This document shows positions 1 to 64,000 of a stretch of 64,000 nucleotides of DNA, one piece after another; position 1 is the stretch's first letter, and each line of letters starts with the position of its first letter. The notes below the pieces were generated by a model. It saw nothing but the letters and a program-made list of their open reading frames with translations. It had not been told where the DNA came from and searched no databases. Both the position numbers and the translations under genes were made by a program. Source of the DNA: Streptomyces sp. NBC_01353 (GTDB taxonomy: Bacteria; Actinomycetota; Actinomycetes; Streptomycetales; Streptomycetaceae); the NCBI RefSeq assembly GCF_036237275.1, contig NZ_CP108352.1, positions 6,200,001 through 6,264,000 of the forward strand. Reading direction: 5' to 3'.

Positions 1-654
1 CGGGTCCAGCGTCGCCGAGACCTTGAAGTCCTCGGCCGTGCGGTAGAGCAGCCAGCGCGCGATCCACAGCTGGTCCGCGACCTCGAGCGGCGCCAGCGGG
101 CCGACCTGGAACTCCCACTGGCCCGGCATGACCTCGGCGTTGATGCCGGAGATGCCCAGGCCCGCCGTCAGGCAGTTCTCCAGGTGCGCCTCGACGATGT
201 CACGGCCGAAGATCTCGTCGGCGCCGACACCGCAGTAGTAGCCGCCCTGCGGGGCCGGGAAGCCGCCGACCGGGAAGCCGAGCGGGCGCTCGCCGTCGAA
301 GAAGGTGTACTCCTGCTCGATGCCGAAGATCGGCTCCTGCGCGGCGTACTTCGCGTAGACCTCGGCCAGCGCGGCACGCGTGTTGGACTCGTGCGGCGTC
401 ATGTCCGTGTTGAGGACCTCGCACATCACCAGGATGTCGGCGCCGCCGCGGATCGGGTCCGGGCAGACGAAGACCGGCTTGAGGACACGGTCCGAGGCGT
501 GGCCCTTGGCCTGGTTCGTGCTGGATCCGTCGAAGCCCCAGATCGGCAGCTCCTCCAGCGTGGCGCCCGTGCCCGGCAGAATCTTCGTCTTGGAGCGAAG
601 CTTCGCGGTCGGCTCGGTGCCGTCGATCCAGATGTACTCAGCCTTGAAGGTCAC
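1..654 (-). CDS. glnII: Glutamine synthetase type II, N-terminal part (cut by window edge)
   Basis: The 218 visible codons start at a GTG (654-652) and run off the left edge; the whole protein is usually about 340 residues. The reading begins with TFKAEYIWIDG, and includes the WGFDGSSTNQA and FGIEQEYTFFDG segments typical of eukaryote-like, octa- or decameric GSII enzymes. It makes glutamine from glutamate, ammonia and ATP in the cytosol. Streptomyces carries this heat-labile GSII as well as the dodecameric GSI (glnA, here at 17.3 kb). A GlnR-type box lies about 100 bp upstream (752-789), so nitrogen control is expected. The only uncertainty is the missing C-terminal third. Confidence 0.96.
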   Translation of the reverse strand, partial: MTFKAEYIWIDGTEPTAKLRSKTKILPGTGATLEELPIWGFDGSSTNQAKGHASDRVLKPVFVCPDPIRGGADILVMCEVLNTDMTPHESNTRAALAEVYAKYAAQEPIFGIEQEYTFFDGERPLGFPVGGFPAPQGGYYCGVGADEIFGRDIVEAHLENCLTAGLGISGINAEVMPGQWEFQVGPLAPLEVADQLWIARWLLYRTAEDFKVSATLDP

Positions 655-991
655 GGGGTCTCATCCTTTGGCGTGCTGCTGCGGGGTTTGCTGCGGCTCG
701 CGACGCTGCGAGAGCTGCGTTGTGTGTCTGCGCGCAGCTTCGCAACACGGGATTTCCCGCCCGTTGCTCGTTTGTGAACCCCGTGTTACCGGAGTCCCGG
801 CATGATCGCGTCACCTTGGTGAACCCCTGAGGCGACGGCCGTGGAGCCCGGGCCGCTCAACCAGGATCCATGCCGCGCTGAGATCCAAGATCGACGGTAA
901 ACGACACAGTTTGCCTTCCGAAGCAGGCACCTGTCTTGATTTTCAGGAAGTTCCTCGGCCTTGGGCAGGCTGGGCAGGGAGCGTGGAGCGT
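655..991. other. Gene-free stretch: glnII promoter and presumed left end of the tnpB element
   Basis: Bases 655-830 hold the glnII leader and its GlnR box. From about 900 on, the sequence is less GC-rich and probably belongs to, or borders, the left end of the tnpB element. A TTGAT pentamer at 936-940 is the kind of target/TAM sequence used by some IS200/IS605 elements, but I cannot fix the left boundary. No open frame here looks like a gene. Confidence 0.5.
752..789 (-). promoter_or_regulatory. GlnR box upstream of glnII
   Basis: Read on the minus strand there are four pentamers separated by exactly six bases: GTAAC, TTCAC, GCAAC and GAAAT. This matches the a-n6-b-n6-a-n6-b layout of GlnR sites (gTnAC-n6-GaAAC). 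The second pentamer departs from consensus. It lies about 100 bp before the glnII start. Confidence 0.75.
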
Positions 992-2235
992 ATGCAGCTG
1001 CGCTACAACTTTCGTGTGTATCCGGATGCCTCGCAGCGCTCCGCGCTGGCGAAGGCGTTCGGGTGCGCTCGTGTGGTGTGGAACGACTGTCTGCGTGATC
1101 GCAGAGAGGCGCATGCGGCGGGCCTGCCGTATGTGAAGTCGGCAGAGTTGTCCCGCGTGCGTATCACGCAGGCCAAGCGCAACGCAGAACGTGCTTGGCT
1201 GGCGGACGTGTCGGCGGTCGTGCTGCAACAGTCCCTACGGGATCTGGACACCGCCTACAAGAACTTCTTCGACTCCGTCGGCGGTAAACGCAAGGGGCGG
1301 AGGGTATCCCCACCCCGGTACAAGTCGAAGAAGGACGCGCGCCAGTCGATCCGGCTGAACACCAACGCCTTCTCTCTCCAGGAGGACGGCCGCGTGTATG
1401 TGGCCAAGATCGGCACCATCAAGGTGAAATGGTCGCGGCGGCTTCCGGCCGCACCCACGTCCCTCACGGTCGTCCTGGATTCGTCGGGTCGGTACTTCAT
1501 GAGTTTTGTCGTGAACACCGAACCGGAGGTTCTGCCTGAGGTCGAGTCCGAGGTCGGTATCGACCTGGGACTCACAACCTTCGCCGTCCTGTCCGACGGC
1601 ACGAAGATCTCGTCTCCGAGGTTCCTGCGTCGCTCCGAGAAGAAGCTCAGGCGACTGCAGAAGGACTTGTCCCGGAAGGTGAAGGGGTCGAAGAACCGGG
1701 CCAAGGCTCGGATCAAGTTGGCGCGGCAGCATGCCAAAGTGGCCGACCGGCGGCGGGACTGGCACCACAAGGCATCCACACAGATCATCCGCGACAACCA
1801 AGCGGTGTATGTGGAAGACCTCGCGGTAGCCGGGCTTGCCCGCACACGCCTGGCCAAGTCCGTACACGACGCTGGATGGTCCGCGTTCGTGAATATGCTG
1901 GAGTACAAGGCTGCCAGACACGGACGGTACTTCGGGAAGATCGGCCGCTTCGAGCCGACCTCCCAGGTCTGCTCCTCCTGCGGCATCAAGGACGGCCCCA
2001 AGCCTCTCCATGTCCGCGAGTGGACCTGCAAAGCATGTGGAGCCGTCCATGACCGCGACGACAATGCATCCAAGAACACCCTGGCCGCCGGACGGGCGGA
2101 CAGGCTAAACGCCTCGCAGAGCGCAGATAAGACCAGGACGAGAGTCCTGGCGCAGTGCGATGAAGCAGGAAGCCACCGAGACGGGCACGCGACCGTGGCA
2201 GGAATCCCCGCCCCATAGGGGAGGGAGCACGTCAA
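936..2235 (+). mobile_element. IS200/IS605-type (IS1341-like) solo tnpB element
   Basis: A tnpB gene without a tnpA partner. The right end is well marked: a hairpin (2205-2226) followed by a GTCAA end at 2231-2235, next to the TGA stop codon (2238-2236) of the neighbouring minus-strand gene. The left end is a guess based on the TTGAT at 936-940. There is no inverted terminal repeat, as expected for a family that moves as single-stranded DNA. Without TnpA it would move only if a related TnpA acts in trans. Confidence 0.65.
992..2218 (+). CDS. tnpB: TnpB, RNA-guided RuvC-like nuclease of an IS605-type element
   Basis: 408 aa from the ATG at 992, which follows a GGAG at 984-987; the frame is open further upstream but without a better start. 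The N-terminal part is the OrfB helix-turn-helix/wedge region. The RuvC-like nuclease core is complete: Asp191 in GIDLG, Glu275 in VYVEDL, and the Asp-rich DRDDNAS motif at 354-360. A zinc finger with CSSC (327-330) and CKAC (346-349) sits between the last two motifs. TnpB proteins cut DNA matching the guide at the 3' end of their reRNA, which favours retention of the element. All catalytic motifs are present, so the protein is probably active. Confidence 0.95.
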   Translation: MQLRYNFRVYPDASQRSALAKAFGCARVVWNDCLRDRREAHAAGLPYVKSAELSRVRITQAKRNAERAWLADVSAVVLQQSLRDLDTAYKNFFDSVGGKRKGRRVSPPRYKSKKDARQSIRLNTNAFSLQEDGRVYVAKIGTIKVKWSRRLPAAPTSLTVVLDSSGRYFMSFVVNTEPEVLPEVESEVGIDLGLTTFAVLSDGTKISSPRFLRRSEKKLRRLQKDLSRKVKGSKNRAKARIKLARQHAKVADRRRDWHHKASTQIIRDNQAVYVEDLAVAGLARTRLAKSVHDAGWSAFVNMLEYKAARHGRYFGKIGRFEPTSQVCSSCGIKDGPKPLHVREWTCKACGAVHDRDDNASKNTLAAGRADRLNASQSADKTRTRVLAQCDEAGSHRDGHATVAGIPAP

Positions 2236-2251
2236 TCAGCCTTCCTGCTTT
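2120..2251 (+). ncRNA. Predicted reRNA (omega RNA) of TnpB with its guide
   Basis: In this family the guide RNA overlaps the 3' end of tnpB and runs through the right end into flanking DNA. Here the right end has a hairpin TCCC-CG-CCCC-ATA-GGGG-A-GGGA at 2205-2226 and ends GTCAA at 2235. The guide would therefore start at 2236 and read TCAGCCTTCCTGCTTT. The 5' end given is arbitrary. Confidence 0.4.
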
Positions 2252-3390
2252 TCACGGAGGCGCTGTGCGACCACATGGGCGTTGAGCAGTGAGCCGAGGC
2301 CGGCGGCCTCGACACGCCGTACGAGCTCGGCATACGTCGTTCCGAGAGCCTCCGCCGTGCGGCCCAGGTGCCAGTCGCTGTCCGCGAGACGGTGCAGCAG
2401 GTGGCCCCGTCTGATCTGGTTCTCGGAGAGCCGGAACGTCTTCAGATACAGCGTCCGGCCCTTGCGGTCGGTGATCAGCTCGCCGATGTGCTGCTCCTGG
2501 CCCGCTCGCTGGAACGGAGGGAGGAAGCGATACAGATCGTACGAATTCATCCGGTACACGCGCTCGAAGGCGTACGAGGTCCCCAGCAGGTCCCGTGCCA
2601 TCAAGCCGTCGTGCGCCTCGGCCCAGGACCGTCCCTGTGCCCGGGCCGCCGCCCGCAGATCCGCGAGGGTGCGCACCGAGCCCGCCTCGTCCCGGATGCG
2701 CGCCGTGAACTCCGGCACCGGGGCGCCGTAGAACGCGTACTGGTGGACCAGCTCCCCGTACAGGTCCTCGACCAGCGTCGGGTGGAGGACGCGGTAGTCA
2801 TCCGGGTGGGGGACCACGAACGCGGCGGCCAGCGCGTCGGCGACGTACAGCATCAGGCCGCACTGCCCCGGGTGGATCTCGAAGATCCGCAGCGCCTCCG
2901 CCAGCCCCGGCACACTCCACCCCGCGTACGCCGCCTCGGCCCGCGGCGACAGCCCCCGGCGTACCGCCTGCTGGGACCACTCGTCCCAGACGACGGACGG
3001 GCCGCCGAAGTGGAGCGCCAGATAGCCCTCCAGGGCGAGGTGGAGAGGCAGGAAACGCAGCCGCTTCTCCGTCCGTCCGTTCTTCTGCCCGCGCTTGGCG
3101 AGACGGTGGTGGCGGCTCACGGGAACAGCACGCGGCTCGTCGTCCCCGAGCCGGGTCCCGTACGTCGCCGCTTCGGCGCCGTCCCCCGACCAGTCCGCGA
3201 CGAAGCCGTGCGGAATGTACGAGGTGTACGTCGTACGGTCCCCGAGATCGACCGAGCCGCCGGCCCCGTACACCTCACGGTGGAGCCGCAGCCCCTCCAC
3301 CGGTTCGGCCCTGACGAGCGGGACCAGCCGGACACCGCCCCAGACCTGTGCGGGGCGGACCTCCAGACCGGTGAGATCGATCCGCGTCAT
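2236..3390 (-). CDS. Unrecognised protein coupled to a vWA/TROVE-like gene (possibly ARPP-2 family)
   Basis: 384 aa from the ATG at 3390 (MTRIDLTGLEV). Its start overlaps the stop codon of the upstream vWA gene (ATGA), so the two are translationally coupled. A long upstream extension of the frame is only a shadow. The protein is soluble, with no signal or membrane segment. I recognise no catalytic motif. From memory, proteins starting like this are annotated as ARPP-2 domain proteins beside bacterial Ro (TROVE) genes; I cannot confirm it here. A tnpB element has inserted next to its stop codon without disturbing the reading frame. Function unknown; the context suggests RNA-linked or stress-linked work with its partner. 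Confidence 0.85.
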   Translation of the reverse strand: MTRIDLTGLEVRPAQVWGGVRLVPLVRAEPVEGLRLHREVYGAGGSVDLGDRTTYTSYIPHGFVADWSGDGAEAATYGTRLGDDEPRAVPVSRHHRLAKRGQKNGRTEKRLRFLPLHLALEGYLALHFGGPSVVWDEWSQQAVRRGLSPRAEAAYAGWSVPGLAEALRIFEIHPGQCGLMLYVADALAAAFVVPHPDDYRVLHPTLVEDLYGELVHQYAFYGAPVPEFTARIRDEAGSVRTLADLRAAARAQGRSWAEAHDGLMARDLLGTSYAFERVYRMNSYDLYRFLPPFQRAGQEQHIGELITDRKGRTLYLKTFRLSENQIRRGHLLHRLADSDWHLGRTAEALGTTYAELVRRVEAAGLGSLLNAHVVAQRLREKQEG

Positions 3391-4820
3391 CGAGGCGCCC
3401 CCTTCAGGAACAGCTCCACCCTCCGGTCCAGATAGGCCAGAAGCTCCGCGAGCCCCGTCCGCCCCTCGGCGAACTGCGCGATCTCCACCAGCGCGGCCAG
3501 GTCCTCCGCGTCCCGGATCCCGGCGGTCGGCACGCTCGGCGCCAGCCGGCGCACGTCGAAGCCGGCCGCGTCGTATACGGGGTTCACATGGACCGCGCTC
3601 GTCCGGCGCTCCGGGTCGAGCCGGGTCCGCCAGACGCGCAGCACCTCGCCCGCGAGCCCCGGCGGCGCGTTGTCCCAGCCGTCCGAGACGATCACCAGCC
3701 GGTCGGGGGCGGCGGCCGGACCCTCCAGGGCGTCGAGGATCCTCGTCCCCAGCGGAGTCGGTCCCCACGGACGTACGAGCAGCGGATCGGTGGCGCCCGA
3801 GGTCCAGTGCGCGGAGTACGCCCCCGGTGCCGCGAGCGCTTCGAGGAGGAAGTGACAGCCCAGGGCGACCGCCAGCGGACGGCGCCGCTTCACGGCCGAG
3901 CCGGAGGCGGAGTAGCTGTCGTCGAGGACCGCCGCGACCCGTCCCCAGGTCCCGGCGTACGGCCCGGTCACCCGACGCGCGGCCGTCCGCAGCGCGGCCG
4001 TCAGCTCGGCGCGCCGCGCCACCCTCTCCCCGAAGGGGAGGGAGAGGACGTAGAGCGCGAGCCGGGTCAGCGGCATGACGGTCAGATCGTTCGCCCGCTC
4101 CGTCCGCAGCCGCTCCAGGCGGGTCATCCGGGGCGCGATCCGCTCCAGGAAGAGCGCCCGCGGTATGCCGTGCTTCGCGGCGAACCCTTCGGCGACGGTG
4201 AACGGCAGCTCGTAGAGCGCGCCCTGCTCGTAGTGCGCGCGGCGGTGGGCGTCCAGGAAGGTGTGCTCGTAGCGGACCCGGCGGCCGGGCGCGAAGAGGA
4301 AGTCGCCCGATTCGGCGGCTGCGTCGGGGAAGGGGAGATGCGTGTGCCGGGCGGCGGTCTTCAGGCCGGCGCGGTACTTGACGGCGTCGTGGCCGAGGTC
4401 GGCGCGGCCGGCGAGCCAGTCGCGGACGATCGCGCGCGTACGGCGGTTGTTGACCTTCGCGGCGCGCAGGGCGCGGAACAGCCGGTAGACCCGCTGCGGG
4501 GACAGCAGCGCGAGCCGCGCGGCGATCAGCCGCCCCTCGACGCGCTTCTCGACGGGCCCGCCGGCCTCGTCCGCGGTGCGCAGCAGCTGTTCGACGATCG
4601 TCGCGGCGTTGTGGTCGTTGATGTCGAGCGCGAGCGCGGCGGCATACACCGGGCGGTAGTTGACGCGGACGTACTCGTGGAGGAAGGCGAGGGACAAACG
4701 CTGCTCACCGGCCGAGGAGCGGAACTCCCGCTGTCCGGTGGCGGTGACGGCCGCGTTGACGAAGAGCAGGACGTCCTCGGCGGCGATGAGATCGGAGAGC
4801 GTCTCCGTCGGCGTGGTCAT
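3387..4820 (-). CDS. vWA-domain protein, TROVE/Ro60-like
   Basis: 477 aa, ATG at 4820. The N-terminal half is all-helical, with a segment around residues 115-165 (RRTRAIVRDWL, AVKYRAGLKTAARHTH) reminiscent of the HEAT-like TROVE module of Ro60/Rsr. The C-terminal half is a von Willebrand factor A domain with a good metal site: DDSYS (DxSxS) near residue 300 and VSDGWDN near 375. Bacterial Ro proteins bind Y-like RNAs and help RNA turnover or repair after stress; whether this one does is inference. It is the first gene of a two-gene operon with the coupled unknown gene downstream. An alternative is a MoxR-type vWA co-chaperone, but no AAA+ gene is adjacent. Confidence 0.85.
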   Translation of the reverse strand: MTTPTETLSDLIAAEDVLLFVNAAVTATGQREFRSSAGEQRLSLAFLHEYVRVNYRPVYAAALALDINDHNAATIVEQLLRTADEAGGPVEKRVEGRLIAARLALLSPQRVYRLFRALRAAKVNNRRTRAIVRDWLAGRADLGHDAVKYRAGLKTAARHTHLPFPDAAAESGDFLFAPGRRVRYEHTFLDAHRRAHYEQGALYELPFTVAEGFAAKHGIPRALFLERIAPRMTRLERLRTERANDLTVMPLTRLALYVLSLPFGERVARRAELTAALRTAARRVTGPYAGTWGRVAAVLDDSYSASGSAVKRRRPLAVALGCHFLLEALAAPGAYSAHWTSGATDPLLVRPWGPTPLGTRILDALEGPAAAPDRLVIVSDGWDNAPPGLAGEVLRVWRTRLDPERRTSAVHVNPVYDAAGFDVRRLAPSVPTAGIRDAEDLAALVEIAQFAEGRTGLAELLAYLDRRVELFLKGAPR

Positions 4821-5013
4821 GGGTTCCCTCGCAGTGGCATGGGTGCCGGCCGGGGAATGGGGGAGCGAACAGCGAAAACGTTGCTACAGAGGCAGGTCCC
4901 GGAAGTCGCACCGGAGTCCCGCGGCCGGCGGACGAAACGTAGCACCGGGGGAGGGGAGGGGTGCCAGTGGATTTGCGGTCCCCGATGTCGGTCGCGGGCG
5001 GCAGACTGGGGCC

Positions 5014-5931
5014 ATGACCAAGCTCCCGGGCGTGAAGCCCCGTATCGGACTCCTCGGCACCGGCCCCTGGGCCGCCCGCGCCCACGCGCCCGCGCTCGCC
5101 GCGCACGACGGCGTCGAGTTCGTCGGGGTGTGGGGACGGCGGCCCGAGCCGGCGGCGGAGATCGCCGCCGCGTCCGGGACCACCGTGTACGAAGACGTGG
5201 ACGCGCTCTTCGAGGCATGCGACGCCGTCGCGTTCGCCCTGCCCCCGGACGTGCAGGCACCGCTCGCCGTCCGGGCGGCGGCCGCCGGCTGTCATCTGCT
5301 CCTGGACAAGCCCGTGGCCACCACGCCCGAGGCTGCCCGGGACGTGGCCGACGCGGCCGAGAAGGCCGGGGTCGCGTCGGTGGTCTTCTGCACGCTGCGG
5401 TTCGCCGAGCCGACGGCGCGGTGGATCGACGAACAGGCGGCGGCGGGCGGCTGGTTCCTGGGCGAGGCGCACTGGTTGGGCTCGCTGTACGGCCCCGGAT
5501 CCCGGAGCGCGTACGCGGAATCGCCGTGGCGGCGGGAGAAGGGCGGTCTCTGGGACGTCGGCCCGCATGTGCTCTCCGTGTACCTGCCCGTGCTCGGCGA
5601 CGTCACCGAGGTGACGGCGGTACGGGGCCCGGCGGACACCCGGCACCTGGTGCTGCGGCACGCCTCGGGCGCGAGCAGCACGGCGACGCTGACCCTCTCC
5701 GCCCCGCCGGAGGCGGCGGAGGCCGCGCTCACGCTGTTCGGGGAGCGGGGCCGGGCGGTGCTGCCGGCGTGGGACGGCGCGTTGGGTGCGTTCGCCGGGG
5801 CGGTGGACGCGCTCGTCGAGTCGGCCCGGACGGGGGTTCCACACGGGTGCGACGCCCGGTTCGGGGTGCGGCTCACGGAGATCCTGACCCTGGCGGAGGA
5901 GGCGGCGGGCCCCGAGGGACCCACCGCCTGA
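5014..5931 (+). CDS. Gfo/Idh/MocA-family oxidoreductase
   Basis: 305 aa from the ATG at 5014 (MTKLPGVKPRIGLLGTGPW). The N-terminal Rossmann fold has the GLLGTGPWA dinucleotide motif at residues 12-20, and the family's E/D-K-P motif appears as LDKPVATT near residue 95. The C-terminal half is the substrate-binding sheet domain, with a WDVGPHVLS segment near 180 where the family has its catalytic Asp/His. It should be an NAD(P)-dependent dehydrogenase acting on a sugar or polyol derivative; the substrate cannot be told. Divergent from the vWA operon with a 193-bp spacer. Shorter than many family members (330-390 aa) but no motif is missing. Confidence 0.92.
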   Translation: MTKLPGVKPRIGLLGTGPWAARAHAPALAAHDGVEFVGVWGRRPEPAAEIAAASGTTVYEDVDALFEACDAVAFALPPDVQAPLAVRAAAAGCHLLLDKPVATTPEAARDVADAAEKAGVASVVFCTLRFAEPTARWIDEQAAAGGWFLGEAHWLGSLYGPGSRSAYAESPWRREKGGLWDVGPHVLSVYLPVLGDVTEVTAVRGPADTRHLVLRHASGASSTATLTLSAPPEAAEAALTLFGERGRAVLPAWDGALGAFAGAVDALVESARTGVPHGCDARFGVRLTEILTLAEEAAGPEGPTA

Positions 5932-5979
5932 CACCGGACCCGAGCGCCCCACCGCCTCACGCCGCGCTTCGGTCGTTCC

Positions 5980-6007
5980 TAGGGGTGTCCGGCGGATCGG
6001 GGCCTAG
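5980..6007. repeat. Copy of a GGTGTCCGGCGGATC intergenic repeat
   Basis: A TAGGGGTGTCCGGCGGATC core followed by GGGGCCTAG lies between two convergent gene ends. The same core occurs three times at 27.6 kb. The end of the element supplies the TAG stop (6006-6004) of the minus-strand gene. Family size cannot be judged from this window. Confidence 0.7.
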
Positions 6008-6657
6008 CCGACGCGCTCGATCCGGGCCTTGCGGATCAGGAACTTTCCGGGCTCGCGGACCTGCTCGAAGGCCGCGTTGTTGAGGAGTACGCAGCTGCCG
6101 GAGACGGAGGTGACCTCGACGGTGGTCGACTGCGCGTTGTCGAGGTTGGTCACCTTGAGGCGGGTGCCGAGCGGGAACTGGTTGCTCGACGCGGCCGGGG
6201 CTCCGCCCTCGCCGGAGAGGGTGACGGTGGAGCCGGCGCAGACGACGTCCCCGGAGCCGGTGTCCCCGGCCCCGCCACCGGCGGGCGGGGCGGACGCGGC
6301 GGGCGGTGCGGTCGTCGCGGGCGGTGCGGCCTGCGTGGGCGGTGCGGCCGGCGGCGCGGCCTGCGCCGGGGGAGCCGCCTCGGCCCCGCCCCCGCACCCG
6401 GAGGCCGCCTGCTTGCGCCGGATCTCGGCGATCACCGCCTCCCGGTTGGCGATCCGCGCCTGCGACAGGGCGTCCGGGTTGGCGCGCTGGTCCGCGATGA
6501 ACCGCTCGTTGTTCGCGAGCGCCGTGGCCAGGCCGTCGCAGGCCACGGACGCCTGACTCGTACCGGCCACGACCACCGCCGTTCCCCCGGCGAGCACGAG
6601 GGCACCTGCCAACAGCGCGATCTTCTTCTTCCGGCTGAGTGTTTTCCTGCGTGACAC
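6004..6657 (-). CDS. Secreted or membrane-anchored protein with RlpA-like C-terminal domain
   Basis: 217 aa from the GTG at 6657, chosen because GGAG lies 6 nt upstream; an ATG at 6726 is in frame but poorly placed. Residues 1-13 are strongly basic (SRRKTLSRKKK), followed by a hydrophobic segment ending near AGTSQAS: a signal peptide or anchor. Residues about 40-85 form a helical region with Cys pairs, 90-130 an Ala/Pro/Thr-rich linker. The last 80 residues (PLGTRLKVTNL, CVLLNNAAFEQV) resemble the double-psi beta-barrel of RlpA/expansin-like proteins. A cell-wall role is plausible. Its stop codon is provided by an intergenic repeat. Confidence 0.85.
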   Translation of the reverse strand: MSRRKTLSRKKKIALLAGALVLAGGTAVVVAGTSQASVACDGLATALANNERFIADQRANPDALSQARIANREAVIAEIRRKQAASGCGGGAEAAPPAQAAPPAAPPTQAAPPATTAPPAASAPPAGGGAGDTGSGDVVCAGSTVTLSGEGGAPAASSNQFPLGTRLKVTNLDNAQSTTVEVTSVSGSCVLLNNAAFEQVREPGKFLIRKARIERVG

Positions 6658-6722
6658 GTGAGGCTCCGTTCGTTTCCTGTCGGTTCCTGTGGCGTCAGAT
6701 ACGAGGAGCCCGCCGGTTCCGC

Positions 6723-8156
6723 TCAACGAAGCGCGGAATCAAGGGCGTTGCACAGCGCGTCGAGTGCCCCGCCGTACAGCCGCTCGGGCGGCGTCGCATA
6801 CCCCACCACCAGCCCGTTCCGCCGCTCCGGGCCTTCCCGCCCGTCCTGGCGTACGTGATCCGCCGCGTCCGGATGCTGATACCCGCTCAGCCCCTCCACC
6901 GCGACTCCGTGCCGCTCCGCCGCCGCGAGCGCCGCGCGTTCCGTCCCCGGCGGAAGCTCCACCACCGCGTGCAGTCCGGCCGCGATCCCCGTCACGCGCA
7001 CCTCCGGCACCCGCTCGGCGAGGACCGCCACCAGTCGGTCGCGGCGCTCGCGATGGCGTCGACGCATCCGCCGGACATGCCGGTCGTACGCGCCCGAGCC
7101 GAGGAAGTCGGCGAGGGTGAGCTGCTCGGTGGCGGAGGAGTACGGCTCGCGCTCGCCCTTCGCCGCCACCACACCGTTCACCAGCCCGCCCGGCAGCGCC
7201 ATCCAGCCGATCCGGAGGGTGGGGGAGAGGCTCTTGCTGACGGACCCGATGAGGGCCACACGGTCGGGGTCGAGGCCCTGGAGGGCGCCGACGGGCCGGC
7301 GGTCGTAGCGGAACTCCCCGTCGTAGTCGTCCTCCAGGACGAACCCGCCGGTCGCCCGCGCCCAGTCCACGGCGGCCGAACGCCGCTCGGGATGCAGCGG
7401 CCCGCCCGTCGGGAACTGATGCGCGGGCGTGAGCAGGACGGCGCCCGACCCGCGCGGGATCTCGTCGACGCGCGCCCCGTCCTCGTCGACGGCCACCGGC
7501 ACGGTACGGACCCCGGCCTCGGCGAGCAGCCCCCGGTGGAAGGGGAGCCCGTACGCCTCCACCGCCCAGGGGCGGCCGACGACGACCCGGGCGAGGAGCC
7601 GCAGCGCATGGGCCGCGCCCGAGCAGACGACGATCCTGTCCGGCACGGTCCGCACCCCGCGCACCCGCGCCAGATACGCCGCGAGCTCCCGACGCAGCTC
7701 CACCCGGCCCCGCGGATCACCGATGCCGAAGGCGTCGTTCGGCGCGGCCGTCAGCGCCCGCCGCGCCGAGGCCAGCCAGGCCGTACGGGGGAAGGCGGCC
7801 GGGTCCGGCTTGCCCTGGACCAGGTCGTACGGGAGCGCTCGTACCGCGTCCCTCCGCACCCCCTCCGGCTCCGGCACCGCGACGCGCTCGGCGACCCGTG
7901 TCCCCGATCCCTGCCGCGAGGACAGCCATCCTTCGGCGACCAGCTCCGCGTACGCGTCGGCGACGGTGTTGCGGGCGACCCCCAGATCGGCGGCGAGCGA
8001 CCGGTAGGGCGGCAGGCGCGTCCCCGCGGCCAGCCGCCCGCTCCGTACCGCCTCGCGCAACGCCCGGATCAGCACGGCCCGTCGGCTGCCTGCCCCGGTC
8101 AGTTCCAGATGCAGATCGACCCCGAGAACCTCCGCGACCTCGCTCCCCTCGCTCAA
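6723..8156 (-). CDS. MocR/PdxR-like regulator (GntR helix-turn-helix plus aminotransferase domain)
   Basis: 477 aa. The best start is the TTG at 8156, which overlaps the TGA of the upstream gene (TTGA) and has GGAG 7 nt before it. Residues about 18-85 form a GntR winged helix (LPPYRSLAADLGVARNTVADAYAEL). The rest is a fold-type I aminotransferase domain: LLTPAHQFPTGG, the EDDYDGEFRY segment, and SVSKSLSPTLRIGW with the PLP-binding Lys. Members sense PLP or amines and control vitamin B6, GABA or taurine genes. No pdx or gab operon is adjacent, so the target is unclear. Confidence 0.92.
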   Translation of the reverse strand: MSEGSEVAEVLGVDLHLELTGAGSRRAVLIRALREAVRSGRLAAGTRLPPYRSLAADLGVARNTVADAYAELVAEGWLSSRQGSGTRVAERVAVPEPEGVRRDAVRALPYDLVQGKPDPAAFPRTAWLASARRALTAAPNDAFGIGDPRGRVELRRELAAYLARVRGVRTVPDRIVVCSGAAHALRLLARVVVGRPWAVEAYGLPFHRGLLAEAGVRTVPVAVDEDGARVDEIPRGSGAVLLTPAHQFPTGGPLHPERRSAAVDWARATGGFVLEDDYDGEFRYDRRPVGALQGLDPDRVALIGSVSKSLSPTLRIGWMALPGGLVNGVVAAKGEREPYSSATEQLTLADFLGSGAYDRHVRRMRRRHRERRDRLVAVLAERVPEVRVTGIAAGLHAVVELPPGTERAALAAAERHGVAVEGLSGYQHPDAADHVRQDGREGPERRNGLVVGYATPPERLYGGALDALCNALDSALR

Positions 8157-9547
8157 GCGCCCACTCCGGCGGCGTCCAGGACGGTGGCCATGTCGCTTTC
8201 GGGGAGCGCCGGGTTGGAGGCCGCGTCGAAGGCCACGTCGGGGATGTGGAGGGTCTCGCGGAGGCGGGGGAGCGGGAGGCGCGGGTCGCCGGTCGCCTCC
8301 TGGCGCACCTTGACGTCGGGGTCGCGGCTGAGCCGCTCGATCAGCTCGGGGGCGGCCGCCGGGTCGCGGACGGCCAACAGGCGGTAGATCCCGTCCGGAT
8401 GGTCCGCGTAGCGGGCGGCGAGGCCCTCGCGGGGGAAGCGGGGGTGGGTGGTGGCCATCCAGGCGGAGAAGGTCCCACCCAGCCGGCTGTAGACGTGCAT
8501 CAGGACCTCCACCGGAGCGTCGGGGTGGTGCAGGGCCAGATGGGTGTGGACGATGAAGTCCTCGTCCTCGGCCAGGAGTCGCAGGAGCTCGGGCGGTAGA
8601 CAGGGGCTCATGGCGGCGGCGCGCCGGAGCAGCGGGTGGGCCGAGGTGGCGGCACGGCGCAGGACGTCGGGATCGGCGAGCCCGTCCCGTACCCACTCCA
8701 CGTCCCCTCTGTCGAACTGCTCCACCGGGAAGTCGACGGCCATGCGCCGCGCTTCGGACAGTTCCGGCCGGAGGGAGACCGCGAGCCGCACGCCGTCGTC
8801 CGGATCGAGTGCGAGCCGGTCCACGAGGTCGGCCGGCAGGGACGGGTTCTCGGCGAGGGCGACCAGGTGCGTGCGCTCGGCGACGAACCGCTCGGCGTCG
8901 GCCCGCCCGAGGAGCCCGCGGCGCAGCGCCTCGGGCACGGACGCCGGGTCGCGAAGGAGTTCGGCGGTGAGACGCGCGTCGCGAGCGCACTCGCGCAGCG
9001 TCGCGTCGCGCCGCACCTCCGGGTCCGCGTCGGCCGACAGCGCCGCCCGCCGCTCCGGCGGCAGGGCGTCCCATGCGCGCACCGCGCGACGACGTGCCGC
9101 CGGATCGTGATGGGTGGCCAGCGAGGCCGCGAAGGAGGGGGTCAGATGCGGGGAGTCCAGCAGTGCCTCCCGTACGGAGGGTTCGTGGTCGTCGAGCAGC
9201 CGGGCGCACACGGCGTCGGGCAGCGGCGCGACCTTCGTACGAGGTTTGCGCCACTCGGGCCCGTACGCGAGCGCCGCCCGCACCTTGGCCGACGGGTCGT
9301 CCGCGAGCCGCGCCCGCTGCTCCGGCTCCGCCTTGGTGCTCATGGCGAAGTCGATCCGGGCATCAGGGTTGGGGTGGGCCAGAATCACCGCGACGGCCGA
9401 CTCGGTGAGCCCGGCCCGGTGGACGGCAAGACGGGGCGGGCCGTCACCCCCGTTCTCGTCGTGGGCGAGCAGACGCAGCAGCAGCCACGTGGGGAGCGCC
9501 GGGTTGGAGGCGACTCCGCTCAGAGCCGATGAGTACACGGCGACCAT
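8153..9547 (-). CDS. Leucine-rich repeat variant (LRV) protein
   Basis: 464 aa, ATG at 9547. The protein is a chain of helical units of about 24 residues such as NPALPTWLLLRLL, NPSLPADLVDRLALDPDDGVRLAV and DPDVLRRAATSAHPLLRRAA, the LRV pattern (NP.LP..LL..L..D....VR..VA). No signal peptide and no Cys cluster of the kind found in the nitrogen-fixation LRV protein. Such solenoids serve as protein-binding scaffolds; the partner is unknown. The gene is translationally coupled to the MocR regulator, so the two are probably co-expressed. Confidence 0.88.
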   Translation of the reverse strand: MVAVYSSALSGVASNPALPTWLLLRLLAHDENGGDGPPRLAVHRAGLTESAVAVILAHPNPDARIDFAMSTKAEPEQRARLADDPSAKVRAALAYGPEWRKPRTKVAPLPDAVCARLLDDHEPSVREALLDSPHLTPSFAASLATHHDPAARRRAVRAWDALPPERRAALSADADPEVRRDATLRECARDARLTAELLRDPASVPEALRRGLLGRADAERFVAERTHLVALAENPSLPADLVDRLALDPDDGVRLAVSLRPELSEARRMAVDFPVEQFDRGDVEWVRDGLADPDVLRRAATSAHPLLRRAAAMSPCLPPELLRLLAEDEDFIVHTHLALHHPDAPVEVLMHVYSRLGGTFSAWMATTHPRFPREGLAARYADHPDGIYRLLAVRDPAAAPELIERLSRDPDVKVRQEATGDPRLPLPRLRETLHIPDVAFDAASNPALPESDMATVLDAAGVGA

Positions 9548-9554
9548 GAATTCC

Positions 9555-9770
9555 CTACCCCAGTGTCGTTCCGGGCCCGTCGGTGGTGGACATGATCTCC
9601 CGTACGCCCGTCAGGAACCGCCGCACGGCATCCACCTCGTCCTCGTCGAACGTGTCCAGCAGCGCGACCGTCCGGTCGATCAGCGGCCCGAAGGACGGCA
9701 ACCCGATCCGTACGGCCGACGACCTGACGGCGCTGCCGGTGGGGTCACCGCCGGAGACGTACGACCGCAT
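9555..9770 (-). pseudogene. Remnant of a MarR-type regulator (C-terminal end only)
   Basis: 71 codons from an ATG at 9770. The last 45 residues (FGPLIDRTVALLDTFDEDEVDAV, RFLTGVREI) resemble the dimerisation helix at the C-terminus of Streptomyces MarR proteins, but no winged-helix DNA-binding part precedes it. The upstream DNA (9780-9835) is a string of near-repeats of GGCGTCGGCGTG. Most likely a truncated gene; a real small protein cannot be excluded. Confidence 0.35.
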
Positions 9771-9875
9771 CGCGGGCTTCCTGGCGTCGGCGTGACGGCG
9801 TCGGCGTGGCGACTTCGGCGTGCCGCGCATCAGCGGGCGTCATCAGCAAGGCGCCGGGCAACAACCCTGCCGACG

Positions 9876-10235
9876 TCAGCGAGACAGCGCGTCCCGCACC
9901 GCCTCCTCCGTCCGCCCCACGACGGCCGTGCCGTCCTCCGCCGTGATGATCGGCCGCTGGATGAGCTTGGGGTGCGTGGCGAGCGCCTCCACCCATCGGT
10001 CCCGGTTCGCCTCGTCGCGCGGCCAGTCCTTCAGGCCCAGCTCCTTGGCATCGGCCTCCCCGGTCCGCGTGATGTCCCACGGTTCGAGACCGAGCCGCTC
10101 CAGTACGGCGCGGATCTCGTCCGGGTTCGGCACGTCCTCCAGGTAGCGGCGCACCGTGTACTCGGCGCCCTCCGCGTCGAGCAGACTGATCGCGCTGCGG
10201 CACTTGGAACAGGCGGGATTGATCCAGATCTCCAT
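9876..10235 (-). CDS. ArsC/Spx-family (arsenate reductase-like) protein
   Basis: 119 aa, ATG at 10235. MEIWINPACSKCRSAISLL carries the thioredoxin-fold motif of the ArsC family, with Cys9 at the catalytic position and a second Cys at 12 (CSKC). Arg/Pro-rich segments further on (PKLIQRPIIT) match the arsenate reductase fold. Family members reduce arsenate with glutaredoxin or are redox regulators such as Spx/YffB. No ars operon is next to it, so a general thiol-redox role is as likely as arsenate resistance. Single-gene unit. Confidence 0.88.
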   Translation of the reverse strand: MEIWINPACSKCRSAISLLDAEGAEYTVRRYLEDVPNPDEIRAVLERLGLEPWDITRTGEADAKELGLKDWPRDEANRDRWVEALATHPKLIQRPIITAEDGTAVVGRTEEAVRDALSR

Positions 10236-10299
10236 GCGCCACACGGTACCCCCTCCGCCCCGCTCCACCACCCCCCAAACCCTGTCTGGCCAGGGGCGA

Positions 10300-10322
10300 T
10301 TGTCAGTGGGGGCACCTAAAAT
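10300..10322 (+). promoter_or_regulatory. RecA-NDp-type (PafBC-dependent) DNA-damage promoter
   Basis: TTGTCAGTG, eight bases, then TAAAAT. This fits the RecA-NDp consensus TTGTCRGTG-N8-TAnnnT described in mycobacteria for LexA-independent, PafBC-driven damage genes. It lies 61 bp before the ATG of the 91-aa protein, a suitable distance for a short leader. Confidence 0.7.
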
Positions 10323-10383
10323 AGGGGGTGAAGGTGAGGGTCCCGGGGAGGGCCCGCACCCAGTTTTCGCCAGGAGGTCGCCC

Positions 10384-10659
10384 ATGGCTCTCGCCGTGAT
10401 CCGGACACCGTCCCTCGAACCCTGGAAGCCCCTCCAGAAGAGGCCGCTCCCCGCGGGCCGCCCCCGCGAGTGGTACATCGCTCACAACCGCCGACTGAAG
10501 GCCATGCGCCTCGCGATCGTCCTGCTCGACGCGGGTGTCCACGACCCCGCGAACGCCGGCAACGCGAAGATACGCACCACGGCCGAACTGCTCGGCATCC
10601 ACCCGCCGTCCGACACCACCTGCCGCATGGTCCGCGCCCTGATCCGCTACGGCCGCTGA
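10384..10659 (+). CDS. Conserved-looking 91-aa protein, probably DNA-damage inducible
   Basis: 91 aa from the ATG at 10384, with a strong AGGAGG 8 nt upstream. Small, basic, soluble; the N-terminal third is Pro-rich and the rest helical (EWYIAHNRRLKAMRLAIVLLDAG, then TTAELLGIH and TTCRMVRALI, which could form a helix-turn-helix). I do not recognise a family. The upstream RecA-NDp-like promoter is the only functional hint and suggests expression after DNA damage. A hairpin terminator at 10684-10717 makes it monocistronic. Confidence 0.85.
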   Translation: MALAVIRTPSLEPWKPLQKRPLPAGRPREWYIAHNRRLKAMRLAIVLLDAGVHDPANAGNAKIRTTAELLGIHPPSDTTCRMVRALIRYGR

Positions 10660-10683
10660 TCCGACCGCACCACCCTGCCCGAA

Positions 10684-10717
10684 CGGGCCGCCACCCCGAC
10701 CCAGGGGCGGCGGCCCG
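10684..10717 (+). terminator. Hairpin terminator after the 91-aa gene
   Basis: CGGGCCGCC (10684-10692) pairs with GGCGGCCCG (10709-10717), with a further CCCC/GGGG pairing inside. There is no U-tract, as is common in Streptomyces. Confidence 0.6.
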
Positions 10718-10877
10718 CTCGCAACTCGACCGTTGCGCAGCCCACTTGGCGGCACGGTGCCGACCGGCCGACAGTTCTCCGTCGACCTCCCGCCGATATG
10801 ATCTCCGCGTAGACGTACGACCGTTCGGGCCCGGGAGGGACAGCCCCCGGGGCGACGGGGGACGAGGGGGCACACCG

Positions 10878-11189
10878 GTGGACAACGCCGTGGAGTTGGC
10901 GGACATCATCGCTCAGCTGCGCCACGACCTGAGCCGCGCCATGGCGGAAGGCGAAGGCACCGACCTGCGCTTCCAGGCGGAGCAGATCGAGCTGGAGCTG
11001 ACCGTCGGCGTGGAGCGGAGCCGGGAGCCCGGGGTGAAGGTCCGGTTCTGGGTGTTCGACGCCGGTGCCACCGCGCGGCAGGCGACCACCGACACCCAGC
11101 GGCTCACCCTGACCCTGAAGCCGGTACGCCCCGACGCACCGGACCGCTCGGTGCTGATCTCCGGTGACGAACTGCTCGGTGAGGACTGA
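10878..11189 (+). CDS. Trypsin-co-occurring domain (Trypco2) protein
   Basis: 103 aa from the GTG at 10878, with GAGGGGG 7-8 nt upstream. The start VDNAVELADIIAQLRHDLSR forms a helix, followed by strands (QIELELTVGV, VKVRFWVFDA, QRLTLTLKPV) as in the Trypco2 family that accompanies trypsin-like effector or sensor genes in actinobacterial conflict systems. It ends 7 bp before the trypsin-STAND gene, so the two form an operon. It is probably an adaptor or substrate of the protease; the exact role is not established. Confidence 0.85.
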   Translation: MDNAVELADIIAQLRHDLSRAMAEGEGTDLRFQAEQIELELTVGVERSREPGVKVRFWVFDAGATARQATTDTQRLTLTLKPVRPDAPDRSVLISGDELLGED

Positions 11190-11196
11190 TCGCACC

Positions 11197-14193
11197 ATGC
11201 CCGAAACCAGCAGGCGCGCCGCCGGCGGACTCGACCCGCACCGCATCGCCGAGGTCATCGTCACCACGCCGGCCGGCCGCCGGCGCGGCTCGGGCTACCG
11301 GGTCACCGACACGACGGTGCTCACCGCCGCGCATGTCGTGGCCGGCACCGCCGGGACACGGGTCCGCTTCGACGTGGACCGGCCCGGGCAGTGGGAGGCA
11401 CCGGCGGACGTGGCCTGGTACGACGCCGGCAGCGACGTGGCCGTCTTGACCTTCGTACCGCCGTCGACCGCGCCGTCCGTCGAGCCCGCGCCGTTCGGGC
11501 GCATCACCTCGGACCACCACGCCGTCGTCGCCGTCCACGCCGCGGGCTTCCCGCTGTGGAAGCAGCGCCGCCGACCGGACGGCGGACAGTTCCGGGAACT
11601 CCATCAGACCGACGGCACCGTCGCGGCCCTGTCGAACCTGAGGACGGGCACGCTGGAGATCACCGTCGCACCGGCCGGAGCCGACCCCAACCCCCAGGTG
11701 TCGCCGTGGTCGGGGATGTCGGGTGCGGCGGTCTGGGCCGGAGACCTCATCGTCGGCGTGGTCGCCGAGCACCACCGCTGGGAAGGATCGGGACGGCTGA
11801 CCGCCGCCCGGATCGACCACGCCCTGCTCCCGGCCGGCGCACCGCCCGCAGCCGAACCGGCCGCGCTGCTGGCCATCGACGACCCTCAGGCGCTGCCCGA
11901 AGCGGGTACGGAACCACCGGGCGCGCACGGACCGGACCACCAGGAGGAGCCGGCCGCGAGCAGCGCCCCGGCCCGGTCCAAGGTGATCGGGCTGCCTGTC
12001 GCCCACGGCATCGAGCTGTTCAAGAACCGCACCCGCGAACTCGACCTGATCGGCCGCCACCTCAGCGATCCCGCCGTCCGCATGGTGACGGTCACAGGAC
12101 GCCGGGGCATGGGCAAGAGCGCTCTCGCCGCCAAAGTCATGGACCTCCTCGACCGGGGCGAGTGGCCCGGCCACTCCGCGGCGCCGCTCCCTTCGGGACT
12201 CGTCAACCTCAGCACCCGTACGTCGGGCATCTCCCTGGAGCGCCTCTACTTCGACTGCGCCCAGCTGCTCGGCGGCGAGCACCGGACCCGTCTGCACGAG
12301 GTCTGGGCCGCCCAGCTGCCCGTCCAGGACAAGCTCGACGAGCTGTTCGCCGCGATGGGCGACCGGCTCTTCGTCATCCTGATGGACAACTTCGAGGACC
12401 TCCTCCACGACGACGGCCGGATCCGGGACGAGGAGGTGGCGCTCTTCCTCGACTGCCTCTTCCGGGCCCGGTCCACCCCGCGGCTCCTGGTGACGACTCA
12501 GGTACCGGTACGTCTCGCCCCCGAGCTGCGCCGTTTCGTCGCCCAGGTCGATCTCTCCGAGGGGCTGCACCCCTCCCAGTCCGTCGCGCTGCTGCGGGAG
12601 CTGGACCGCGACGGCAGCCTCGGCATCGCGCACCTGTCCGACGAGGAGCTGCTTCAGGCTGCCGTGCGTGTGCACGGTGTCCCGCGCGCCCTGGAGCTCC
12701 TCGTCGGCGCCATGGCCGACGACGACATGATGCTGCCCACCCTGCAGGACGTCCTGGCCGACTACGCCCAGCGCCGTGACGTGGTCGAGGGCCTCGTCCA
12801 GGACCGCCACCGCCAGCTCGACGCCGGGAGCCGTACGGTCGTCGGCGTCCTCGCGGCGCTGCGCACCCCCGTACCGCAGCCGGCGGTCCAGACGATCGTC
12901 GGCGGTCTCGATCCCACGCTCGACGTCACGCGCGTCCTGGCCCACCTGGTACGGATCCACCTGGTGTCGGTGGACCGCAGGCACCGCACCTTCGCCCTGC
13001 ACCCGATGGACGCCGACCTGGCGTACGGCGAGCTGCCCGCGGACGGCCCGACCGGCCGCACGGCCGTCGAGCGGCGGATCGCCGACCGGTACGCGAACAT
13101 CGCCCCGCCCCGTGCGGCCTGGCAGACCGCGGACGACGTCCAGCCGCTGCGCCGGCAGTTCGAGCACCTGGTGCGCGCCGGTGACGTCGACGCCGCCGCG
13201 ATGGTCCTCGGAGAGATGGGGGAGTGGCTGGTCTGGCAGGGCTCGGTGCTCGGGGTGATCTCGATGCACCTGGCCATCGACGGCCGTCTCACCGACGACC
13301 GGGCCCGCCTCGCCCACCTCGGGTCCTTCGGACACGCCCGCCTGACGGCGGGGCCGATGGAGCACGCGGTCGAGCTGTTCACCGAGGCTGTCGACCTGGC
13401 GGAGCGTCTGGGCGATCACCGCGCCCTTCAGAACGCCGTCTTCGGTCTCGGCGACGCGTACCGGCAGCTCGCCCGTCTCGACGCGGCGGTGGGCCCGCTG
13501 GCCAGGGCAGGTGACCTGGCCCACGAGAACGGCGACCTGGAAGGCGAGGTGCACGCGATCCTGTCCCTGAGCCTCGCGTACAGCTCCCTCGGGGACGGGG
13601 AGACGGCGCTGGCGAGTGCCGACCGGTTGAGTGCCCTCGGTCAGACGTCCGGGGACCTGCTCACGCAGGCCCGGGCGGGGAACGCCCGCACGATCGCGCT
13701 GCTAACGCTCAGCCGCTGGGAGGAGACGATCACCGCCGGTGACTTGGCCATCCGCGCGTACCGGGCGTCGGGCATCCCGGAGGGGATCAACAACGCCCTG
13801 AACGCCCAAGGCATCGCCCTGCTGGCGCTGGACCGGGTCGGCGAGGCGGTGACCATGCTGAAGGCGGCGCTCGACGAGGCACTGCTGACGGAGAACCCCC
13901 GCGCCGAGGGCGTCTGCCTCTGCAACCTGGCCTGGGCCTACTGGTGCGACGGACAGTACGCGCAGGCGGCCGAGACGGCCGAGCGGGCGGCGGTCTCGCT
14001 GGGGATCGCGGGTGCGGGGGAAGCGGCGGCGGCCCAGGCGCTCGCGGAGGCCGCCCACGCCCGCGCCGTACCCCGCCCCCGGGCCGCCGCTGAGGCCCTG
14101 GTCCGCGCCGCCGACGCACTGGGAGACAACGTCGAGGTGGTCGGCCCCTCTTGGCTTGTTGCGCAGGCCGAGCTGATGCGCGCGGAGGGCTGA
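11197..14193 (+). CDS. Trypsin-STAND NTPase-TPR protein (conflict/signalling system)
   Basis: 998 aa from the ATG at 11197. Residues 10-215 form a trypsin-like serine protease with an intact triad: His46 in TAAHVV, Asp80 in SDVAV, Ser175 in SGMSGAAV. A Pro/Ala-rich linker (220-265) leads to a STAND/NACHT-like P-loop NTPase with Walker A GRRGMGKS (301-308) and Walker B LFVILMDNFED (391-401). From about 650 on it is TPR repeats, ending at an Ala-rich C-terminus. No signal peptide: cytosolic. The architecture predicts a sensor (TPR) that assembles via STAND and unleashes proteolysis, as in antiphage or programmed-death systems; this is inference. Coupled to the Trypco2 gene. Confidence 0.93.
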   Translation: MPETSRRAAGGLDPHRIAEVIVTTPAGRRRGSGYRVTDTTVLTAAHVVAGTAGTRVRFDVDRPGQWEAPADVAWYDAGSDVAVLTFVPPSTAPSVEPAPFGRITSDHHAVVAVHAAGFPLWKQRRRPDGGQFRELHQTDGTVAALSNLRTGTLEITVAPAGADPNPQVSPWSGMSGAAVWAGDLIVGVVAEHHRWEGSGRLTAARIDHALLPAGAPPAAEPAALLAIDDPQALPEAGTEPPGAHGPDHQEEPAASSAPARSKVIGLPVAHGIELFKNRTRELDLIGRHLSDPAVRMVTVTGRRGMGKSALAAKVMDLLDRGEWPGHSAAPLPSGLVNLSTRTSGISLERLYFDCAQLLGGEHRTRLHEVWAAQLPVQDKLDELFAAMGDRLFVILMDNFEDLLHDDGRIRDEEVALFLDCLFRARSTPRLLVTTQVPVRLAPELRRFVAQVDLSEGLHPSQSVALLRELDRDGSLGIAHLSDEELLQAAVRVHGVPRALELLVGAMADDDMMLPTLQDVLADYAQRRDVVEGLVQDRHRQLDAGSRTVVGVLAALRTPVPQPAVQTIVGGLDPTLDVTRVLAHLVRIHLVSVDRRHRTFALHPMDADLAYGELPADGPTGRTAVERRIADRYANIAPPRAAWQTADDVQPLRRQFEHLVRAGDVDAAAMVLGEMGEWLVWQGSVLGVISMHLAIDGRLTDDRARLAHLGSFGHARLTAGPMEHAVELFTEAVDLAERLGDHRALQNAVFGLGDAYRQLARLDAAVGPLARAGDLAHENGDLEGEVHAILSLSLAYSSLGDGETALASADRLSALGQTSGDLLTQARAGNARTIALLTLSRWEETITAGDLAIRAYRASGIPEGINNALNAQGIALLALDRVGEAVTMLKAALDEALLTENPRAEGVCLCNLAWAYWCDGQYAQAAETAERAAVSLGIAGAGEAAAAQALAEAAHARAVPRPRAAAEALVRAADALGDNVEVVGPSWLVAQAELMRAEG

Positions 14194-14462
14194 CGCACCC
14201 TGGCGGCCGCCGCCGCCGACCGGCAACGGCGAGGGCCGCCACCCCCGCCGAGCGCGCGCCCATTCGTGGACAGTTCCACGTCATCAAGCCCAGTCCAGGA
14301 GGTCAGGGCACGGTTAATCGTCGCCGCCGTACTGGCAGTCGTCGACGTTTCCCATGGGAGGTCCGGATCGCCCGATGCGGGGCTGAGCTGGTCTCGGGCG
14401 ACCACGCGGCGCTTCGCTTCGACATCACGCATGACATAGAGCCAAGACAGGTCAACTGCACT
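14194..14462. other. Intergenic stretch at the edge of a less GC-rich island
   Basis: A GC-rich beginning (possible weak hairpin GGCGGCC/GGCCGCC just after 14200) gives way after 14280 to AT-richer DNA. I see no gene or terminal repeat. Confidence 0.4.
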
Positions 14463-15179
14463 TCAAATTTCGCTGAGTCTGATCTCCGCAGACGGGCTCA
14501 GGTCCCGTTGCTTCGGCGCGTACCGCAGCAGCACTACGTCGTCGATTGGACGCGCTTCAAGGAGCTTCATCCGGGCCGTTGGCCCACCAGGATACGCCGC
14601 CGGGGATAAGAATCTCGGTGCGCCGGCCTGGCCCACAAGGAGTGGGGCGATGACGAGATGGAGTTCGTCTGCGAGGTTCCACTCCAGGAACTGGGTGTGG
14701 ATCGTGCCGCCCCCCTCCACAAGGAGCCTGCCCACACCTCGACGACCGAGCTCGTCGAGGGCCAGATTCCAGTCGAGCACGGGGCCGGTGCTAATGATGT
14801 CGGCATAGGCCCCCAGGGTGCGCCGGGCTCTGGGAGCTGCGTCGTCTACGGTGAATACCAGCTTCTCTCCTCCGCAGTGCCAGAACAACAGAGTTGTATC
14901 CAGCTCCGCTGACTCGGTCACTGTCACCTTTAGCGGATGCTCGGGTTTGCCACCGGCGGTCCGTCCCCCGCGCCGTTCGGCACTCCTGACCAGCAGGCGC
15001 GGATTGTCCTTGCGCAAGGTCGTGGCGCCGACGAGCACAGCGTCGGCTGCGGCGCGTTCACTATCGACACGGTCGAGGTCTTGGCCGTTGGAAAGCACGA
15101 GCCGCGCCCCAGTGGCGTCGTCCAAGTGGCAGTCCAACGACACGGCGGCCGACAACACGACGTACGGGCGTATGGTCAT
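14463..15179 (-). CDS. RibD C-terminal-type (dihydrofolate reductase-fold) reductase
   Basis: 238 aa, ATG at 15179, 10 nt after the upstream stop. MTIRPYVVLSAAVSLDCHLDD matches the start of RibD_C/HTP reductase proteins; ADAVLVGATTLRKDNPRL and RLLVEGGGTIHTQFL are the NADPH- and substrate-binding motifs of the family. In riboflavin synthesis such enzymes reduce the ribosylamino-pyrimidine side chain; stand-alone copies act in other pterin- or deazapurine-like pathways. Codon use is less GC-biased than in the core genes, which suggests acquisition. Last gene of a three-gene minus-strand unit. Confidence 0.88.
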   Translation of the reverse strand: MTIRPYVVLSAAVSLDCHLDDATGARLVLSNGQDLDRVDSERAAADAVLVGATTLRKDNPRLLVRSAERRGGRTAGGKPEHPLKVTVTESAELDTTLLFWHCGGEKLVFTVDDAAPRARRTLGAYADIISTGPVLDWNLALDELGRRGVGRLLVEGGGTIHTQFLEWNLADELHLVIAPLLVGQAGAPRFLSPAAYPGGPTARMKLLEARPIDDVVLLRYAPKQRDLSPSAEIRLSEI

Positions 15180-15189
15180 GAGGAGGCAG

Positions 15190-15588
15190 TTAGATCGTGC
15201 GCTCGTAGCTTGCCCAGGCGATGTGGGACTCGTGGAGTTGCACCGTGATCCCGGTCAACCCTTGGGCGTTCTTGCCGAGAGCGCCGTCGAGTATGCGGGC
15301 AGCCAGACGGTCTGCTATGACCTTGGCCAAGAACTCCGTTGTTGTGTTGGTCCCAGCGAGGTCGGGATCCTCGTCGAGGTTGCGGTATGAGAGCGCCGCG
15401 ACGATTCCGCGTAGCTCCGTCGCTGCCAGAGCCATGTCGACGACCAAGTTGTCGGCATCCAGCTCCGCGCGCTGAAAGGTGGCGTCGACCAGGTAAGTCG
15501 CTCCATGCAGTCGCTGCGCGGGGCCGAAGATCTCACCCTGGAGGCTATGGGCGATCATGAGGTGCTCGCGAACTGTGACGGTGAACAA
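15190..15588 (-). CDS. 6-pyruvoyl-tetrahydropterin synthase/QueD-like protein
   Basis: 132 aa from a TTG at 15588, chosen because GGAG sits 5 nt upstream and related proteins begin MF(S/T)(I/V)TVR. The pattern [40 protein letters not shown] and [12 protein letters not shown] follows the PTPS/QueD fold. The usual zinc motif HGHNY is HGATY here, so the third zinc ligand is absent or replaced, while the first His (IAHS) and the C-terminal HESH are kept. That points to a divergent subfamily rather than a canonical BH4 or queuosine enzyme. Sits between the dehydrogenase and the RibD-type reductase. Confidence 0.88.
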
Positions 15589-15656
15589 GGCCTCTCCAGA
15601 ACGTCGGTGTCGGTCATGACAGGGGCAATCAGCGTCGATCTGTCGGTGTGGCCAGG

Positions 15657-16652
15657 TCAAAAAGGGTCGTAGCGGATTCGGTGACATAGTCCGGGCAGCC
15701 TGCCGTCCGCGATATCGGCAATGACCTGCGGGAGGTCGTCGAAGTCGGACTCGCCGGTGATCAGCACGTCGAACACCGGGTCCCGCAAGAGATCGAGCGC
15801 CAGAGCGATCCGGTCGGCTGTTGTGTACCGACCGCGCTGCTTCGGCGGTATGGCGCCGACCTGGCTGCTGCGCAGCGAAAGACGCCGCGAATGGAAGAAC
15901 TCGCCGAGCGGCAGGGTCACCGGCTGGTCCCCATACCAGCTCAGGTCGATCACGGAGCCTTCGGGAGCAAGCAGTTCGAGAGAGCGCTGAAGCCCTGCCT
16001 GAGTGGCACTGGCATGGAAGACAAGATCGCAGTCGTCGGCCGCATGGATGGGAGGGGCGAAGGCGACGCCGAGCGCCGCGGCGACGTCCGCGCGGGTCGG
16101 GTCGATGTCGACGAGTTGCACGCGTACCCCGGGAATGCGAGCCAGGAGAGCGGCCACACAGCAGCCGACCGTGCCTGCACCGACCACGGCGATCCGGTCA
16201 CCGATCCGCGGTGGCGCGTCCCACAGTGCGTTGAGCGCGGTCTCGACGATCCCGGCAAGCACCGCACGTTCTGGCGGCACAGCCTTGGGTACGGGCGTGA
16301 GGGAGTGGGCTGGGATGCGGAAACGGGTCTGGTGCGGGTACAGGCTGAAGACCGTCCTGCCCACGAGCTCCGCAGGTCCCGTCTCCACCATGCCGACGTT
16401 GAGGTACCCGTACTTGACGGGTCCGGGGAAGTCACCTTCCTGGAACGGGGCACGCATGACCGCGTACTGATTCGCGGGCACCCGGCCGTGGAAGACCAGC
16501 GATTCCGTCCCACGGCTTACAGCCGAATACAAGGTCCGGACTATGGCAGCATCGTCAGCCAAGGCCTCGTCATTGGCAGGTGGGCAGGCGGAGGCCGCGA
16601 TCTCACCCTGCCCTGGGGACGTCACCCAAAAGGAGCGTATGTGGCTCGGCAC
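15657..16652 (-). CDS. Zinc-type (MDR) alcohol dehydrogenase-like protein
   Basis: 331 aa from the GTG at 16652, which has GAGGA 6 nt upstream; a TTG one codon earlier is too close to it. The medium-chain dehydrogenase fold is seen in [25 protein letters not shown] and the NAD(P) motif [15 protein letters not shown]. The classical GHE catalytic zinc motif is not evident, and the structural four-Cys loop is missing, as in the short MDR proteins found beside PTPS-like genes. First gene of the trio; 68 bp separate it from the PTPS-like gene. Substrate unknown, perhaps a pterin side chain or sugar. Confidence 0.9.
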
Positions 16653-16878
16653 CAATGATCCTCTGCTACGAGGGCCCGGCTTCGAGCCCTCCTGCTACAT
16701 CCGGCACGAACGCCTCAACCCGCCGGGCCACCGCGGGCACTGATGTGGCACCCGACGCTCCCCGGCGTGCTGAGTTCCCGCGATCGTAGACGATCAAGTC
16801 TCAGGCTCAAGGGACGCTTTCAACATCGACGCCCACGAACACGCATGCGCGAGGACTGTTCTCCGCCCTACCCGTCCC

Positions 16879-17238
16879 CTACAGGCGAACGGCAAGCCCT
16901 GCTTTTCTTTGCTCGCTTGGCACAGTCTCATACTTGCGTCGACACTCGGGCTGAGCCTTGGTCCTCCGGATGTGCGTGACGAGAGCGGCCTTCTGGATCC
17001 CGAGAAGCGACGCCTCCTCGGCGGTCGCCTGGCGTGGTTCCGGTTGCTCGACGGCGTGGCCGACGGTGAAGCCGATTGCGGCCGTACGGTTCACGACGCC
17101 CGCTTTCGCAGTCGAGGCGCCGGACGTGCAGGAGGATGCGAAGGTACGCGTCATCTGTGGCCGCGTGATACGCACGCGGCTCATTGGCGGTGAACAAGGA
17201 AAGGCCGTCGGCCGCGCCTTCCAGTGGAAGAAGAGCAC
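16879..17238 (-). pseudogene. Remnant of a GntR-family regulator (UTRA-like domain)
   Basis: A 119-codon frame whose middle, VEQPEPRQATAEEASLLGI followed by ALVTHIRRT, resembles the ligand-binding UTRA domain of GntR/HutC regulators. The frame has no DNA-binding domain and after IRRT no longer looks like the family, suggesting truncation plus a frameshift. Likely the former regulator of the neighbouring trio or of a lost gene. Confidence 0.35.
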
Positions 17239-17249
17239 GGCCGACGGCC
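17203..17249 (-). terminator. glnA terminator hairpin
   Basis: GGCCGTCGGCCG (17203-17214) and CGGCCGACGGCC (17238-17249) form a perfect 12-bp stem with a 23-nt loop, 48 bp downstream of the glnA stop. Confidence 0.65.
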
Positions 17250-17296
17250 CACAGACGGCCCAGGAGAGCGAGAACCTGCTCTGACCTGCGGCGATC

Positions 17297-18706
17297 TTAA
17301 ATGTCGAAGTACAGCTCGAACTCGTGCGGGTGCGGGCGCAGCTGGATCGGGGCGATCTCGTTCGTGCGCTTGTAGTCGATCCAGGTCTCGATCAGGTCGG
17401 AGGTGAAGACACCGCCGGCCTGCAGGTACTCGTTGTCCGCCTCGAGGGCGTCCAGGACCGCCGGGAGGGAGGTCGGGACCTGCTGGACGTTCGCGTGCTC
17501 CTCGGGAGCCAGCTCGTACAGGTCCTTGTCGATCGGCTCGGCCGGCTCGATCTTGTTCTTGACGCCGTCGAGGCCCGCGAGGAGCAGCGCCGAGAAGGCG
17601 AGGTACGGGTTCGAGGACGGGTCCGGCGCGCGGAACTCGACGCGCTTGGCCTTCGGGTTCGAGCCCGTGATCGGGATGCGCATGGCGGCGGAGCGGTTGC
17701 GCTGCGAGTACACCATGTTGACCGGGGCCTCGAAGCCCGGGACCAGGCGGTGGTACGAGTTCACCGTCGGGTTGGTGAAGGCGAGCAGCGACGGGGCGTG
17801 CTTCAGGATGCCGCCGATGTAGTAGCGGGCGGTGTCCGACAGGCCCGCGTAGCCGGTCTCGTCGTAGAACAGCGGGTCGCCGTTGGCCCACAGCGACTGG
17901 TGGACGTGCATGCCCGAGCCGTTGTCGCCGAAGATCGGCTTCGGCATGAAGGTCGCGGTCTTGCCGTTGCGCCAGGCGACGTTCTTCACGATGTACTTGA
18001 AGAGCATCAGGTCGTCGGCCGCGGCGAGCAGCGTGTTGAACTTGTAGTTGATCTCGGCCTGGCCGGCGGTGCCGACCTCGTGGTGCTGGCGCTCGACCTG
18101 GAGGCCGACGTTCTCCAGCTCCAGGGAGATCTCCGCGCGCAGGTCGGCGAAGTGGTCGACCGGCGGGGCCGGGAAGTAGCCGCCCTTGTAGCGGACCTTG
18201 TAGCCACGGTTGTCCTCGACCGCACCGGTGTTCCAGGCGCCGGCCTCGGAGTCGATGTGGTAGAAGCCCTCGTTGGCGGTGGTGTTGAAGCGCACCGAGT
18301 CGAAGACGTAGAACTCGGCCTCGGGGCCGAAGTACGCGGTGTCGGCGATGCCGGTGGAGGCGAGGTACGCCTCGGCCTTCTTCGCGATGTTGCGCGGGTC
18401 ACGGCTGTACTGCTCGCCCGTGATCGGGTCGTGGATGAAGAAGTTGATGTTCAGCGTCTTGTCGCGGCGGAACGGGTCCAGGCGGGCCGTCGACAGGTCG
18501 GCGCGCAGCGCCATGTCGGACTCGTGGATGGCCTGGAAGCCGCGGATCGACGAGCCGTCGAAGGCGAGCTCGTCGGACGGGTCGAACGCCGTCGCCGGGA
18601 TCGTGAAGTGCTGCATCACTCCCGGAAGGTCACAGAAACGGACGTCGACCATCTTGACGTCGTTGTCCTTGATGAACTTCTTGGCCTCGTCGGCGTTCTG
18701 GAACAT
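17297..18706 (-). CDS. glnA: Glutamine synthetase type I
   Basis: 469 aa, the usual GSI length, ATG at 18706 with AGGAGGA upstream. It opens [20 protein letters not shown] and carries the family signatures FDGSSIRGF, the metal-binding [10 protein letters not shown], and [10 protein letters not shown]-like [22 protein letters not shown] near residue 397 holds the Tyr that is adenylylated in the alpha-type GSI, so post-translational control by GlnE is expected. Forms a cytosolic dodecamer that makes glutamine. A near-consensus GlnR box lies about 100 bp upstream. Divergent from an RDD protein gene. Confidence 0.99.
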
Positions 18707-18805
18707 CCAACTCCTCCTACTCCCGGCCCGGGGAGGGGCGGGGTTGCAGCTCGGTCATGCGGCCAGTGCGGTGGCACACGCTGGACCCGACCATAGGCAG
18801 ACGGG

Positions 18806-18844
18806 ATTTCTCAAGCGTGACCCATTTGTTTCGCCCAAGTTAAC
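18806..18844 (-). promoter_or_regulatory. GlnR box upstream of glnA
   Basis: On the minus strand: GTTAAC, six bases, GAAAC, six bases, GTCAC, six bases, GAAAT. This is an almost ideal two-unit GlnR site (gTnAC-n6-GaAAC twice), 100-138 bp before the glnA start. Confidence 0.88.
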
Positions 18845-18937
18845 CGGGGCGGCCGCGCTCGGCATCGCGAAGCGCCGTCCGCGCCCGACCGCGACCCGGG
18901 CCGAAGTGATCAAAAACGGGCGCAGTACCGTGGACGC

Positions 18938-19405
18938 GTGGACAACAGGCAAGCAATGGGATCGTGGCTCTCGGGACCCCGCGCGGCGGCCGAGGACGCA
19001 GGCGTCGACTTCGGTTACCGGGGGGAGCAGCTCGGGCTTCCCGAGGAGGGGCCCGGCTCGATCGCCCGGCCCGGCCGGCGGATCGGCGCCCTTGCCGTCG
19101 ACTGGGCTCTGTGCATGTTGATCGCATACGGCCTGCTCACCGACGGCTACAGCCAGGCGACCGGCAACTGGGCCCTCATCATCCTGCTCGCCCTGAGCGT
19201 GCTCACGGTCGGCACCGTCGGCTTCACCCCCGGCAAGCGGCTCTTCGGCCTCCGTGTCGCCTCGGTGAACGGCGGCCGGCTCGGCTTCCTCCGCGTCGTC
19301 GCCCGCAGCATCCTGGTCTGCCTCGCCATCCCGGCCCTCATCTGGGACCGCGACGGCCGCGGCCTCCACGACCGCCTCTCCGGCGCCGTACAGGTCCGGA
19401 TCTGA
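18938..19405 (+). CDS. RDD-family membrane protein
   Basis: 155 aa from the GTG at 18938. After a 40-residue soluble part, the RDD module follows: ARPGRRIGALAVDWALCMLIAYGLL with the Arg and Asp of the domain, a second membrane helix (WALIILLALSVLTVGTVGF), TPGKRLFGLRV, then a third hydrophobic segment and the final HDRLSGAVQV motif. Integral membrane protein of unknown function, perhaps transport. It is divergent from glnA and the placement next to glnA is usual in Streptomyces. A palindromic terminator follows. Confidence 0.93.
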   Translation: MDNRQAMGSWLSGPRAAAEDAGVDFGYRGEQLGLPEEGPGSIARPGRRIGALAVDWALCMLIAYGLLTDGYSQATGNWALIILLALSVLTVGTVGFTPGKRLFGLRVASVNGGRLGFLRVVARSILVCLAIPALIWDRDGRGLHDRLSGAVQVRI

Positions 19406-19431
19406 CACACGTAGGACGAACGGCGTAGGAC

Positions 19432-19479
19432 GAAGAAGGGGCGCCCCGGAACCGATCGGTTCCGGGGCGCCCCTTCTTC
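19432..19479. terminator. 48-bp perfect palindrome, bidirectional terminator
   Basis: GAAGAAGGGGCGCCCCGGAACC and its exact complement meet at a central GATC. It lies between the convergent RDD gene and the DUF4191 gene, and ends in CTTCTTCTT on one side, so it can terminate both. Confidence 0.88.
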
Positions 19480-19491
19480 TTACAGAGATCG

Positions 19492-20196
19492 TCAGCGCAT
19501 CTTTCCGCCGCGCGGCATCCGCATGCCCTTCGGCATCGGACCCTTCGGCAGGGGCATGTTGCTCATCAGGTCGCCCATGGCGCGCAGCCGGTCGTTGGTC
19601 GCCGTCACCTGCGGGCCGGAGAGCACCCGCGGCAGCTTCAGCATGGTCGTACGGACCTTCTTCAGCGGCACCTGGCCCTCGCCGTTGCCGACGATGATGT
19701 CGGTCACCGGAACGTCCACGACGATCCGGGCCATCCGCTTCTTCTCGGCCGCGAGCAGCGACCGCAGGCCGTTCGGGTTGCCCTCGCCGACCAGCACGAT
19801 GCCGGCCTTGCCGACCGCGCGGTGCACGACGTCCTGGCTCTTGTTCATCGCGACCGCCGGGGTCGTCGTCCAGCCGCGCCCGACGTTCTGCAGGACGGCG
19901 GCCGCCGCGCCGGGCTGCCCCTCCATCTGACCGAAGGCCGCGCGCTCGGCACGTCGTCCGAAGATGATCGCCATCGCCAGCAGCGCCAGGATGAAGCCCA
20001 GGATGCCCAGGTAGACCGGGTGCCCGATCAGGAAGCCGATCGCGAGGAGAACGCCGAGTACGACGATGCCCACGCCCGCGACGACAAGCCCGACCTTCGG
20101 GTCGGCCTTTCGGGTCATCTTGTACGTGAGGGCGATCTGCTTCAGTCGCCCCTGGTTCGCAGCGTCACCGCTGCCCGTGTTTGCAGTCCTCGCCAT
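19492..20196 (-). CDS. DUF4191-family membrane protein
   Basis: 234 aa, ATG at 20196. A polar N-terminus is followed by two adjacent membrane helices at about 36-58 and 63-80 (VGLVVAGVGIVVLGVLLAIGF and PVYLGILGFILALLAMAIIF). The remainder is a cytosolic alpha/beta domain (GKAGIVLVGEG, ARIVVDVPVTDIIVG) ending in a Met/Pro/Gly-rich basic tail. The family is conserved in actinobacteria next to the lipA/lipB region; its role is unknown. The 70-aa gene lies 10 bp upstream on the same strand, so they are probably co-transcribed. Confidence 0.93.
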   Translation of the reverse strand: MARTANTGSGDAANQGRLKQIALTYKMTRKADPKVGLVVAGVGIVVLGVLLAIGFLIGHPVYLGILGFILALLAMAIIFGRRAERAAFGQMEGQPGAAAAVLQNVGRGWTTTPAVAMNKSQDVVHRAVGKAGIVLVGEGNPNGLRSLLAAEKKRMARIVVDVPVTDIIVGNGEGQVPLKKVRTTMLKLPRVLSGPQVTATNDRLRAMGDLMSNMPLPKGPMPKGMRMPRGGKMR

Positions 20197-20206
20197 GTCC
20201 TGAAGT

Positions 20207-20419
20207 TTACGTGGCCCGAGAGGCGCGGCCAGCCACCGCCTCCATCACATGCTGGGCCTCGACCCGGTCCTTGGCTCGGCGGCGGTCCTCCAGGACGGAG
20301 GTCCAGGCGTTGCGGCGGGCGGTCCGCTGGCCGCTGCCGAGCAGTACGGCCTCCACGGCCCGCAGGGCATCGGTGACGGACGGGATCGCGGTGGCGCGGA
20401 CGTGGGTCGCGGCCTGCAT
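20207..20419 (-). CDS. Small conserved-looking protein, 70 aa
   Basis: 70 aa from the ATG at 20419, chosen because GGAGG lies 8 nt upstream; a TTG six codons earlier would contain the ribosome site. MQAATHVRATAIPSVTDALRAVEAVLL forms a helix, then an Arg-rich region (TARRNAWTSVLEDRRRAKDR). No known domain; charge and size would suit nucleic-acid or ribosome contact but that is a guess. Same strand as the DUF4191 gene, 10 bp apart. Confidence 0.75.
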   Translation of the reverse strand: MQAATHVRATAIPSVTDALRAVEAVLLGSGQRTARRNAWTSVLEDRRRAKDRVEAQHVMEAVAGRASRAT

Positions 20420-20599
20420 GACGGGGTCCTCCCTCAAGCATGGATGAGATGAGGTGGGGGGGCAGAGCGTGAGATGTCGCTCGTGTTGTGGCGGTGTGTG
20501 AAGCCAGGCTCACAGATTGGTGTTACCAGCGCGTGACTCGGTGGTCAAACAATGATGAAACGTTGATGCGGCCATCCGTACGAACCCGTGAACGCTGAC

Positions 20600-20643
20600 G
20601 CGGCCCGTACGTACCCCCTGACCTGCGGGGGCGTACGGGCCGC
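20600..20643 (-). terminator. lipA terminator hairpin
   Basis: GCGGCCCGTACG-TA-CCCCC (20600-20618) pairs with GGGGGCGTACGGGCCGC (20627-20643), leaving a two-base bulge, 45 bp past the lipA stop. Confidence 0.7.
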
Positions 20644-20687
20644 GACGAATTCGGCCACTACTGGCCGGTAACTACTTGTGCTTGGAT

Positions 20688-21653
20688 TCACACAGTCGGC
20701 GTGGTCGCCGTCTCGCCGCGCTTCTCCATCGCCTGCTGGTAGAGCCGGCCGGCACGGTACGAGGAACGGACCAGCGGGCCCGACATCACACCGGAGAAGC
20801 CGATCTCGTCGGCCTCCTCCTTCAGCTCCACGAACTCCTGCGGCTTCACCCAGCGCTCCACGGGGTGGTGGCGCACCGACGGGCGCAGGTACTGCGTGAT
20901 CGTGATCAGCTCGCAACCCGCGGCGTGCAGCTGCTGCAGCGCCTCGCTGATCTCCTCACGGGTCTCGCCCATGCCGAGGATCAGGTTCGACTTCGTGACC
21001 AGACCGTAGTCACGGGCCTTCGTGATGACGTCCAGAGAGCGCTCGTAGCGGAAGCCGGGACGGATCCGCTTGAAGATCCGCGGCACCGTCTCGACGTTGT
21101 GCGCGAAGACCTCGGGGCGGGAGGCGAAGACCTCCGCCAGGAGCTCCGGCACCGCGTTGAAGTCGGGGGCGAGCAGCTCCACCTTCGTACGGCCGTCGGC
21201 GCGGCCCGCGGTCTGCTCGTGGATCTGGCGCACGGTCTCCGCGTACAGCCAGGCGCCGCCGTCCTCCAGGTCGTCGCGCGCGACGCCGGTGATGGTGGCG
21301 TAGTTCAGGTCCATCGTGACGACCGACTCGCCGACACGGCGGGGCTCGTCACGGTCCAGCGCCTCGGGCTTGCCCGTGTCGATCTGGCAGAAGTCGCAGC
21401 GCCGCGTGCACTGGTCACCGCCGATGAGGAAGGTGGCCTCGCGGTCCTCCCAGCACTCGAAGATGTTGGGACAGCCCGCCTCCTGGCAGACCGTGTGCAG
21501 GCCCTCGCTCTTCACGAGGCTCTGCATCTTCGTGTACTCGGGACCCATCTTCGCCCGGGTCTTGATCCACTCGGGCTTGCGCTCGATGGGGGTCTGGGCG
21601 TTACGGACCTCCAGGCGCAGCATCTTGCGTCCGTCGGGTGCGACTGCGGACAC
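20688..21653 (-). CDS. lipA: Lipoyl synthase
   Basis: 321 aa from the GTG at 21653. Two cysteine clusters define the enzyme: [12 protein letters not shown] (auxiliary iron-sulfur cluster) and CTRRCDFC (radical-SAM CxxxCxxC). The C-terminal motif RSSYRAG is the family's RSSY. The enzyme inserts two sulfur atoms into octanoyl groups on E2 subunits and GcvH, completing the lipoyl cofactor. lipB lies 106 bp upstream on the same strand, and a lipoyl-carrying E2 gene is at 36.6 kb in this window. Confidence 0.99.
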
Positions 21654-21759
21654 GACCGGCTCCCTGTAGCTTCGATTCTTCGGCGCACACCAGGGTACGC
21701 CCGTTGTTCATGCGGTTTTGTTTACGCCTGGGCAACCTGTGGCCAGAGCCCGGCATTCC

Positions 21760-22569
21760 CTAGGCGTTCGCCTCTACGGGAGACGTCCCGATCTCGCGCG
21801 GCTTCAGCTCCGCGTTCTCCAGGACCGCCCGCAGGTGCTTCTCGACCACCGGCAGGACCTCCTCGATCGTGATGTCCCGGCCGAGCTCGCTCGCCAGCGA
21901 GGCCACGCCGGCGTCCCGGATCCCGCAGGGGATGATCCGGTCGAACCAGGCGTTGTCCGGGTTCACGTTCAGGGCGAAGCCGTGCATCGTGACGCCCTTG
22001 GCGACCCGGATGCCGATCGCGGCGAGCTTGCGGTCCTCGCGGCGCTGGCCGGCGTTGGACGGGGCGTACTCCGGGCCGTTGAGCCGCGGATCGAACTCCG
22101 GGTCGCTCAGCCGCGGGTCGAAGTCCAGCGAAAGACCTCCGAGTGACGGGCGCTGCTCCACCGGATCTCCGAGCACCCACACACCGCTGCGACCCTCGAT
22201 CCGGGTGGTCTCCACGCCGAACTCGGCGGCGGTGCGGATCAGCGCGTCCTCCAGGCGACGGACGTGCGCGACGACATCGACCGGGCGGGGCAGCTTCATG
22301 ATCGGGTAGCCGACGAGCTGACCCGGGCCGTGCCAGGTGATCTTTCCGCCGCGGTCCACGTCGACGACCGGCGTCCCGTCCAGGGGACGCTCGCTCTCCT
22401 CCGTGCGCCGGCCGGCCGTGTACACGGGCGGGTGCTCCAGAAGCAGACAGGTGTCGGTGATCTCGTCGGCGAACCGGGCGGCGTGCACCTCGCGCTGCTT
22501 GTCCCAGGCCACCTGGTACTCGACGGCGTCGTCGCCGAAGCCCAGACGGACGAATCGCAGCTCACTCAC
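21760..22569 (-). CDS. lipB: Octanoyl-ACP:protein octanoyltransferase
   Basis: 269 aa from the GTG at 22569, with GGAGGAGG upstream; an in-frame extension to 22653 is not needed. Family motifs: [30 protein letters not shown], the catalytic Lys in [24 protein letters not shown] and the catalytic Cys in IIPCGI. It moves octanoyl groups from ACP to E2 domains, the substrate for LipA. Unusual is a polar insert (about residues 131-165, with the repeated units [10 protein letters not shown] and [10 protein letters not shown]) that is absent from short LipB proteins. Confidence 0.99.
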
Positions 22570-22869
22570 GGCAGTGCCTCCTCCTGGGTGCCGGTGCCGG
22601 GTTCCGGGGATCGTCCCGGGGCCGGCTCGGCACCATGCGTCATTCGCGCCCATGCCACTGTACGGCCGCGCCGCGGAAAGCCGTCCGGCAGGTGCGGAGG
22701 GCCGGGGACGAGGACGTTTGCGTCAGCGACGGCCCCGATCCTCACACGATCGGATGAATGTGGGGCGAAGGAGGCGGTATGGGCAGTGAGGGCCGCTAAA
22801 TTCACGCCGTTCCATGAGGGTCCATACCGGCTTGCTCCGGGGCCCGGAAGGCAGGAGACCGCACAGCTG
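22570..22869. other. Divergent spacer between lipB and the NsdA-like regulator
   Basis: 300 bp without a credible gene. It must hold both promoters. I see no clear -35/-10 pair and no strong palindrome. Confidence 0.4.
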
Positions 22870-24462
22870 ATGACGGAACGACCCCCGCAGCGCATCCCGA
22901 ACCGCCAGCTCGCCGCGCTCATCGCCGAAGCAGGGTTCTCCAACGCGGGCCTGGCCAGGAGGGTGGACCAGCTCGGCCTGGAGCACGGACTCGACCTGCG
23001 GTACGACAAGACCTCCGTGACCCGTTGGCTGCGCGGTCAGCAGCCGCGGGGCACCACCCCCGCACTGATCGCCGAGGTCTTCACCCGGCGCCTGGGCCGT
23101 CGCCTCTCCGCGCAGGACCTCGGTCTGGACGCCTGCGCCCCCGTCTACGCGGGGCTGGAGTTCGCGGCGACGCCCGAGGAGGCGGTCGACATCGTCAGCG
23201 GGCTGTGGCGGAAGGACTCCGGCAGCCATGTCGAACTCCGCAAGATCGCCTTCACCCCGGCCGGGCTCGTGGTCCCCAGCCGCGACTGGCTGATCGGCCG
23301 GGCGGACGAGCGGGTCGCCCGGGGGGACATGGCGGCGCCCAACGGCCGTCTCGGCCCGGAGGGTCGGCTCGGTCAGGACGGCCGCCTCGGCTCGGACGGT
23401 CGGCTCGCGACGGAGGCCCGGCACGGCGCGGAGGCGCGTCCGGGCGGAGACGGCGTGCGGCTCGCCACCGAAGCGCGCCGTCCGCCGCAGGACCCCCGGG
23501 TCCCGCCGCAGGGCAGGGTCTCCCTCCCCCGCCAGCGCGGCACCGACCGGGGCCCCGGGCAGCGGGTCTCCAGCGGTGACATCGCCGCCCTCCGCTCCGT
23601 CGGCGAGCTCTTCCGCACCCTCGACCACGCCTACGGCGGCGGTCACGCCCGCCAGGCCCTCGTGCGCTACCTGGAGCACGAGGCCGAGCCGATGCTGCGC
23701 GGCACGTACGGGGAGTCCGTCGGACGGCGCCTCTTCGCCGCGGCCGCCGACCTGACGAGGCTGGCCGGCTGGACCTCGTACGACATCGCCGCCCACGGCC
23801 TGGCCCAGCGGTACTTCGTCCAGGCGCTGCGCCTCGCGCAGGCGGCGGGGGACCGCGCGTACGGCTCGTACGTCCTGATCACCATGAGCCGGCAGGCGGT
23901 GTACCTCGGCCATGGGCGCGAGGCAGTGCAGCTGGCGCGCGTCGCCCAGCAGGGCGTGGGCTCCTCCGCGCCGCCCGTCGTCCAGGCGCTGCTGCAGGCG
24001 GTGGAGGCCCGTGGGCACGGTGTGCTCGGCGAGGCGCGGGCGTGCAGCGCGTCCCTCGCCCGGGCCGAGCGGGCCCTGGAGGCGGGCCGGCCGGGCGACG
24101 ACGTGCCGTACTGGGCGCGGCCCTTCGACGAGGCGCAGCTCGCCGACGAGTTCGGCCACTGCCACCGGGACCTCCAGCAGTACCGCCCGGCGGCGCAGCA
24201 CGCCGAACGCTCCCTGCAGCTGCGCGCGCCCGGCTTCGCCCGCAGCCGGCTCTTCTGCCGCGTGGTCCTCGCCTCGGCCCGGCTCGGCCTCGGCGAGCTG
24301 GACCAGGCGTGCGCGCTGGGCGCGGAGGCGGCGCAGCAGGCGTCCGAGATGCGCTCGGCGCGGGCGGTGGAGTACGTACGCGACTTCGAACGCCGCCTGG
24401 AGCCGTACCGCGACGCGGCGGCGGTCCGCACGTACCGCGACCGCGTGGCAGCGATCGGCTGA
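22870..24462 (+). CDS. NsdA-like TPR regulator with N-terminal DNA-binding region
   Basis: 530 aa from the ATG at 22870; the ribosome site (GGAGA) is rather far, 11 nt. Residues 1-60 (IPNRQLAALIAEAGFSNAGLARRVDQLG, SVTRWLRGQQP) look like a XRE-type helix-turn-helix. A variable central part contains a run of NGRLGPEGRLGQDGRLGSDGRL repeats (about 158-180). From about 240 to the end the protein is helical TPR-like solenoid. This resembles the Streptomyces NsdA family, negative regulators of sporulation and antibiotics. Divergent from lipB. Confidence 0.85.
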   Translation: MTERPPQRIPNRQLAALIAEAGFSNAGLARRVDQLGLEHGLDLRYDKTSVTRWLRGQQPRGTTPALIAEVFTRRLGRRLSAQDLGLDACAPVYAGLEFAATPEEAVDIVSGLWRKDSGSHVELRKIAFTPAGLVVPSRDWLIGRADERVARGDMAAPNGRLGPEGRLGQDGRLGSDGRLATEARHGAEARPGGDGVRLATEARRPPQDPRVPPQGRVSLPRQRGTDRGPGQRVSSGDIAALRSVGELFRTLDHAYGGGHARQALVRYLEHEAEPMLRGTYGESVGRRLFAAAADLTRLAGWTSYDIAAHGLAQRYFVQALRLAQAAGDRAYGSYVLITMSRQAVYLGHGREAVQLARVAQQGVGSSAPPVVQALLQAVEARGHGVLGEARACSASLARAERALEAGRPGDDVPYWARPFDEAQLADEFGHCHRDLQQYRPAAQHAERSLQLRAPGFARSRLFCRVVLASARLGLGELDQACALGAEAAQQASEMRSARAVEYVRDFERRLEPYRDAAAVRTYRDRVAAIG

Positions 24463-24507
24463 CACGGACGGGCAAGGCGCCCACGGTGCCCCCCGTGTGG
24501 GCGCACG

Positions 24508-24560
24508 CCCGCCGCCCCGCCCTCGCCCCCATCCGTTGTGGGCACGTGAGGGGCGGCGGG
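24508..24560. terminator. Hairpin between convergent genes
   Basis: CCCGCCGCCCC (24508-24518) and GGGGCGGCGGG (24550-24560) can pair across a 31-nt loop, between the NsdA-like gene and the convergent oxidoreductase. Confidence 0.5.
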
Positions 24561-24584
24561 GCGACTGCCATGCGCGTGTGGGCG

Positions 24585-25997
24585 TCAGGCCGCCTCCGTC
24601 GTCGATTCCTCGCGGGCGCGGACGCCCAGGTCTCCCAGGACCGCCTGGGCCGCGCGGCGGCCCGAGGACAGGGCGCCCTGCGGCGTGGACGTGTCGCGGT
24701 GGTCGCCGCAGACGTACAGGCCCGCGAGCAGCCGGACCGGCCGGCGCGGGTCGTGCGGCGGCGGCATCGCGGGAACCGCGTCCGGGGTGTGGTGGAGGGC
24801 CAGCAGCTCCCACTCGTCCGTCGACGTGCCGTACAGCGTCGCGAGGTGCTTGCGGACCCGCCGCTCGGTGTCGTCCGGCGGAGTGCCCAGGACCGTCGAG
24901 GTGACAAGCACCCGGCCCGCCGGCGCCCGCGTGGGATCGACCGCGCTCATCACCGCCGTGTACGCCACCGGGCCGCCCACGTCGGACTCCAGGAGCAGCA
25001 CAGGGTCGGGCGTCGGCGCGGCCGGAGCGGTGTGGTGCAGCACGGTGACCGGGTGGAAGGCGGGTGTCCGCAGCCCGGGCAGCAGCTCGGCGGCCGTGCG
25101 GGCGCCCGTCGCCAGCACCACCGAGCGGCACCGGAACACCCCGTGCTCCGCCGTCGCGACCCGGTCGACCGCGATGTCCGTGACCCGGACGCCCGTACGG
25201 ACCGTGCCGGACGGCAGCGTCGTGGCCAGCAGGTCGGGCAGCGTCGCCGAGCCCCCCTCCGGCACGCACAACCGCCCCCGGGCGAACGCGCGCAGCGCCA
25301 GATCGGCCCAGCGGCTGGACGTGGCGAGATCGGGGTCGCCGAGCAGCGCGGCGACCAGGGGCCGCAGCACCCCCTGGACGGTACGGGTCGGCAGCCTGGC
25401 CGTCAGGGCCTCGCGCGCGGCCCGCTCCGGACGGGTCAGCAGCCGCTGCGCCGGTGTGGCCGCGAGCCGCGCCAGCGAGGCTCCGAGCCGCGCCTGGTCG
25501 AGCGAGGCGGCCGGATGGCGAGGGGCGCTCGCAAGGGCGCGCGCCACTGTGAAAGCTCCCCCTACGCGCCGGGGCGCGTGGGGGGACCCCCACCCTGCGC
25601 CCCAAGGGCCCTGAGCGGACCCCCTCGCCGTACCCCGGGCGCCCCGCGCGACCCCCACGCGCCAGGGCGCGTGCGGGAACGGTTCGCCGACCCTGACGTA
25701 CCGTCCGTCGCTGTGCACCAGCGCCCCCGGTGCGAACGGCCGCAGCGTCACCCCGCCCAGACCGGGCGTGCGGGACAGTTCGGCGTACGAGGCGGTCAGC
25801 AGCGGCCCGACCCGGTCGAGCCGGAAGCCGTCGACGTCGTCCGTGGCCATCCGGCCGCCGACCCGCGGCCCGGCCTCCAGGACCGTGACGCCGATTCCGG
25901 CGCTGGTCAGCCGGTGGGCGGCCGCGAGCCCCGCGATCCCGGCTCCCACGACGACGACGTCCGTGACGACGTCCGAATGGCGTGCGGTACTGAGCAC
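24585..25997 (-). CDS. FAD-dependent oxidoreductase (protoporphyrinogen-oxidase/amine-oxidase fold)
   Basis: 470 aa from a GTG at 25997. The N-terminal Rossmann motif VVVVGAGIAGLAAAHRL, the following E in TVLEAGPRVGGRM, and the C-terminal LYVCGDHRDTSTPQGALSSGR (FAD-binding) place it in the NAD(P)-binding amine-oxidase/desaturase-like flavoprotein group. The substrate is unknown. Residues about 110-150 are a low-complexity Gly/Ala/Arg/Pro block encoded by very GC-rich repeated DNA, which looks like an in-frame insertion. It follows the epimerase gene on the same strand after a 174-bp gap. Confidence 0.92.
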   Translation of the reverse strand: MLSTARHSDVVTDVVVVGAGIAGLAAAHRLTSAGIGVTVLEAGPRVGGRMATDDVDGFRLDRVGPLLTASYAELSRTPGLGGVTLRPFAPGALVHSDGRYVRVGEPFPHAPWRVGVARGARGTARGSAQGPWGAGWGSPHAPRRVGGAFTVARALASAPRHPAASLDQARLGASLARLAATPAQRLLTRPERAAREALTARLPTRTVQGVLRPLVAALLGDPDLATSSRWADLALRAFARGRLCVPEGGSATLPDLLATTLPSGTVRTGVRVTDIAVDRVATAEHGVFRCRSVVLATGARTAAELLPGLRTPAFHPVTVLHHTAPAAPTPDPVLLLESDVGGPVAYTAVMSAVDPTRAPAGRVLVTSTVLGTPPDDTERRVRKHLATLYGTSTDEWELLALHHTPDAVPAMPPPHDPRRPVRLLAGLYVCGDHRDTSTPQGALSSGRRAAQAVLGDLGVRAREESTTEAA

Positions 25998-26171
25998 GTG
26001 CCCCTCCCCAGGTCGGCGCGGCTGGTGGGGTGCCTATGCCCCCAACAGGCCCCAGGAATGCCCGCGTTCGCATTCAGGGCCTGCCAGCCTAGGCAGCGCT
26101 CCCACGGGTGCCAGCCGCGCGCGGCGGGGTGCACGAAGCACGGGTCGCACACGCCGTGCTCCCGCCCGTCG

Positions 26172-27068
26172 TCAGGCGGCGGCGCGGATCGCCTCGTCGA
26201 TCGTGGGGAACGCGAACCGGAACCCGGACTCCGACAACCGGCCCGGCAGCACCCGCTGACTGCCCAGCACATCCTGGGCGAAGTCCCCGAGTACGAGCCT
26301 GAGGGCAGGAGCGGGGACCGCGCAGACCGTGGGACGGTGCAGCACACGGCCCATCGCCGCCGTCACCTCGCGGTTGGTGACCGGTTCGGGGGCCGTCAGA
26401 TTCACCGGGCCCGAGAGGGAGTCGGTCTCGATCAGATGCCGCAGGGCGGCCACCTCGTCGTGCAGCGAGATGAAGCTCCAGTACTGGCGGCCGTCGCCCA
26501 TCCGGCCACCCACACCGGCACGGAAGACCGGGAAGAGCCGGCCCCACGCCCCGCCCTCGCGGGCCACCACCAGACCCGTGCGGGCGTACGCGACCCGGAT
26601 ACCGGCCTCTTCGGCGGGGGCCGCCGCGGCCTCCCACTCCACGCACACCGAGGGCAGGAAACCCTCGCCCGCGGGTGCGCTCTCGTCCACGGCGCGCGAG
26701 CCGGTGTCGCCGTAGTAGCCCAGCGCCGTGCCGCACACCAGAACCTTCGGCGGATCGGCGAGCGAGGCGAGGGCCTGCGCGATCGCCGTCGTACCGAGCA
26801 CGCGGCTGTCGCGGATCTCCTTCTTGTACGCCTCGCTCCAGCGGCGCTCACCCACGCCGGCGCCCGCCAGATGCACGACCGCGTCGACGCCTACGAGCCC
26901 CGCCGCGTCCACGTACAGCCGCGCCGGGTCCCACTCGACCTCGTCCGCGGTCCGGGCGGGCCGCCGCACGAGGCGGGACACCTGATGGCCGTCGGCGCGC
27001 AGCGAACGCACCAGGGCGGAGCCGATGAGTCCGGAGGCGCCGGTGACCGCGATTCGGGAGCGTTGCAT
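26172..27068 (-). CDS. TIGR01777-type NAD(P)-dependent epimerase (YfcH/SDR39U1-like)
   Basis: 298 aa from the ATG at 27068; the longer frame upstream lies across the divergent GNAT gene and is rejected. SRIAVTGASGLIGSALVRSL is the Rossmann GxxGxxG motif of extended SDR proteins. VDAVVHLAGAGVGERRWSEAYKKEIRDSRV and LGYYGD are hallmarks of the TIGR01777 subgroup, as is the C-terminal VLGSQRVLPGRL. The family's substrate is unknown. Divergent from a GNAT gene with 46 bp between starts. Confidence 0.95.
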   Translation of the reverse strand: MQRSRIAVTGASGLIGSALVRSLRADGHQVSRLVRRPARTADEVEWDPARLYVDAAGLVGVDAVVHLAGAGVGERRWSEAYKKEIRDSRVLGTTAIAQALASLADPPKVLVCGTALGYYGDTGSRAVDESAPAGEGFLPSVCVEWEAAAAPAEEAGIRVAYARTGLVVAREGGAWGRLFPVFRAGVGGRMGDGRQYWSFISLHDEVAALRHLIETDSLSGPVNLTAPEPVTNREVTAAMGRVLHRPTVCAVPAPALRLVLGDFAQDVLGSQRVLPGRLSESGFRFAFPTIDEAIRAAA

Positions 27069-27114
27069 GGGGACATCCTGCCCTCCCCGGTCCGCACATG
27101 GCACAGTTGCCGAC

Positions 27115-27615
27115 ATGATCGTGCCGGAGACGCACATACGACGGGCCCTTCCCGCCGACGAGGACGCCCTCGGGGAGCTGGACCGCGCCACCTGGTCGCC
27201 GCTGCACGCCGTGATGCCCGCGCCGGAACCCCCGTACGGACCGTTCTTCGACGAGCGGCACCGGCCCGAGGACTATCTGGTCGCGGAGCAGGGCCGGACC
27301 GTCGTCGGCTATCTGCGGCTCGTGCCGCCGACCCCGCTCGCGTGCAACGCGCACGTCCGCCAGATCCAGGGCCTCGCCGTCGCCGAGAACGCCCGTGGCC
27401 GGGGCGTGGCCCGCGCGCTGCTGCGCGCCGCCATGGAGGAGACACGGCGGCAGGGCGGCACCCGGCTCACCCTGCGCGTCCTCGGCCACAACAAGCCCGC
27501 CCGCGCCCTCTACACGTCCGAGGGCTTCGTGGTCGAGGGCGTCCTGCCCGGCGAGTTCTTCCTGGACGGCGCGTACGTCGACGACGTCCTGATGGGCCGC
27601 GCGGTCACGCCGTAG
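27115..27615 (+). CDS. GNAT-family N-acetyltransferase
   Basis: 166 aa from the ATG at 27115. The acetyl-CoA site is seen as IQGLAVAENARGRGVARALLRAA (motif A with RGRGVA), followed by LRVLGHNKPARALYTSEGFVVEGVL (motif B). Substrate unknown; small molecule or protein N-terminus are both possible. The TAG stop lies in the first copy of a tandem repeat. Confidence 0.95.
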   Translation: MIVPETHIRRALPADEDALGELDRATWSPLHAVMPAPEPPYGPFFDERHRPEDYLVAEQGRTVVGYLRLVPPTPLACNAHVRQIQGLAVAENARGRGVARALLRAAMEETRRQGGTRLTLRVLGHNKPARALYTSEGFVVEGVLPGEFFLDGAYVDDVLMGRAVTP

Positions 27616-27742
27616 GCGGTGTCCGGCGGATCACGGCCGGGGCCTAGGCGGTGTCCGGCGGATCACGGCCGGGGCCGCGGCGCCTGGCACGGCACCAGAC
27701 GCCGCGTCCAATCCGGCCCTGACCCGCCGGACACCCCCTAGG
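27613..27742. repeat. Tandem and inverted copies of the GGTGTCCGGCGGATC element
   Basis: Two direct 32-bp copies (27613-27644 and 27645-27676) begin TAGGCGGTGTCCGGCGGATC. An inverted, slightly diverged copy lies at 27714-27742. Copy 2 and the inverted copy can fold into a long hairpin between the convergent GNAT and TetR genes, so the block may serve as a terminator. The outer copies supply both genes' TAG stops. Confidence 0.88.
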
Positions 27743-28385
27743 CGCGCCCGCCCTCCCGGGGTGTCAACGGGGCCATCCCGCCCATCAGTTCGCGCAGGCA
27801 CCGCACCGCCAGCTCGGCCGGTGCCCCCTTGCCCCGTACCGGCGCGTCCGTCTCCGCCCACGCCTCCAGGGCCACCCGGATCGCGTCGGTGGCCGCCGCC
27901 GCCGCGAGCCGTACCTCCAGCGGGTCGGCGTCCGGTCCTGCCAGCTGGGCCACCACGGCCAGCAGCTTCTCCTCCGACTCCTGGTTGACCCGGTACCAGA
28001 CCGCCCGCAGCGCCGGGTCCGCGGCGGCCGCGCGCAGCAGCCCCCGCGTCCACCGCAGCCCCTCCGCGGCCTCCTCGTCGGCCGCCGCGAGCGCCTCCCT
28101 GATCGACCGCTCCAGCGCGGCCGGCACGGTCGAACCCGGCTCCGCCGCCGCGAGCGACTCACGCCAGCGGTCCGCGCCGCCCGCCAGGAGCGGGGCGACG
28201 GCGTCCTGCTTGGAGCGGAAGTAGCGGTAGAAGGTCCGCAGCGCGACCCCGGCGCGCAGGGCGATGTCCTCGGCCGTCGTGCCGTCCGGGCCGCGCTCGG
28301 TGAAGAGCTCGGCGGCGGCCCGGGCGATGTCGAGCTGGGTGGCGGCCTTGCGGCGCTCCGTCAGGGAGGGGGGCTTGGTGCTCAC
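27738..28385 (-). CDS. TetR-family regulator
   Basis: 215 aa from the GTG at 28385; a GTG at 28406 is an alternative. The helix-turn-helix is GTTAEDIALRAGVALRTFYRYFRSKQDAV at about 34-62, the TetR signature with YRYF. The C-terminal ligand domain is Ala/Glu-rich. It is divergent from two coupled SDR genes, and three short palindromes lie in the spacer, so it most likely represses the SDR pair and itself. Confidence 0.93.
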   Translation of the reverse strand: MSTKPPSLTERRKAATQLDIARAAAELFTERGPDGTTAEDIALRAGVALRTFYRYFRSKQDAVAPLLAGGADRWRESLAAAEPGSTVPAALERSIREALAAADEEAAEGLRWTRGLLRAAAADPALRAVWYRVNQESEEKLLAVVAQLAGPDADPLEVRLAAAAATDAIRVALEAWAETDAPVRGKGAPAELAVRCLRELMGGMAPLTPREGGRA

Positions 28386-28400
28386 CGTACGAAGGGTACG
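28386..28400. promoter_or_regulatory. Palindrome at the TetR start (candidate operator)
   Basis: CGTAC-GAAGG-GTACG lies directly upstream of the GTG at 28385. Its arms resemble those of the palindrome at 28458. Confidence 0.4.
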
Positions 28401-28418
28401 CCCCACCTCTGCCGACCA

Positions 28419-28431
28419 TGCATTTCATGCA
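28419..28431. promoter_or_regulatory. Palindrome TGCAT-TTC-ATGCA in the TetR/SDR spacer
   Basis: A perfect 5+3+5 inverted repeat, AT-rich for this genome, in the middle of the divergent promoter region. Confidence 0.45.
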
Positions 28432-28457
28432 GGTATGGCAAACCGTGCCACTTGGAC

Positions 28458-28472
28458 GTACGGTGTCCGTAC
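28458..28472. promoter_or_regulatory. Palindrome GTACGG-TGT-CCGTAC, likely TetR operator
   Basis: A perfect 6+3+6 inverted repeat 51 bp before the first SDR gene. Placement and symmetry suit a TetR-type operator. Confidence 0.5.
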
Positions 28473-28523
28473 ATCGCGAGGCTCGCCACCGAGAGCCCTC
28501 GTCGTCGAGAGGTCGGACAGGAC

Positions 28524-29309
28524 ATGAACCGCTACGAAGGACGCCGCGCACTGGTCACCGGTGGCGGCTCCGGCATCGGCCAGGCCACCGTGCTGCGCAT
28601 GCTCGCCGAGGGCGGCACCGTCGTCGCCGCGGACATCAGCGAGGACGGCCTGAAGGACACCGTCGCCAAGACGGACGCGGCCGGCGACCGACTGACCACC
28701 GTCGTCCTGAACGTCGCCGACGAGGCCTCGGTACGCGCGGCCGTCGCCACCGCCGTCGAGACGCTGGGCGGCCTGGACGTCCTGGTCAACGCGGCCGGCA
28801 TCCTGCGTTCCTCGCACACCCACGAGACCAGCCTCGACTCCTTCGAGCAGGTCCTCCGGACCAACCTGACCGGCACCTTCCTGGTGATCCGCGAGGCGAT
28901 CCCCGCGCTCCTGGAGGGCAACGGCCCCGCCGTGGTCAACTTCTCCTCCACCTCGGCGATGTTCGCCCACCCGTACATGGCCGCCTACGCGGCCAGCAAG
29001 GGCGGCATCCAGTCCATGACCCACGCCCTCGCTGCCGAGTACGCCAAGCAGGGCATCCGCTTCACCGCCGTCCAGCCCGGCTCCATCTCCTCCGGCATGA
29101 CCGACGGCACCGGCGCCAGCCGCCAGTCCGTCGGCCCCGGCCTGCCCGAGGACACCGACTGGTCCCTCTTCGCCAAGCTCGCCCCCGCCCTCGGCCAGGG
29201 CTTCGCCGGACCGGAGACCGTCGCCGGCGTCGTGGCCATGCTGGCGAGCGAGGACGGGAAGTTCATCACCGGCACCGAGGTCCGTGTCGACGGCGGGACC
29301 CACTTCTGA
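28524..29309 (+). CDS. Short-chain dehydrogenase/reductase (first of a coupled pair)
   Basis: 261 aa from the ATG at 28524. Classical SDR: ALVTGGGSGIGQA (TGxxxGxG), LVNAAGI (NAG motif), catalytic Ser in VNFSSTSAM, and YAASK (YxxxK). The C-terminus GTEVRVDGGTHF is typical of NAD-dependent classical SDRs. Substrate unknown, probably a hydroxysteroid- or ketone-like molecule. Its stop overlaps the start of the second SDR gene (TGATG). Confidence 0.96.
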   Translation: MNRYEGRRALVTGGGSGIGQATVLRMLAEGGTVVAADISEDGLKDTVAKTDAAGDRLTTVVLNVADEASVRAAVATAVETLGGLDVLVNAAGILRSSHTHETSLDSFEQVLRTNLTGTFLVIREAIPALLEGNGPAVVNFSSTSAMFAHPYMAAYAASKGGIQSMTHALAAEYAKQGIRFTAVQPGSISSGMTDGTGASRQSVGPGLPEDTDWSLFAKLAPALGQGFAGPETVAGVVAMLASEDGKFITGTEVRVDGGTHF

Positions 29310-30154
29310 TGTCCTCCCTCGCCGCACGTGTCTTCGGCGGCCGGACCGCCGTCATCACCGGCGCCTCCTCCGGCATCGGCGCCGGGCTCGCCCGCCACGC
29401 CGCCGGACTCGGTATGAAACTGGTGCTCGCCGACATCGCCGCCGAACGCCTCGCCGCCTTCGCCGACGAGGTGCGCGCGACCGACACCCGGCCCGAGGTC
29501 GAGACCGTCGTCACCGACGTCGCCGACCCAGCCGCCGTCGACGCCCTCGCCGACCACGCGTACACCCGCTTCGGCACCGTCGACCTGCTGGTCAACAACG
29601 CCGGGATCATGGCCATGGGTTACTCCTGGGAGATCCCGGCCGACCGCTGGGACGCCATGCTCCGGGTCAACATCGGCGGCTACGTCAACGGCATCCGCTC
29701 CTTCGTCCCACGGATGCTGGAGCGCGGCGAGCAGGCCTGGGTGGTGAACGTGTCCTCCATCGGCGGCCTGCTGCCCAGCCCGCTCATGGCGCCGTACAGC
29801 GCCACCAAGTTCGGCGCGCTCGCGCTGACCGAGTCGCTGCACTACGAGATGCGGATGAAGGGCGCCCCGATCCAGGTGTCCGTGGTGACCCCCGGCGCGG
29901 TCAAGAGCGAGATCTTCCGGGCGGCCCGCCCCGGCGCGTCCGAAGCGCCCGAGGTCACCGGCTTCGCCGATCGGCTGCAGACGCTCAGCGACGAGCACGG
30001 GCTGACGCCGGAGGAGCACGCCGAGCGGGTCTTCGCGCAGGTCGCGGAGGGGAAGTACTGGGTGGTCCCGCAGCCCGACACCCTCCACGAGGCGCTCCCG
30101 GCGCGGACGGACATGATCCTCGGCCAGGTGGACCCCGAGCTGCGGCTCGGCTGA
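29309..30154 (+). CDS. Short-chain dehydrogenase/reductase (second of a coupled pair)
   Basis: 281 aa from the ATG at 29309, overlapping the previous stop. TAVITGASSGIGAGLA, LLVNNAGIM, VVNVSSIGG and YSATKF give all SDR motifs. The C-terminal 80 residues form a long lid (EVTGFADRLQ, EHAERVFAQV, KYWVVPQPDT) as in SDRs acting on bulky substrates. With its partner it could catalyse successive oxidations; the TetR gene next door probably responds to the substrate. Confidence 0.96.
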   Translation: MSSLAARVFGGRTAVITGASSGIGAGLARHAAGLGMKLVLADIAAERLAAFADEVRATDTRPEVETVVTDVADPAAVDALADHAYTRFGTVDLLVNNAGIMAMGYSWEIPADRWDAMLRVNIGGYVNGIRSFVPRMLERGEQAWVVNVSSIGGLLPSPLMAPYSATKFGALALTESLHYEMRMKGAPIQVSVVTPGAVKSEIFRAARPGASEAPEVTGFADRLQTLSDEHGLTPEEHAERVFAQVAEGKYWVVPQPDTLHEALPARTDMILGQVDPELRLG

Positions 30155-30161
30155 CGGACCG

Positions 30162-30200
30162 GTACGGACCCGGGGTGGGGACGGACCCCCGGGTTCGTAC
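30162..30200. terminator. Hairpin between the SDR pair and the DUF4240 gene
   Basis: GTACGGACCCGGGG (30162-30175) pairs with CCCCGGGTTCGTAC (30187-30200) with one mismatch. Suited to terminate the + strand SDR operon and the convergent gene. Confidence 0.65.
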
Positions 30201-30221
30201 CTCTTCCATGGAGCCCGCGGC

Positions 30222-30740
30222 CTAGGCGCCGAAGCGCTCCCACAGCCGTGGATAGCGCGCCGCGAGGACCGCGTCGTCCGCCAGGTCGAACGCCACGCCC
30301 TCCGGCTCCGCCGGCTGCGGCGGAATCCCCAGATCCGGCGCCTCCGCGCCTGTGAGCTGCTCGTACGCCTCGTCGGCGGCGAAGCCCAACTCCTCGCCGT
30401 CCCCGTCGATCTCCTCGTCGAAGTCGACCAGCAGCTCGGCCAGCGCGTCGGGTTCGTGCACCGCGCCCTCGAAGGCCTCGCGGCCCTGCCCGATCAGCCA
30501 GCAGCGGAAGTAGTCGAAGGCGTCGTCGCTCGCCCCGTCGAGCAGCACCGCGGCCGCGCCCCACAGATCCCAGCGGTACGCGCGGTTGTAGCGGGCCTCG
30601 AAGTGGCGGGCGAAGTCGAGCACGGAGTCGGGGTCGAGCTGCAGCAGCCGCTCGACGAGCAGGTCGGCGTGTTCCTCGGGGTCGCCCTCGGCGGCCTCGC
30701 GGGTGGAGTCGATGATCTCCCAGAACTCCGTCTCGTCCAT
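30222..30740 (-). CDS. DUF4240-domain protein
   Basis: 172 aa from the ATG at 30740. MDETEFWEIIDSTREAAEGDPEEHADLLVERL is the typical start of DUF4240 proteins; the RWDLWGAAAVLLDGASDDAFDYFRCWLIGQGREAFE block is also characteristic. Very acidic, soluble, no signal. The family is common in Streptomyces in several copies; no function is established. Divergent from an SDR gene with a 99-bp spacer. Confidence 0.93.
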   Translation of the reverse strand: MDETEFWEIIDSTREAAEGDPEEHADLLVERLLQLDPDSVLDFARHFEARYNRAYRWDLWGAAAVLLDGASDDAFDYFRCWLIGQGREAFEGAVHEPDALAELLVDFDEEIDGDGEELGFAADEAYEQLTGAEAPDLGIPPQPAEPEGVAFDLADDAVLAARYPRLWERFGA

Positions 30741-30839
30741 CACGGACCAAGCATCGACCTTGGAGGGGGGCGACGCACCCGGAAACAACCAAAATGAAAC
30801 CGGACAGGGGATGTCGTACTTTCCTGTCACGCTCGTTCC

Positions 30840-31757
30840 ATGGAGACGGAAACGAAGCCGCTCAGCGGCAGGATCGCACTGGTCGCGGGCGCGACGCGGG
30901 GCGCCGGACGGGCTATCGCCGTGGAGCTCGGCACGGCGGGCGCCACCGTGTACGTGACCGGGCGCACCACCCGGGAGAAGGTCAGCGAGGTCGGCCGTAC
31001 GACCGAGACCATCGAGCAGGCGGCCGAGCTGGTGACGGCGGCGGGCGGCGAGGGCATCGCCGTTCCCACCGACCATCTGGAGATCGACCAGGTTCGTGCG
31101 CTCGTCGAACGGATCGACAAGGAGCAGGGCCGGCTCGACGTCCTGGTGAACGACGTCTGGGGCGGCGAGCACCTGATCGAGTTCGACAAGAAGGTCTGGG
31201 AGACCGACCTGACGGGCGGGCTGCGGATGCTGGAGCTCGGAGTGAAGACGCACGCGATCACCTCCCGCCTCGCGCTGCCCCTGCTGATCAGGAACCCCGG
31301 TGGCCTGGTCGTCGAGATGACGGACGGCACGGCCGAGTACAACACCCGGTTCCGGAACAACTTCTTCTACGACCTCGCGAAGTGCGCGCCTCTCCGGATG
31401 GCGTTCGCGCTCGCCCATGATCTCGAGAGCGTGGGCGGTACGGCCGTCGCGCTCACGCCGGGCTGGCTGCGGTCCGAGCAGATGCTCGCCGCGTTCGAGG
31501 TCACGGAGGAGAACTGGCGCGACGCGGTCGAGAGGATCCCCGGCTTCGCGATCGCCGAGTCGCCGGTGTACGTCGGCAGGGCGGTGGCGGCGCTCGCCGC
31601 CGACCCCGAACGGGCCCGCTGGAACGGCCGGTCGCTCGACAGCGGCCGGCTCGCGAAGGAGTACGGCTTCACGGACGCCGACGGCTCCCAGCCGGACGCG
31701 TGGGGCTTCATGATCGCGGGCGAAACGGGGGAGCCGGACGTGGCGGACTACCGCTAG
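30840..31757 (+). CDS. SDR-family oxidoreductase
   Basis: 305 aa from the ATG at 30840. The cofactor motif VAGATRGAGRAIAVELG and the region YVTGRTTRE (an Arg favouring NADPH) are clear. The usual NNAG is NDVWGGE, typical of an actinobacterial SDR subgroup. The catalytic Tyr-Lys is FYDLAKCAPLRMAFALAHDL with Tyr and Lys in place. Substrate unknown. Single gene, facing the WYL regulator tail to tail. Confidence 0.92.
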   Translation: METETKPLSGRIALVAGATRGAGRAIAVELGTAGATVYVTGRTTREKVSEVGRTTETIEQAAELVTAAGGEGIAVPTDHLEIDQVRALVERIDKEQGRLDVLVNDVWGGEHLIEFDKKVWETDLTGGLRMLELGVKTHAITSRLALPLLIRNPGGLVVEMTDGTAEYNTRFRNNFFYDLAKCAPLRMAFALAHDLESVGGTAVALTPGWLRSEQMLAAFEVTEENWRDAVERIPGFAIAESPVYVGRAVAALAADPERARWNGRSLDSGRLAKEYGFTDADGSQPDAWGFMIAGETGEPDVADYR

Positions 31758-31841
31758 GGCGCGGGGGCGCGCGTCATGAGGGCGGCCGCCAGCCGCTGAC
31801 CCGTGCGCCCCGGGGCCGCGGCCCCGCGGCCCAGGCCCCGC

Positions 31842-32804
31842 TCAGTCGTAGAGCGCCCCGAGACCCCGTGCCGCCTCCGCGAAGCGGGCCCGCAGAGGCT
31901 TGGGGGCGAGGATCTCCGCCTCCGGGCCGAGTGCGAGCAGCTGGCTGAAGGCGACCTGCTCGTTCTCCACGCGGAGCGTCACCGTCACCCGGCCCTCGGC
32001 GTCCTTCGCGCCCGCCGCCAGCGCCTCCTCGGCCGCCGCGCGGTCCGTCGCGTACGGCAGCCGACGCGCCCCCGCCTCCGAGAGCCGGAGCACGACCTCG
32101 GCACGCAGGATCGACCGGGCGAACTCCGCGGCCCGCTCCGCCCAGAAGGCCGGCAGGTCGAACGACTCGTCCCGTTCGAAACGCTCCTCGCCGAGGGCCA
32201 CGGCCGCGAAGCGGTCCACCCGGTACGTACGGAACGCCGTGCCCGAGCGCGCGCACAGGTACCAGACCCCGGCCTTCAGAACGAGGCCGTACGGCGCCAG
32301 CTCGCGCTCCACCTCGCTGTCCCCGCGCCGGTAGCGGGCCGAGATCGTCCGGTCGTCCCAGACCGCCTCCGCGATCGGGGCGAGCAACTCGGGCGTCTCC
32401 GGCTCCTGGTACCAGCCGGGGGCGTCCAGATGGAAGCGCTGGGCCGCCGACTCCGGGGCGTCGCGCAGGGAGGGCAGCAGCGCCGCGGACACCTTCAGAC
32501 GGGCCGCCGAAGCCGCGTCGTCGAGCCCCATGTCCCGCAGCGCGCCCGGCAGCCCGGACAGGAACAGCGCCTCGGCCTCGCCGCGCGCCAGGCCCGTCAG
32601 ACGGGTGCGGTACCCACCGATCAGCCGGTACCCGCCCGCCCGACCCCGGTCCGCATACACCGGAACCCCCGCCTCCGAGAGGGCGAGGGCATCGCGGGTG
32701 ATGGTCCGTTCGGACACCTCCAGCTCCGCGGCCAGTTCGGCCGCCGTCATCGACGGACGGGACTGGAGCAGCAGGACCATCTTGATCAGCCGGGCGGCAC
32801 GCAT
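31842..32804 (-). CDS. WYL-domain (YafY-type) transcriptional regulator
   Basis: 320 aa from the ATG at 32804. N-terminal HTH_11: ARLIKMVLLLQSRPSMTAAELAAELEVSERTITRDALALSEAGVPV. The WYL domain begins near residue 140 (ISARYRRGD, LAPYGLVLKAGVWYLCARSG, TYRVDRF), with the Trp-Tyr-Leu core. A C-terminal WCX extension follows. Such regulators bind ligands or nucleic acids via WYL. No obvious partner gene; the SDR gene at 30.8 kb is the nearest candidate target. Confidence 0.95.
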   Translation of the reverse strand: MRAARLIKMVLLLQSRPSMTAAELAAELEVSERTITRDALALSEAGVPVYADRGRAGGYRLIGGYRTRLTGLARGEAEALFLSGLPGALRDMGLDDAASAARLKVSAALLPSLRDAPESAAQRFHLDAPGWYQEPETPELLAPIAEAVWDDRTISARYRRGDSEVERELAPYGLVLKAGVWYLCARSGTAFRTYRVDRFAAVALGEERFERDESFDLPAFWAERAAEFARSILRAEVVLRLSEAGARRLPYATDRAAAEEALAAGAKDAEGRVTVTLRVENEQVAFSQLLALGPEAEILAPKPLRARFAEAARGLGALYD

Positions 32805-32843
32805 GACCCCATCATGCGTGCCCGCACCGACAGTCGGACCTCG

Positions 32844-35549
32844 TCAGAGGCCGTAGCGCTCGCGCGCCTCCTTCACGGCCGAGGCCGGGACCTCGCCGCG
32901 GCGGGCGAGCTGGGCGAGGGCCGCGACCACGATCGACTGCGCGTCGACACCGAAGTGGCGACGGGCCGCCTGACGGGTGTCCGAGAGACCGAAGCCGTCC
33001 GCACCGAGCGAGGACCAGTCCTGCTCGACCCACTGGGCGATCTGGTCGGGGACCTGACGCATGTAGTCCGACACCGCGAGGACCGGGGACTCCACGCCCT
33101 CCAGCGCCTTGCGGATGTACGGGACCTGCTCCTCGCCGCGCAGCAGCGCCGCGTCGGCCTCCAGCGCGTCGCGCCGCAGCTCCGTCCACGAGGTCGCGGA
33201 CCACACGTCGGCTCCCACGCCCCACTCGGCGGCGAGCAGCTTCTGCGCCTCCAGGGCCCAGTGGATGGCCGTACCGGAGGAGAGCAGCTGGATCCGCGAG
33301 GCGTCCGCCGGCAGGTCCAGGCCGGCCGACTCCGCCGTGTTGAAGCGGTACAGGCCCTTGATGATGCCCTCGTCGGCACCGGCGGGCTTGGCCGGCTGCG
33401 GCATCGGCTCGTTGTAGACCGTGAGGTAGTAGAAGACGTTCTGGTCCTCGCCCTCGGCGGCCTCGCCGTACATCCGGCGCAGACCCTCCTTGACGATCGC
33501 CGCGACCTCGTAGGCGAACGCCGGGTCGTACGACAGCGCCGCCGGGTTGGTGGCCGCGATCATCGGGGAGTGGCCGTCGGCGTGCTGGAGGCCCTCACCG
33601 GTCAGCGTCGTACGGCCTGCGGTGGCGCCGACGAGGAAGCCGCGGCCGAGCTGGTCGCCGAGCTGCCACATCTGGTCGGCGGTGCGCTGCCAGCCGAACA
33701 TCGAGTAGAAGATGTAGAAGGGGATCATCGCCTCGCCGTGCGTCGCGTACGACGACGAAGCGGCGATGAAGTCCGCCATCGAGCCGGCCTCGGTGATCCC
33801 CTCGTTGAGGATCTGGCCGTTGACGGCCTCCTTGTAGTACATCAGCTGGTCGCGGTCGACCGGCTCGTACGTCTGGCCCTTCGGCGAGTAGATGCCGAGC
33901 GACGGGAACAGCGACTCCATACCGAAGGTACGGGCCTCGTCCGGGACGATCGGGACCCAGCGCTTGCCGGTCTCCTTGTCGCGGATCAGGTCCTTCACGA
34001 GGCGGACGAACGCCATCGTGGTCGCCATCGACTGCGTGCCGGAGCCCTTGTCGAAGGCGGCGAACGCCTTCTCGGCCGGGGCCGGCAGCGGGGCGAGCGG
34101 CTGGACGCGGCGGGCCGGGGCCGGGCCGCCGAGGGCCGCGCGGCGCTCCTGGAGGTAGCGGACCTCGGGGGAGTCGGCGCCGGGGTGGCCGTAGGGCACC
34201 ACGCCGTCGACGAACTGCGCGTCAGAGATCGGCAGGCCGAGCAGGTCGCGCATGTTCTTGAACTCATCCACCGAGAGCTTCTTCATCTGGTGGTTCGCGT
34301 TCTTGGAGGCGAAGCCCTCGCCGAGGGTGAAGCCCTTGACGGTCTGCGCGAGGACGACCGTCGGCGCGCCCTTGAACTCCAGCGCGGCCTTGTACGCGGC
34401 GTAGACCTTGCGCGGCTCGTGGCCACCGCGCGAGAGGTGGAAGCACTCAAGGATCTTGTCGTCGCTCAGCAGCTGCGCCATCGCGACGAGCGCCGGGTCG
34501 GAGCCGAAGAAGTCCTGGCGGATGTAGGCGGCGTCGCGGGTCTGGTACGTCTGGACCTGCGCGTCCGGGACCTCGCGGAGGCGGCGGACGAGGGCGCCGG
34601 TGGTGTCGAGCGCGAACAGCTCGTCCCAGGCGCCGCCCCACAGCGACTTCACGACGTTCCAGCCGGCGCCGCGGAACTGGGCCTCCAGCTCCTGCACGAT
34701 CTTGAAGTTGGCGCGGACCGGGCCGTCGAGACGCTGCAGGTTGCAGTTGATGACGAAGGTCAGGTTGTCCAGACCCTCGCGGGCGGCGAGTGCGAGTGCC
34801 GCGGTCGACTCGGGCTCGTCCATCTCGCCGTCACCGAGGAACGCCCACACGTGCGAGGACGAGACGTCCTTGATGCCACGGTTGGTGAGGTAACGGTTGA
34901 AGCGCGCCTGGTAGATGGCGGAGAGCGGGCCCAGACCCATGGAGACGGTCGGGAACTCCCACAGCCAGGGGAGGCGGCGCGGGTGCGGGTAGGAGGGGAG
35001 GCCGTTGCCGCCCGACTCCTGCCGGAAGTTGTCGAGGTGCGCCTCGTTGAGGCGGCCGTCGAGGAAGGCGCGGGCGTAGATGCCGGGGGAGGCGTGGCCC
35101 TGGATGTAGAGCTGGTCGCCGGAGCCGGCGGCGTCGCCGGACTCCTTGCCCTTGAAGAAGTGGTTGAAGCCGGTCTCGTAGAGCCAGGCGGCGGAGGCGA
35201 AGGTGGCGATGTGGCCGCCGACGCCGTGCTTGGCTCCGCGGGTGACCATGGCGGCCGCGTTCCAGCGGTTCCAGGCGGTGATCCTCCGCTCCATCTCCTC
35301 GTCGCCGTCGATGACGGGCTCCGCGGAGGTGGGGATGGAGTTGACGTAGTCCGTCTCCAGCAGCTTGGGCAGGGCGAGGCCCGCGCCTTCGGCGTGCTGC
35401 AGCGTGCGGCGCATCAGGTAGGCGGCCCGGTGCGGGCCGGCGGCCTTGGTGACGGCGTCCAGGGAGGCCGCCCACTCGGCGGTCTCCTCGGTGTCACGGT
35501 CCGGGAGCTGGTCGAGCTCGCTCGGAATCTTGCCTACGGGATCGGTCAT
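32844..35549 (-). CDS. aceE: Pyruvate dehydrogenase E1 component, homodimeric type
   Basis: 901 aa, ATG at 35549. Homodimeric AceE: the TPP motif FLGDGEMDEPES, LTFVINCNLQRLDGP, KGFTLGEGFASKNANHQMKKL and the pyrimidine-binding region near RTFGMESLFPSLGIYSP are all there. It decarboxylates pyruvate and passes acetyl groups to a lipoyl E2. In actinobacteria it works with a shared E2 and Lpd; such genes lie at 36.6-39.8 kb. A GntR regulator gene is immediately upstream and a perfect palindrome sits in the aceE promoter region. Confidence 0.98.
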   Translation of the reverse strand: MTDPVGKIPSELDQLPDRDTEETAEWAASLDAVTKAAGPHRAAYLMRRTLQHAEGAGLALPKLLETDYVNSIPTSAEPVIDGDEEMERRITAWNRWNAAAMVTRGAKHGVGGHIATFASAAWLYETGFNHFFKGKESGDAAGSGDQLYIQGHASPGIYARAFLDGRLNEAHLDNFRQESGGNGLPSYPHPRRLPWLWEFPTVSMGLGPLSAIYQARFNRYLTNRGIKDVSSSHVWAFLGDGEMDEPESTAALALAAREGLDNLTFVINCNLQRLDGPVRANFKIVQELEAQFRGAGWNVVKSLWGGAWDELFALDTTGALVRRLREVPDAQVQTYQTRDAAYIRQDFFGSDPALVAMAQLLSDDKILECFHLSRGGHEPRKVYAAYKAALEFKGAPTVVLAQTVKGFTLGEGFASKNANHQMKKLSVDEFKNMRDLLGLPISDAQFVDGVVPYGHPGADSPEVRYLQERRAALGGPAPARRVQPLAPLPAPAEKAFAAFDKGSGTQSMATTMAFVRLVKDLIRDKETGKRWVPIVPDEARTFGMESLFPSLGIYSPKGQTYEPVDRDQLMYYKEAVNGQILNEGITEAGSMADFIAASSSYATHGEAMIPFYIFYSMFGWQRTADQMWQLGDQLGRGFLVGATAGRTTLTGEGLQHADGHSPMIAATNPAALSYDPAFAYEVAAIVKEGLRRMYGEAAEGEDQNVFYYLTVYNEPMPQPAKPAGADEGIIKGLYRFNTAESAGLDLPADASRIQLLSSGTAIHWALEAQKLLAAEWGVGADVWSATSWTELRRDALEADAALLRGEEQVPYIRKALEGVESPVLAVSDYMRQVPDQIAQWVEQDWSSLGADGFGLSDTRQAARRHFGVDAQSIVVAALAQLARRGEVPASAVKEARERYGL

Positions 35550-35650
35550 GATCGCCGCCTTCCGGACAGGTGGGGGTGGAGAAGGGGTGCCTTGTCTGGC
35601 AGGACAGGGCGAAGGGCCGGGTAGCGGCCCGCCGAAGACTGTAAGCCGCC

Positions 35651-35665
35651 GATCGATGATCGATC
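35651..35665. promoter_or_regulatory. Palindrome in the aceE promoter region, likely operator
   Basis: GATCGAT-G-ATCGATC, a perfect 7+1+7 inverted repeat, 102 bp before the aceE start. The adjacent GntR/FCD regulator is the natural candidate to bind it. Confidence 0.55.
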
Positions 35666-35785
35666 AAAGGGTTGAAGGGGAAAACCTCTTCAGATCGAGA
35701 AAGTCGGCACAGGGTGCCGCGAAAAGGGGCACCGGGTGCCTTGTTTTCGCAGGTGAGAAGGCGGATGAGAGAGGGGTCGCACGAA

Positions 35786-35816
35786 TGAGCGGACCCACCG
35801 GGGATGGGTCCGCTCA
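35786..35816 (-). terminator. Terminator after the GntR gene
   Basis: TGAGCGGACCCA (35786-35797) and TGGGTCCGCTCA (35805-35816) form a perfect 12-bp stem with a 7-nt loop, 50 bp past the GntR stop. It separates that gene from aceE. Confidence 0.75.
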
Positions 35817-35866
35817 GGAGGTGCTCAGGAAGTACTCGGGGCGTTTCGCAGGGGGACGAGGCTGAT

Positions 35867-36490
35867 TCAGGCTCTCGGCGCGCAGCCCAGAACATGGGCT
35901 TTGACCAGGGCGCCGATGTTCGGATCGCCGCGGCGGAAGGCCTCCACGAGCTCCTGGTGCTCCTCCGCGTACGACTTCTGGACCGTGCCGAGCCAGCGGA
36001 TCGACAGTGCCGTGAACACCTCGATGCCCAGGCCCTCCCAGGTGTGCAGCAGCACGCTGTTCCCCGCGGCCTTCACCAGCTCCCGGTGGAAGGCCACCGT
36101 GTGCCGTACCTGCGCCGTTCCGTCGGCCGTCCGGTCCGCCTCGTACAGGGCCGTCACATGCGGCTCCAGGGTCGAGCAGTCGGCCGCGAGACGCGTCGCC
36201 GCCAGCTCCGCCGCGATCTGCTCCAGACCGGCCCGGACCGGGTAGCTCTCCTCCAGGTCGGCCGCGGTGAGGTTCCGTACCCGTACGCCCTTGTTCGGCG
36301 ACGACTCGATCAGCCGCAGCGACTCCAGCTCGCGCAGCGCCTCACGCACCGGCGTCTGGCTGACCTCCAGCTCCGTGGCGATACGGCGCTCGACGATCCG
36401 CTCGCCCGGCTTCCAGCGACCGCTGACGATGCCCTCCACGATGTGCTCGCGGATCTGTTCGCGCAGCGAGTGGACGACGGGCACGCTCAT
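35867..36490 (-). CDS. GntR-family regulator, FCD (FadR) type
   Basis: 207 aa from the ATG at 36490, with GGAG 7 nt upstream. The winged helix is at about 8-70 (REQIREHIVEGIVSGRWKPGERI, ELEVSQTPVREALRELESLRLIE). The FCD ligand domain follows, with the metal/ligand residues in AFHRELVKAAGNSVLLHTWEGL and the final VKAHVLGC. PdhR and LldR of other bacteria belong here. Position directly before aceE suggests it regulates pyruvate dehydrogenase, sensing pyruvate, lactate or a related acid. Confidence 0.95.
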   Translation of the reverse strand: MSVPVVHSLREQIREHIVEGIVSGRWKPGERIVERRIATELEVSQTPVREALRELESLRLIESSPNKGVRVRNLTAADLEESYPVRAGLEQIAAELAATRLAADCSTLEPHVTALYEADRTADGTAQVRHTVAFHRELVKAAGNSVLLHTWEGLGIEVFTALSIRWLGTVQKSYAEEHQELVEAFRRGDPNIGALVKAHVLGCAPRA

Positions 36491-36532
36491 GAAGCCGCTC
36501 CTTAGGGACGCGTTGACACCCAAGACAATACG

Positions 36533-36574
36533 GCGGCGCCCCCACCCGGAAACACTTCCAGGTGGGGGCGCCGC
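36533..36574 (-). terminator. Terminator after the E2 gene
   Basis: GCGGCGCCCCCACC (36533-36546) and GGTGGGGGCGCCGC (36561-36574) form a perfect 14-bp stem, 34 bp past the E2 stop. Confidence 0.85.
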
Positions 36575-36607
36575 AGGTGAGGCTTGTTACAGCTCAGTAG
36601 CTTGCGC

Positions 36608-38371
36608 TCACAGGCCGAGCTCGACCTCGAACTCGCCGGCCTCCAGGATCGCCTTGACGGCCGTCAGGTAACGGGCCGCGTCGGCGCCGTCCACCAGGCG
36701 GTGGTCGTAGGAGAGCGCGACGTACGTCATGTCGCGGATCGCGATCGTCTCACCCAGGTCCGGGTGGTTCACGACGACCGGACGACGGACCGTGGCACCG
36801 ATGCCCAGGATGGCGACCTGGTTCGGGGGCACGATGATCGTGTCGAACAGCGCACCGCGCGAGCCGGTGTTGGAGATCGTGAAGGTCGCACCGGCGAGGT
36901 CGTCCGGCGTGATCTTGCTGGCGCGGACGGCGCCCGCGAGCTCCGCGGTCTTCTTGGCGATACCGGCGAGGTTCAGGTCGCCCGCACCCTTGATGACCGG
37001 GGTCATCAGACCCTTCTCGGAGTCCACGGCGATGCCGATGTTCTCCGAGTCGAAGTACGTGATGGTGCCCTCGTCCTCGTTGATCCGGGCGTTGACGACC
37101 GGGTGGGCCTTCAGTGCCTGGGCCGCCGCCTTCACGAAGAACGGCATCGGGGACAGCTTGACGCCCTCACGGGCGGCGAAGGAGTTCTTCGCCTGGTTGC
37201 GCAGCTTCATCAGCTTGGTGATGTCGACCTCGACGACCGAGGTCAGCTGGGCCTGGCCGTGCAGCGCCTTCATCATGTTGTCGCCGATGACCTTGCGCAT
37301 CCGCGTCATCTTGACGGTCTGACCGCGCAGCGGGGACACCTCGAGGGCCGGGGCCTTCGCAGCGGCGGCCGGAGCGGCGGCGACGGGGGCCGGGGCGGCC
37401 TTCTTGGCCTCGGCGGCCGCGAGGACGTCCTGCTTGCGGATACGGCCGCCGACGCCGGTGCCCTTGACGGACGCCAGCGCGATGCCGTTCTCCGCGGCGA
37501 GCTTGCGGACCAGCGGGGTCACGTACGCGCCCTCGTCCTCCGGAGCAGTCGGCGAGACGGCCGGAGCGGCAGGCGCGACCGGAGCCGGAGCGGCAACGGG
37601 AGCGGGGGCCGGGGCGGCAGGCGCGACCGGAGCCGGAGCGGCGACCGGGGCGGCCGGAGCCACGGGGGCGGGCGCGGCCGGAGCCGGGGCGGCCGGAGCC
37701 GGAGCGGCGGCGGGGGCCGGGGCGGCAGCCGGGGCCGGGGCGGCCGGGGCGGCACCCGCGGCACCGATGACGGCGAGCTTGGCGCCGACCTCGGCGGTCT
37801 CGTCCTCGGCGACGACGATCTCCAGCAGGACACCCGAAGCCGGGGCCGGGATCTCGGTGTCGACCTTGTCCGTGGAGACCTCGAGCAGCGGCTCGTCCTC
37901 CGTGACCTCCTCGCCGACCGACTTCAGCCAGCGGGTGACGGTGCCCTCGGTGACCGACTCACCGAGCGCCGGCAGGACGACGTCCGTACCGGTGGCGGCA
38001 CCGGCCGGAGCCGCGGCGGGGGCCTCGGCCACGGGGGCCGGGGCGGCGGGGGCCTCGGCGACCGGCGCCGGAGCAGCCGGAGCGGCCGGGGCCTGCTCGG
38101 CGGCCGGAGCCGGGGCGGCGGCCGGCGCACCGGTGCCGTCGTCGATGATCGCCAGCTCGGCGCCGACCTCGACGGTCTCGTCCTCGGCGACCTTGATGGA
38201 GGCCAGGACGCCCGAGGCGGGGGCGGGGATCTCGGTGTCGACCTTGTCGGTCGAGACCTCGAGCAGCGGCTCGTCGGCCTCGACACGCTCACCCTCGGCC
38301 TTGAGCCAGCGGGTGACGGTGCCCTCGGTGACGCTCTCGCCGAGCGCCGGCAGGGTTACGGAAACCGACAT
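36608..38371 (-). CDS. sucB: 2-oxoacid dehydrogenase E2 (dihydrolipoamide acyltransferase), SucB type
   Basis: 587 aa, ATG at 38371. Two lipoyl domains carry [12 protein letters not shown] with Lys43 and Lys169, joined by Ala/Pro linkers. The E3-binding domain is [29 protein letters not shown], and the catalytic core ends with [16 protein letters not shown] (active-site His). Labelled as succinyltransferase by convention, but in actinobacteria such E2 proteins can serve pyruvate dehydrogenase too, which the nearby aceE supports. It shares the strand and a 62-bp gap with lpd upstream, so lpd-sucB is an operon. Confidence 0.96.
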
Positions 38372-38433
38372 GGTTTCAGTTGCTCCTAACGAATTGCGGA
38401 AAGTGGTCGTCGCGCCCGTGGATGACGTGAGCG

Positions 38434-39822
38434 TCAGTCGTGGGAGTGCAGAGGCTTGCCGGCCAGCGCCAGGTGCGCCTCGCCGAGCGCCTCGTTCTGC
38501 GTCGGGTGGGCGTGGATGAGCTGCGCGACCTCGGCCGGCAGCGCCTCCCAGTTGTAGATCAGCTGCGCTTCGCCGACCTGCTCGCCCATGCGGTCACCGA
38601 CCATGTGGACGCCGACCACGGCACCGTCCTTGACCTGGACGAGCTTGATCTCGCCCGCGGTCTTCAGGATCTTGCTCTTGCCGTTGCCCGCGAGGTTGTA
38701 CTTCAGGGCGACGACCTTGTCCGCGCCGTAGATCTCCTTGGCCTTGGCCTCGGTGATGCCGACGGAGGCGACCTCGGGGTGGCAGTACGTCACCCGCGGC
38801 ACGCCGTCGTAGTCGATCGGAACGGTCTTCAGACCGGCCAGTCGCTCCGCCACCAGGATGCCCTCGGCGAAGCCGACGTGCGCGAGCTGCAGGGTCGGGA
38901 CGAGGTCGCCGACCGCGGAGATCGTGGGCACGTTGGTACGCATGTACTCGTCGACGAGGACGTAGCCGCGGTCCATCGCGACGCCCTGCTCCTCGTAGCC
39001 GAGACCGGCCGAGACCGGGCCGCGGCCGATGGCGACGAGCAGGACCTCCGCCTCGAAGGTCTTGCCGTCGGCCAGCGTGACCTTGACGCCGCTGTCGGTG
39101 TACTCGGCGGACTGGAAGAAGGTGCCGAGGTTGAACTTGATGCCGCGCTTGCGGAAGGCGCGCTCAAGAAGCTTGGAGCTGTTCTCGTCCTCGACCGGGA
39201 CCAGGTGCTTCAGGCCCTCGATGACGGTGACGTCCGTACCGAAGGACTTCCACGCGGAGGCGAACTCGACGCCGATGACACCGCCGCCGAGGATGATCGC
39301 GGACTCCGGGACGCGGTCCAGGGTCAGCGCGTGGTCCGAGGAGATGATGCGGTTGCCGTCGATCTCCAGGCCCGGCAGCGACTTCGGTACGGAGCCGGTG
39401 GCGAGGAGGACGTGACGACCCTCGACGCGGCGGCCGTCCACGTCGACGGAGGTCGGGGAGGAGAGGCGGCCGTGGCCCTCGATGTATGTCACCTTGCGGG
39501 AGGCGACCAGACCCTGCAGACCCTTGTAGAGGCCCGAGATCACATCGTCCTTGTACTTGTGGACGGCCTTGATGTCGATGCCCTCGAAGGAGGCCTTGAC
39601 ACCGAACTGCTCCGCCTCGCGGGTCTGGTCGGCGACCTCGCCGGCGTGGAGCAGGGCCTTCGTCGGGATGCAGCCGTTGTGCAGGCAGGTGCCGCCGAGC
39701 TTGTTCTTCTCGATCAGTGCGACGTCCAGGCCCAGCTGCGCTCCGCGCAGCGCCGCGGCGTAACCGCCGCTACCGCCGCCGAGGATCACTAGGTCGAAAA
39801 CGGTGCTGGCGTCGTTCGCCAC
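38434..39822 (-). CDS. lpd: Dihydrolipoamide dehydrogenase (E3)
   Basis: 462 aa from the GTG at 39822, with GGAGG 7 nt upstream; the ATG at 39840 would lie inside the ribosome site. FAD motif [22 protein letters not shown], redox-active disulfide [16 protein letters not shown] motif [18 protein letters not shown], and the His-Glu pair in [13 protein letters not shown]. It reoxidises dihydrolipoamide on E2 with NAD+. First gene of lpd-sucB, with lipA/lipB at 21-22 kb providing the cofactor. Confidence 0.98.
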
Positions 39823-40126
39823 GTCACGTCCTCCATGCATGTGCGCCGCTCGCCGGCACCCTGTCCCGCTTCCGGGGGGGATTGACCGGCCTGTCGGCTG
39901 GTGTTCGGCCGCTTTTATTTCGGCCCTGTGGTGGGGGCCCTGTCCTGCCGAGAACCCATCTTCGCACTTGTTGCCGGGAGGCGGGACGCGGGGCCGGTGT
40001 CTGAGACGGGGGGATCGTCCGTACGGCCGGGTAACAGAGGCGTACGAACCTACGGATTTCGTCGAGGGCGCAACGGATACGGCCCCGGGGAGCGGGTCCC
40101 CGGGGCCGTGTACGTCACACGACGGC
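39823..40126. other. Spacer between pepA and lpd
   Basis: 304 bp. It holds the pepA terminator (40079-40109) and, nearer lpd, an AT-richer stretch (39890-39990) that likely contains the lpd promoter. No gene seen. Confidence 0.55.
40079..40109 (-). terminator. pepA terminator hairpin
   Basis: ACGGCCCCGGGGA (40079-40091) and TCCCCGGGGCCGT (40097-40109): a perfect 13-bp stem with a 5-nt loop, 17 bp past the pepA stop. Confidence 0.85.
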
Positions 40127-41641
40127 TCAGAGCTCGCCGTCGGCCGTCCGCTCGGCCAGCTTCACCAGGGTGCGGACCGCGGAGCCCGTGCCGCCCTTGG
40201 GGGTGTAGCCGTACGGAGCGCCCTCGTGGAAGGCCGGGCCCGCGATGTCGAGGTGGGCCCAGGTGATGCCCTCGCCCACGAACTCCTGCAGGAACAGACC
40301 GGCGACCAGGCCGCCGCCCATCCGCTCGCCCATGTTCGCCATGTCCGCGGTCGGGGAGTCCATGCCCTTGCGCAGGTCCGCCGGGAGCGGCATCGGCCAG
40401 GACTGCTCGCCGACCTCCTCGGCGATCTCGTGGATCGCGGTGCGGTAGTCGTCGTCGTTGGCCATGATGCCGAAGGTCCGGTTGCCCAGGGCCAGCACCA
40501 TCGCGCCGGTCAGCGTCGCCACGTCGACGATCGCGTCCGGGTTCTCCTCCGATGCCTTGGTCAGCGCGTCGGCGAGGACGAGCCGGCCCTCGGCGTCGGT
40601 GTTGAGGACCTCGACGGTCTTGCCGCTGTACATGCGCAGCACGTCGCCGGGGCGGGTGGCCGAGCCCGACGGCATGTTCTCGGCCAGCGCCAGCCAGCCG
40701 GTGACGTTGACGGCCAGGCCGATGCGGGAGGCGGCGACGACCGCGGCGAACACGGCGGCGGCGCCGCTCATGTCGCACTTCATCGTCTCGTTGTGGCCGG
40801 CCGGCTTCAGGGAGATGCCGCCCGAGTCGTAGGTGATGCCCTTGCCGACCAGCGCGAGGGTCTTCTCCGCCTCCGGGTGGGTGTAGGCGATCTTGACCAG
40901 GCGCGGGCCGCGGACCGCGCCCTTGCCGACGCCGAGGATGCCGCCGAAGCCGCCCTTGTCGAGCGCCTTCTCGTCGAGCACCTGCACCTTGAGGCCGTGC
41001 TCCTTGCCCGCGGCGGTGACGATGGCGGCGAACGTCTCGGGGTAGAGGTCGTTCGGCGGCATGTTGATCAGGTCGCGGGCGCGGTTGATCTCCTCGGTGA
41101 GCGCCAGCGCACGCTCGGCGGCGGCCTTGAAGGCCTTGTCACGCGGCTTGGCGCCGAGCAGGGTGACCTCGGCCAGCGGCTTCTTCGCGTCCTTGCCGTT
41201 CTTGCTTTCCTGGTACGCGGTGTAGGCGTACGCACCGAGCAGGGCGCCCTCGGCGATCGCCTCGGCGTCCTCGGGGGCGGTGATGGGCAGCGCGAACGCG
41301 GCCTTCTTGGCGCCGGTCAGGGTGCGGGCGGCGGTGCCGGCGGCGCGGCGCAGGGCCTCGGCGCCGTACGCCTGGCCGTCCTCGGGTGCGGAGCCCAGGC
41401 CGACGGCGAGCACGACGGGGGCCTTCAGGCCGGCGGGGGCGGGCAGCTTGGTGGCCTCTCCCTCGGCACCCGCGGCGCCCAGGGTCTCCAGGACGGCGGC
41501 GAGCTTGCCGTCGAACGCCTGGTCCACGGCCTCGGCGCCCGGGGCGACGAGCAGACCCTTTCCGGACTTCGCTACGCCGACGACAAGGGCGTCGGCGCGC
41601 AGCGTCGCCGCGCCGGCAGTGCTGAGAGTGAGAGCAGTCAC
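40127..41641 (-). CDS. pepA: Leucyl aminopeptidase (M17)
   Basis: 504 aa from the GTG at 41641; the longer frame upstream has no similarity. The C-terminal catalytic domain shows GKGITYDSGGISLKPAG (metal-binding Lys and Asp) and the M17 signature NTDAEGRL (Asp, Glu and Arg). It is a cytosolic hexameric enzyme releasing N-terminal residues. The N-terminal macro-like domain (residues 1-160) is more variable, Ala-rich. Divergent from the deacetylase gene of the polysaccharide cluster. Confidence 0.97.
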   Translation of the reverse strand: MTALTLSTAGAATLRADALVVGVAKSGKGLLVAPGAEAVDQAFDGKLAAVLETLGAAGAEGEATKLPAPAGLKAPVVLAVGLGSAPEDGQAYGAEALRRAAGTAARTLTGAKKAAFALPITAPEDAEAIAEGALLGAYAYTAYQESKNGKDAKKPLAEVTLLGAKPRDKAFKAAAERALALTEEINRARDLINMPPNDLYPETFAAIVTAAGKEHGLKVQVLDEKALDKGGFGGILGVGKGAVRGPRLVKIAYTHPEAEKTLALVGKGITYDSGGISLKPAGHNETMKCDMSGAAAVFAAVVAASRIGLAVNVTGWLALAENMPSGSATRPGDVLRMYSGKTVEVLNTDAEGRLVLADALTKASEENPDAIVDVATLTGAMVLALGNRTFGIMANDDDYRTAIHEIAEEVGEQSWPMPLPADLRKGMDSPTADMANMGERMGGGLVAGLFLQEFVGEGITWAHLDIAGPAFHEGAPYGYTPKGGTGSAVRTLVKLAERTADGEL

Positions 41642-41945
41642 GGTGGTGAAATCTCGCTTCCATTGAGTTCTGTGGCGGTCGAGGGATGGGCCGACCGTGC
41701 CCGCCGCATCGTATTTCGGCCCGGGGAACGCCGAGAACGAGCCTACGCTCGCTCTTCGTCTTCGCTCACGGCGACGGTGATTCACTCATCCGTGGTGTCT
41801 CTTTCACGTTTACCCCTCAGTGTCGGAGAGCTCGGTCACACTCGCCTCATTCGCGCAAGGGCAGCAGCCGCTCCTTTGCATCATCCGCATCATCTCCACA
41901 GGTCCTCCCTAAGCGGTCGGGCCTGTCGAGGGGGGACACCACCAG
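41642..41945. other. Divergent promoter region between pepA and the polysaccharide operon
   Basis: 304 bp with AT-richer patches (41780-41820 and 41850-41900). No gene and no convincing operator seen. Both promoters must lie here. Confidence 0.45.
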
Positions 41946-43991
41946 ATGGACTCTGCCGGATCCCGTATGCCCAGAACAGCCAGGACGGCATCCCTGCTGG
42001 CCGCCGCGCTCCTGGCCACCGTCCTCCCGTCCGCGGGGGCCGGCGCGGCCGAAGCGGTTCCGCGGATCGACCTCACCGTCCTGGTCGTCGACGACGGCGG
42101 CAGCGCCGTGGAGGCGATCACCTCCGAACTGCGCTCCACAGGCGTCCCGTACCGCCGGGTCGATCTGGCCGATTCCGGCCGCCCGGTCATCAACGCCGGA
42201 TTCCTCAGCGACACGGTCTCCGGGCGCCCCCGGGCCAAGTACCAGGGCGTCGTCCTGCCCCACGAGTCCGCCTTCGGCCCCGACTCCGCCGAGCAGGCGG
42301 CCCTCACCGCGTACGAGAAGACCTTCGGCATCCCGCAGGTCGACGCGTACACCTGGGCCCACCCCGGCGTCGGTCTCGACTACACCAGCGAAGGGGGTTT
42401 GTCCGGTCCTCTCGACGGGGCCGCCGCCTCCGTCACCGCGGCCGGCCGGGCCGGGCCCTTCCGCCACCTGGACGGGCCGCTGACCTTCGAGGACAACGAC
42501 CCGGCGATCTCCGAGAGCTACGGTTACGCCGGCCGTCCGCGCGAGGGCTTCACCAGCTACCTCGACATCCCCGTCGACGGCGGCGGCCGGGCCAGCCTGA
42601 TCGGCGAGTACGCCCACGACGGACGCCGCGAACTGGTCGTCACCTTCGCCTACAACCAGTACCAGCGGCAGTTCCGGGCGCTCGCCCGCGGCATCGTCGA
42701 ATGGCTCACCCAGGGCGTCCACCTCGGCCAGAGCCGCAGCTACTTCTCCGTCCACGTCGACGACGTCCTCGCCCCCGACGCCCGCTGGGACACGGCCCGC
42801 AACTGCACCCCCGGAGACTTCGACTGCGTGGGCGGCGACGGGGACGGCGTGAACCCCGTCCGGATGACCGCCGAGGACGCCCGGTACGCGGCCACCTGGC
42901 AGAAGTCCTCCGGCTTCACCCTCGACATGGTCTACAACGGCGGCCAGGGCGAGCAGTGGAAGACCGAGCACGGAGGCGCCGACCCGCTCGCCACCCAGCT
43001 GATCGCCGACCGCGCCCAGTACCGCTGGGTGAACCACACCTACACCCACCCCTTCCTCGGCTGCGTCCAGGACAACGCCACCGTCCCCTGGCAGTGCGCC
43101 AAGAACGCCACCGGCGCCACCCTGTGGACGAACCGCAGCGCGATCTCCGGACAGATCCGCGACAACCACAACTGGGCCGTCGCCAAGGGCATCTCCGTCG
43201 ACCGCGCCGAACTCGTCACCGGCGAGCACTCCGGTCTGAAGACCCTCCCGCAACAGAGCGCCGACAACCCGAACCTGGCCGGCGCGCTCTCCGACAACGG
43301 CGTGAAGTGGATCGCGAGCGACAACTCCCGCGAGCCCCGACAGCGCGCCGTCGGCGCCGCGAAGACCGTCCCGCGCCACCCCATGAACGTCTACTACAAC
43401 GTGGGAACGGCCGCCGAGATGGCCGACGAGTACAACTGGATCTACACCTCGCGTGCCGACGGCGGCAGCGGGATCTGCGAGGCCAACCCGGCCTCCACCT
43501 GCCTGCCCGCCCCGCTCGACACCGCCACCGGGTACGCCTCCCACATCGTCCCGCAGGAGGCACGCACGGCCCTCTCCCACATCGTGGCGAACGACCCGCG
43601 CCCGCACTACGTCCACCAGTCCAACCTCGCCGAGGAGCGGATCCTCTACCCCGTCCTCGACCGGGTGCTCGCCGACTACCGGGCCCTCTTCGCCGACAAC
43701 ACCCCGCTGGTGAACCCCCGTCAGCGTGACGTCGGCACCGAGCTGAACCGCCGCGCCTCCTGGGAGCAGGCGCTCGCGGCCGGCCAGGTCACCGCGTACC
43801 GCATCGGTACCACCGTCACCGTCAAGGCGCCCGCCGGCGTGACCGCGCCGATCACCGTCCCCGAGGGCACGCGCAAGCAACTCCTCCTCGGCACCGCGGT
43901 GTTCGGGACGGCCTACGCCGGAACGCGCTCGGCCTGGACGGCCCCGGAGCCCCTGCAGAGCGCGACCACGCTCCGGCTCCCGACCGTCTGA
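41946..43991 (+). CDS. Secreted polysaccharide deacetylase-like protein (Agd3/PelA-deacetylase-like)
   Basis: 681 aa from the ATG at 41946, with GAGGGGGG about 10 nt upstream. A signal peptide covers residues 1-35 (basic start, LLAAALLATVL, cleavage near GAGAAEA). The N-terminal 250 residues are an accessory domain. The deacetylase core has HVDD (270-273) and HTYTH (364-368), matching the metal-binding motifs of NodB-type deacetylases. The large size and motif spacing recall Agd3 (CE18), which deacetylates fungal galactosaminogalactan; that link is inference. First of four genes with PelF-like and GH135-like proteins, so it probably deacetylates the polymer outside the cell. Confidence 0.87.
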   Translation: MDSAGSRMPRTARTASLLAAALLATVLPSAGAGAAEAVPRIDLTVLVVDDGGSAVEAITSELRSTGVPYRRVDLADSGRPVINAGFLSDTVSGRPRAKYQGVVLPHESAFGPDSAEQAALTAYEKTFGIPQVDAYTWAHPGVGLDYTSEGGLSGPLDGAAASVTAAGRAGPFRHLDGPLTFEDNDPAISESYGYAGRPREGFTSYLDIPVDGGGRASLIGEYAHDGRRELVVTFAYNQYQRQFRALARGIVEWLTQGVHLGQSRSYFSVHVDDVLAPDARWDTARNCTPGDFDCVGGDGDGVNPVRMTAEDARYAATWQKSSGFTLDMVYNGGQGEQWKTEHGGADPLATQLIADRAQYRWVNHTYTHPFLGCVQDNATVPWQCAKNATGATLWTNRSAISGQIRDNHNWAVAKGISVDRAELVTGEHSGLKTLPQQSADNPNLAGALSDNGVKWIASDNSREPRQRAVGAAKTVPRHPMNVYYNVGTAAEMADEYNWIYTSRADGGSGICEANPASTCLPAPLDTATGYASHIVPQEARTALSHIVANDPRPHYVHQSNLAEERILYPVLDRVLADYRALFADNTPLVNPRQRDVGTELNRRASWEQALAAGQVTAYRIGTTVTVKAPAGVTAPITVPEGTRKQLLLGTAVFGTAYAGTRSAWTAPEPLQSATTLRLPTV

Positions 43992-44048
43992 GACCCGCCG
44001 ACCGCTTCGCGCACTGACCACTGACCGTACGTTCTGGGGGAAACGCAC

Positions 44049-45572
44049 ATGCCGAGCAGTGGCCGTCACGTCACCATGCTCACCGAGGGCACCTATCCGC
44101 ATGTCCACGGGGGAGTCAGCACCTGGTGCGACCAGCTCGTCCGGGGGATGCCCGAGGTCGACTTCGAGGTCCTCGCCCTCACCGGCAGCGGCCGCGAACC
44201 GGTCACCTGGGAGCTGCCGTCCAACGTCCGACGGCACACCGCCTTCCCGCTCTGGGGCCCCACCCCGGAGCGGGGGCGGGCCCCGCGCGGGCGGGCGCGC
44301 CGCCGCTCGGTCGACATCTACGAGCGCTTCCTGCTCTCGATACTCGACCCCGGCGCCGGCTGTGACTTCGGCGAGGGCCTCTACGCCCTGGCCGAACTCG
44401 CCCGGCGCGGAGGGCTCACCGCGGCCCTGCGCTCCGAGAGCATGCTCCGCTCCCTGATGTGGATCTGGACCATGCCGCATCTACCGACGGCCGCGGCCAG
44501 GCCCACCGTCCACGACGCGCTGACCGCCACCGACCTGCTGGAGCACGCGCTGCGGCCGCTCGCCGCCCGGATATCCGGCAGCAGCGTCGCGCACGCCGTC
44601 TCCAGCGGCCTCGCGACGCTGCCGGCGCTCGCCGCCCAGCACTTCGAAGGAGTGCCCTTCCTGCTCACCGAACACGGCATCTATCTGCGCGAGCGCTACC
44701 TCGGCTACCGCACCGAGGCCCAACGCTGGCCCGTCAAGGCCCTGATGCTCGGCTTCTACCGCGAGCTCAACACCCTCGGCTACCGCAAGGCCGACCTGAT
44801 CACCCCCTGCAACCAGTACAACCGGCGCTGGGAGGAGCGCGGCGGCGCACCCGCCGCCCGCATCCGGACCGTCTACAACGGCGTCGACCCGCACGCCTTC
44901 CCCTACGCGGGACCCGAGCCGGAGGTCCCCACCCTCAGCTGGTGCGGCCGGATCGACCCCATCAAGGACCTGGAGACGCTGATCCGGGCGTACGCGATCT
45001 CCCGCGCCGAACTCCCGGAGCTGAGGCTGAGGTTGTTCGGCCCGGTACCGGCCGGGAACGAGGACTACCGGACCGGCCTGGAGAAGCTGGCGGCCGAACT
45101 GGGCGTCGCCGACGGCATCACCTTCGAGGGCAGGGTCTCCGACGTGGCCGGCGCCTACGCGGCGGGGAGCGTGGTGGCGCTGTCCTCGATCAGCGAAGGC
45201 TTCCCCTTCTCCCTGATCGAAGCCATGTCCTGCGGCCGGGCCACGGTGTCCACAGATGTGGGCGGGGTACGGGAGGCCGTCGGCGACACGGGACTCGTCG
45301 TCCCGCCCCGCGAACCCGCCGTGCTGGCCGCCGCCATGACGGAGCTGCTGCACGACGGGGAGCGGCGCGCCGAACTGGGCCGCCGGGCCCGGCAGCGGGT
45401 CGTCGACCGCTTCACCCTGCACCGCTCGGTGGAAGGCTTCCGCCAGATCTACCGCGAACTCGCCGGGCAGCCCGTCACACCCCCGGTCGATCTCGGCGAC
45501 GGAACGGACTGGACCGTGCGCCTCACCGACCCCTGGCGCCAGGAACTCGTCGGCGGAGGCTCCCTTTCGTGA
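44049..45572 (+). CDS. pelF: PelF-like GT4 glycosyltransferase
   Basis: 507 aa from the ATG at 44049. MLTEGTYPHVHGGVSTWCDQLVRGMP is the characteristic start of PelF (DUF3492), and the GT-B C-terminal domain has RTVYNGVDP, LSWCGRIDPIKDLETLI and the nucleotide-sugar E-x7-E motif in SEGFPFSLIEAMSCG. Cytosolic, no signal. In Pseudomonas PelF polymerises UDP-GalNAc-type precursors for the Pel polysaccharide. Here it lies 57 bp after the deacetylase gene and overlaps the membrane protein gene, so it is the likely polymerase of the locus. Confidence 0.93.
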   Translation: MPSSGRHVTMLTEGTYPHVHGGVSTWCDQLVRGMPEVDFEVLALTGSGREPVTWELPSNVRRHTAFPLWGPTPERGRAPRGRARRRSVDIYERFLLSILDPGAGCDFGEGLYALAELARRGGLTAALRSESMLRSLMWIWTMPHLPTAAARPTVHDALTATDLLEHALRPLAARISGSSVAHAVSSGLATLPALAAQHFEGVPFLLTEHGIYLRERYLGYRTEAQRWPVKALMLGFYRELNTLGYRKADLITPCNQYNRRWEERGGAPAARIRTVYNGVDPHAFPYAGPEPEVPTLSWCGRIDPIKDLETLIRAYAISRAELPELRLRLFGPVPAGNEDYRTGLEKLAAELGVADGITFEGRVSDVAGAYAAGSVVALSSISEGFPFSLIEAMSCGRATVSTDVGGVREAVGDTGLVVPPREPAVLAAAMTELLHDGERRAELGRRARQRVVDRFTLHRSVEGFRQIYRELAGQPVTPPVDLGDGTDWTVRLTDPWRQELVGGGSLS

Positions 45573-46996
45573 GCGGCTCGCTGTGGCTCAAGAACGGCAC
45601 GATGCAGGACACCCTGCCGGTGATCCCACGCCCTCGCAGGCCGGGCGCCGAGCAGGGGCTCCTCGTGCGGGATCCGCTCGATCAGGATCCGCTCGACCAG
45701 GGTGCCCTCGCCGTCGATCCGCTCGACGAACTCGCCGACCGGCTCGACGCGTTGGCCGCCGGCGCCGTGCACCCCGACGAGATAGCCGCGATCCTCGAAT
45801 CCGACGGCCTGACCGACGACCACATCCGCCTCACCTACGGGCGCGCCGACTCCTTCGCGCTCGCCGAGGACCTCTACGCGCGCGTGGAGCGGCGCCATCC
45901 CCAGCCGGAGGCCCCGCCCACCGGGCCCTGGCACAGCGGGCTCGTCGGCTGCCTGCTGCGCGGACTCGTCTTCGCCCTGCCCGGCCTCGCGTACGTCCTC
46001 GCGGCGCCGCTCCTGGCCGGGCCGGGCAAGGGCCCGCTGCTCGCGTCGGCCGTGGCCGGATGGGTGTGGAACCAGGCCCTGGCCCACCGCGCGTACTCCT
46101 GGCTCGGCCTCGGCGAACGCCGGGCGGCCGCCCGCGCCCTGCTCCTCGGCGCCCCGGCGGGCGCGCTCGTCGGCTCGGCCGTCGCCCTCGCCGCCTCCGG
46201 GCCCGGGGCGTGGCGCGTCGTCATGTTCGCCGCCGGACAGTCCCTGTACCTCGGCGCCGCGACCGTCCTGCTCGTCCTCGGCCGCGAACGCGCCCTGCTC
46301 TGCGCCCTGCTGCCGCTCGCCGGAGCGGTGCCCGCGTTCTGGTACGACCTCCCCGACGCCCTCCGCGCCGGGCTGCTCGTCCTCTCCCTGGCGACCACGG
46401 TCACCTTCGCGGCGATCGTGCTGCGCCCAGGACCGAGGCCCCGCTCCGGCCCGCCGCTCGTCGCCTCCCTCCCGTACGGCCTCTTCGGCCTCGGCACCGG
46501 CCTGCTGGTGCTGTACGCGGGGGCCGGCGACGCCCTGGTGACGGGCGCCGCGCCCGTGCTCGCGCTCACCCTGTCGATGGGGCCCGCCGAGTGGCTGCTG
46601 CACCGCTTCCGAAGCGAGACCCTCACCGGACTGCGCACCCTCACCAGCGCCCGCGCGTTCCGGCGGGCGGCCGCGGGGACGCTGGCGCACTGCCTCGGCG
46701 CGTATCTCGCCGTCCTGCTCGCCCTGGCCTCCGTCGGCACCCTGCTGTGGCCGGGAGCCCCGGCGCTCGACGGGATCCGGCTCCTCGGGCTGCTGCTGGT
46801 CGGGATCGTGCTCTGGCTCGCCCTGCTCCTCCAGGCCTTCGGCGCGGTCCGCAGCGCGGCCGCGGTGTGCACGCTCGCCGCGGTGGCGCAGACCCTCACC
46901 CCGACGGCCGGCCCCGCCGCGGCCGGCGTAGCGGCCACCGTCCTGGCCGTCCTGGCCGGCGCCCTGCTCATACGCCCGACAGCCCACCGCGCCTAG
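45569..46996 (+). CDS. Polytopic membrane protein of the polysaccharide operon (PelG-like role)
   Basis: 475 aa from the GTG at 45569, overlapping the PelF stop (GTGA). A soluble N-terminus of about 115 residues (DPLDQDPLDQGALAVDPLDELADRL repeat-like acidic stretch, then LESDGLTDDHIRLTYG) precedes about 11-12 membrane helices. Gene order and topology match PelG, the transporter partner of PelF, but sequence similarity cannot be judged by eye. Most likely it exports the polymer. Confidence 0.88.
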   Translation: MSGSLWLKNGTMQDTLPVIPRPRRPGAEQGLLVRDPLDQDPLDQGALAVDPLDELADRLDALAAGAVHPDEIAAILESDGLTDDHIRLTYGRADSFALAEDLYARVERRHPQPEAPPTGPWHSGLVGCLLRGLVFALPGLAYVLAAPLLAGPGKGPLLASAVAGWVWNQALAHRAYSWLGLGERRAAARALLLGAPAGALVGSAVALAASGPGAWRVVMFAAGQSLYLGAATVLLVLGRERALLCALLPLAGAVPAFWYDLPDALRAGLLVLSLATTVTFAAIVLRPGPRPRSGPPLVASLPYGLFGLGTGLLVLYAGAGDALVTGAAPVLALTLSMGPAEWLLHRFRSETLTGLRTLTSARAFRRAAAGTLAHCLGAYLAVLLALASVGTLLWPGAPALDGIRLLGLLLVGIVLWLALLLQAFGAVRSAAAVCTLAAVAQTLTPTAGPAAAGVAATVLAVLAGALLIRPTAHRA

Positions 46997-47010
46997 GACG
47001 ACCGACGACC

Positions 47011-47628
47011 GTGAACCCTTCTCTCCTCGTGCCCTTCTACGAGCATCCGGCGGACCGGCCCGAAGCCTGGGACGCCGTGATCGAGGCCGCGCCGTCGCTG
47101 TACGGCGTCGTCCTCAACCCCGCGAACGGCGCGGGGCGGACCGCCGATCCCGCCTTCGCCGTCGTCGCCGAACGGCTCCGCGCCGCCGGGGCGCGGGTGC
47201 TCGGCTATGTCGACACCGCGTACGGCCGCCGACCGCACGGCGAGGTCGTCGCCGACCTGCTCCGCCACCGCGACTGGTACGGCGCCGACGGGGCGTTCCT
47301 CGACCAGGTGCCGACCGCGCCCGAGGCCCTCGAGCACTTCCGGCGCATCGGCGTCGCCGCCCGCGCCGCCGGGGCCCGGACACTGGTTCTCAACCACGGC
47401 GCCCACCCCGACCCCGGCTACGCCGCGCTCGCCGATCTGCTGGTCACCTTCGAGGGCCCCTGGGACTCCTACCGCGCCCTCGACCTCCCGGTCGCCGACC
47501 ACTACTGCCATCTGGTCTACGCGGCCCCCCGCCACGCCCTGCCGACCACCCGCGTCCACTGCACGGTCCCGGGTACGGGAGCCCACCCGTGGGGCACGCT
47601 CCCGCACGCCCTGGAGCCGGCCGGATGA
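47011..47628 (+). CDS. Spherulin-4/GH135-like hydrolase
   Basis: 205 aa from the GTG at 47011. LLVPFYEHPADRPEAWDAVI, GVVLNPANGAGRTADPAF, ARVLGYVDTAYGRRPHGEVVADL, WYGADGAFLDQVP and LVTFEGPWDSY follow the spherulation-specific family 4 pattern, whose fungal member Sph3 (GH135) cleaves galactosaminogalactan. Two acidic residues, Asp in YVDT and Asp in FLDQV, are the likely catalytic pair. No signal peptide is evident, so it may act inside or be exported in an unknown way. Last gene of the operon. Confidence 0.88.
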   Translation: MNPSLLVPFYEHPADRPEAWDAVIEAAPSLYGVVLNPANGAGRTADPAFAVVAERLRAAGARVLGYVDTAYGRRPHGEVVADLLRHRDWYGADGAFLDQVPTAPEALEHFRRIGVAARAAGARTLVLNHGAHPDPGYAALADLLVTFEGPWDSYRALDLPVADHYCHLVYAAPRHALPTTRVHCTVPGTGAHPWGTLPHALEPAG

Positions 47629-47643
47629 CCCATGGGGCGACGG

Positions 47644-48816
47644 TCAGCCGCGGGTGACGGAGTAGCAGGTGGCCCGGCCCTCGCCGTTGTCCGTCCACTC
47701 GCGCCCGGTCGACCAGGTGTACCAGGACCGGTCGCCGGCCGTGTCCGCGCAGGCCCGCTCGGCCCTGGACATCGCCGACTCGGTGCCGGGCCAGCCGCCC
47801 GCGAGCTTGTGCTGTCCCAGGATCTTGCCGTCGTAGGAGCCGGTGCAGGGCACCCGGGCCACCAACCGGTTCTGGCGCAGACCGGTGTTGAAGTCCATGC
47901 AGTCCCCGGCCTTCGCGTCGTACGTGGGGATCACCACCGTGCCGGCGTCCAGGGTGCGCTCGGTGGGCGTCGCCGCGGCCGTCGGCTTCGAGGCGCCGAA
48001 TCCGGCCAGGGTGAGCTCGGCGTGGAGTGCGGTGACGTCCGCGAGGGCGCTGTCCTTCTCCTTGCTGAGCAGGGCGGACAGATCGGCCCGGGCACGCGTG
48101 ACCCGGCCGTCCGCGTCGACGTCGACGGTCACCGGGATCTGGGCGGTCTTCACGGTGTCGTTCAGCGGGACGGGGACGAACTCCGTCCGCAGGTCGTACG
48201 GGAAGAGATTCATGGCCGCCTTCAGCGGGAACGAGGCGGTGTACGAACGCCCTGCCGTGCCCGTCCGGGCCGTCGCCTCCGCGGTCCCGAGCGCCTCCAG
48301 GAGCGTGCCGCCGACCGCGGCCTCGGAGCCGCGCAGGTGGCTGATCGAGTCGACGCCCCAGAGCGGCTTGATGTCCCCCGAGTACCGCAGCCAGTAGCCG
48401 GCCGAGGCGGCACGGTAGTTGATGGTCTGGGTGTCCACCGTGTATCGGCTGGAGGTGTCGCCCGTGGTCCGCCCCGGGAGGGATCCGAGGATCGTCGCGC
48501 GGGCGTCCTCCGGGAACTGCCGGGGAACGCGCCAGGCGCTCGCCGCCTCGCCCCGGCTGCCGGTGAAGTCCACGCGTCCCGTGAGGGTCTGGACGGCCTT
48601 GCCGTGCCGCGAGGTGAAGGTGACGCTCTGGCGGAGCTCGGCGCTGCCGGCCTTCTGGGTGTGGCGCAGCGCGAGGAAGACCTGCCGGTCGAGCGGCTCG
48701 GAGAACACGGGATGGGGGGCCGGCTTCGCGGTCCCTCCGTCGTCGCCGCCGCAGGCGGTGAGCGAAAGGGAGGCGGCGGCGAGCGCGGCAGCGGTACGAG
48801 CAAGGCGTCTGATCAC
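47644..48816 (-). CDS. Lipoprotein with septum-formation-like C-terminal domain
   Basis: 390 aa from the GTG at 48816. Signal peptide with lipobox LTAC at about 19-22 (ASLSLTACGGD), so membrane-anchored. The middle (DRQVFLALRHTQKAGSAEL, then VDFTG, LRYSGDIKPLWG) resembles LppX/LprG-like beta-rich actinobacterial lipoproteins. The C-terminal 100 residues with paired Cys (AGDCMDF, VPCTGSYDGKI, ERACADTAGDRSWYTW, GRATCYSV) look like the septum-formation (Septum_form) domain. Function unknown. Convergent with the GH135-like gene, 15 bp apart. Confidence 0.9.
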   Translation of the reverse strand: MIRRLARTAAALAAASLSLTACGGDDGGTAKPAPHPVFSEPLDRQVFLALRHTQKAGSAELRQSVTFTSRHGKAVQTLTGRVDFTGSRGEAASAWRVPRQFPEDARATILGSLPGRTTGDTSSRYTVDTQTINYRAASAGYWLRYSGDIKPLWGVDSISHLRGSEAAVGGTLLEALGTAEATARTGTAGRSYTASFPLKAAMNLFPYDLRTEFVPVPLNDTVKTAQIPVTVDVDADGRVTRARADLSALLSKEKDSALADVTALHAELTLAGFGASKPTAAATPTERTLDAGTVVIPTYDAKAGDCMDFNTGLRQNRLVARVPCTGSYDGKILGQHKLAGGWPGTESAMSRAERACADTAGDRSWYTWSTGREWTDNGEGRATCYSVTRG

Positions 48817-48872
48817 GCCTTCATGACCGGGCGGACCTGCGGAAGGTTGTCCTCCGGCAGGTCACGGAACGA

Positions 48873-49637
48873 TCAACCCAGCGTCAGCGCGACGAGCGCC
48901 ACCGTCCCCGCCGTCTCCTCCACCGCTCCGAACACATCGCCGGTCACCCCGCCGAACCTCCGTACGCACCGCCGCAGCAGCAGCGTCGCCGCGCCGAGCC
49001 CCGCCGCTGCCGCCAGGACGTGACGGATCGCGTCGTACGGGGAGAAGAGCGCGCCCGCGCCCGCGCACAGGACGAGCACGCCCCCGGTGACCAGCGCGGC
49101 CGAGCGCACCGGGACGGTGGCGGCGACCATCGCGCCCAGGCCCTCCGGACGGGCCGCCGGGACGCCGTGGCGGGAGGCGTGGGTGAGGGCGAGGCGGGCG
49201 ACGGTCGCGGCGAGGGCGGCGGCGACCGTGCCGTACGCCCAGCTCTCCTCGTACAGCCGGTACAGCGCGGCGACCTGGGCGAGCAGGACGAAGAGCAGCA
49301 CGATGACACCGAACGGGCCGATGTCCGACTGCTTCATGATCCGCAGCGCGTCCTCCGCCGGCTTGGCGCTGCCGAGCCCGTCCGCCGTGTCCGCGAGGCC
49401 GTCCAGGTGCAGGCCCCGGGTCATCAGCGCCGGTACGGCGGCGGTGACGACGGCCGCGAGCAGCGGGCCGGAGCCGAACAGCAGGAACAGGCCGCCGAGT
49501 GCCGCCGAGAAGAGGCCCACGACGAGGCCCGCGAGCGGGGCCCACAACATGCCGGCGCGCGCCGCGTCCCTGTCCCAGCGGGTGATGCGGGCGGGGAGCA
49601 CGGTGAGGGTGCCGAAGGCGAAACGCAGGCCGTCCAT
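48873..49637 (-). CDS. cobS: Adenosylcobinamide-GDP ribazoletransferase
   Basis: 254 aa from the ATG at 49637. Signature segments: GLRFAFGTLTVLP, the strongly conserved LHLDGLADTADGLGS, and MKQSDIGPFGVIVL. Six to seven membrane helices, as in CobS. It joins adenosylcobinamide-GDP and alpha-ribazole, the final step of cobalamin assembly. CobT and CobU functions are encoded 3-5 kb away on the same strand, separated by unrelated membrane genes. Confidence 0.97.
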   Translation of the reverse strand: MDGLRFAFGTLTVLPARITRWDRDAARAGMLWAPLAGLVVGLFSAALGGLFLLFGSGPLLAAVVTAAVPALMTRGLHLDGLADTADGLGSAKPAEDALRIMKQSDIGPFGVIVLLFVLLAQVAALYRLYEESWAYGTVAAALAATVARLALTHASRHGVPAARPEGLGAMVAATVPVRSAALVTGGVLVLCAGAGALFSPYDAIRHVLAAAAGLGAATLLLRRCVRRFGGVTGDVFGAVEETAGTVALVALTLG

Positions 49638-49704
49638 CCGGGCAGGGTAAGGCAGGGCCCGACGCTGTAAATTGCGCATCACGTACATATCGGAAGCGGG
49701 TGGC

Positions 49705-50484
49705 ATGGGTCACTGGTTCTACGTCAACTTCGTCGAGCCCGGGAAGCTCCCGCTGCTCATCGCCCTGTTCTCCTTCGTGGTGACCTTCCTGGTCACGCGG
49801 ATGATCGTGCGGATGATCCGGGCGGGGAAGGGCCCGTTCGGCAATGTGCAGTCCGCCGGCGGGCTGCACATCCACCATGTCGTGCCCGGCGTTGTTCTCA
49901 CCGTCGTCGGCGGCTTCGGCGCGGTCGCCAGCGGCCGGGAGGGGGTCGCCGCCGGTGTCTTCGCGGCGGTCTTCGGGATCGGCGCGGGCCTCGTCCTCGA
50001 CGAGTTCGCGCTGATCCTCCACCTCGACGACGTCTACTGGAGCGACCAGGGCCGCAAGAGCGTCGAGGTCGTCGTCCTGACCGCCGCCCTGGTGGTGCTG
50101 GTCCTCGGCGGTTTCTCGCCGCTCGGCGTCAACGAACTCACCCCCGACGAACGCCAGAACCGGGCCACCGTCGTCCTCACCCTCGTGGTGAACTTCCTCT
50201 TCGTCCTGATCGCCCTGGTGAAGGGGAAGTTCCGGATCGCGGTGCTGGGGACGCTGGTGCCGTTCGTCGCGATCGTCGGAGCGGTACGGCTCGCCCGGCC
50301 CGGCTCCTGGTGGTCCCGCCACTTCTACCGGCGACGCCACCGTGCCCGCGCCAAGTCCCGGCTGCGCACCTACCGGCACGACCGGCGCTGGGACCGGATC
50401 CGACGGCGGGCTCAGGACCTGATCGGCGGCTTCCAGGAGCGGGTCCCCGGCCGCGGCTCCGGCCCTGGGTCCGACGGCGGCTGA
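49705..50484 (+). CDS. Polytopic membrane protein of unknown function
   Basis: 259 aa from the ATG at 49705, with GGAAG upstream. Five to six membrane helices; between the first two is QSAGGLHIHHVVPG, a His-rich conserved-looking stretch, and after the third EFALILHLDDVYWS. The basic tail (SRHFYRRRHRARAKSRLRTYRHDRR) is cytosolic. Gene family is common in actinobacteria, with no function I know. The 3' end overlaps the convergent rhomboid-like gene by 73 bp. Confidence 0.85.
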   Translation: MGHWFYVNFVEPGKLPLLIALFSFVVTFLVTRMIVRMIRAGKGPFGNVQSAGGLHIHHVVPGVVLTVVGGFGAVASGREGVAAGVFAAVFGIGAGLVLDEFALILHLDDVYWSDQGRKSVEVVVLTAALVVLVLGGFSPLGVNELTPDERQNRATVVLTLVVNFLFVLIALVKGKFRIAVLGTLVPFVAIVGAVRLARPGSWWSRHFYRRRHRARAKSRLRTYRHDRRWDRIRRRAQDLIGGFQERVPGRGSGPGSDGG

Positions 50485-51134
50485 CGGCGCTCCCGCCACG
50501 CCGTGGCCGCCACGAGCACCAGCACCGCGGCGATCGCCGCCAGATGCTCCTTGCCCGCCAGGTTGCTCTTGATCAGCACCTCCACCACCATCGCGACGAC
50601 CACCAGCGCCCCGGTCCAGCGGGCCCGACAGCGCCGGCAGACGTAGACGGCGAGGCCGACCACGGCCGCCGAGGGGCCGGTGTCGACGACCTGGGCGTCC
50701 GAGGCGGGCAGCCCGAGAGGGCTGTCCGGGCCGAGCGCGATGCCCACCCGTGCGTACAACGTCCCGGCCAGCGTCGCCAGATACGCGATGGCGAGGGTCC
50801 GCCACCGCCCCAGACAGATCTCGGCGATGCCGAACACCAGCAGGACCTGCGCCAGCGCGCCCCACACCGGCAGGTCGAGCGCCGGGACGAAGAGCGAGAG
50901 CGGGGTACGCAGCAGCGCGAGCCAGAGCGGGTCCTCGGCCCTCACCGAGCCGATGTTCTGGACCGGCTGGTAGCCCCAGTCCTGGTTCTGCACGAGCTGG
51001 AAGAGCGCCGTGAGGCACACGGCGGCCAGCGTCATCGGTATCGCGCTCCACCTCTTGGTGGCGAGCGTGGTCCGTACGGCGGTGTACAGCGGGCCCCACT
51101 CGCGGTGCGCGAAGTCCCGGACGGCGGACCTCAA
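50412..51134 (-). CDS. Rhomboid-like membrane protein
   Basis: 240 aa from a TTG at 51134 that overlaps the upstream TGA (TTGA) with GGAAGG 6 nt before it. Six membrane helices. A Ser in DTGPSAAVVGLAVY and a His in GKEHLAAIAAVLVL occupy the places of the rhomboid GxSG and HxxG residues, so a protease activity is possible, but the flanking glycines differ. Coupled to the MprF-like gene, so it probably works at the same membrane site. Confidence 0.83.
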   Translation of the reverse strand: MRSAVRDFAHREWGPLYTAVRTTLATKRWSAIPMTLAAVCLTALFQLVQNQDWGYQPVQNIGSVRAEDPLWLALLRTPLSLFVPALDLPVWGALAQVLLVFGIAEICLGRWRTLAIAYLATLAGTLYARVGIALGPDSPLGLPASDAQVVDTGPSAAVVGLAVYVCRRCRARWTGALVVVAMVVEVLIKSNLAGKEHLAAIAAVLVLVAATAWRERRQPPSDPGPEPRPGTRSWKPPIRS

Positions 51135-52891
51135 CGCCGGCCTTCCAGGTGCTTGCGGTGCATCCACTTCGGCAGCCCGGGGGCTTCCAGGAAGCCCTCG
51201 GCGCGACCCGCGGCGAGGCCGATGCGCAGCAGATCGGCGCTCTTCTCGAAGAGCATGAAGCGGGGCTCCCAGATCGGTCGGTACTTGGCGTTGGCGCGGT
51301 ACAGCGACTCGATCTGCCACCAGCGGGAGAAGAAGCTGAGCAGCGAACGCCACATCCGCAGCACGGGTCCCGCCCCGAGCTTCGAGCCACGTTCGAAGAC
51401 GGAACGGAACATGGCGAAGTTGAGCGACACCTGCGTGATCCCGATCTCCTTGGCGCGCTGGAGGAGTTCGATGACCATGAACTCCATCAGGCCGTTCTCG
51501 GAGTCCCGGTCACGGCGCATCAGGTCCAGCGAGAGGCCCTTGGGGCCCCAGGGCACGAAGGACAGCACCGCCCGCAACTCGCCCTGCCCGTCGGTGCACT
51601 CCAGCATCACGCACTGGCCGTCCCGCGGGTCGCCGAGCCGGCCGAGCGCCATCGAGAAGCCCCGTTCGGTGGCCCCGTCGCGCCAGTCGTCCGCCTTGCG
51701 GAGCAGCGCGTCCATCTCGTCGGCGGGAATGTCCTCGTGGCGCCGGATCCGCACCTCGTACCCGGCGCGCTTGACCCGGTTGAACGCCTGCCGCACCGTG
51801 CGCATGGCGCGCCCGTCGAGGGTGAACTCGTCGGTCTCCACGATCGCCTCGTCGCCCAGCTCCAGGGCGTCCAGGCCGTGCCGGGCGTAGATGGTGCCGG
51901 CCTCCTCGCTCGCGCCCATCACCGCCGGGACCCAGCCGTGCTCGCGGGCCTCGGCCAGCCAGGGCTCGATCGCCCCCGGCCAGGCCTCGGGGTCGCCGAT
52001 CGGGTCGCCGGAGGCGAGCGAGACCCCGCCGACCACCCGGTAGGCGATGGCGGCCTTCTCGCTGGGGGACCACACCACGCTCTTCTCGCGGCGCAGCGCG
52101 AAGTAGCCGAGCGAGTCGCGGTCGCCGTACTTGTCGAGCAGCAGCCGGAGCTTCTCCTCGTCGCCCTCCGTCAGCGGATCGACGGCCCGGCGCGAACGGA
52201 ACGCGGCATAGAGCACGGCGATGATCAGAAGCGTGGAGAGCACGTTGATGGTGACGTCGACCCAGCCGGGGGTGGCGATCCCGTCGAAGCGCGAGTCGTC
52301 GGCGGCCAGGGTGATCAGCCGCATCACGCCGTACCGCCAGCGCTCCAGGAAGGTGGAGCCGCCGGTGGCGGTGTTCGTGACGGTGACCAGGACGGCGGCG
52401 AGCAGGGAGGTGACGAGCAGTCCGCCGACCGCCACGACGGCGGCGGCCGGCGGGTTGGAGCGGTCGCCCTTCGCGTAGAACTCCTTGCGGCCGAGCAGCA
52501 GTGCGAGGACGAACGCGGCGGTGATGACGAGCGAGATCCAGTTCTGGGCGTGCTGCCGGATCTCGGGGAAGGCCATCGCGAGGGCGAAGAGCGCGAGGAA
52601 GAGTCCGCTGAGGACGATGTTGAGGATCCATGCGGCGCGCTTGCGGCGGCGCATGGTGATCGCCAGGAAGAGCGTGAAGACACCCGAGGCGAAGCCCGCG
52701 GTCAGCATGTACGGAGTGAAGTAGTCGTCCGTGTTGTGTCTGCGGAGGTCCTGGCCGAGCGAGACCCACACGGCGCTCAGGAAGTTGATGAACGTGACGG
52801 CGCGCAGGTACCAGACGGCGAACGCGGCGCTGCGCCGCGAACGGACGGTGCCCCGGGGCGTTCCTTCGGTGGACAAACGGACCTCTCCCAT
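51131..52891 (-). CDS. MprF/LysX-like membrane protein with DUF2156 (aminoacyl-lipid transferase fold)
   Basis: 586 aa from an ATG at 52891; the only good ribosome site (GGAGAGG) lies just inside this frame, so the true start may be the TTG at 52876. Five to six membrane helices (about 25-240) are followed by the C-terminal GNAT-like DUF2156 domain: SLGYFALRREKSVVWSPSEKAAIAYRVVGGVSLASGDPIG, GLSLDLMRRD, VSLNFAMFRSVFERG. MprF proteins add lysine or alanine to phosphatidylglycerol and flip it; this one may do so. Followed by the coupled rhomboid-like gene. Confidence 0.92.
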   Translation of the reverse strand: MGEVRLSTEGTPRGTVRSRRSAAFAVWYLRAVTFINFLSAVWVSLGQDLRRHNTDDYFTPYMLTAGFASGVFTLFLAITMRRRKRAAWILNIVLSGLFLALFALAMAFPEIRQHAQNWISLVITAAFVLALLLGRKEFYAKGDRSNPPAAAVVAVGGLLVTSLLAAVLVTVTNTATGGSTFLERWRYGVMRLITLAADDSRFDGIATPGWVDVTINVLSTLLIIAVLYAAFRSRRAVDPLTEGDEEKLRLLLDKYGDRDSLGYFALRREKSVVWSPSEKAAIAYRVVGGVSLASGDPIGDPEAWPGAIEPWLAEAREHGWVPAVMGASEEAGTIYARHGLDALELGDEAIVETDEFTLDGRAMRTVRQAFNRVKRAGYEVRIRRHEDIPADEMDALLRKADDWRDGATERGFSMALGRLGDPRDGQCVMLECTDGQGELRAVLSFVPWGPKGLSLDLMRRDRDSENGLMEFMVIELLQRAKEIGITQVSLNFAMFRSVFERGSKLGAGPVLRMWRSLLSFFSRWWQIESLYRANAKYRPIWEPRFMLFEKSADLLRIGLAAGRAEGFLEAPGLPKWMHRKHLEGRR

Positions 52892-52928
52892 GAAAAGCGA
52901 TCATATGGGGCATCACTTGCCATGGCGG

Positions 52929-52978
52929 GGCGCCGGAGGCAGTCGTCCGCGCGTGGCGGAACGACTGCCTCCGGCGCC
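52929..52978 (-). terminator. cobU-cobT terminator hairpin
   Basis: GGCGCCGGAGGCAGTCGT (52929-52946) and its exact complement at 52961-52978 form an 18-bp stem, 10 bp past the cobT stop. Confidence 0.88.
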
Positions 52979-52987
52979 GTGATCCGA

Positions 52988-54076
52988 CTAGTTCTCCTCG
53001 TCCGGGGAGTCCGCCCCGGCGTCATCCGGAATGGTCAGTTCCGGCTGCTCGGGCAGCTCCGCGGCGAGCGCCGCGGCGGCCTGGACGAGGGGAAGAGCGA
53101 GCATGGCCCCGGTTCCCTCACCCACAGAGACGCCATGGTCGAGCAGCGGGTTGAGTGCCATCCGGTCCAGCGCCTTCGCCTGCGCCGGCTCACCGCTGAC
53201 CTGACCCGCCAGCCACCAGTCCGGCGCGCGGAACGCCGCCCGCTGCGCCACCAGCGCACAGGCCGCGCCCACCACACCGTCCAGGATCACCGGCATCCGG
53301 CGCACCGCGCTCTGCAGCAGGAAGCCCGTCATCGCCGCCAGGTCCGCCCCGCCGACCGCCGCGAGCAGCTCCAGCTGGTCGCCCAGGACCGGCCGGGCGC
53401 GCCGCAGCGAGTCACGGACCGCCGCGCACTTGCGCATCCACGCCAGGTCGTCGATCCCGGCGCCGCCCCGGCCGGTCACCACCGAGGCGTCCGTCCCGCA
53501 CAGGGCCGCGATCAGGGTCGAGGCCGGCGTCGTACCGCCCACGCTCAGATCACCGAGCACGACCAGATCCGTGCCCGAGTCGGCCTCCTCGTCGGCGATC
53601 GCCATGCCGAGCCGTACCGCCGCCTCGGTCTCCTCAGTGGTCAGCGCGTTCTCGATGTCGATCCGGCCGCTGCCGCGCCGCACCCGGTGGCGTACCACCT
53701 CGGCCGGCAGCAGCTCCGGCTCGCAGTCCAGACCGGCATCGACCACCCGCACCGGGACGTTCGCCGCGCGGGCGAGCACCGCCACCGGGCTCGCGCCCTC
53801 GAGGACCGAGCGGACCAGCTCGTAGGCGGTCCCGGCCGGACGGCCGGACACCCCGAGCGAGGCCACCCCGTGATCGCCCGCGAAGAGCACCACGCGCGGC
53901 TGCTCGATCGCCCGCACCTTGACCGAACCCTGCGCCGCCGAGAGCCACTCGCCGAGTTCGTCGAGCCGGCCGAGCGCACCGGGCGGAACGATCAACCGCT
54001 CCCGGCGTTCCTCGGCGTCACGCCGTATCCCGCCGTCGGGGCGCTCGATCAGATCGGAGAAGTCGTCCAGGTTCAA
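52988..54076 (-). CDS. cobT: Nicotinate-nucleotide--dimethylbenzimidazole phosphoribosyltransferase
   Basis: 362 aa from a TTG at 54076 with GGAAG 4-5 nt upstream; no ATG or GTG start is better. PPGALGRLDELGEWL, VVLFAGDHGVASLGVSGRP, GDLSVGGTTPAST, GRGGAGIDDLAWMRK and the catalytic Glu in VSVGEGTGAMLAL are CobT motifs. It makes alpha-ribazole phosphate, the lower ligand precursor. The MBL-CobU fusion gene is 44 bp upstream on the same strand. Confidence 0.97.
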   Translation of the reverse strand: MNLDDFSDLIERPDGGIRRDAEERRERLIVPPGALGRLDELGEWLSAAQGSVKVRAIEQPRVVLFAGDHGVASLGVSGRPAGTAYELVRSVLEGASPVAVLARAANVPVRVVDAGLDCEPELLPAEVVRHRVRRGSGRIDIENALTTEETEAAVRLGMAIADEEADSGTDLVVLGDLSVGGTTPASTLIAALCGTDASVVTGRGGAGIDDLAWMRKCAAVRDSLRRARPVLGDQLELLAAVGGADLAAMTGFLLQSAVRRMPVILDGVVGAACALVAQRAAFRAPDWWLAGQVSGEPAQAKALDRMALNPLLDHGVSVGEGTGAMLALPLVQAAAALAAELPEQPELTIPDDAGADSPDEEN

Positions 54077-54120
54077 GGCTCTTCCTTGTGACGTCGGCGG
54101 TGGCCATCGGTGATCGCACC

Positions 54121-55326
54121 CTACCCGCGCAGCACCAGAGCCTGTCCCGCGACGACGAGGAGTACCTGCTCGCACTCGTCGCCGAAGGCCGCGTTCAGCC
54201 GGCCCAGCTCGTCCCGGAAACGCCGCCCCGCCGCCGTGGCGGGCACGACCCCCGAGCCCACCTCGTTGGTGACCACGACGACGGTACGGGACGTGGCCCG
54301 CACCGCCGCCACCAGCTCGCCGATCCGCTCCCGCAGCGCCTCCTGCCCGCCGTCCGCCCACCGCTCGTCGTCCCAGGCCTCCACCCGGTCCATGGCGTCC
54401 GTGAGCCACAGCGACAGACAGTCGATCAGCAGCGCCGGGCCCTCGGCCTCCGCAAGGAGCGGTACGAGGTCGCAGGTCTCGGCCGTACGCCAGGAGCCGG
54501 GCCGCCGGTCCCGGTGCAGGGCCACCCGCTGCGCCCACTCCGGGTCGCCCTCGCGAGTCCCGGAGGTCGCCACGTACAGCACCTCGGGGAACGTCTCCAG
54601 GCGCCGCTCGGCCTCCACCGACTTGCCCGACCGGGCGCCGCCGGTCACCAGCGTGCGGCGCGGGACGTCGGGCACGGCGTGGTACTCGCCGATGTACAGG
54701 GTCGTGCCGTCCGGCACCGTCCGCGCCCCGGCCGCCGCAAGGCGCCGGTCCAGCTCCGCGCCGTTCGGCACGTCGTGGTCGAGATGGACGGCGATCACAT
54801 CGGTGCTCGCGGAGACCGCTCCGGTCGCCCGCAGCCTGGCCACCGCGTCCGGGCGGCCCGTGACGTCCATGACGACCATGTCGTACGGACGGTGGTGATC
54901 GTCGGTCAGTCCGGCGGGGGAGCCGCCCGGCGGCAGATAGAGCAGCCGCTCGCCCTCCGGCGACGTCACCTCGTACCCCGTACCGGGTGAGTCCATCGGC
55001 ACGGCCCGCACCCGGTGCCCGCTGATCAGCGTCAACTCCCGTCCGTCCGGCACCCGTCCCGCGGACGGCAGCCCGGCCGGCACCTCCACGGCCGGTCCGT
55101 CGTGCGGATGCGTCAGGAGCACCTGCCGTACGCCGACCAGTGAATGCCCCGCTCGGGCGGCGGCCAGCGCGGCCCCCGGCGTCAGGTCGAGCAGCAGCGC
55201 CTCGTCCACGAGCAGCGCGGTGGCGGCCCGCGCCCGGTCGCCGCGGGAGGACGCGCACACGGCGCAGGGGCAGTCGGGGCGGGGGAGCCCGATGGGGGCG
55301 CCGGTGCCGAGCAGAGTCAGTTCCAC
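54121..55326 (-). CDS. cobU: Metallo-beta-lactamase-fold/CobU fusion (adenosylcobinamide kinase/guanylyltransferase)
   Basis: 401 aa from the GTG at 55326, which has GGGAGGA 7 nt upstream; the GTG at 55347 is less likely. Residues 1-210 are a PhnP-like MBL fold with a DCPCAVC zinc motif, but the usual HxHxDH is THPHDGPA (72-79), so its catalytic site is incomplete; HLDHD (181-185) remains. Residues 225-401 are CobU: GGARSGKS (229-236), ALLIDCLSLWL, VVVTNEVGSGVVP. It phosphorylates adenosylcobinamide and adds GMP. The role of the MBL part is unknown. Confidence 0.95.
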   Translation of the reverse strand: MELTLLGTGAPIGLPRPDCPCAVCASSRGDRARAATALLVDEALLLDLTPGAALAAARAGHSLVGVRQVLLTHPHDGPAVEVPAGLPSAGRVPDGRELTLISGHRVRAVPMDSPGTGYEVTSPEGERLLYLPPGGSPAGLTDDHHRPYDMVVMDVTGRPDAVARLRATGAVSASTDVIAVHLDHDVPNGAELDRRLAAAGARTVPDGTTLYIGEYHAVPDVPRRTLVTGGARSGKSVEAERRLETFPEVLYVATSGTREGDPEWAQRVALHRDRRPGSWRTAETCDLVPLLAEAEGPALLIDCLSLWLTDAMDRVEAWDDERWADGGQEALRERIGELVAAVRATSRTVVVVTNEVGSGVVPATAAGRRFRDELGRLNAAFGDECEQVLLVVAGQALVLRG

Positions 55327-55417
55327 GTATTGATCCTCCCGCGTCACCGCGAGGGGTGCGCGCCCGGCTACGCTGCGGGCAGGAAACCGATCATCCGGTG
55401 AGCCTCAGGAGGCGGAC

Positions 55418-55621
55418 ATGGCATGGACGTGGCGGTTCGAGAAGTCCGACGGCGCGGAGACCGCTCCCGCGGTGGAACCGGAGGAGTGGACGACCCAGGG
55501 CGACGCCGAATCCTGGATCGGTGAGGTCTGGAAGGACCTCCTCGAGGGCGGAGCGGACCAGGCCACCCTCTTCGAGGACGACACCAAGATCTACACGATG
55601 TCCCTGAACGCGGAGGCGTAG
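55418..55621 (+). CDS. Small acidic protein, 67 aa
   Basis: 67 aa from the ATG at 55418 after a strong AGGAGG. MAWTWRFEKSDGAETAP then an acidic helix (GDAESWIGEVWKDLLEGGADQATLFEDD). No family recognised, but the ribosome site and good codon use support a real gene. Divergent from the cobU fusion with a 91-bp spacer. A terminator hairpin follows. Confidence 0.83.
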   Translation: MAWTWRFEKSDGAETAPAVEPEEWTTQGDAESWIGEVWKDLLEGGADQATLFEDDTKIYTMSLNAEA

Positions 55622-55629
55622 AACTCCCT

Positions 55630-55659
55630 GCGGCCGGCGCCCTCCAGGGTCCCGGCCGC
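55630..55659. terminator. Hairpin after the 67-aa gene
   Basis: GCGGCCGG (55630-55637) and CCGGCCGC (55652-55659) pair across a 14-nt loop between convergent genes. Confidence 0.5.
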
Positions 55660-55729
55660 TCGCCGCCCCGCTTCAGGTTCGTCCGATCCGTACGCCTCGG
55701 TGGAGGCGGCCGATCAGGGGCGCGGGGAG

Positions 55730-56548
55730 TCAGCCCCGGACACCGCACAGGTGGAGCAGCGCCGCTATCCGGCGGTACGGTTCCATCCGCCCGGCGCGGT
55801 CCTCGGCGGCGAGCAGCCGCTCCAGCTCCTCGGCGGCCGGCAGGCCCACGTCGCCCGCCATGCCGTCGGTGAAGACCCGCACGCCGTACCAGGCGTGCAG
55901 CGGTGCGGCGATCCCCGCCAGCGTCGACGTCAGCGCGTCGAGCCGGTCGGCCCGCACCTTGAATCCGTTGTCGTCGGTGTACGTGTCCGACTCGAAGCCG
56001 GTCAGCGCGCCCGACCAGTCCCCGGCCAGGCCGGGCCGCATGGCCAGCGCGTCCGCGTTCCGTACGACGAGGGAGAGCAGACCGCCGGGAGCCAGCATCC
56101 GGGCGAGGCCCGCGAGCAGGGCGTCCGGCGCGTCCGCGTACATCAGGACACCGTGGCACAGCACCACGTCGAAGCTGCCCGGCAGGAAGTGCACACCGGT
56201 CTCGCGGCCGTCGCCCTCGATCAGCCGGACCCGCTCACGGATCCCGGCCGGTTCGGTGGCCAGCGAGTCCCGGGCGGCCTTGAGCAGCTCGGGATCGGCC
56301 TCCAGGCCGGTCACCGTGTGACCCGCCCGGGCCAGCCGCAGGGCCTGGGTTCCCTGCCCCATGCCCGCGTCCAGGATCCGCAGCCGCTGCCCCACCGGGT
56401 AGCGGCCGGCTATCTGCTCGTCGAGCTGGCGCGCGATGAGCTCCTGACGGACGGTCTCGCGCAACCCCCCGTACCCGCTCGGCCACGGGGAGGCCGCGGG
56501 CAGCAGCGGACCGCTGCCCGCGCCGGAACCGGAGCCGTTCGTGCTCAG
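55730..56548 (-). CDS. Class I SAM-dependent methyltransferase, probable CTG start
   Basis: Motif I is LRILDAGMGQGTQALRLA, then VTGLEADPELL, EGDGRETGVHF, SFDVVLCHGVLMYAD and LLSLVVRNADAL: a complete class I methyltransferase. From the TTG at 56464 the product is 244 aa. The frame stays open upstream to a CTG at 56548 that overlaps the previous gene's TGA (CTGA), with GGAG 7 nt before it. That start gives 272 aa and includes PAASPWPSGYGGLRETVRQ. I prefer it, moderately. Substrate unknown; coupling to the DUF3043 gene is likely. Confidence 0.85.
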   Translation of the reverse strand: MSTNGSGSGAGSGPLLPAASPWPSGYGGLRETVRQELIARQLDEQIAGRYPVGQRLRILDAGMGQGTQALRLARAGHTVTGLEADPELLKAARDSLATEPAGIRERVRLIEGDGRETGVHFLPGSFDVVLCHGVLMYADAPDALLAGLARMLAPGGLLSLVVRNADALAMRPGLAGDWSGALTGFESDTYTDDNGFKVRADRLDALTSTLAGIAAPLHAWYGVRVFTDGMAGDVGLPAAEELERLLAAEDRAGRMEPYRRIAALLHLCGVRG

Positions 56549-57141
56549 GGCCGCTCTCCGCGCTTGACCTGCGGCTTCGGCAGTCGCAGTCGGCGCATCT
56601 GGAGCGTACGCATCAGGCCGTAGGCCACGGCACCCCGCTTCGGCTCGTTCGGGAAGCGCTCGTTCAGCTGCTTCTTCAGACGGAGCCAGATACCGATCGA
56701 GTCGATGACGATCATCACGATCACACCGAGCCAGAGCAGCAGCGAGATGTTCTGCAGCGCCGGGACGCGGATCATCGACAGGACGAGGATCACCACGGCC
56801 ATCGGGAGGAAGAACTCCGCGATGGAGAAGCGCGAGTCGACGAAGTCGCGCACGAAGCGGCGGACCGGACCCTTGTCACGGGCGGGCAGATAACGCTCGT
56901 CGCCGCTGGCCAGCGCCTCGCGCTGACGAGCCAGGTCGGTACGGCGGGCCTCGCGCTGGCGCTTGGCGGCCTCCTTGCGGTCGGTCGGCACCGTCGCGGC
57001 GCGACGGCGCTGGGTCTGCGCCTCACTCCGCTTCGGGGTCGGGCGGCCCTTGGGGGCCTCGGGGTCGCGGGGCTGCTTGGAGAGGTCCGCCGTCACCTTG
57101 TCGGTGGGGGCCTTCTCTTCCTTGGAACGGCTACGGAACAC
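56545..57141 (-). CDS. DUF3043-family membrane protein
   Basis: 198 aa from the GTG at 57141; the frame is open further but only this start gives the family's VFRSRSKEE beginning. A highly charged N-terminal half (RPTPKRSEAQTQRRRAATVP, EAAKRQREARRTDLARQREAL) precedes RYLPARDKGPVRRFVRDFVDSRFS and two adjacent membrane helices (FFLPMAVVILVLSMI, ISLLLWLGVIVMIVIDSIG). The family is actinobacterial with unknown function. The downstream methyltransferase overlaps its stop. Confidence 0.94.
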   Translation of the reverse strand: MFRSRSKEEKAPTDKVTADLSKQPRDPEAPKGRPTPKRSEAQTQRRRAATVPTDRKEAAKRQREARRTDLARQREALASGDERYLPARDKGPVRRFVRDFVDSRFSIAEFFLPMAVVILVLSMIRVPALQNISLLLWLGVIVMIVIDSIGIWLRLKKQLNERFPNEPKRGAVAYGLMRTLQMRRLRLPKPQVKRGERP

Positions 57142-57410
57142 ATTCCCCAGAGTACGTGGTGGGGGGTGTGGACCCCAGTCCGGCCGGGAACGATCCGGTA
57201 TCGGCCTGCGTCTGTGGGGGTACGCACGGACGACACGCACGCTTTCCCTGAGGTCCATCTACACCCTGGGCCTGAGAGAGCGCATGCGTAGTCGTCCTTG
57301 GGGAGGAGCACATCCGGCCCCGAACAGTGCGGTAATGGAGGCAGGGACCGTACTGTGGATCCTGTTGGAGTGCTTGAGCCGAGTCCGTCAGAAGGGGGCG
57401 CGCGAAGCCC

Positions 57411-58208
57411 ATGAGCGGTGTCATGAAGCGTATGGGGATGATCTTCCGCGCGAAGGCAAACAAGGCCCTCGACCGGGCCGAGGATCCGCGCGAGACCCTC
57501 GATTACTCCTATCAGAAGCAGCTGGAGCTCCTGCAGAAGGTCCGTCGGGGCGTCGCCGACGTGGCGACGTCGCGCAAGCGTCTCGAACTGCAGCTGAACC
57601 AGCTCCAGGGCCAGTCCGCCAAGCTGGAGGACCAGGGCCGCAAGGCGCTGGCGCTCGGCCGTGAGGACCTGGCCCGCGAGGCGCTGTCCCGGCGGGCGGC
57701 GCTGCAGCAGCAGGTGAGCGACCTCGAGGTGCAGCACCAGACGCTGCAGGGCGAGGAGGAGAAGCTCACGCTGGCCTCGCAGCGACTCCAGGCCAAGGTC
57801 GACGCCTTCCGTACGAAGAAGGAGACGATCAAGGCGACCTACACCGCCGCGCAGGCGCAGACCAGGATCGCCGAGTCGTTCTCCGGCATCTCGGAGGAGA
57901 TGAGCGACGTAGGCGTGGCGATCCAGCGCGCCGAGGACAAGACGGCCCAGCTGCAGGCCCGGGCCGGCGCGATCGACGAGCTGCTCGCCTCGGGCGCGCT
58001 CGACGACCAGTCGGGCCTGGCCAAGGACGACATCCAGGCGGAGCTGGACCGGCTGTCCGGCGGCACGGACGTCGAGCTGGAGCTCCAGCGGATGAAGGCC
58101 GAGCTGGCGGGCGGCCCTTCGGACTCGAAGCAGGCGATCGAGGGCGGTACGGGAACGCCGCAGGACCAGGCCCAGAAGTCCTCCAACCCCAGGTTCGACA
58201 AGCAGTAA
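57411..58208 (+). CDS. pspA: PspA/IM30-family membrane-stress protein
   Basis: 265 aa from the ATG at 57411. Almost entirely helical coiled coil: MKRMGMIFRAKANKALDRAEDPRETLDYSYQKQLELLQKVRRGVADVATSRKRLE, then long heptad stretches. These ESCRT-III-like proteins coat the inner membrane after envelope stress. The N-terminal amphipathic helix a0 is short. The PspAA-domain gene follows after 12 bp, forming an operon. Confidence 0.95.
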   Translation: MSGVMKRMGMIFRAKANKALDRAEDPRETLDYSYQKQLELLQKVRRGVADVATSRKRLELQLNQLQGQSAKLEDQGRKALALGREDLAREALSRRAALQQQVSDLEVQHQTLQGEEEKLTLASQRLQAKVDAFRTKKETIKATYTAAQAQTRIAESFSGISEEMSDVGVAIQRAEDKTAQLQARAGAIDELLASGALDDQSGLAKDDIQAELDRLSGGTDVELELQRMKAELAGGPSDSKQAIEGGTGTPQDQAQKSSNPRFDKQ

Positions 58209-58220
58209 GGACGGCGCGTC

Positions 58221-58499
58221 ATGATCGTAAGGATCATGGGGGAGGGCCAGTGGGAGCTGGCCGACAGTCACTTCGTCGAGCTGAACAAGCTGGACGACGA
58301 ACTGCTGGCCGAGATGGAGTCGGGAGACACCGACGGCTTCCGTCGTACGCTCTCGGCCCTGCTCGACGCGGTCCGCCGCCTCGGCGAACCGCTCCCCGAC
58401 GACGCACTGGAACCCTCGGAACTGATTCTTCCGGAACCGGACGCGACGCTCGAAGAGGTCCGGGAGATGCTCTCCGACGACGGTCTGATCCCGGGCTGA
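58221..58499 (+). CDS. PspAA-domain protein
   Basis: 92 aa from the ATG at 58221. MIVRIMGEGQWELADSHFVELNKLDDELLAEMESGD is the PspAA signature; the rest (FRRTLSALLDAVRRLG, EPSELILPEPDATLEEVREML) completes the small alpha-beta domain. PspAA proteins accompany PspA in many actinobacteria and probably modulate it. A 14-bp terminator hairpin follows the stop. Confidence 0.94.
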   Translation: MIVRIMGEGQWELADSHFVELNKLDDELLAEMESGDTDGFRRTLSALLDAVRRLGEPLPDDALEPSELILPEPDATLEEVREMLSDDGLIPG

Positions 58500-58514
58500 C
58501 GCCTCCGACATCAG

Positions 58515-58557
58515 CGGCAGCGCCCCGCCTCCCGCACAGGGAAGCGGGGCGCTGCCG
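58515..58557 (+). terminator. pspA operon terminator
   Basis: CGGCAGCGCCCCGC (58515-58528) and GCGGGGCGCTGCCG (58544-58557), perfect 14-bp stem, 16 bp past the pspAA stop. Confidence 0.85.
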
Positions 58558-58583
58558 TGTCCACCACCCCGTACCGTTGCTCC

Positions 58584-59810
58584 GTGACCTCCCTCGACAG
58601 CGGCCTCTCGCAGGCCCGGCACTGGCTGCGGGCGCACCCCCTCGCCTTCGACGCCGGCCTCGCCCTCGCCGTGCTCGCCTGCATGGTCACGGGATCCTTC
58701 GCCGACCCCCACGGCAGCCCCAACGGGCCCACCTTCGGCGACCGCACCCCCGACGCGACCAGCGTCCTCCTCATGGTGCTCGGCGCCGCCGCGCTCGTCC
58801 TGCGGCGGCGCGACCCCCTCGCCGTCCTTGCCTTCACCGGCGGGGTCACCCTCGTCGAGCTGATCACCGACGACCGTCCGGCCCCGGTCGCGATGAGCGC
58901 CGTCATCGCGCTCTACACCGTCGCCGCCCGCACCGACCGCCCCACCACCTGGCGCGTCGGACTGCTCACCATGGGCGTCCTGACGGGCGCCTCGATGCTC
59001 TTCGGCCCCACCCCCTGGTACGCCCAGGAGAACCTCGGTGTCTTCGCCTGGACCGGCATGGCCGCGGCTGCCGGCGACGCCGTCCGCAGCCGCCGCGCCT
59101 TCGTCGACGCCATCCGCGAGCGCGCCGAGCGGGCGGAACGGACCCGTGACGAGGAGGCCCGGCGCCGGGTCGCCGAGGAGCGCCTCCGCATCGCCCGCGA
59201 CCTCCACGACGTCGTCGCCCACCACATCGCCCTGGTCAACGTCCAGGCCGGGGTCGCCTCCCACGTCATGGACAGACGCCCCGACCAGGCCAAGGAGGCC
59301 CTCGCGCACGTCCGCGAGGCCAGCCGCTCCGCCCTCAACGAGCTGCGCGCCACCGTCGGTCTGCTCCGCCAGTCCGGCGACCCCGAGGCGCCCACCGAAC
59401 CCGCCCCCGGCCTCGCCGTCCTCGACGAGCTGCTCGCCACCTTCCGCAACGCGGGCCTCCCCGTCGAGCTGGCCCGCGCGGACGACGACGGCGAGCTTCC
59501 GGCCGCCGTCGACCTTGCCGCGTACCGGATCATCCAGGAGGCGCTGACCAATGTGCAGAAGCACGCGGGCCCGGACGCCAAGGCCGAGGTGAGCGTGGTC
59601 AGGGTCGGCCGTACCGTCGAGATCACCGTCCTCGACAACGGAGTTCCGCAGCCGGCGACGCCCGCCGACACCGGCGGGCACGGACTGATCGGCATGAGGG
59701 AGCGCGTCACCGCGCTCCGCGGCACGCTGACCGCGGCACCCCGCTACGGCGGCGGCTTCCGTGTCCAGGCGATACTGCCCGTAACGGTTCGTACGGGGGA
59801 GGACACATGA
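58584..59810 (+). CDS. NarL-type sensor histidine kinase
   Basis: 408 aa from the GTG at 58584; an ATG-like start at 58557 lies in the terminator stem. Four to five membrane helices (about 25-165), then a HisKA_3 domain with phospho-acceptor His208 in RIARDLHDVVAHHIALV, and an ATPase domain (YRIIQEALTNVQKHA, VLDNG, GHGLIGMRERV). Lacks an extracytoplasmic sensor domain, so it senses within the membrane. The response regulator gene overlaps its stop (ATGA). Confidence 0.96.
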   Translation: MTSLDSGLSQARHWLRAHPLAFDAGLALAVLACMVTGSFADPHGSPNGPTFGDRTPDATSVLLMVLGAAALVLRRRDPLAVLAFTGGVTLVELITDDRPAPVAMSAVIALYTVAARTDRPTTWRVGLLTMGVLTGASMLFGPTPWYAQENLGVFAWTGMAAAAGDAVRSRRAFVDAIRERAERAERTRDEEARRRVAEERLRIARDLHDVVAHHIALVNVQAGVASHVMDRRPDQAKEALAHVREASRSALNELRATVGLLRQSGDPEAPTEPAPGLAVLDELLATFRNAGLPVELARADDDGELPAAVDLAAYRIIQEALTNVQKHAGPDAKAEVSVVRVGRTVEITVLDNGVPQPATPADTGGHGLIGMRERVTALRGTLTAAPRYGGGFRVQAILPVTVRTGEDT

Positions 59811-60499
59811 CCATCCGGGTGCTGCTCGCCGACGACCAGGCCCTGCTCCGCAGCGCCTTCAAGGTGCTCGTGGACTCCGAGCCGGACATGGAGGTCGTCG
59901 CCGAGGCCGCCGACGGGGCCCAGGCGGTCGCGCTCGCCCGGACCACGGGGGCCGACGTCGTCCTGATGGACATCCGGATGCCCGGCACGGACGGGCTCGC
60001 CGCCACCCGCATGATCACCGCGGACCCGGAGCTGTCCGGCGTACGGATCGTCATGCTGACCACCTTCGAGGTCGACGAGTACGTCGTGCAGTCGCTCCGC
60101 GCCGGCGCCTCCGGCTTCCTCGGCAAGGGGGCGGAACCGGAGGAGCTGCTCAACGCCATCCGGATCGCCGCCGCGGGAGAGGCCCTGCTCTCGCCCGTCG
60201 CGACCAAGGGTCTGATCGCCAAGTTCCTCGCGCAGGGCGGCAGTTCGGACTCCGAGAACGGTGAGGACGCGCCGGGGTACTCCGAGCGTCTCGCCGCCCT
60301 CACCACCCGCGAACGGGAGGTCCTCGTCCTCGTCGGCGGCGGCCACTCCAACGACGAGATCGCCGAACGCCTCGAGGTCAGCCCCCTCACGGTCAAGACG
60401 CATGTCAACCGGACCATGGCCAAGCTCGGCGCCCGCGACCGCGCCCAGCTCGTGGTCACGGCCTACGAGTCCGGCCTGGTACGTCCAAGGGTGGAGTGA
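59807..60499 (+). CDS. NarL/FixJ-family response regulator
   Basis: 230 aa from the ATG at 59807. The receiver has Asp8-Asp9-Asp10-like ADD, the phospho-acceptor Asp55 in VLMDIRMPG, and Lys in GFLGKGA. The LuxR-type helix-turn-helix is LTTREREVLVLVGGGHSNDEIAERLEVSPLTVKTHVNR. Coupled to the kinase. The next gene is an RND-type transporter with a palindrome before it, which may be a target. Confidence 0.97.
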   Translation: MTIRVLLADDQALLRSAFKVLVDSEPDMEVVAEAADGAQAVALARTTGADVVLMDIRMPGTDGLAATRMITADPELSGVRIVMLTTFEVDEYVVQSLRAGASGFLGKGAEPEELLNAIRIAAAGEALLSPVATKGLIAKFLAQGGSSDSENGEDAPGYSERLAALTTREREVLVLVGGGHSNDEIAERLEVSPLTVKTHVNRTMAKLGARDRAQLVVTAYESGLVRPRVE

Positions 60500-60500
60500 G

Positions 60501-60520
60501 GGAGTACCCCGGCGTACTCC
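60501..60520. promoter_or_regulatory. Palindrome upstream of the RND transporter
   Basis: GGAGTAC-CCCGGC-GTACTCC, a perfect 7+6+7 inverted repeat in the 157-bp spacer between the response regulator and transporter genes. Candidate operator for the NarL-type regulator. Confidence 0.45.
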
Positions 60521-60656
60521 AGACGCGGTATGCGCGGGATAAGGAATTGGACCCGGGGGCCGAGGATCCGGGGCTTCCCATGGCTGAAGGTGTAAGCGGG
60601 CACCCCTGGAACGTCCTGGCGCCCGCCTGCCGAGTACGCCACAGAAGAGAGACCCC

Positions 60657-63600
60657 ATGTCCTGGCTGTCCAGATTCAGCCTCGCGCAACGGGCCCTGAT
60701 CGGGCTGATGTCCATCGTTGCCATCGTCTTCGGGGCGATAGCGATACCGCAGCTGAAGCAGCAACTGCTGCCCTCGATCGAGCTCCCGATGGTCTCGGTC
60801 CTCGCTCCCTACCAGGGCGCGTCGCCCGACGTGGTCGAGAAGCAGGTCGTCGAGCCGCTCGAGAACACCATCAAGGCCGTCGACGGCATCAAGGGCGTCA
60901 CCTCCACCGCCTCCGAGGGCAACGCCGTCATCATGGCCACCTTCGACTACGGCGACGAGGGCACCAAGCAGCTCGTCGCCGACGTCCAGCAGGCCGTGAA
61001 CCGGGCACGCGCGGTGCTCCCGGACGGCGTCGACCCGCAGGTCGTCGCCGGTTCGACGGACGACATCCCGACCGTCGTCCTCGCGGTCACCTCCGACAAG
61101 GACCAGCAGGCCCTCGCCGGCCAGCTGGAGCGGACCGTCGTCCCGGCCCTGGAGGACATCGACGGCGTCGGCCAGGTCTCCATCGACGGCGTCCAGGACC
61201 TCCAGGTCTCCGTCACCCCGGACGAGAAGAAGCTCGCGGCGGCGGGGCTGAACTCCATGAAGCTCGCCCAGGCTCTCCAGGCGGGCGGCGCGACGGTGCC
61301 GGCCGGCTCGTTCTCCGAGGCCGGCAAGAGCCGCACGGTCCAGGTCGGCGGCGGCTTCACCTCTCTCCAGCAGATCCAGGACCTGCGCATCAAGCCCGAG
61401 CAGGGCAAGGCCGTCCGCGTCGGCGACGTGGCCACGGTGAAGCAGGAGGAGTCCTCCCGGGTCTCCATCACCCGTACCAACGGCAAGCCCAGCCTGGCCG
61501 TCCTGGCCACCATGGACAACGACGGCAGCGCCGTCGCCATCTCCGAGGCCGTCAAGGACAAGCTGCCCGAGCTCCGCAAGGACCTCGGCGCCGGCGCCGA
61601 GCTGACGGTCGTCTCCGACCAGGGCCCGGCCGTCTCCAAGTCGATCTCCGGCCTCACGACCGAGGGCGCGCTCGGCCTCGTCATGGCCGTCCTCGTGATC
61701 CTGGTCTTCCTGGCCTCGATCCGCTCGACGCTGGTCACCGCGGTCTCCATCCCGCTCTCGGTCGTCCTGGCCCTGATCGTGCTCTGGACCCGTGACCTCT
61801 CGCTCAACATGCTGACCCTGGGCGCCCTCACGATCGCGATCGGCCGGGTCGTCGACGACTCGATCGTGGTCCTGGAGAACATCAAGCGGCACCTCGGCTA
61901 CGGCGAGGAGCGCGAGTCGGCGATCCTCACGGCGGTCCGCGAGGTCGCCGGCGCCGTGACCTCCTCGACCCTCACCACGGTCGCGGTCTTCCTGCCGATC
62001 GGTCTGGTCGGCGGCATGGTCGGTGAGCTGTTCGGCTCGTTCAGCCTGACGGTCACCGCCGCGCTGCTCGCCTCGCTCCTGGTCTCCCTCACCGTCGTCC
62101 CGGTCCTCTCGTACTGGTTCCTGCGCGCCCCCAAGGGCACGTCGGCGGACCCGGACGAGGCCCGGCGCCTCGCGGAGGAGAAGGAGAACAAGAGCCGCCT
62201 CCAGCGCCTGTACGTCCCGGTCCTGCGCTTCGCGACCCGGCGCCGCCTCACCAGCGTGGCGATCGCGATCGTCGTCCTGGTCGGCACCTTCGGCATGGCC
62301 CCGCTCCTGAAGACCAACTTCTTCGACCAGGGCGAGCAGGAGGTCATGAGCATCAAGCAGGAGCTGGCTCCTGGCACCAGCCTCGTGGCGGCCGACGAGG
62401 CCGCACAGAAGGTGGAGAAGGTCCTCGCCTCCACCGACGGTGTGAAGGACTACCAGGTCACGGTCGGCTCCTCGGGCTTCATGGCCGCCTTCGGCGGCGG
62501 CACGGGCGCCAATCAGGCCTCGTACCAGCTGACGCTGGAGGACTCGGCGTCGTACGAGAAGACGCGCGACGCCATCGACGAGGCCCTCGGCAAGCTCGAC
62601 GGCATCGGCGACACGACGATCGCGGCGGGCGACGGCTTCGGCAGCCAGGACCTGAGCGTGGTGGTCAAGGCCTCCGACGCGGACACCCTGAAGAAGGCGT
62701 CCGAGGCGGTCAAGGCCGAGGTCGCGAAGCTCGACGACGTCACCGACGTCCAGAGCGACCTGTCGCAGTCCGTGCCCCGGATCTCCGTCAAGGCCAACGC
62801 GAAGGCGGCCGACCTCGGCTTCGACGACACGACGCTCGGCATGGCCGTCGCCCAGGCGGTCCGCGGCACCCCCGCAGGCAAGGCGATCCTCGACGACACC
62901 GAGCGGAACGTCGTCCTGACCTCGGCGAACCCGGCCACGACGATGGACGGCCTCAAGAAGCTGCCGCTGGGCCCGGTCAAGCTCGGCGACATCGCCGAGG
63001 TCAAGCTGGTCCCCGGCCCGGTCTCGATGACCCGGATCGACGGTGCCCGCGCGGCGACGATCACGGCCAAGCCGACCGGTGACAACACGGGCGCGGTGAG
63101 CACGGCGCTCCAGTCGAAGATCAACGCGCTCGACCTGCCGGAGGGCGCGACGGCCTCCATCGGCGGTGTCTCCGAGGACCAGTCCGAGGCGTTCGTCAAC
63201 CTGGGCCTGGCGATGCTCGCGGCGATCGCGATCGTCTTCATGCTCCTGGTCGCGACCTTCAAGTCCCTGATCCAGCCGCTGATCCTGCTGGTGTCGATCC
63301 CGTTCGCGGCGACCGGCGCGATCGGTCTGCTGGTGGCGACGGGGACCGCGATGGGTGTCCCGGCGATGATCGGCATGTTGATGCTGATCGGCATCGTGGT
63401 CACCAACGCGATCGTCCTGATCGACCTGATCAACCAGTACCGGGCCCAGGGCCTGGGCGTCGTCGAGGCGGTCGTCGAGGGTGGCCGCCACCGTCTGCGC
63501 CCGATCCTGATGACGGCACTGGCGACGATCTTCGCGCTGCTCCCGATGGCGCTCGGGATCACCGGCGAGGGCGGCTTCATCGCCCAGCCGCTGGCGGTGG

Positions 63601-63803
63601 TGGTGATCGGCGGTCTGATCACCTCGACGCTGCTGACGCTGCTGCTGGTCCCGACGCTCTACGCGATGGTGGAGCTCCGCAAGGAGCGCCGCGCGAAGAA
63701 GAAGGCGGCGAAGAAGGCGAAGCGCGACGGCTCCCTGGACAACCCCGCCCAGCCGGACGTGACCCCCGCGGACGCGACGCTGCTGGACGCGCTGGACATC
63801 TGA
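60657..63803 (+). CDS. RND-superfamily efflux transporter
   Basis: 1048 aa from the ATG at 60657, full AcrB-like length. It starts SRFSLAQRALIGLMSIVAIVFGAIAIPQLKQQLLPSIELP, and has two large extracytoplasmic loops (after helix 1 and helix 7) and 12 membrane helices. The proton-relay Asp pair is in ITLGALTIAIGRVVDDSIVVLENI near 400. RND (AcrB-type rather than MMPL) proteins in a Gram-positive are less common but usual in Streptomyces. No membrane-fusion partner is next door. The preceding two-component system likely controls it. Confidence 0.94.
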   Translation: MSWLSRFSLAQRALIGLMSIVAIVFGAIAIPQLKQQLLPSIELPMVSVLAPYQGASPDVVEKQVVEPLENTIKAVDGIKGVTSTASEGNAVIMATFDYGDEGTKQLVADVQQAVNRARAVLPDGVDPQVVAGSTDDIPTVVLAVTSDKDQQALAGQLERTVVPALEDIDGVGQVSIDGVQDLQVSVTPDEKKLAAAGLNSMKLAQALQAGGATVPAGSFSEAGKSRTVQVGGGFTSLQQIQDLRIKPEQGKAVRVGDVATVKQEESSRVSITRTNGKPSLAVLATMDNDGSAVAISEAVKDKLPELRKDLGAGAELTVVSDQGPAVSKSISGLTTEGALGLVMAVLVILVFLASIRSTLVTAVSIPLSVVLALIVLWTRDLSLNMLTLGALTIAIGRVVDDSIVVLENIKRHLGYGEERESAILTAVREVAGAVTSSTLTTVAVFLPIGLVGGMVGELFGSFSLTVTAALLASLLVSLTVVPVLSYWFLRAPKGTSADPDEARRLAEEKENKSRLQRLYVPVLRFATRRRLTSVAIAIVVLVGTFGMAPLLKTNFFDQGEQEVMSIKQELAPGTSLVAADEAAQKVEKVLASTDGVKDYQVTVGSSGFMAAFGGGTGANQASYQLTLEDSASYEKTRDAIDEALGKLDGIGDTTIAAGDGFGSQDLSVVVKASDADTLKKASEAVKAEVAKLDDVTDVQSDLSQSVPRISVKANAKAADLGFDDTTLGMAVAQAVRGTPAGKAILDDTERNVVLTSANPATTMDGLKKLPLGPVKLGDIAEVKLVPGPVSMTRIDGARAATITAKPTGDNTGAVSTALQSKINALDLPEGATASIGGVSEDQSEAFVNLGLAMLAAIAIVFMLLVATFKSLIQPLILLVSIPFAATGAIGLLVATGTAMGVPAMIGMLMLIGIVVTNAIVLIDLINQYRAQGLGVVEAVVEGGRHRLRPILMTALATIFALLPMALGITGEGGFIAQPLAVVVIGGLITSTLLTLLLVPTLYAMVELRKERRAKKKAAKKAKRDGSLDNPAQPDVTPADATLLDALDI

Positions 63804-64000
63804 CGCCCACGCGGACGCGACCGGAGGCCCGGCGGACACCGATCGTGCCCACCGGGCCTCTGGCGTCGGGCGGGCCTCCGGCGTCCGGCCCGGGTCCCCG
63901 GCATCGGTACGTCCGGAGCCAGGGGCCCGGGTGCTCGCCCCCGGCGCGAGTTGAGCACCCCGCCGCCGCCTCGCAGGGGCGGCGCGGCGCTGCCTGGTCG
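63804..64000. other. Downstream of the transporter, no gene
   Basis: 197 bp to the window edge. GAGGCCCGG (63824-63832) and CCGGGCCTC (63852-63860) can pair over a 19-nt loop as a terminator. Nothing else recognised. Confidence 0.45.
63824..63860 (+). terminator. Possible terminator after the RND gene
   Basis: A 9-bp perfect stem with a 19-nt loop, 21 bp past the stop codon. Confidence 0.5.

Follow-up and report, generated by a model that had tools for sequence, protein, structure and literature searches.

Gene content of the locus

The window, by which we mean the whole 64,000-nucleotide stretch of DNA analysed, covers positions 6200001–6264000 of an 8.57-Mb Streptomyces genome. It contains four genes arranged head to tail on the plus strand. 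These encode a secreted Agd3-like polysaccharide de-N-acetylase with a CE18 fold (41946..43991, 681 aa), a PelF-family GT4 glycosyltransferase that is a putative GalNAc polymerase (44049..45572, 507 aa), a 12-helix MOP-fold exporter (45569..46996, 475 aa) whose GTG start overlaps the pelF stop, and a Spherulin-4/GH135-like protein (47011..47628, 205 aa, GTG start). Gene positions and family matches agree with an earlier note on this DNA, which had proposed such a set of deacetylase, PelF-like, membrane protein and spherulin-4 genes. On the 5′ side is a divergent leucyl aminopeptidase gene, and the intergenic region between this gene and the operon (41786..41945) is, judging from gene positions, the presumed promoter region. 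On the 3′ side is a minus-strand gene for a 390-aa protein. The distances between the four genes (57 nt, a 4-nt overlap, and 14 nt) make a single operon plausible. No TTA codon (bldA control) was found in any of the four. The operon contains no epimerase gene, and three galE genes score over the cut-off in the host genome.

The deacetylase resembles Agd3 in both its motifs and its predicted structure. The HVDD and HTYTH motifs named in the earlier note are present at residues 270–273 and 364–368, respectively. That note had also called for a structure prediction against Agd3; the resulting model matches the Agd3 fold strongly, over 540 residues, and has the three-domain Agd3 architecture of an N-terminal module, a CE barrel, and a beta C-terminal domain. 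The Asp-Asp of motif CM1 corresponds to D272-D273 and the HxxxH of CM2 to H364/H368, and these are kept in 18 of the 20 aligned rows (the window's protein included, L040 left out). R477 and H557, which are invariant in this alignment, are candidates for the CM3 Arg and the CM4 Met-x-His. We use the term Agd3-like, rather than treating the protein as a Pfam member, because it scores 22.5 bits against Agd3_CE (PF25115), under the gathering cut-off of 27.6. Likewise, searching PDB chains by sequence returned no match for the 20-row profile, and a single-sequence search found no Agd3 chain. The N-termini of the deacetylases are signal-peptide-like, with 12-residue hydropathy values of 1.71–2.93. 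Apparent internal stops in some relatives' deacetylases were read as a terminal stop within an over-long alignment; we dropped the internal-stop reading because the G049, G007, G105, and G047 proteins end there when aligned from longer stretches. At one further locus (L160), the deacetylase (6937–9200) and glycosyltransferase (4016–6912) genes are split across several frames, through decay or assembly errors.

The glycosyltransferase is PelF-like, as the earlier note had it: it scores 164.8 bits against the curated NCBIfam PelF equivalog NF038011, over the cut-off of 100, and matches Pfam DUF3492 (E 9.8e-58) as well as GT4 domains. Membership in the PelF family is no proof of GalNAc as the substrate, and the polymerase role is putative.

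The membrane protein, previously described as having 11–12 helices, has 12 long helices in its model, and the predicted structure has a MATE/Wzx/MurJ (MOP superfamily) fold. Foldseek alone gave only E 2.6e-3 and TM-scores of about 0.4. Searches of Pfam, NCBIfam, and PDB sequences returned no match. PelG (PF16933) matched neither this protein nor anything else in the host genome, and hhalign against three PelG proteins gave a probability of 0.1 with thin profiles. A PelG identity is thus unsupported by family, genome, and profile searches, while the fold class is common to both. We regard the protein, as modelled, as a MOP-fold exporter without a detectable sequence link to PelG. Its N-terminal helical domain is conserved at about residues 50–105 (window 45716–45883), around the motif AVHPDEIAAxLESDG and YGR, and has no Pfam match.

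Active site and location of the spherulin-4 protein

The product of the last gene matches Pfam Spherulin4 over the cut-off (E 7.7e-27) and the Sph3 structure 5c5g with E 1.6e-9 as a single protein and 5.1e-26 as a family profile, so the proposed likeness to Sph3 holds at the sequence level. The catalytic Asp and Glu of Sph3 align to D98 and E148, which are invariant in all 17 rows of an alignment that includes the window's protein and leaves out L045, whose gene runs off its stretch. In the available text of PMC12054363, the Sph3 nucleophile and acid/base are an Asp, printed as Asp196, and Glu222. The Asp-Glu spacing in the Sph3 PDB chain is 56 residues, which fits Asp166, the catalytic Asp of the Sph3 work, rather than the printed Asp196.

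Directly following the catalytic Asp, Sph3 has a Glu and the window's protein has Gln99. We examined this position in 80 entries (63 named loci from the best 80 of 525 matches, 16 others, and the window), which comprise 77 distinct Streptomyces proteins: 73 have Gln, two have Arg, two were missed by the pattern, and none has Glu. We therefore use the label GH135-like, and with Gln or Arg in place of the second acidic residue the protein may be inactive. A relative of the same class from outside the genus (L156) has Cys at this position.

The same proteins show no sign of secretion. All but two of the 77 start 1–9 residues (15 in two) ahead of the first barrel strand. Since start codons can be misjudged, we extended the reading in frame by up to 70 upstream codons in 75 of the 77, the exceptions being L131, whose N-terminus is in a different frame, and L041, whose chosen start lies too far inside the gene. 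None of the 75 proteins reaches a 12-residue mean hydropathy of 1.6 (highest 1.58); two secreted spherulin proteins, used as positive controls, score 2.79 and 3.37 by the same measure. A 15-residue hydropathy measure within the first 44 residues did not distinguish signal peptides from strands of the barrel (1.91 for the deacetylase, up to 2.11 for spherulin proteins). The window's spherulin-4 protein is, from its sequence, probably cytosolic. The earlier note's Sph3-like hydrolase thus stands as regards the sequence match and the Asp98/Glu148 pair, but the missing signal peptide and the Gln at the second acidic position make the protein unlike the extracellular Sph3.

A sample of the phylum contains spherulin-4 proteins in seven of 296 genomes, 10 proteins in total with the window's included. 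Two of them, from a non-Streptomyces actinobacterial family, retain Asp-Glu and begin with a signal-peptide-like segment; among the eight from Streptomyces, four have Gln and four Arg, and none has a visible signal. The pairing of secretion with Asp-Glu is only suggestive because it comes from two lineages. In another actinobacterium (L159, genome G160), PelF, a true PelG, and a deacetylase relative lie in a row (5351–12175), and a spherulin-4 protein that is secreted (signal peptide) and keeps Asp-Glu is encoded on the opposite strand.

Conservation and a paralogous locus type

The deacetylase is matched in 58 of 121 genomes of the genus, the host's own included (E 1e-20); in G069 the match consists of fragments, and the only copies in G105 and G047 are diverged (49–50%). 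In a phylum sample of 396 genomes, with two candidates scored per genome, it was found in 13, six of them in the genus (the host's included). Our tallies of named loci come from the best 80 of 525 matches, all 80 from Streptomyces, and therefore lean to the window's locus type; some of these loci are apparently from the same genome as a locus outside this set (e.g., L031/L063, L034/L113, L035/L103, and L036/L121). We used two subsets of these 80, the 66 loci that extend 4.5 kb or more past the deacetylase and the 65 reaching cobS. Among the 66, PelF is found in 63, the membrane protein in 63, and the spherulin gene in 61. The four-gene association is more than chance.

The common order, lpd-aminopeptidase-deacetylase-PelF-exporter-spherulin-GH114-cobS, is found in 52 of the 65 named loci reaching cobS among the best 80 of 525 matches. 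The other 13 comprise seven without GH114, as in the window, three without a spherulin match, two with the deacetylase alone, and one with deacetylase and spherulin. GH114 has no match in the window, and the single GH114 of the host genome is 5.7 Mb away and only distantly similar. Because 52 of 65 loci carry GH114 and the window none, the window's four genes are best seen, by comparison of gene content, as a reduced form of a conserved five-gene locus. The four-gene operon of the earlier note is right for this genome, but most relatives add the fifth gene. The 390-aa minus-strand protein (47644–48816), which has a lipoprotein-like N-terminus, occupies the usual GH114 place (window 47628–48873) and is matched in only five of the 66 named loci from the best 80 of 525 matches. 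Three loci (L036, L121, and L125, the first two apparently one contig) have only the deacetylase gene between the aminopeptidase gene and cobS, which looks like a loss of the polymerase, exporter, and spherulin genes.

A second type of locus carries additional genes. Seven of the first 20 longer stretches (L041, L042, L043, L044, L045, L047, and L050) contain a three-gene sugar-nucleotide cassette between exporter and spherulin. After deacetylase, PelF, and exporter come a LegB-like 4,6-dehydratase (450 bits in L041, cut-off 475), a nucleotidyltransferase, a second SDR, and then spherulin (e.g., L041:2658–5324). GH114 is present in five of the seven, with a lipoprotein-like signal in the L041 copy; the other two stretches end soon past the spherulin gene. 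In the window we found no such cassette, only a 28.6% LegB-like match far off (26673–27059). Having a dehydratase and a reductase but no aminotransferase, the cassette would be consistent with a pathway to an NDP-6-deoxy-HexNAc, and the gene content of these loci suggests that their amino-sugar polymer is a different one, perhaps 6-deoxy. In a tree built from 24 deacetylases, one branch (92/81) separates the two locus types, with seven rows in neither group. Since branches are long for four outgroup rows and six forks are unresolved, we make no claim on the direction of change.

Two further deacetylase homologues (L048:7423–9504 and L049:6450–8615), 49% identical, lie in stretches without PelF, exporter, or spherulin matches over the length compared. 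Both have lost their metal ligands, with HVDG or QVDG in place of HVDD and NGTYDR in place of NHTYTH. They are likely pseudo-deacetylases, as judged from these substitutions.

Proposed function and relation to known systems

We consider it probable that the operon directs the synthesis, export, and deacetylation of a GalNAc-rich exopolysaccharide of the galactosaminogalactan/Pel type. From the computed gene order, families, folds, conservation, and missing signal peptide, we infer the substrate, the product, and the role of each step. A housekeeping GalE-type epimerase would supply UDP-GalNAc, the PelF-family enzyme would polymerise it in the cytosol, and the MOP-fold protein would export the chain. 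The N-terminal domain of the exporter, presumably cytoplasmic, is a candidate for the site at which PelF docks, taking over from PelD/PelE. Outside the cell, the secreted Agd3-like enzyme would partially deacetylate the chain, yielding a cationic adhesive polymer. The spherulin-4 protein may trim, release, or bind the still acetylated chain in the cytosol before export. GH114, encoded by most relatives and missing from the window's locus, would act outside on the deacetylated chain. As far as the available texts go, Sph3 prefers the fully acetylated polymer (PMC12054363) and Ega3 the deacetylated one (PMC7229062). The proposed compartments fit these preferences because a cytosolic spherulin would meet only acetylated chain and GH114 deacetylated chain. 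We did not find these steps described for Streptomyces in the literature available in part.

A fuller scheme can be sketched, which we put forward tentatively and regard as rather doubtful in its entirety. In a galactosaminogalactan-type machine, the Sph3-like hydrolase, its active site altered to Asp-Gln, would have shifted to the cytosolic face of the membrane, where it acts on the acetylated chain or holds it until export; extracellular GH114, where present, would process the chain once it is deacetylated. Polymerase docking would fall to the N-terminal domain of a separate kind of MOP exporter, which replaces PelG/PelD/PelE, and paralogous loci with a LegB-type 6-deoxy-HexNAc supply would give the genus a second, chemically different cationic polymer.

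Other readings concern the spherulin-4 protein, the polymer, and the kind of operon. It is quite conceivable, if short of an even chance, that the operon works otherwise as in our main explanation while the spherulin-4 protein is a chain-binding pseudo-hydrolase or a cytosolic housekeeping enzyme that recycles leaked polymer. The residues after the catalytic Asp (Gln 73, Arg 2, pattern miss 2, and Glu 0 among 77), the lack of a signal peptide in 75 of 75, and the Asp-Glu kept by the two secreted proteins of another actinobacterial family all point this way, but the stated nucleophile and acid/base of Sph3 are both kept. The product may instead be a different deacetylated amino-sugar polymer (e.g., GlcNAc, 6-deoxy-HexNAc, or a mixed repeat), with only folds in common with Pel and galactosaminogalactan. 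This would account for the operon having no epimerase gene, and the LegB-like, nucleotidyltransferase, and SDR genes of the paralogous loci (seven of the first 20 stretches) hint at other NDP-HexNAc sugars. We nonetheless think it unlikely, given the PelF equivalog score and the likeness of its partners to Sph3 and Agd3, since those relatives that have been characterised act on GalNAc/GalN polymers; moreover, we found no cassette in the window, only the far-off LegB-like match at 26673–27059 (28.6%).

A true Gram-positive Pel operon of the pelDEADAFG type, with divergent PelG, PelD, and PelE, would explain the presence of PelF and a separate deacetylase. Moreover, a MOP fold is stated for PelG in the available text of PMC13254593. 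We consider this very improbable. According to the portions available of the descriptions of pelDEADAFG (PMC7112168 and PMC13254593), the two systems share a PelF polymerase, a MOP-type exporter, and a separate extracellular deacetylase, but the window's exporter has no detectable sequence relation to PelG and its deacetylase is of the Agd3 kind and not PelADA (CE26). A PelD profile search of the host genome returned no match, yet the controls matched nowhere either.

If the product is the GalNAc/GalN polymer that we favour, a cationic matrix polymer of a type used for adhesion by fungi and Pseudomonas would occur in many streptomycetes, going by the deacetylase matches in 58 of 121 genomes of the genus. 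Other Streptomyces surface polymers are the MatAB polymer and the CslA glycan. Polymers of this kind influence both attachment to surfaces and the clumping of hyphae in fermenters. With a hydrolase that is likely cytosolic, why synthesis needs a hydrolase becomes a directly testable question. The locus is also a simple bacterial test case for the bacteria-to-fungi origin of the cluster, for which the discussion of PMC7229062, in the part available, finds support; on the relation of the fungal to the bacterial proteins we follow the tree published there.

The core idea of a galactosamine-type exopolysaccharide operon in Actinobacteria has been in print since 2020, so the central claim of the earlier note is not new. 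In the available portions of their paper, Bamford et al. 2020 (PMC7229062) report agd3 homologues in 45 bacterial species, in operons with a cytoplasmic glycosyltransferase, a multi-span membrane protein, and usually GH114, which is a highly consistent member, and with spherulin-4 genes in some Actinobacteria. The set of functions is the same in the window, whose locus differs in having no GH114. Those portions do not mention a missing signal peptide, a Gln substitution, the exporter fold, or a cassette. Our additions are the GH114-reduced form of the locus, the spherulin without signal peptide and with Gln or Arg, and the paralogous locus with a sugar-nucleotide cassette. A limited search of partly available literature found neither the signal-peptide, Gln, and LegB-cassette points nor a sugar analysis for any such locus.

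In Pseudomonas Pel, too, a polymerase is combined with export, deacetylation, and hydrolysis. There, as far as the available texts show, PelA is one periplasmic protein, assigned to CE21 (PMC12022489) and GH166 (PMC12054363), its deacetylase family differs from the window's, and the outer-membrane parts of the system are not expected in the window's host. The earlier note set the split of hydrolase and deacetylase against PelA; the genes are indeed separate, but this is unremarkable because the Bacillus cereus pel system, as described in the part of the literature available, already has separate PelADA and PelAH. The Aspergillus galactosaminogalactan cluster (agd3, sph3, ega3, gtb3, and uge3) likewise combines Agd3-like and Sph3-like proteins, and its Ega3 has a counterpart in the GH114 of the window's relatives. 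Unlike the fungal cluster, the window's locus has no epimerase gene, encodes an Sph-like protein without a secretion signal, and uses PelF and a separate MOP exporter where the fungus has the membrane synthase Gtb3.
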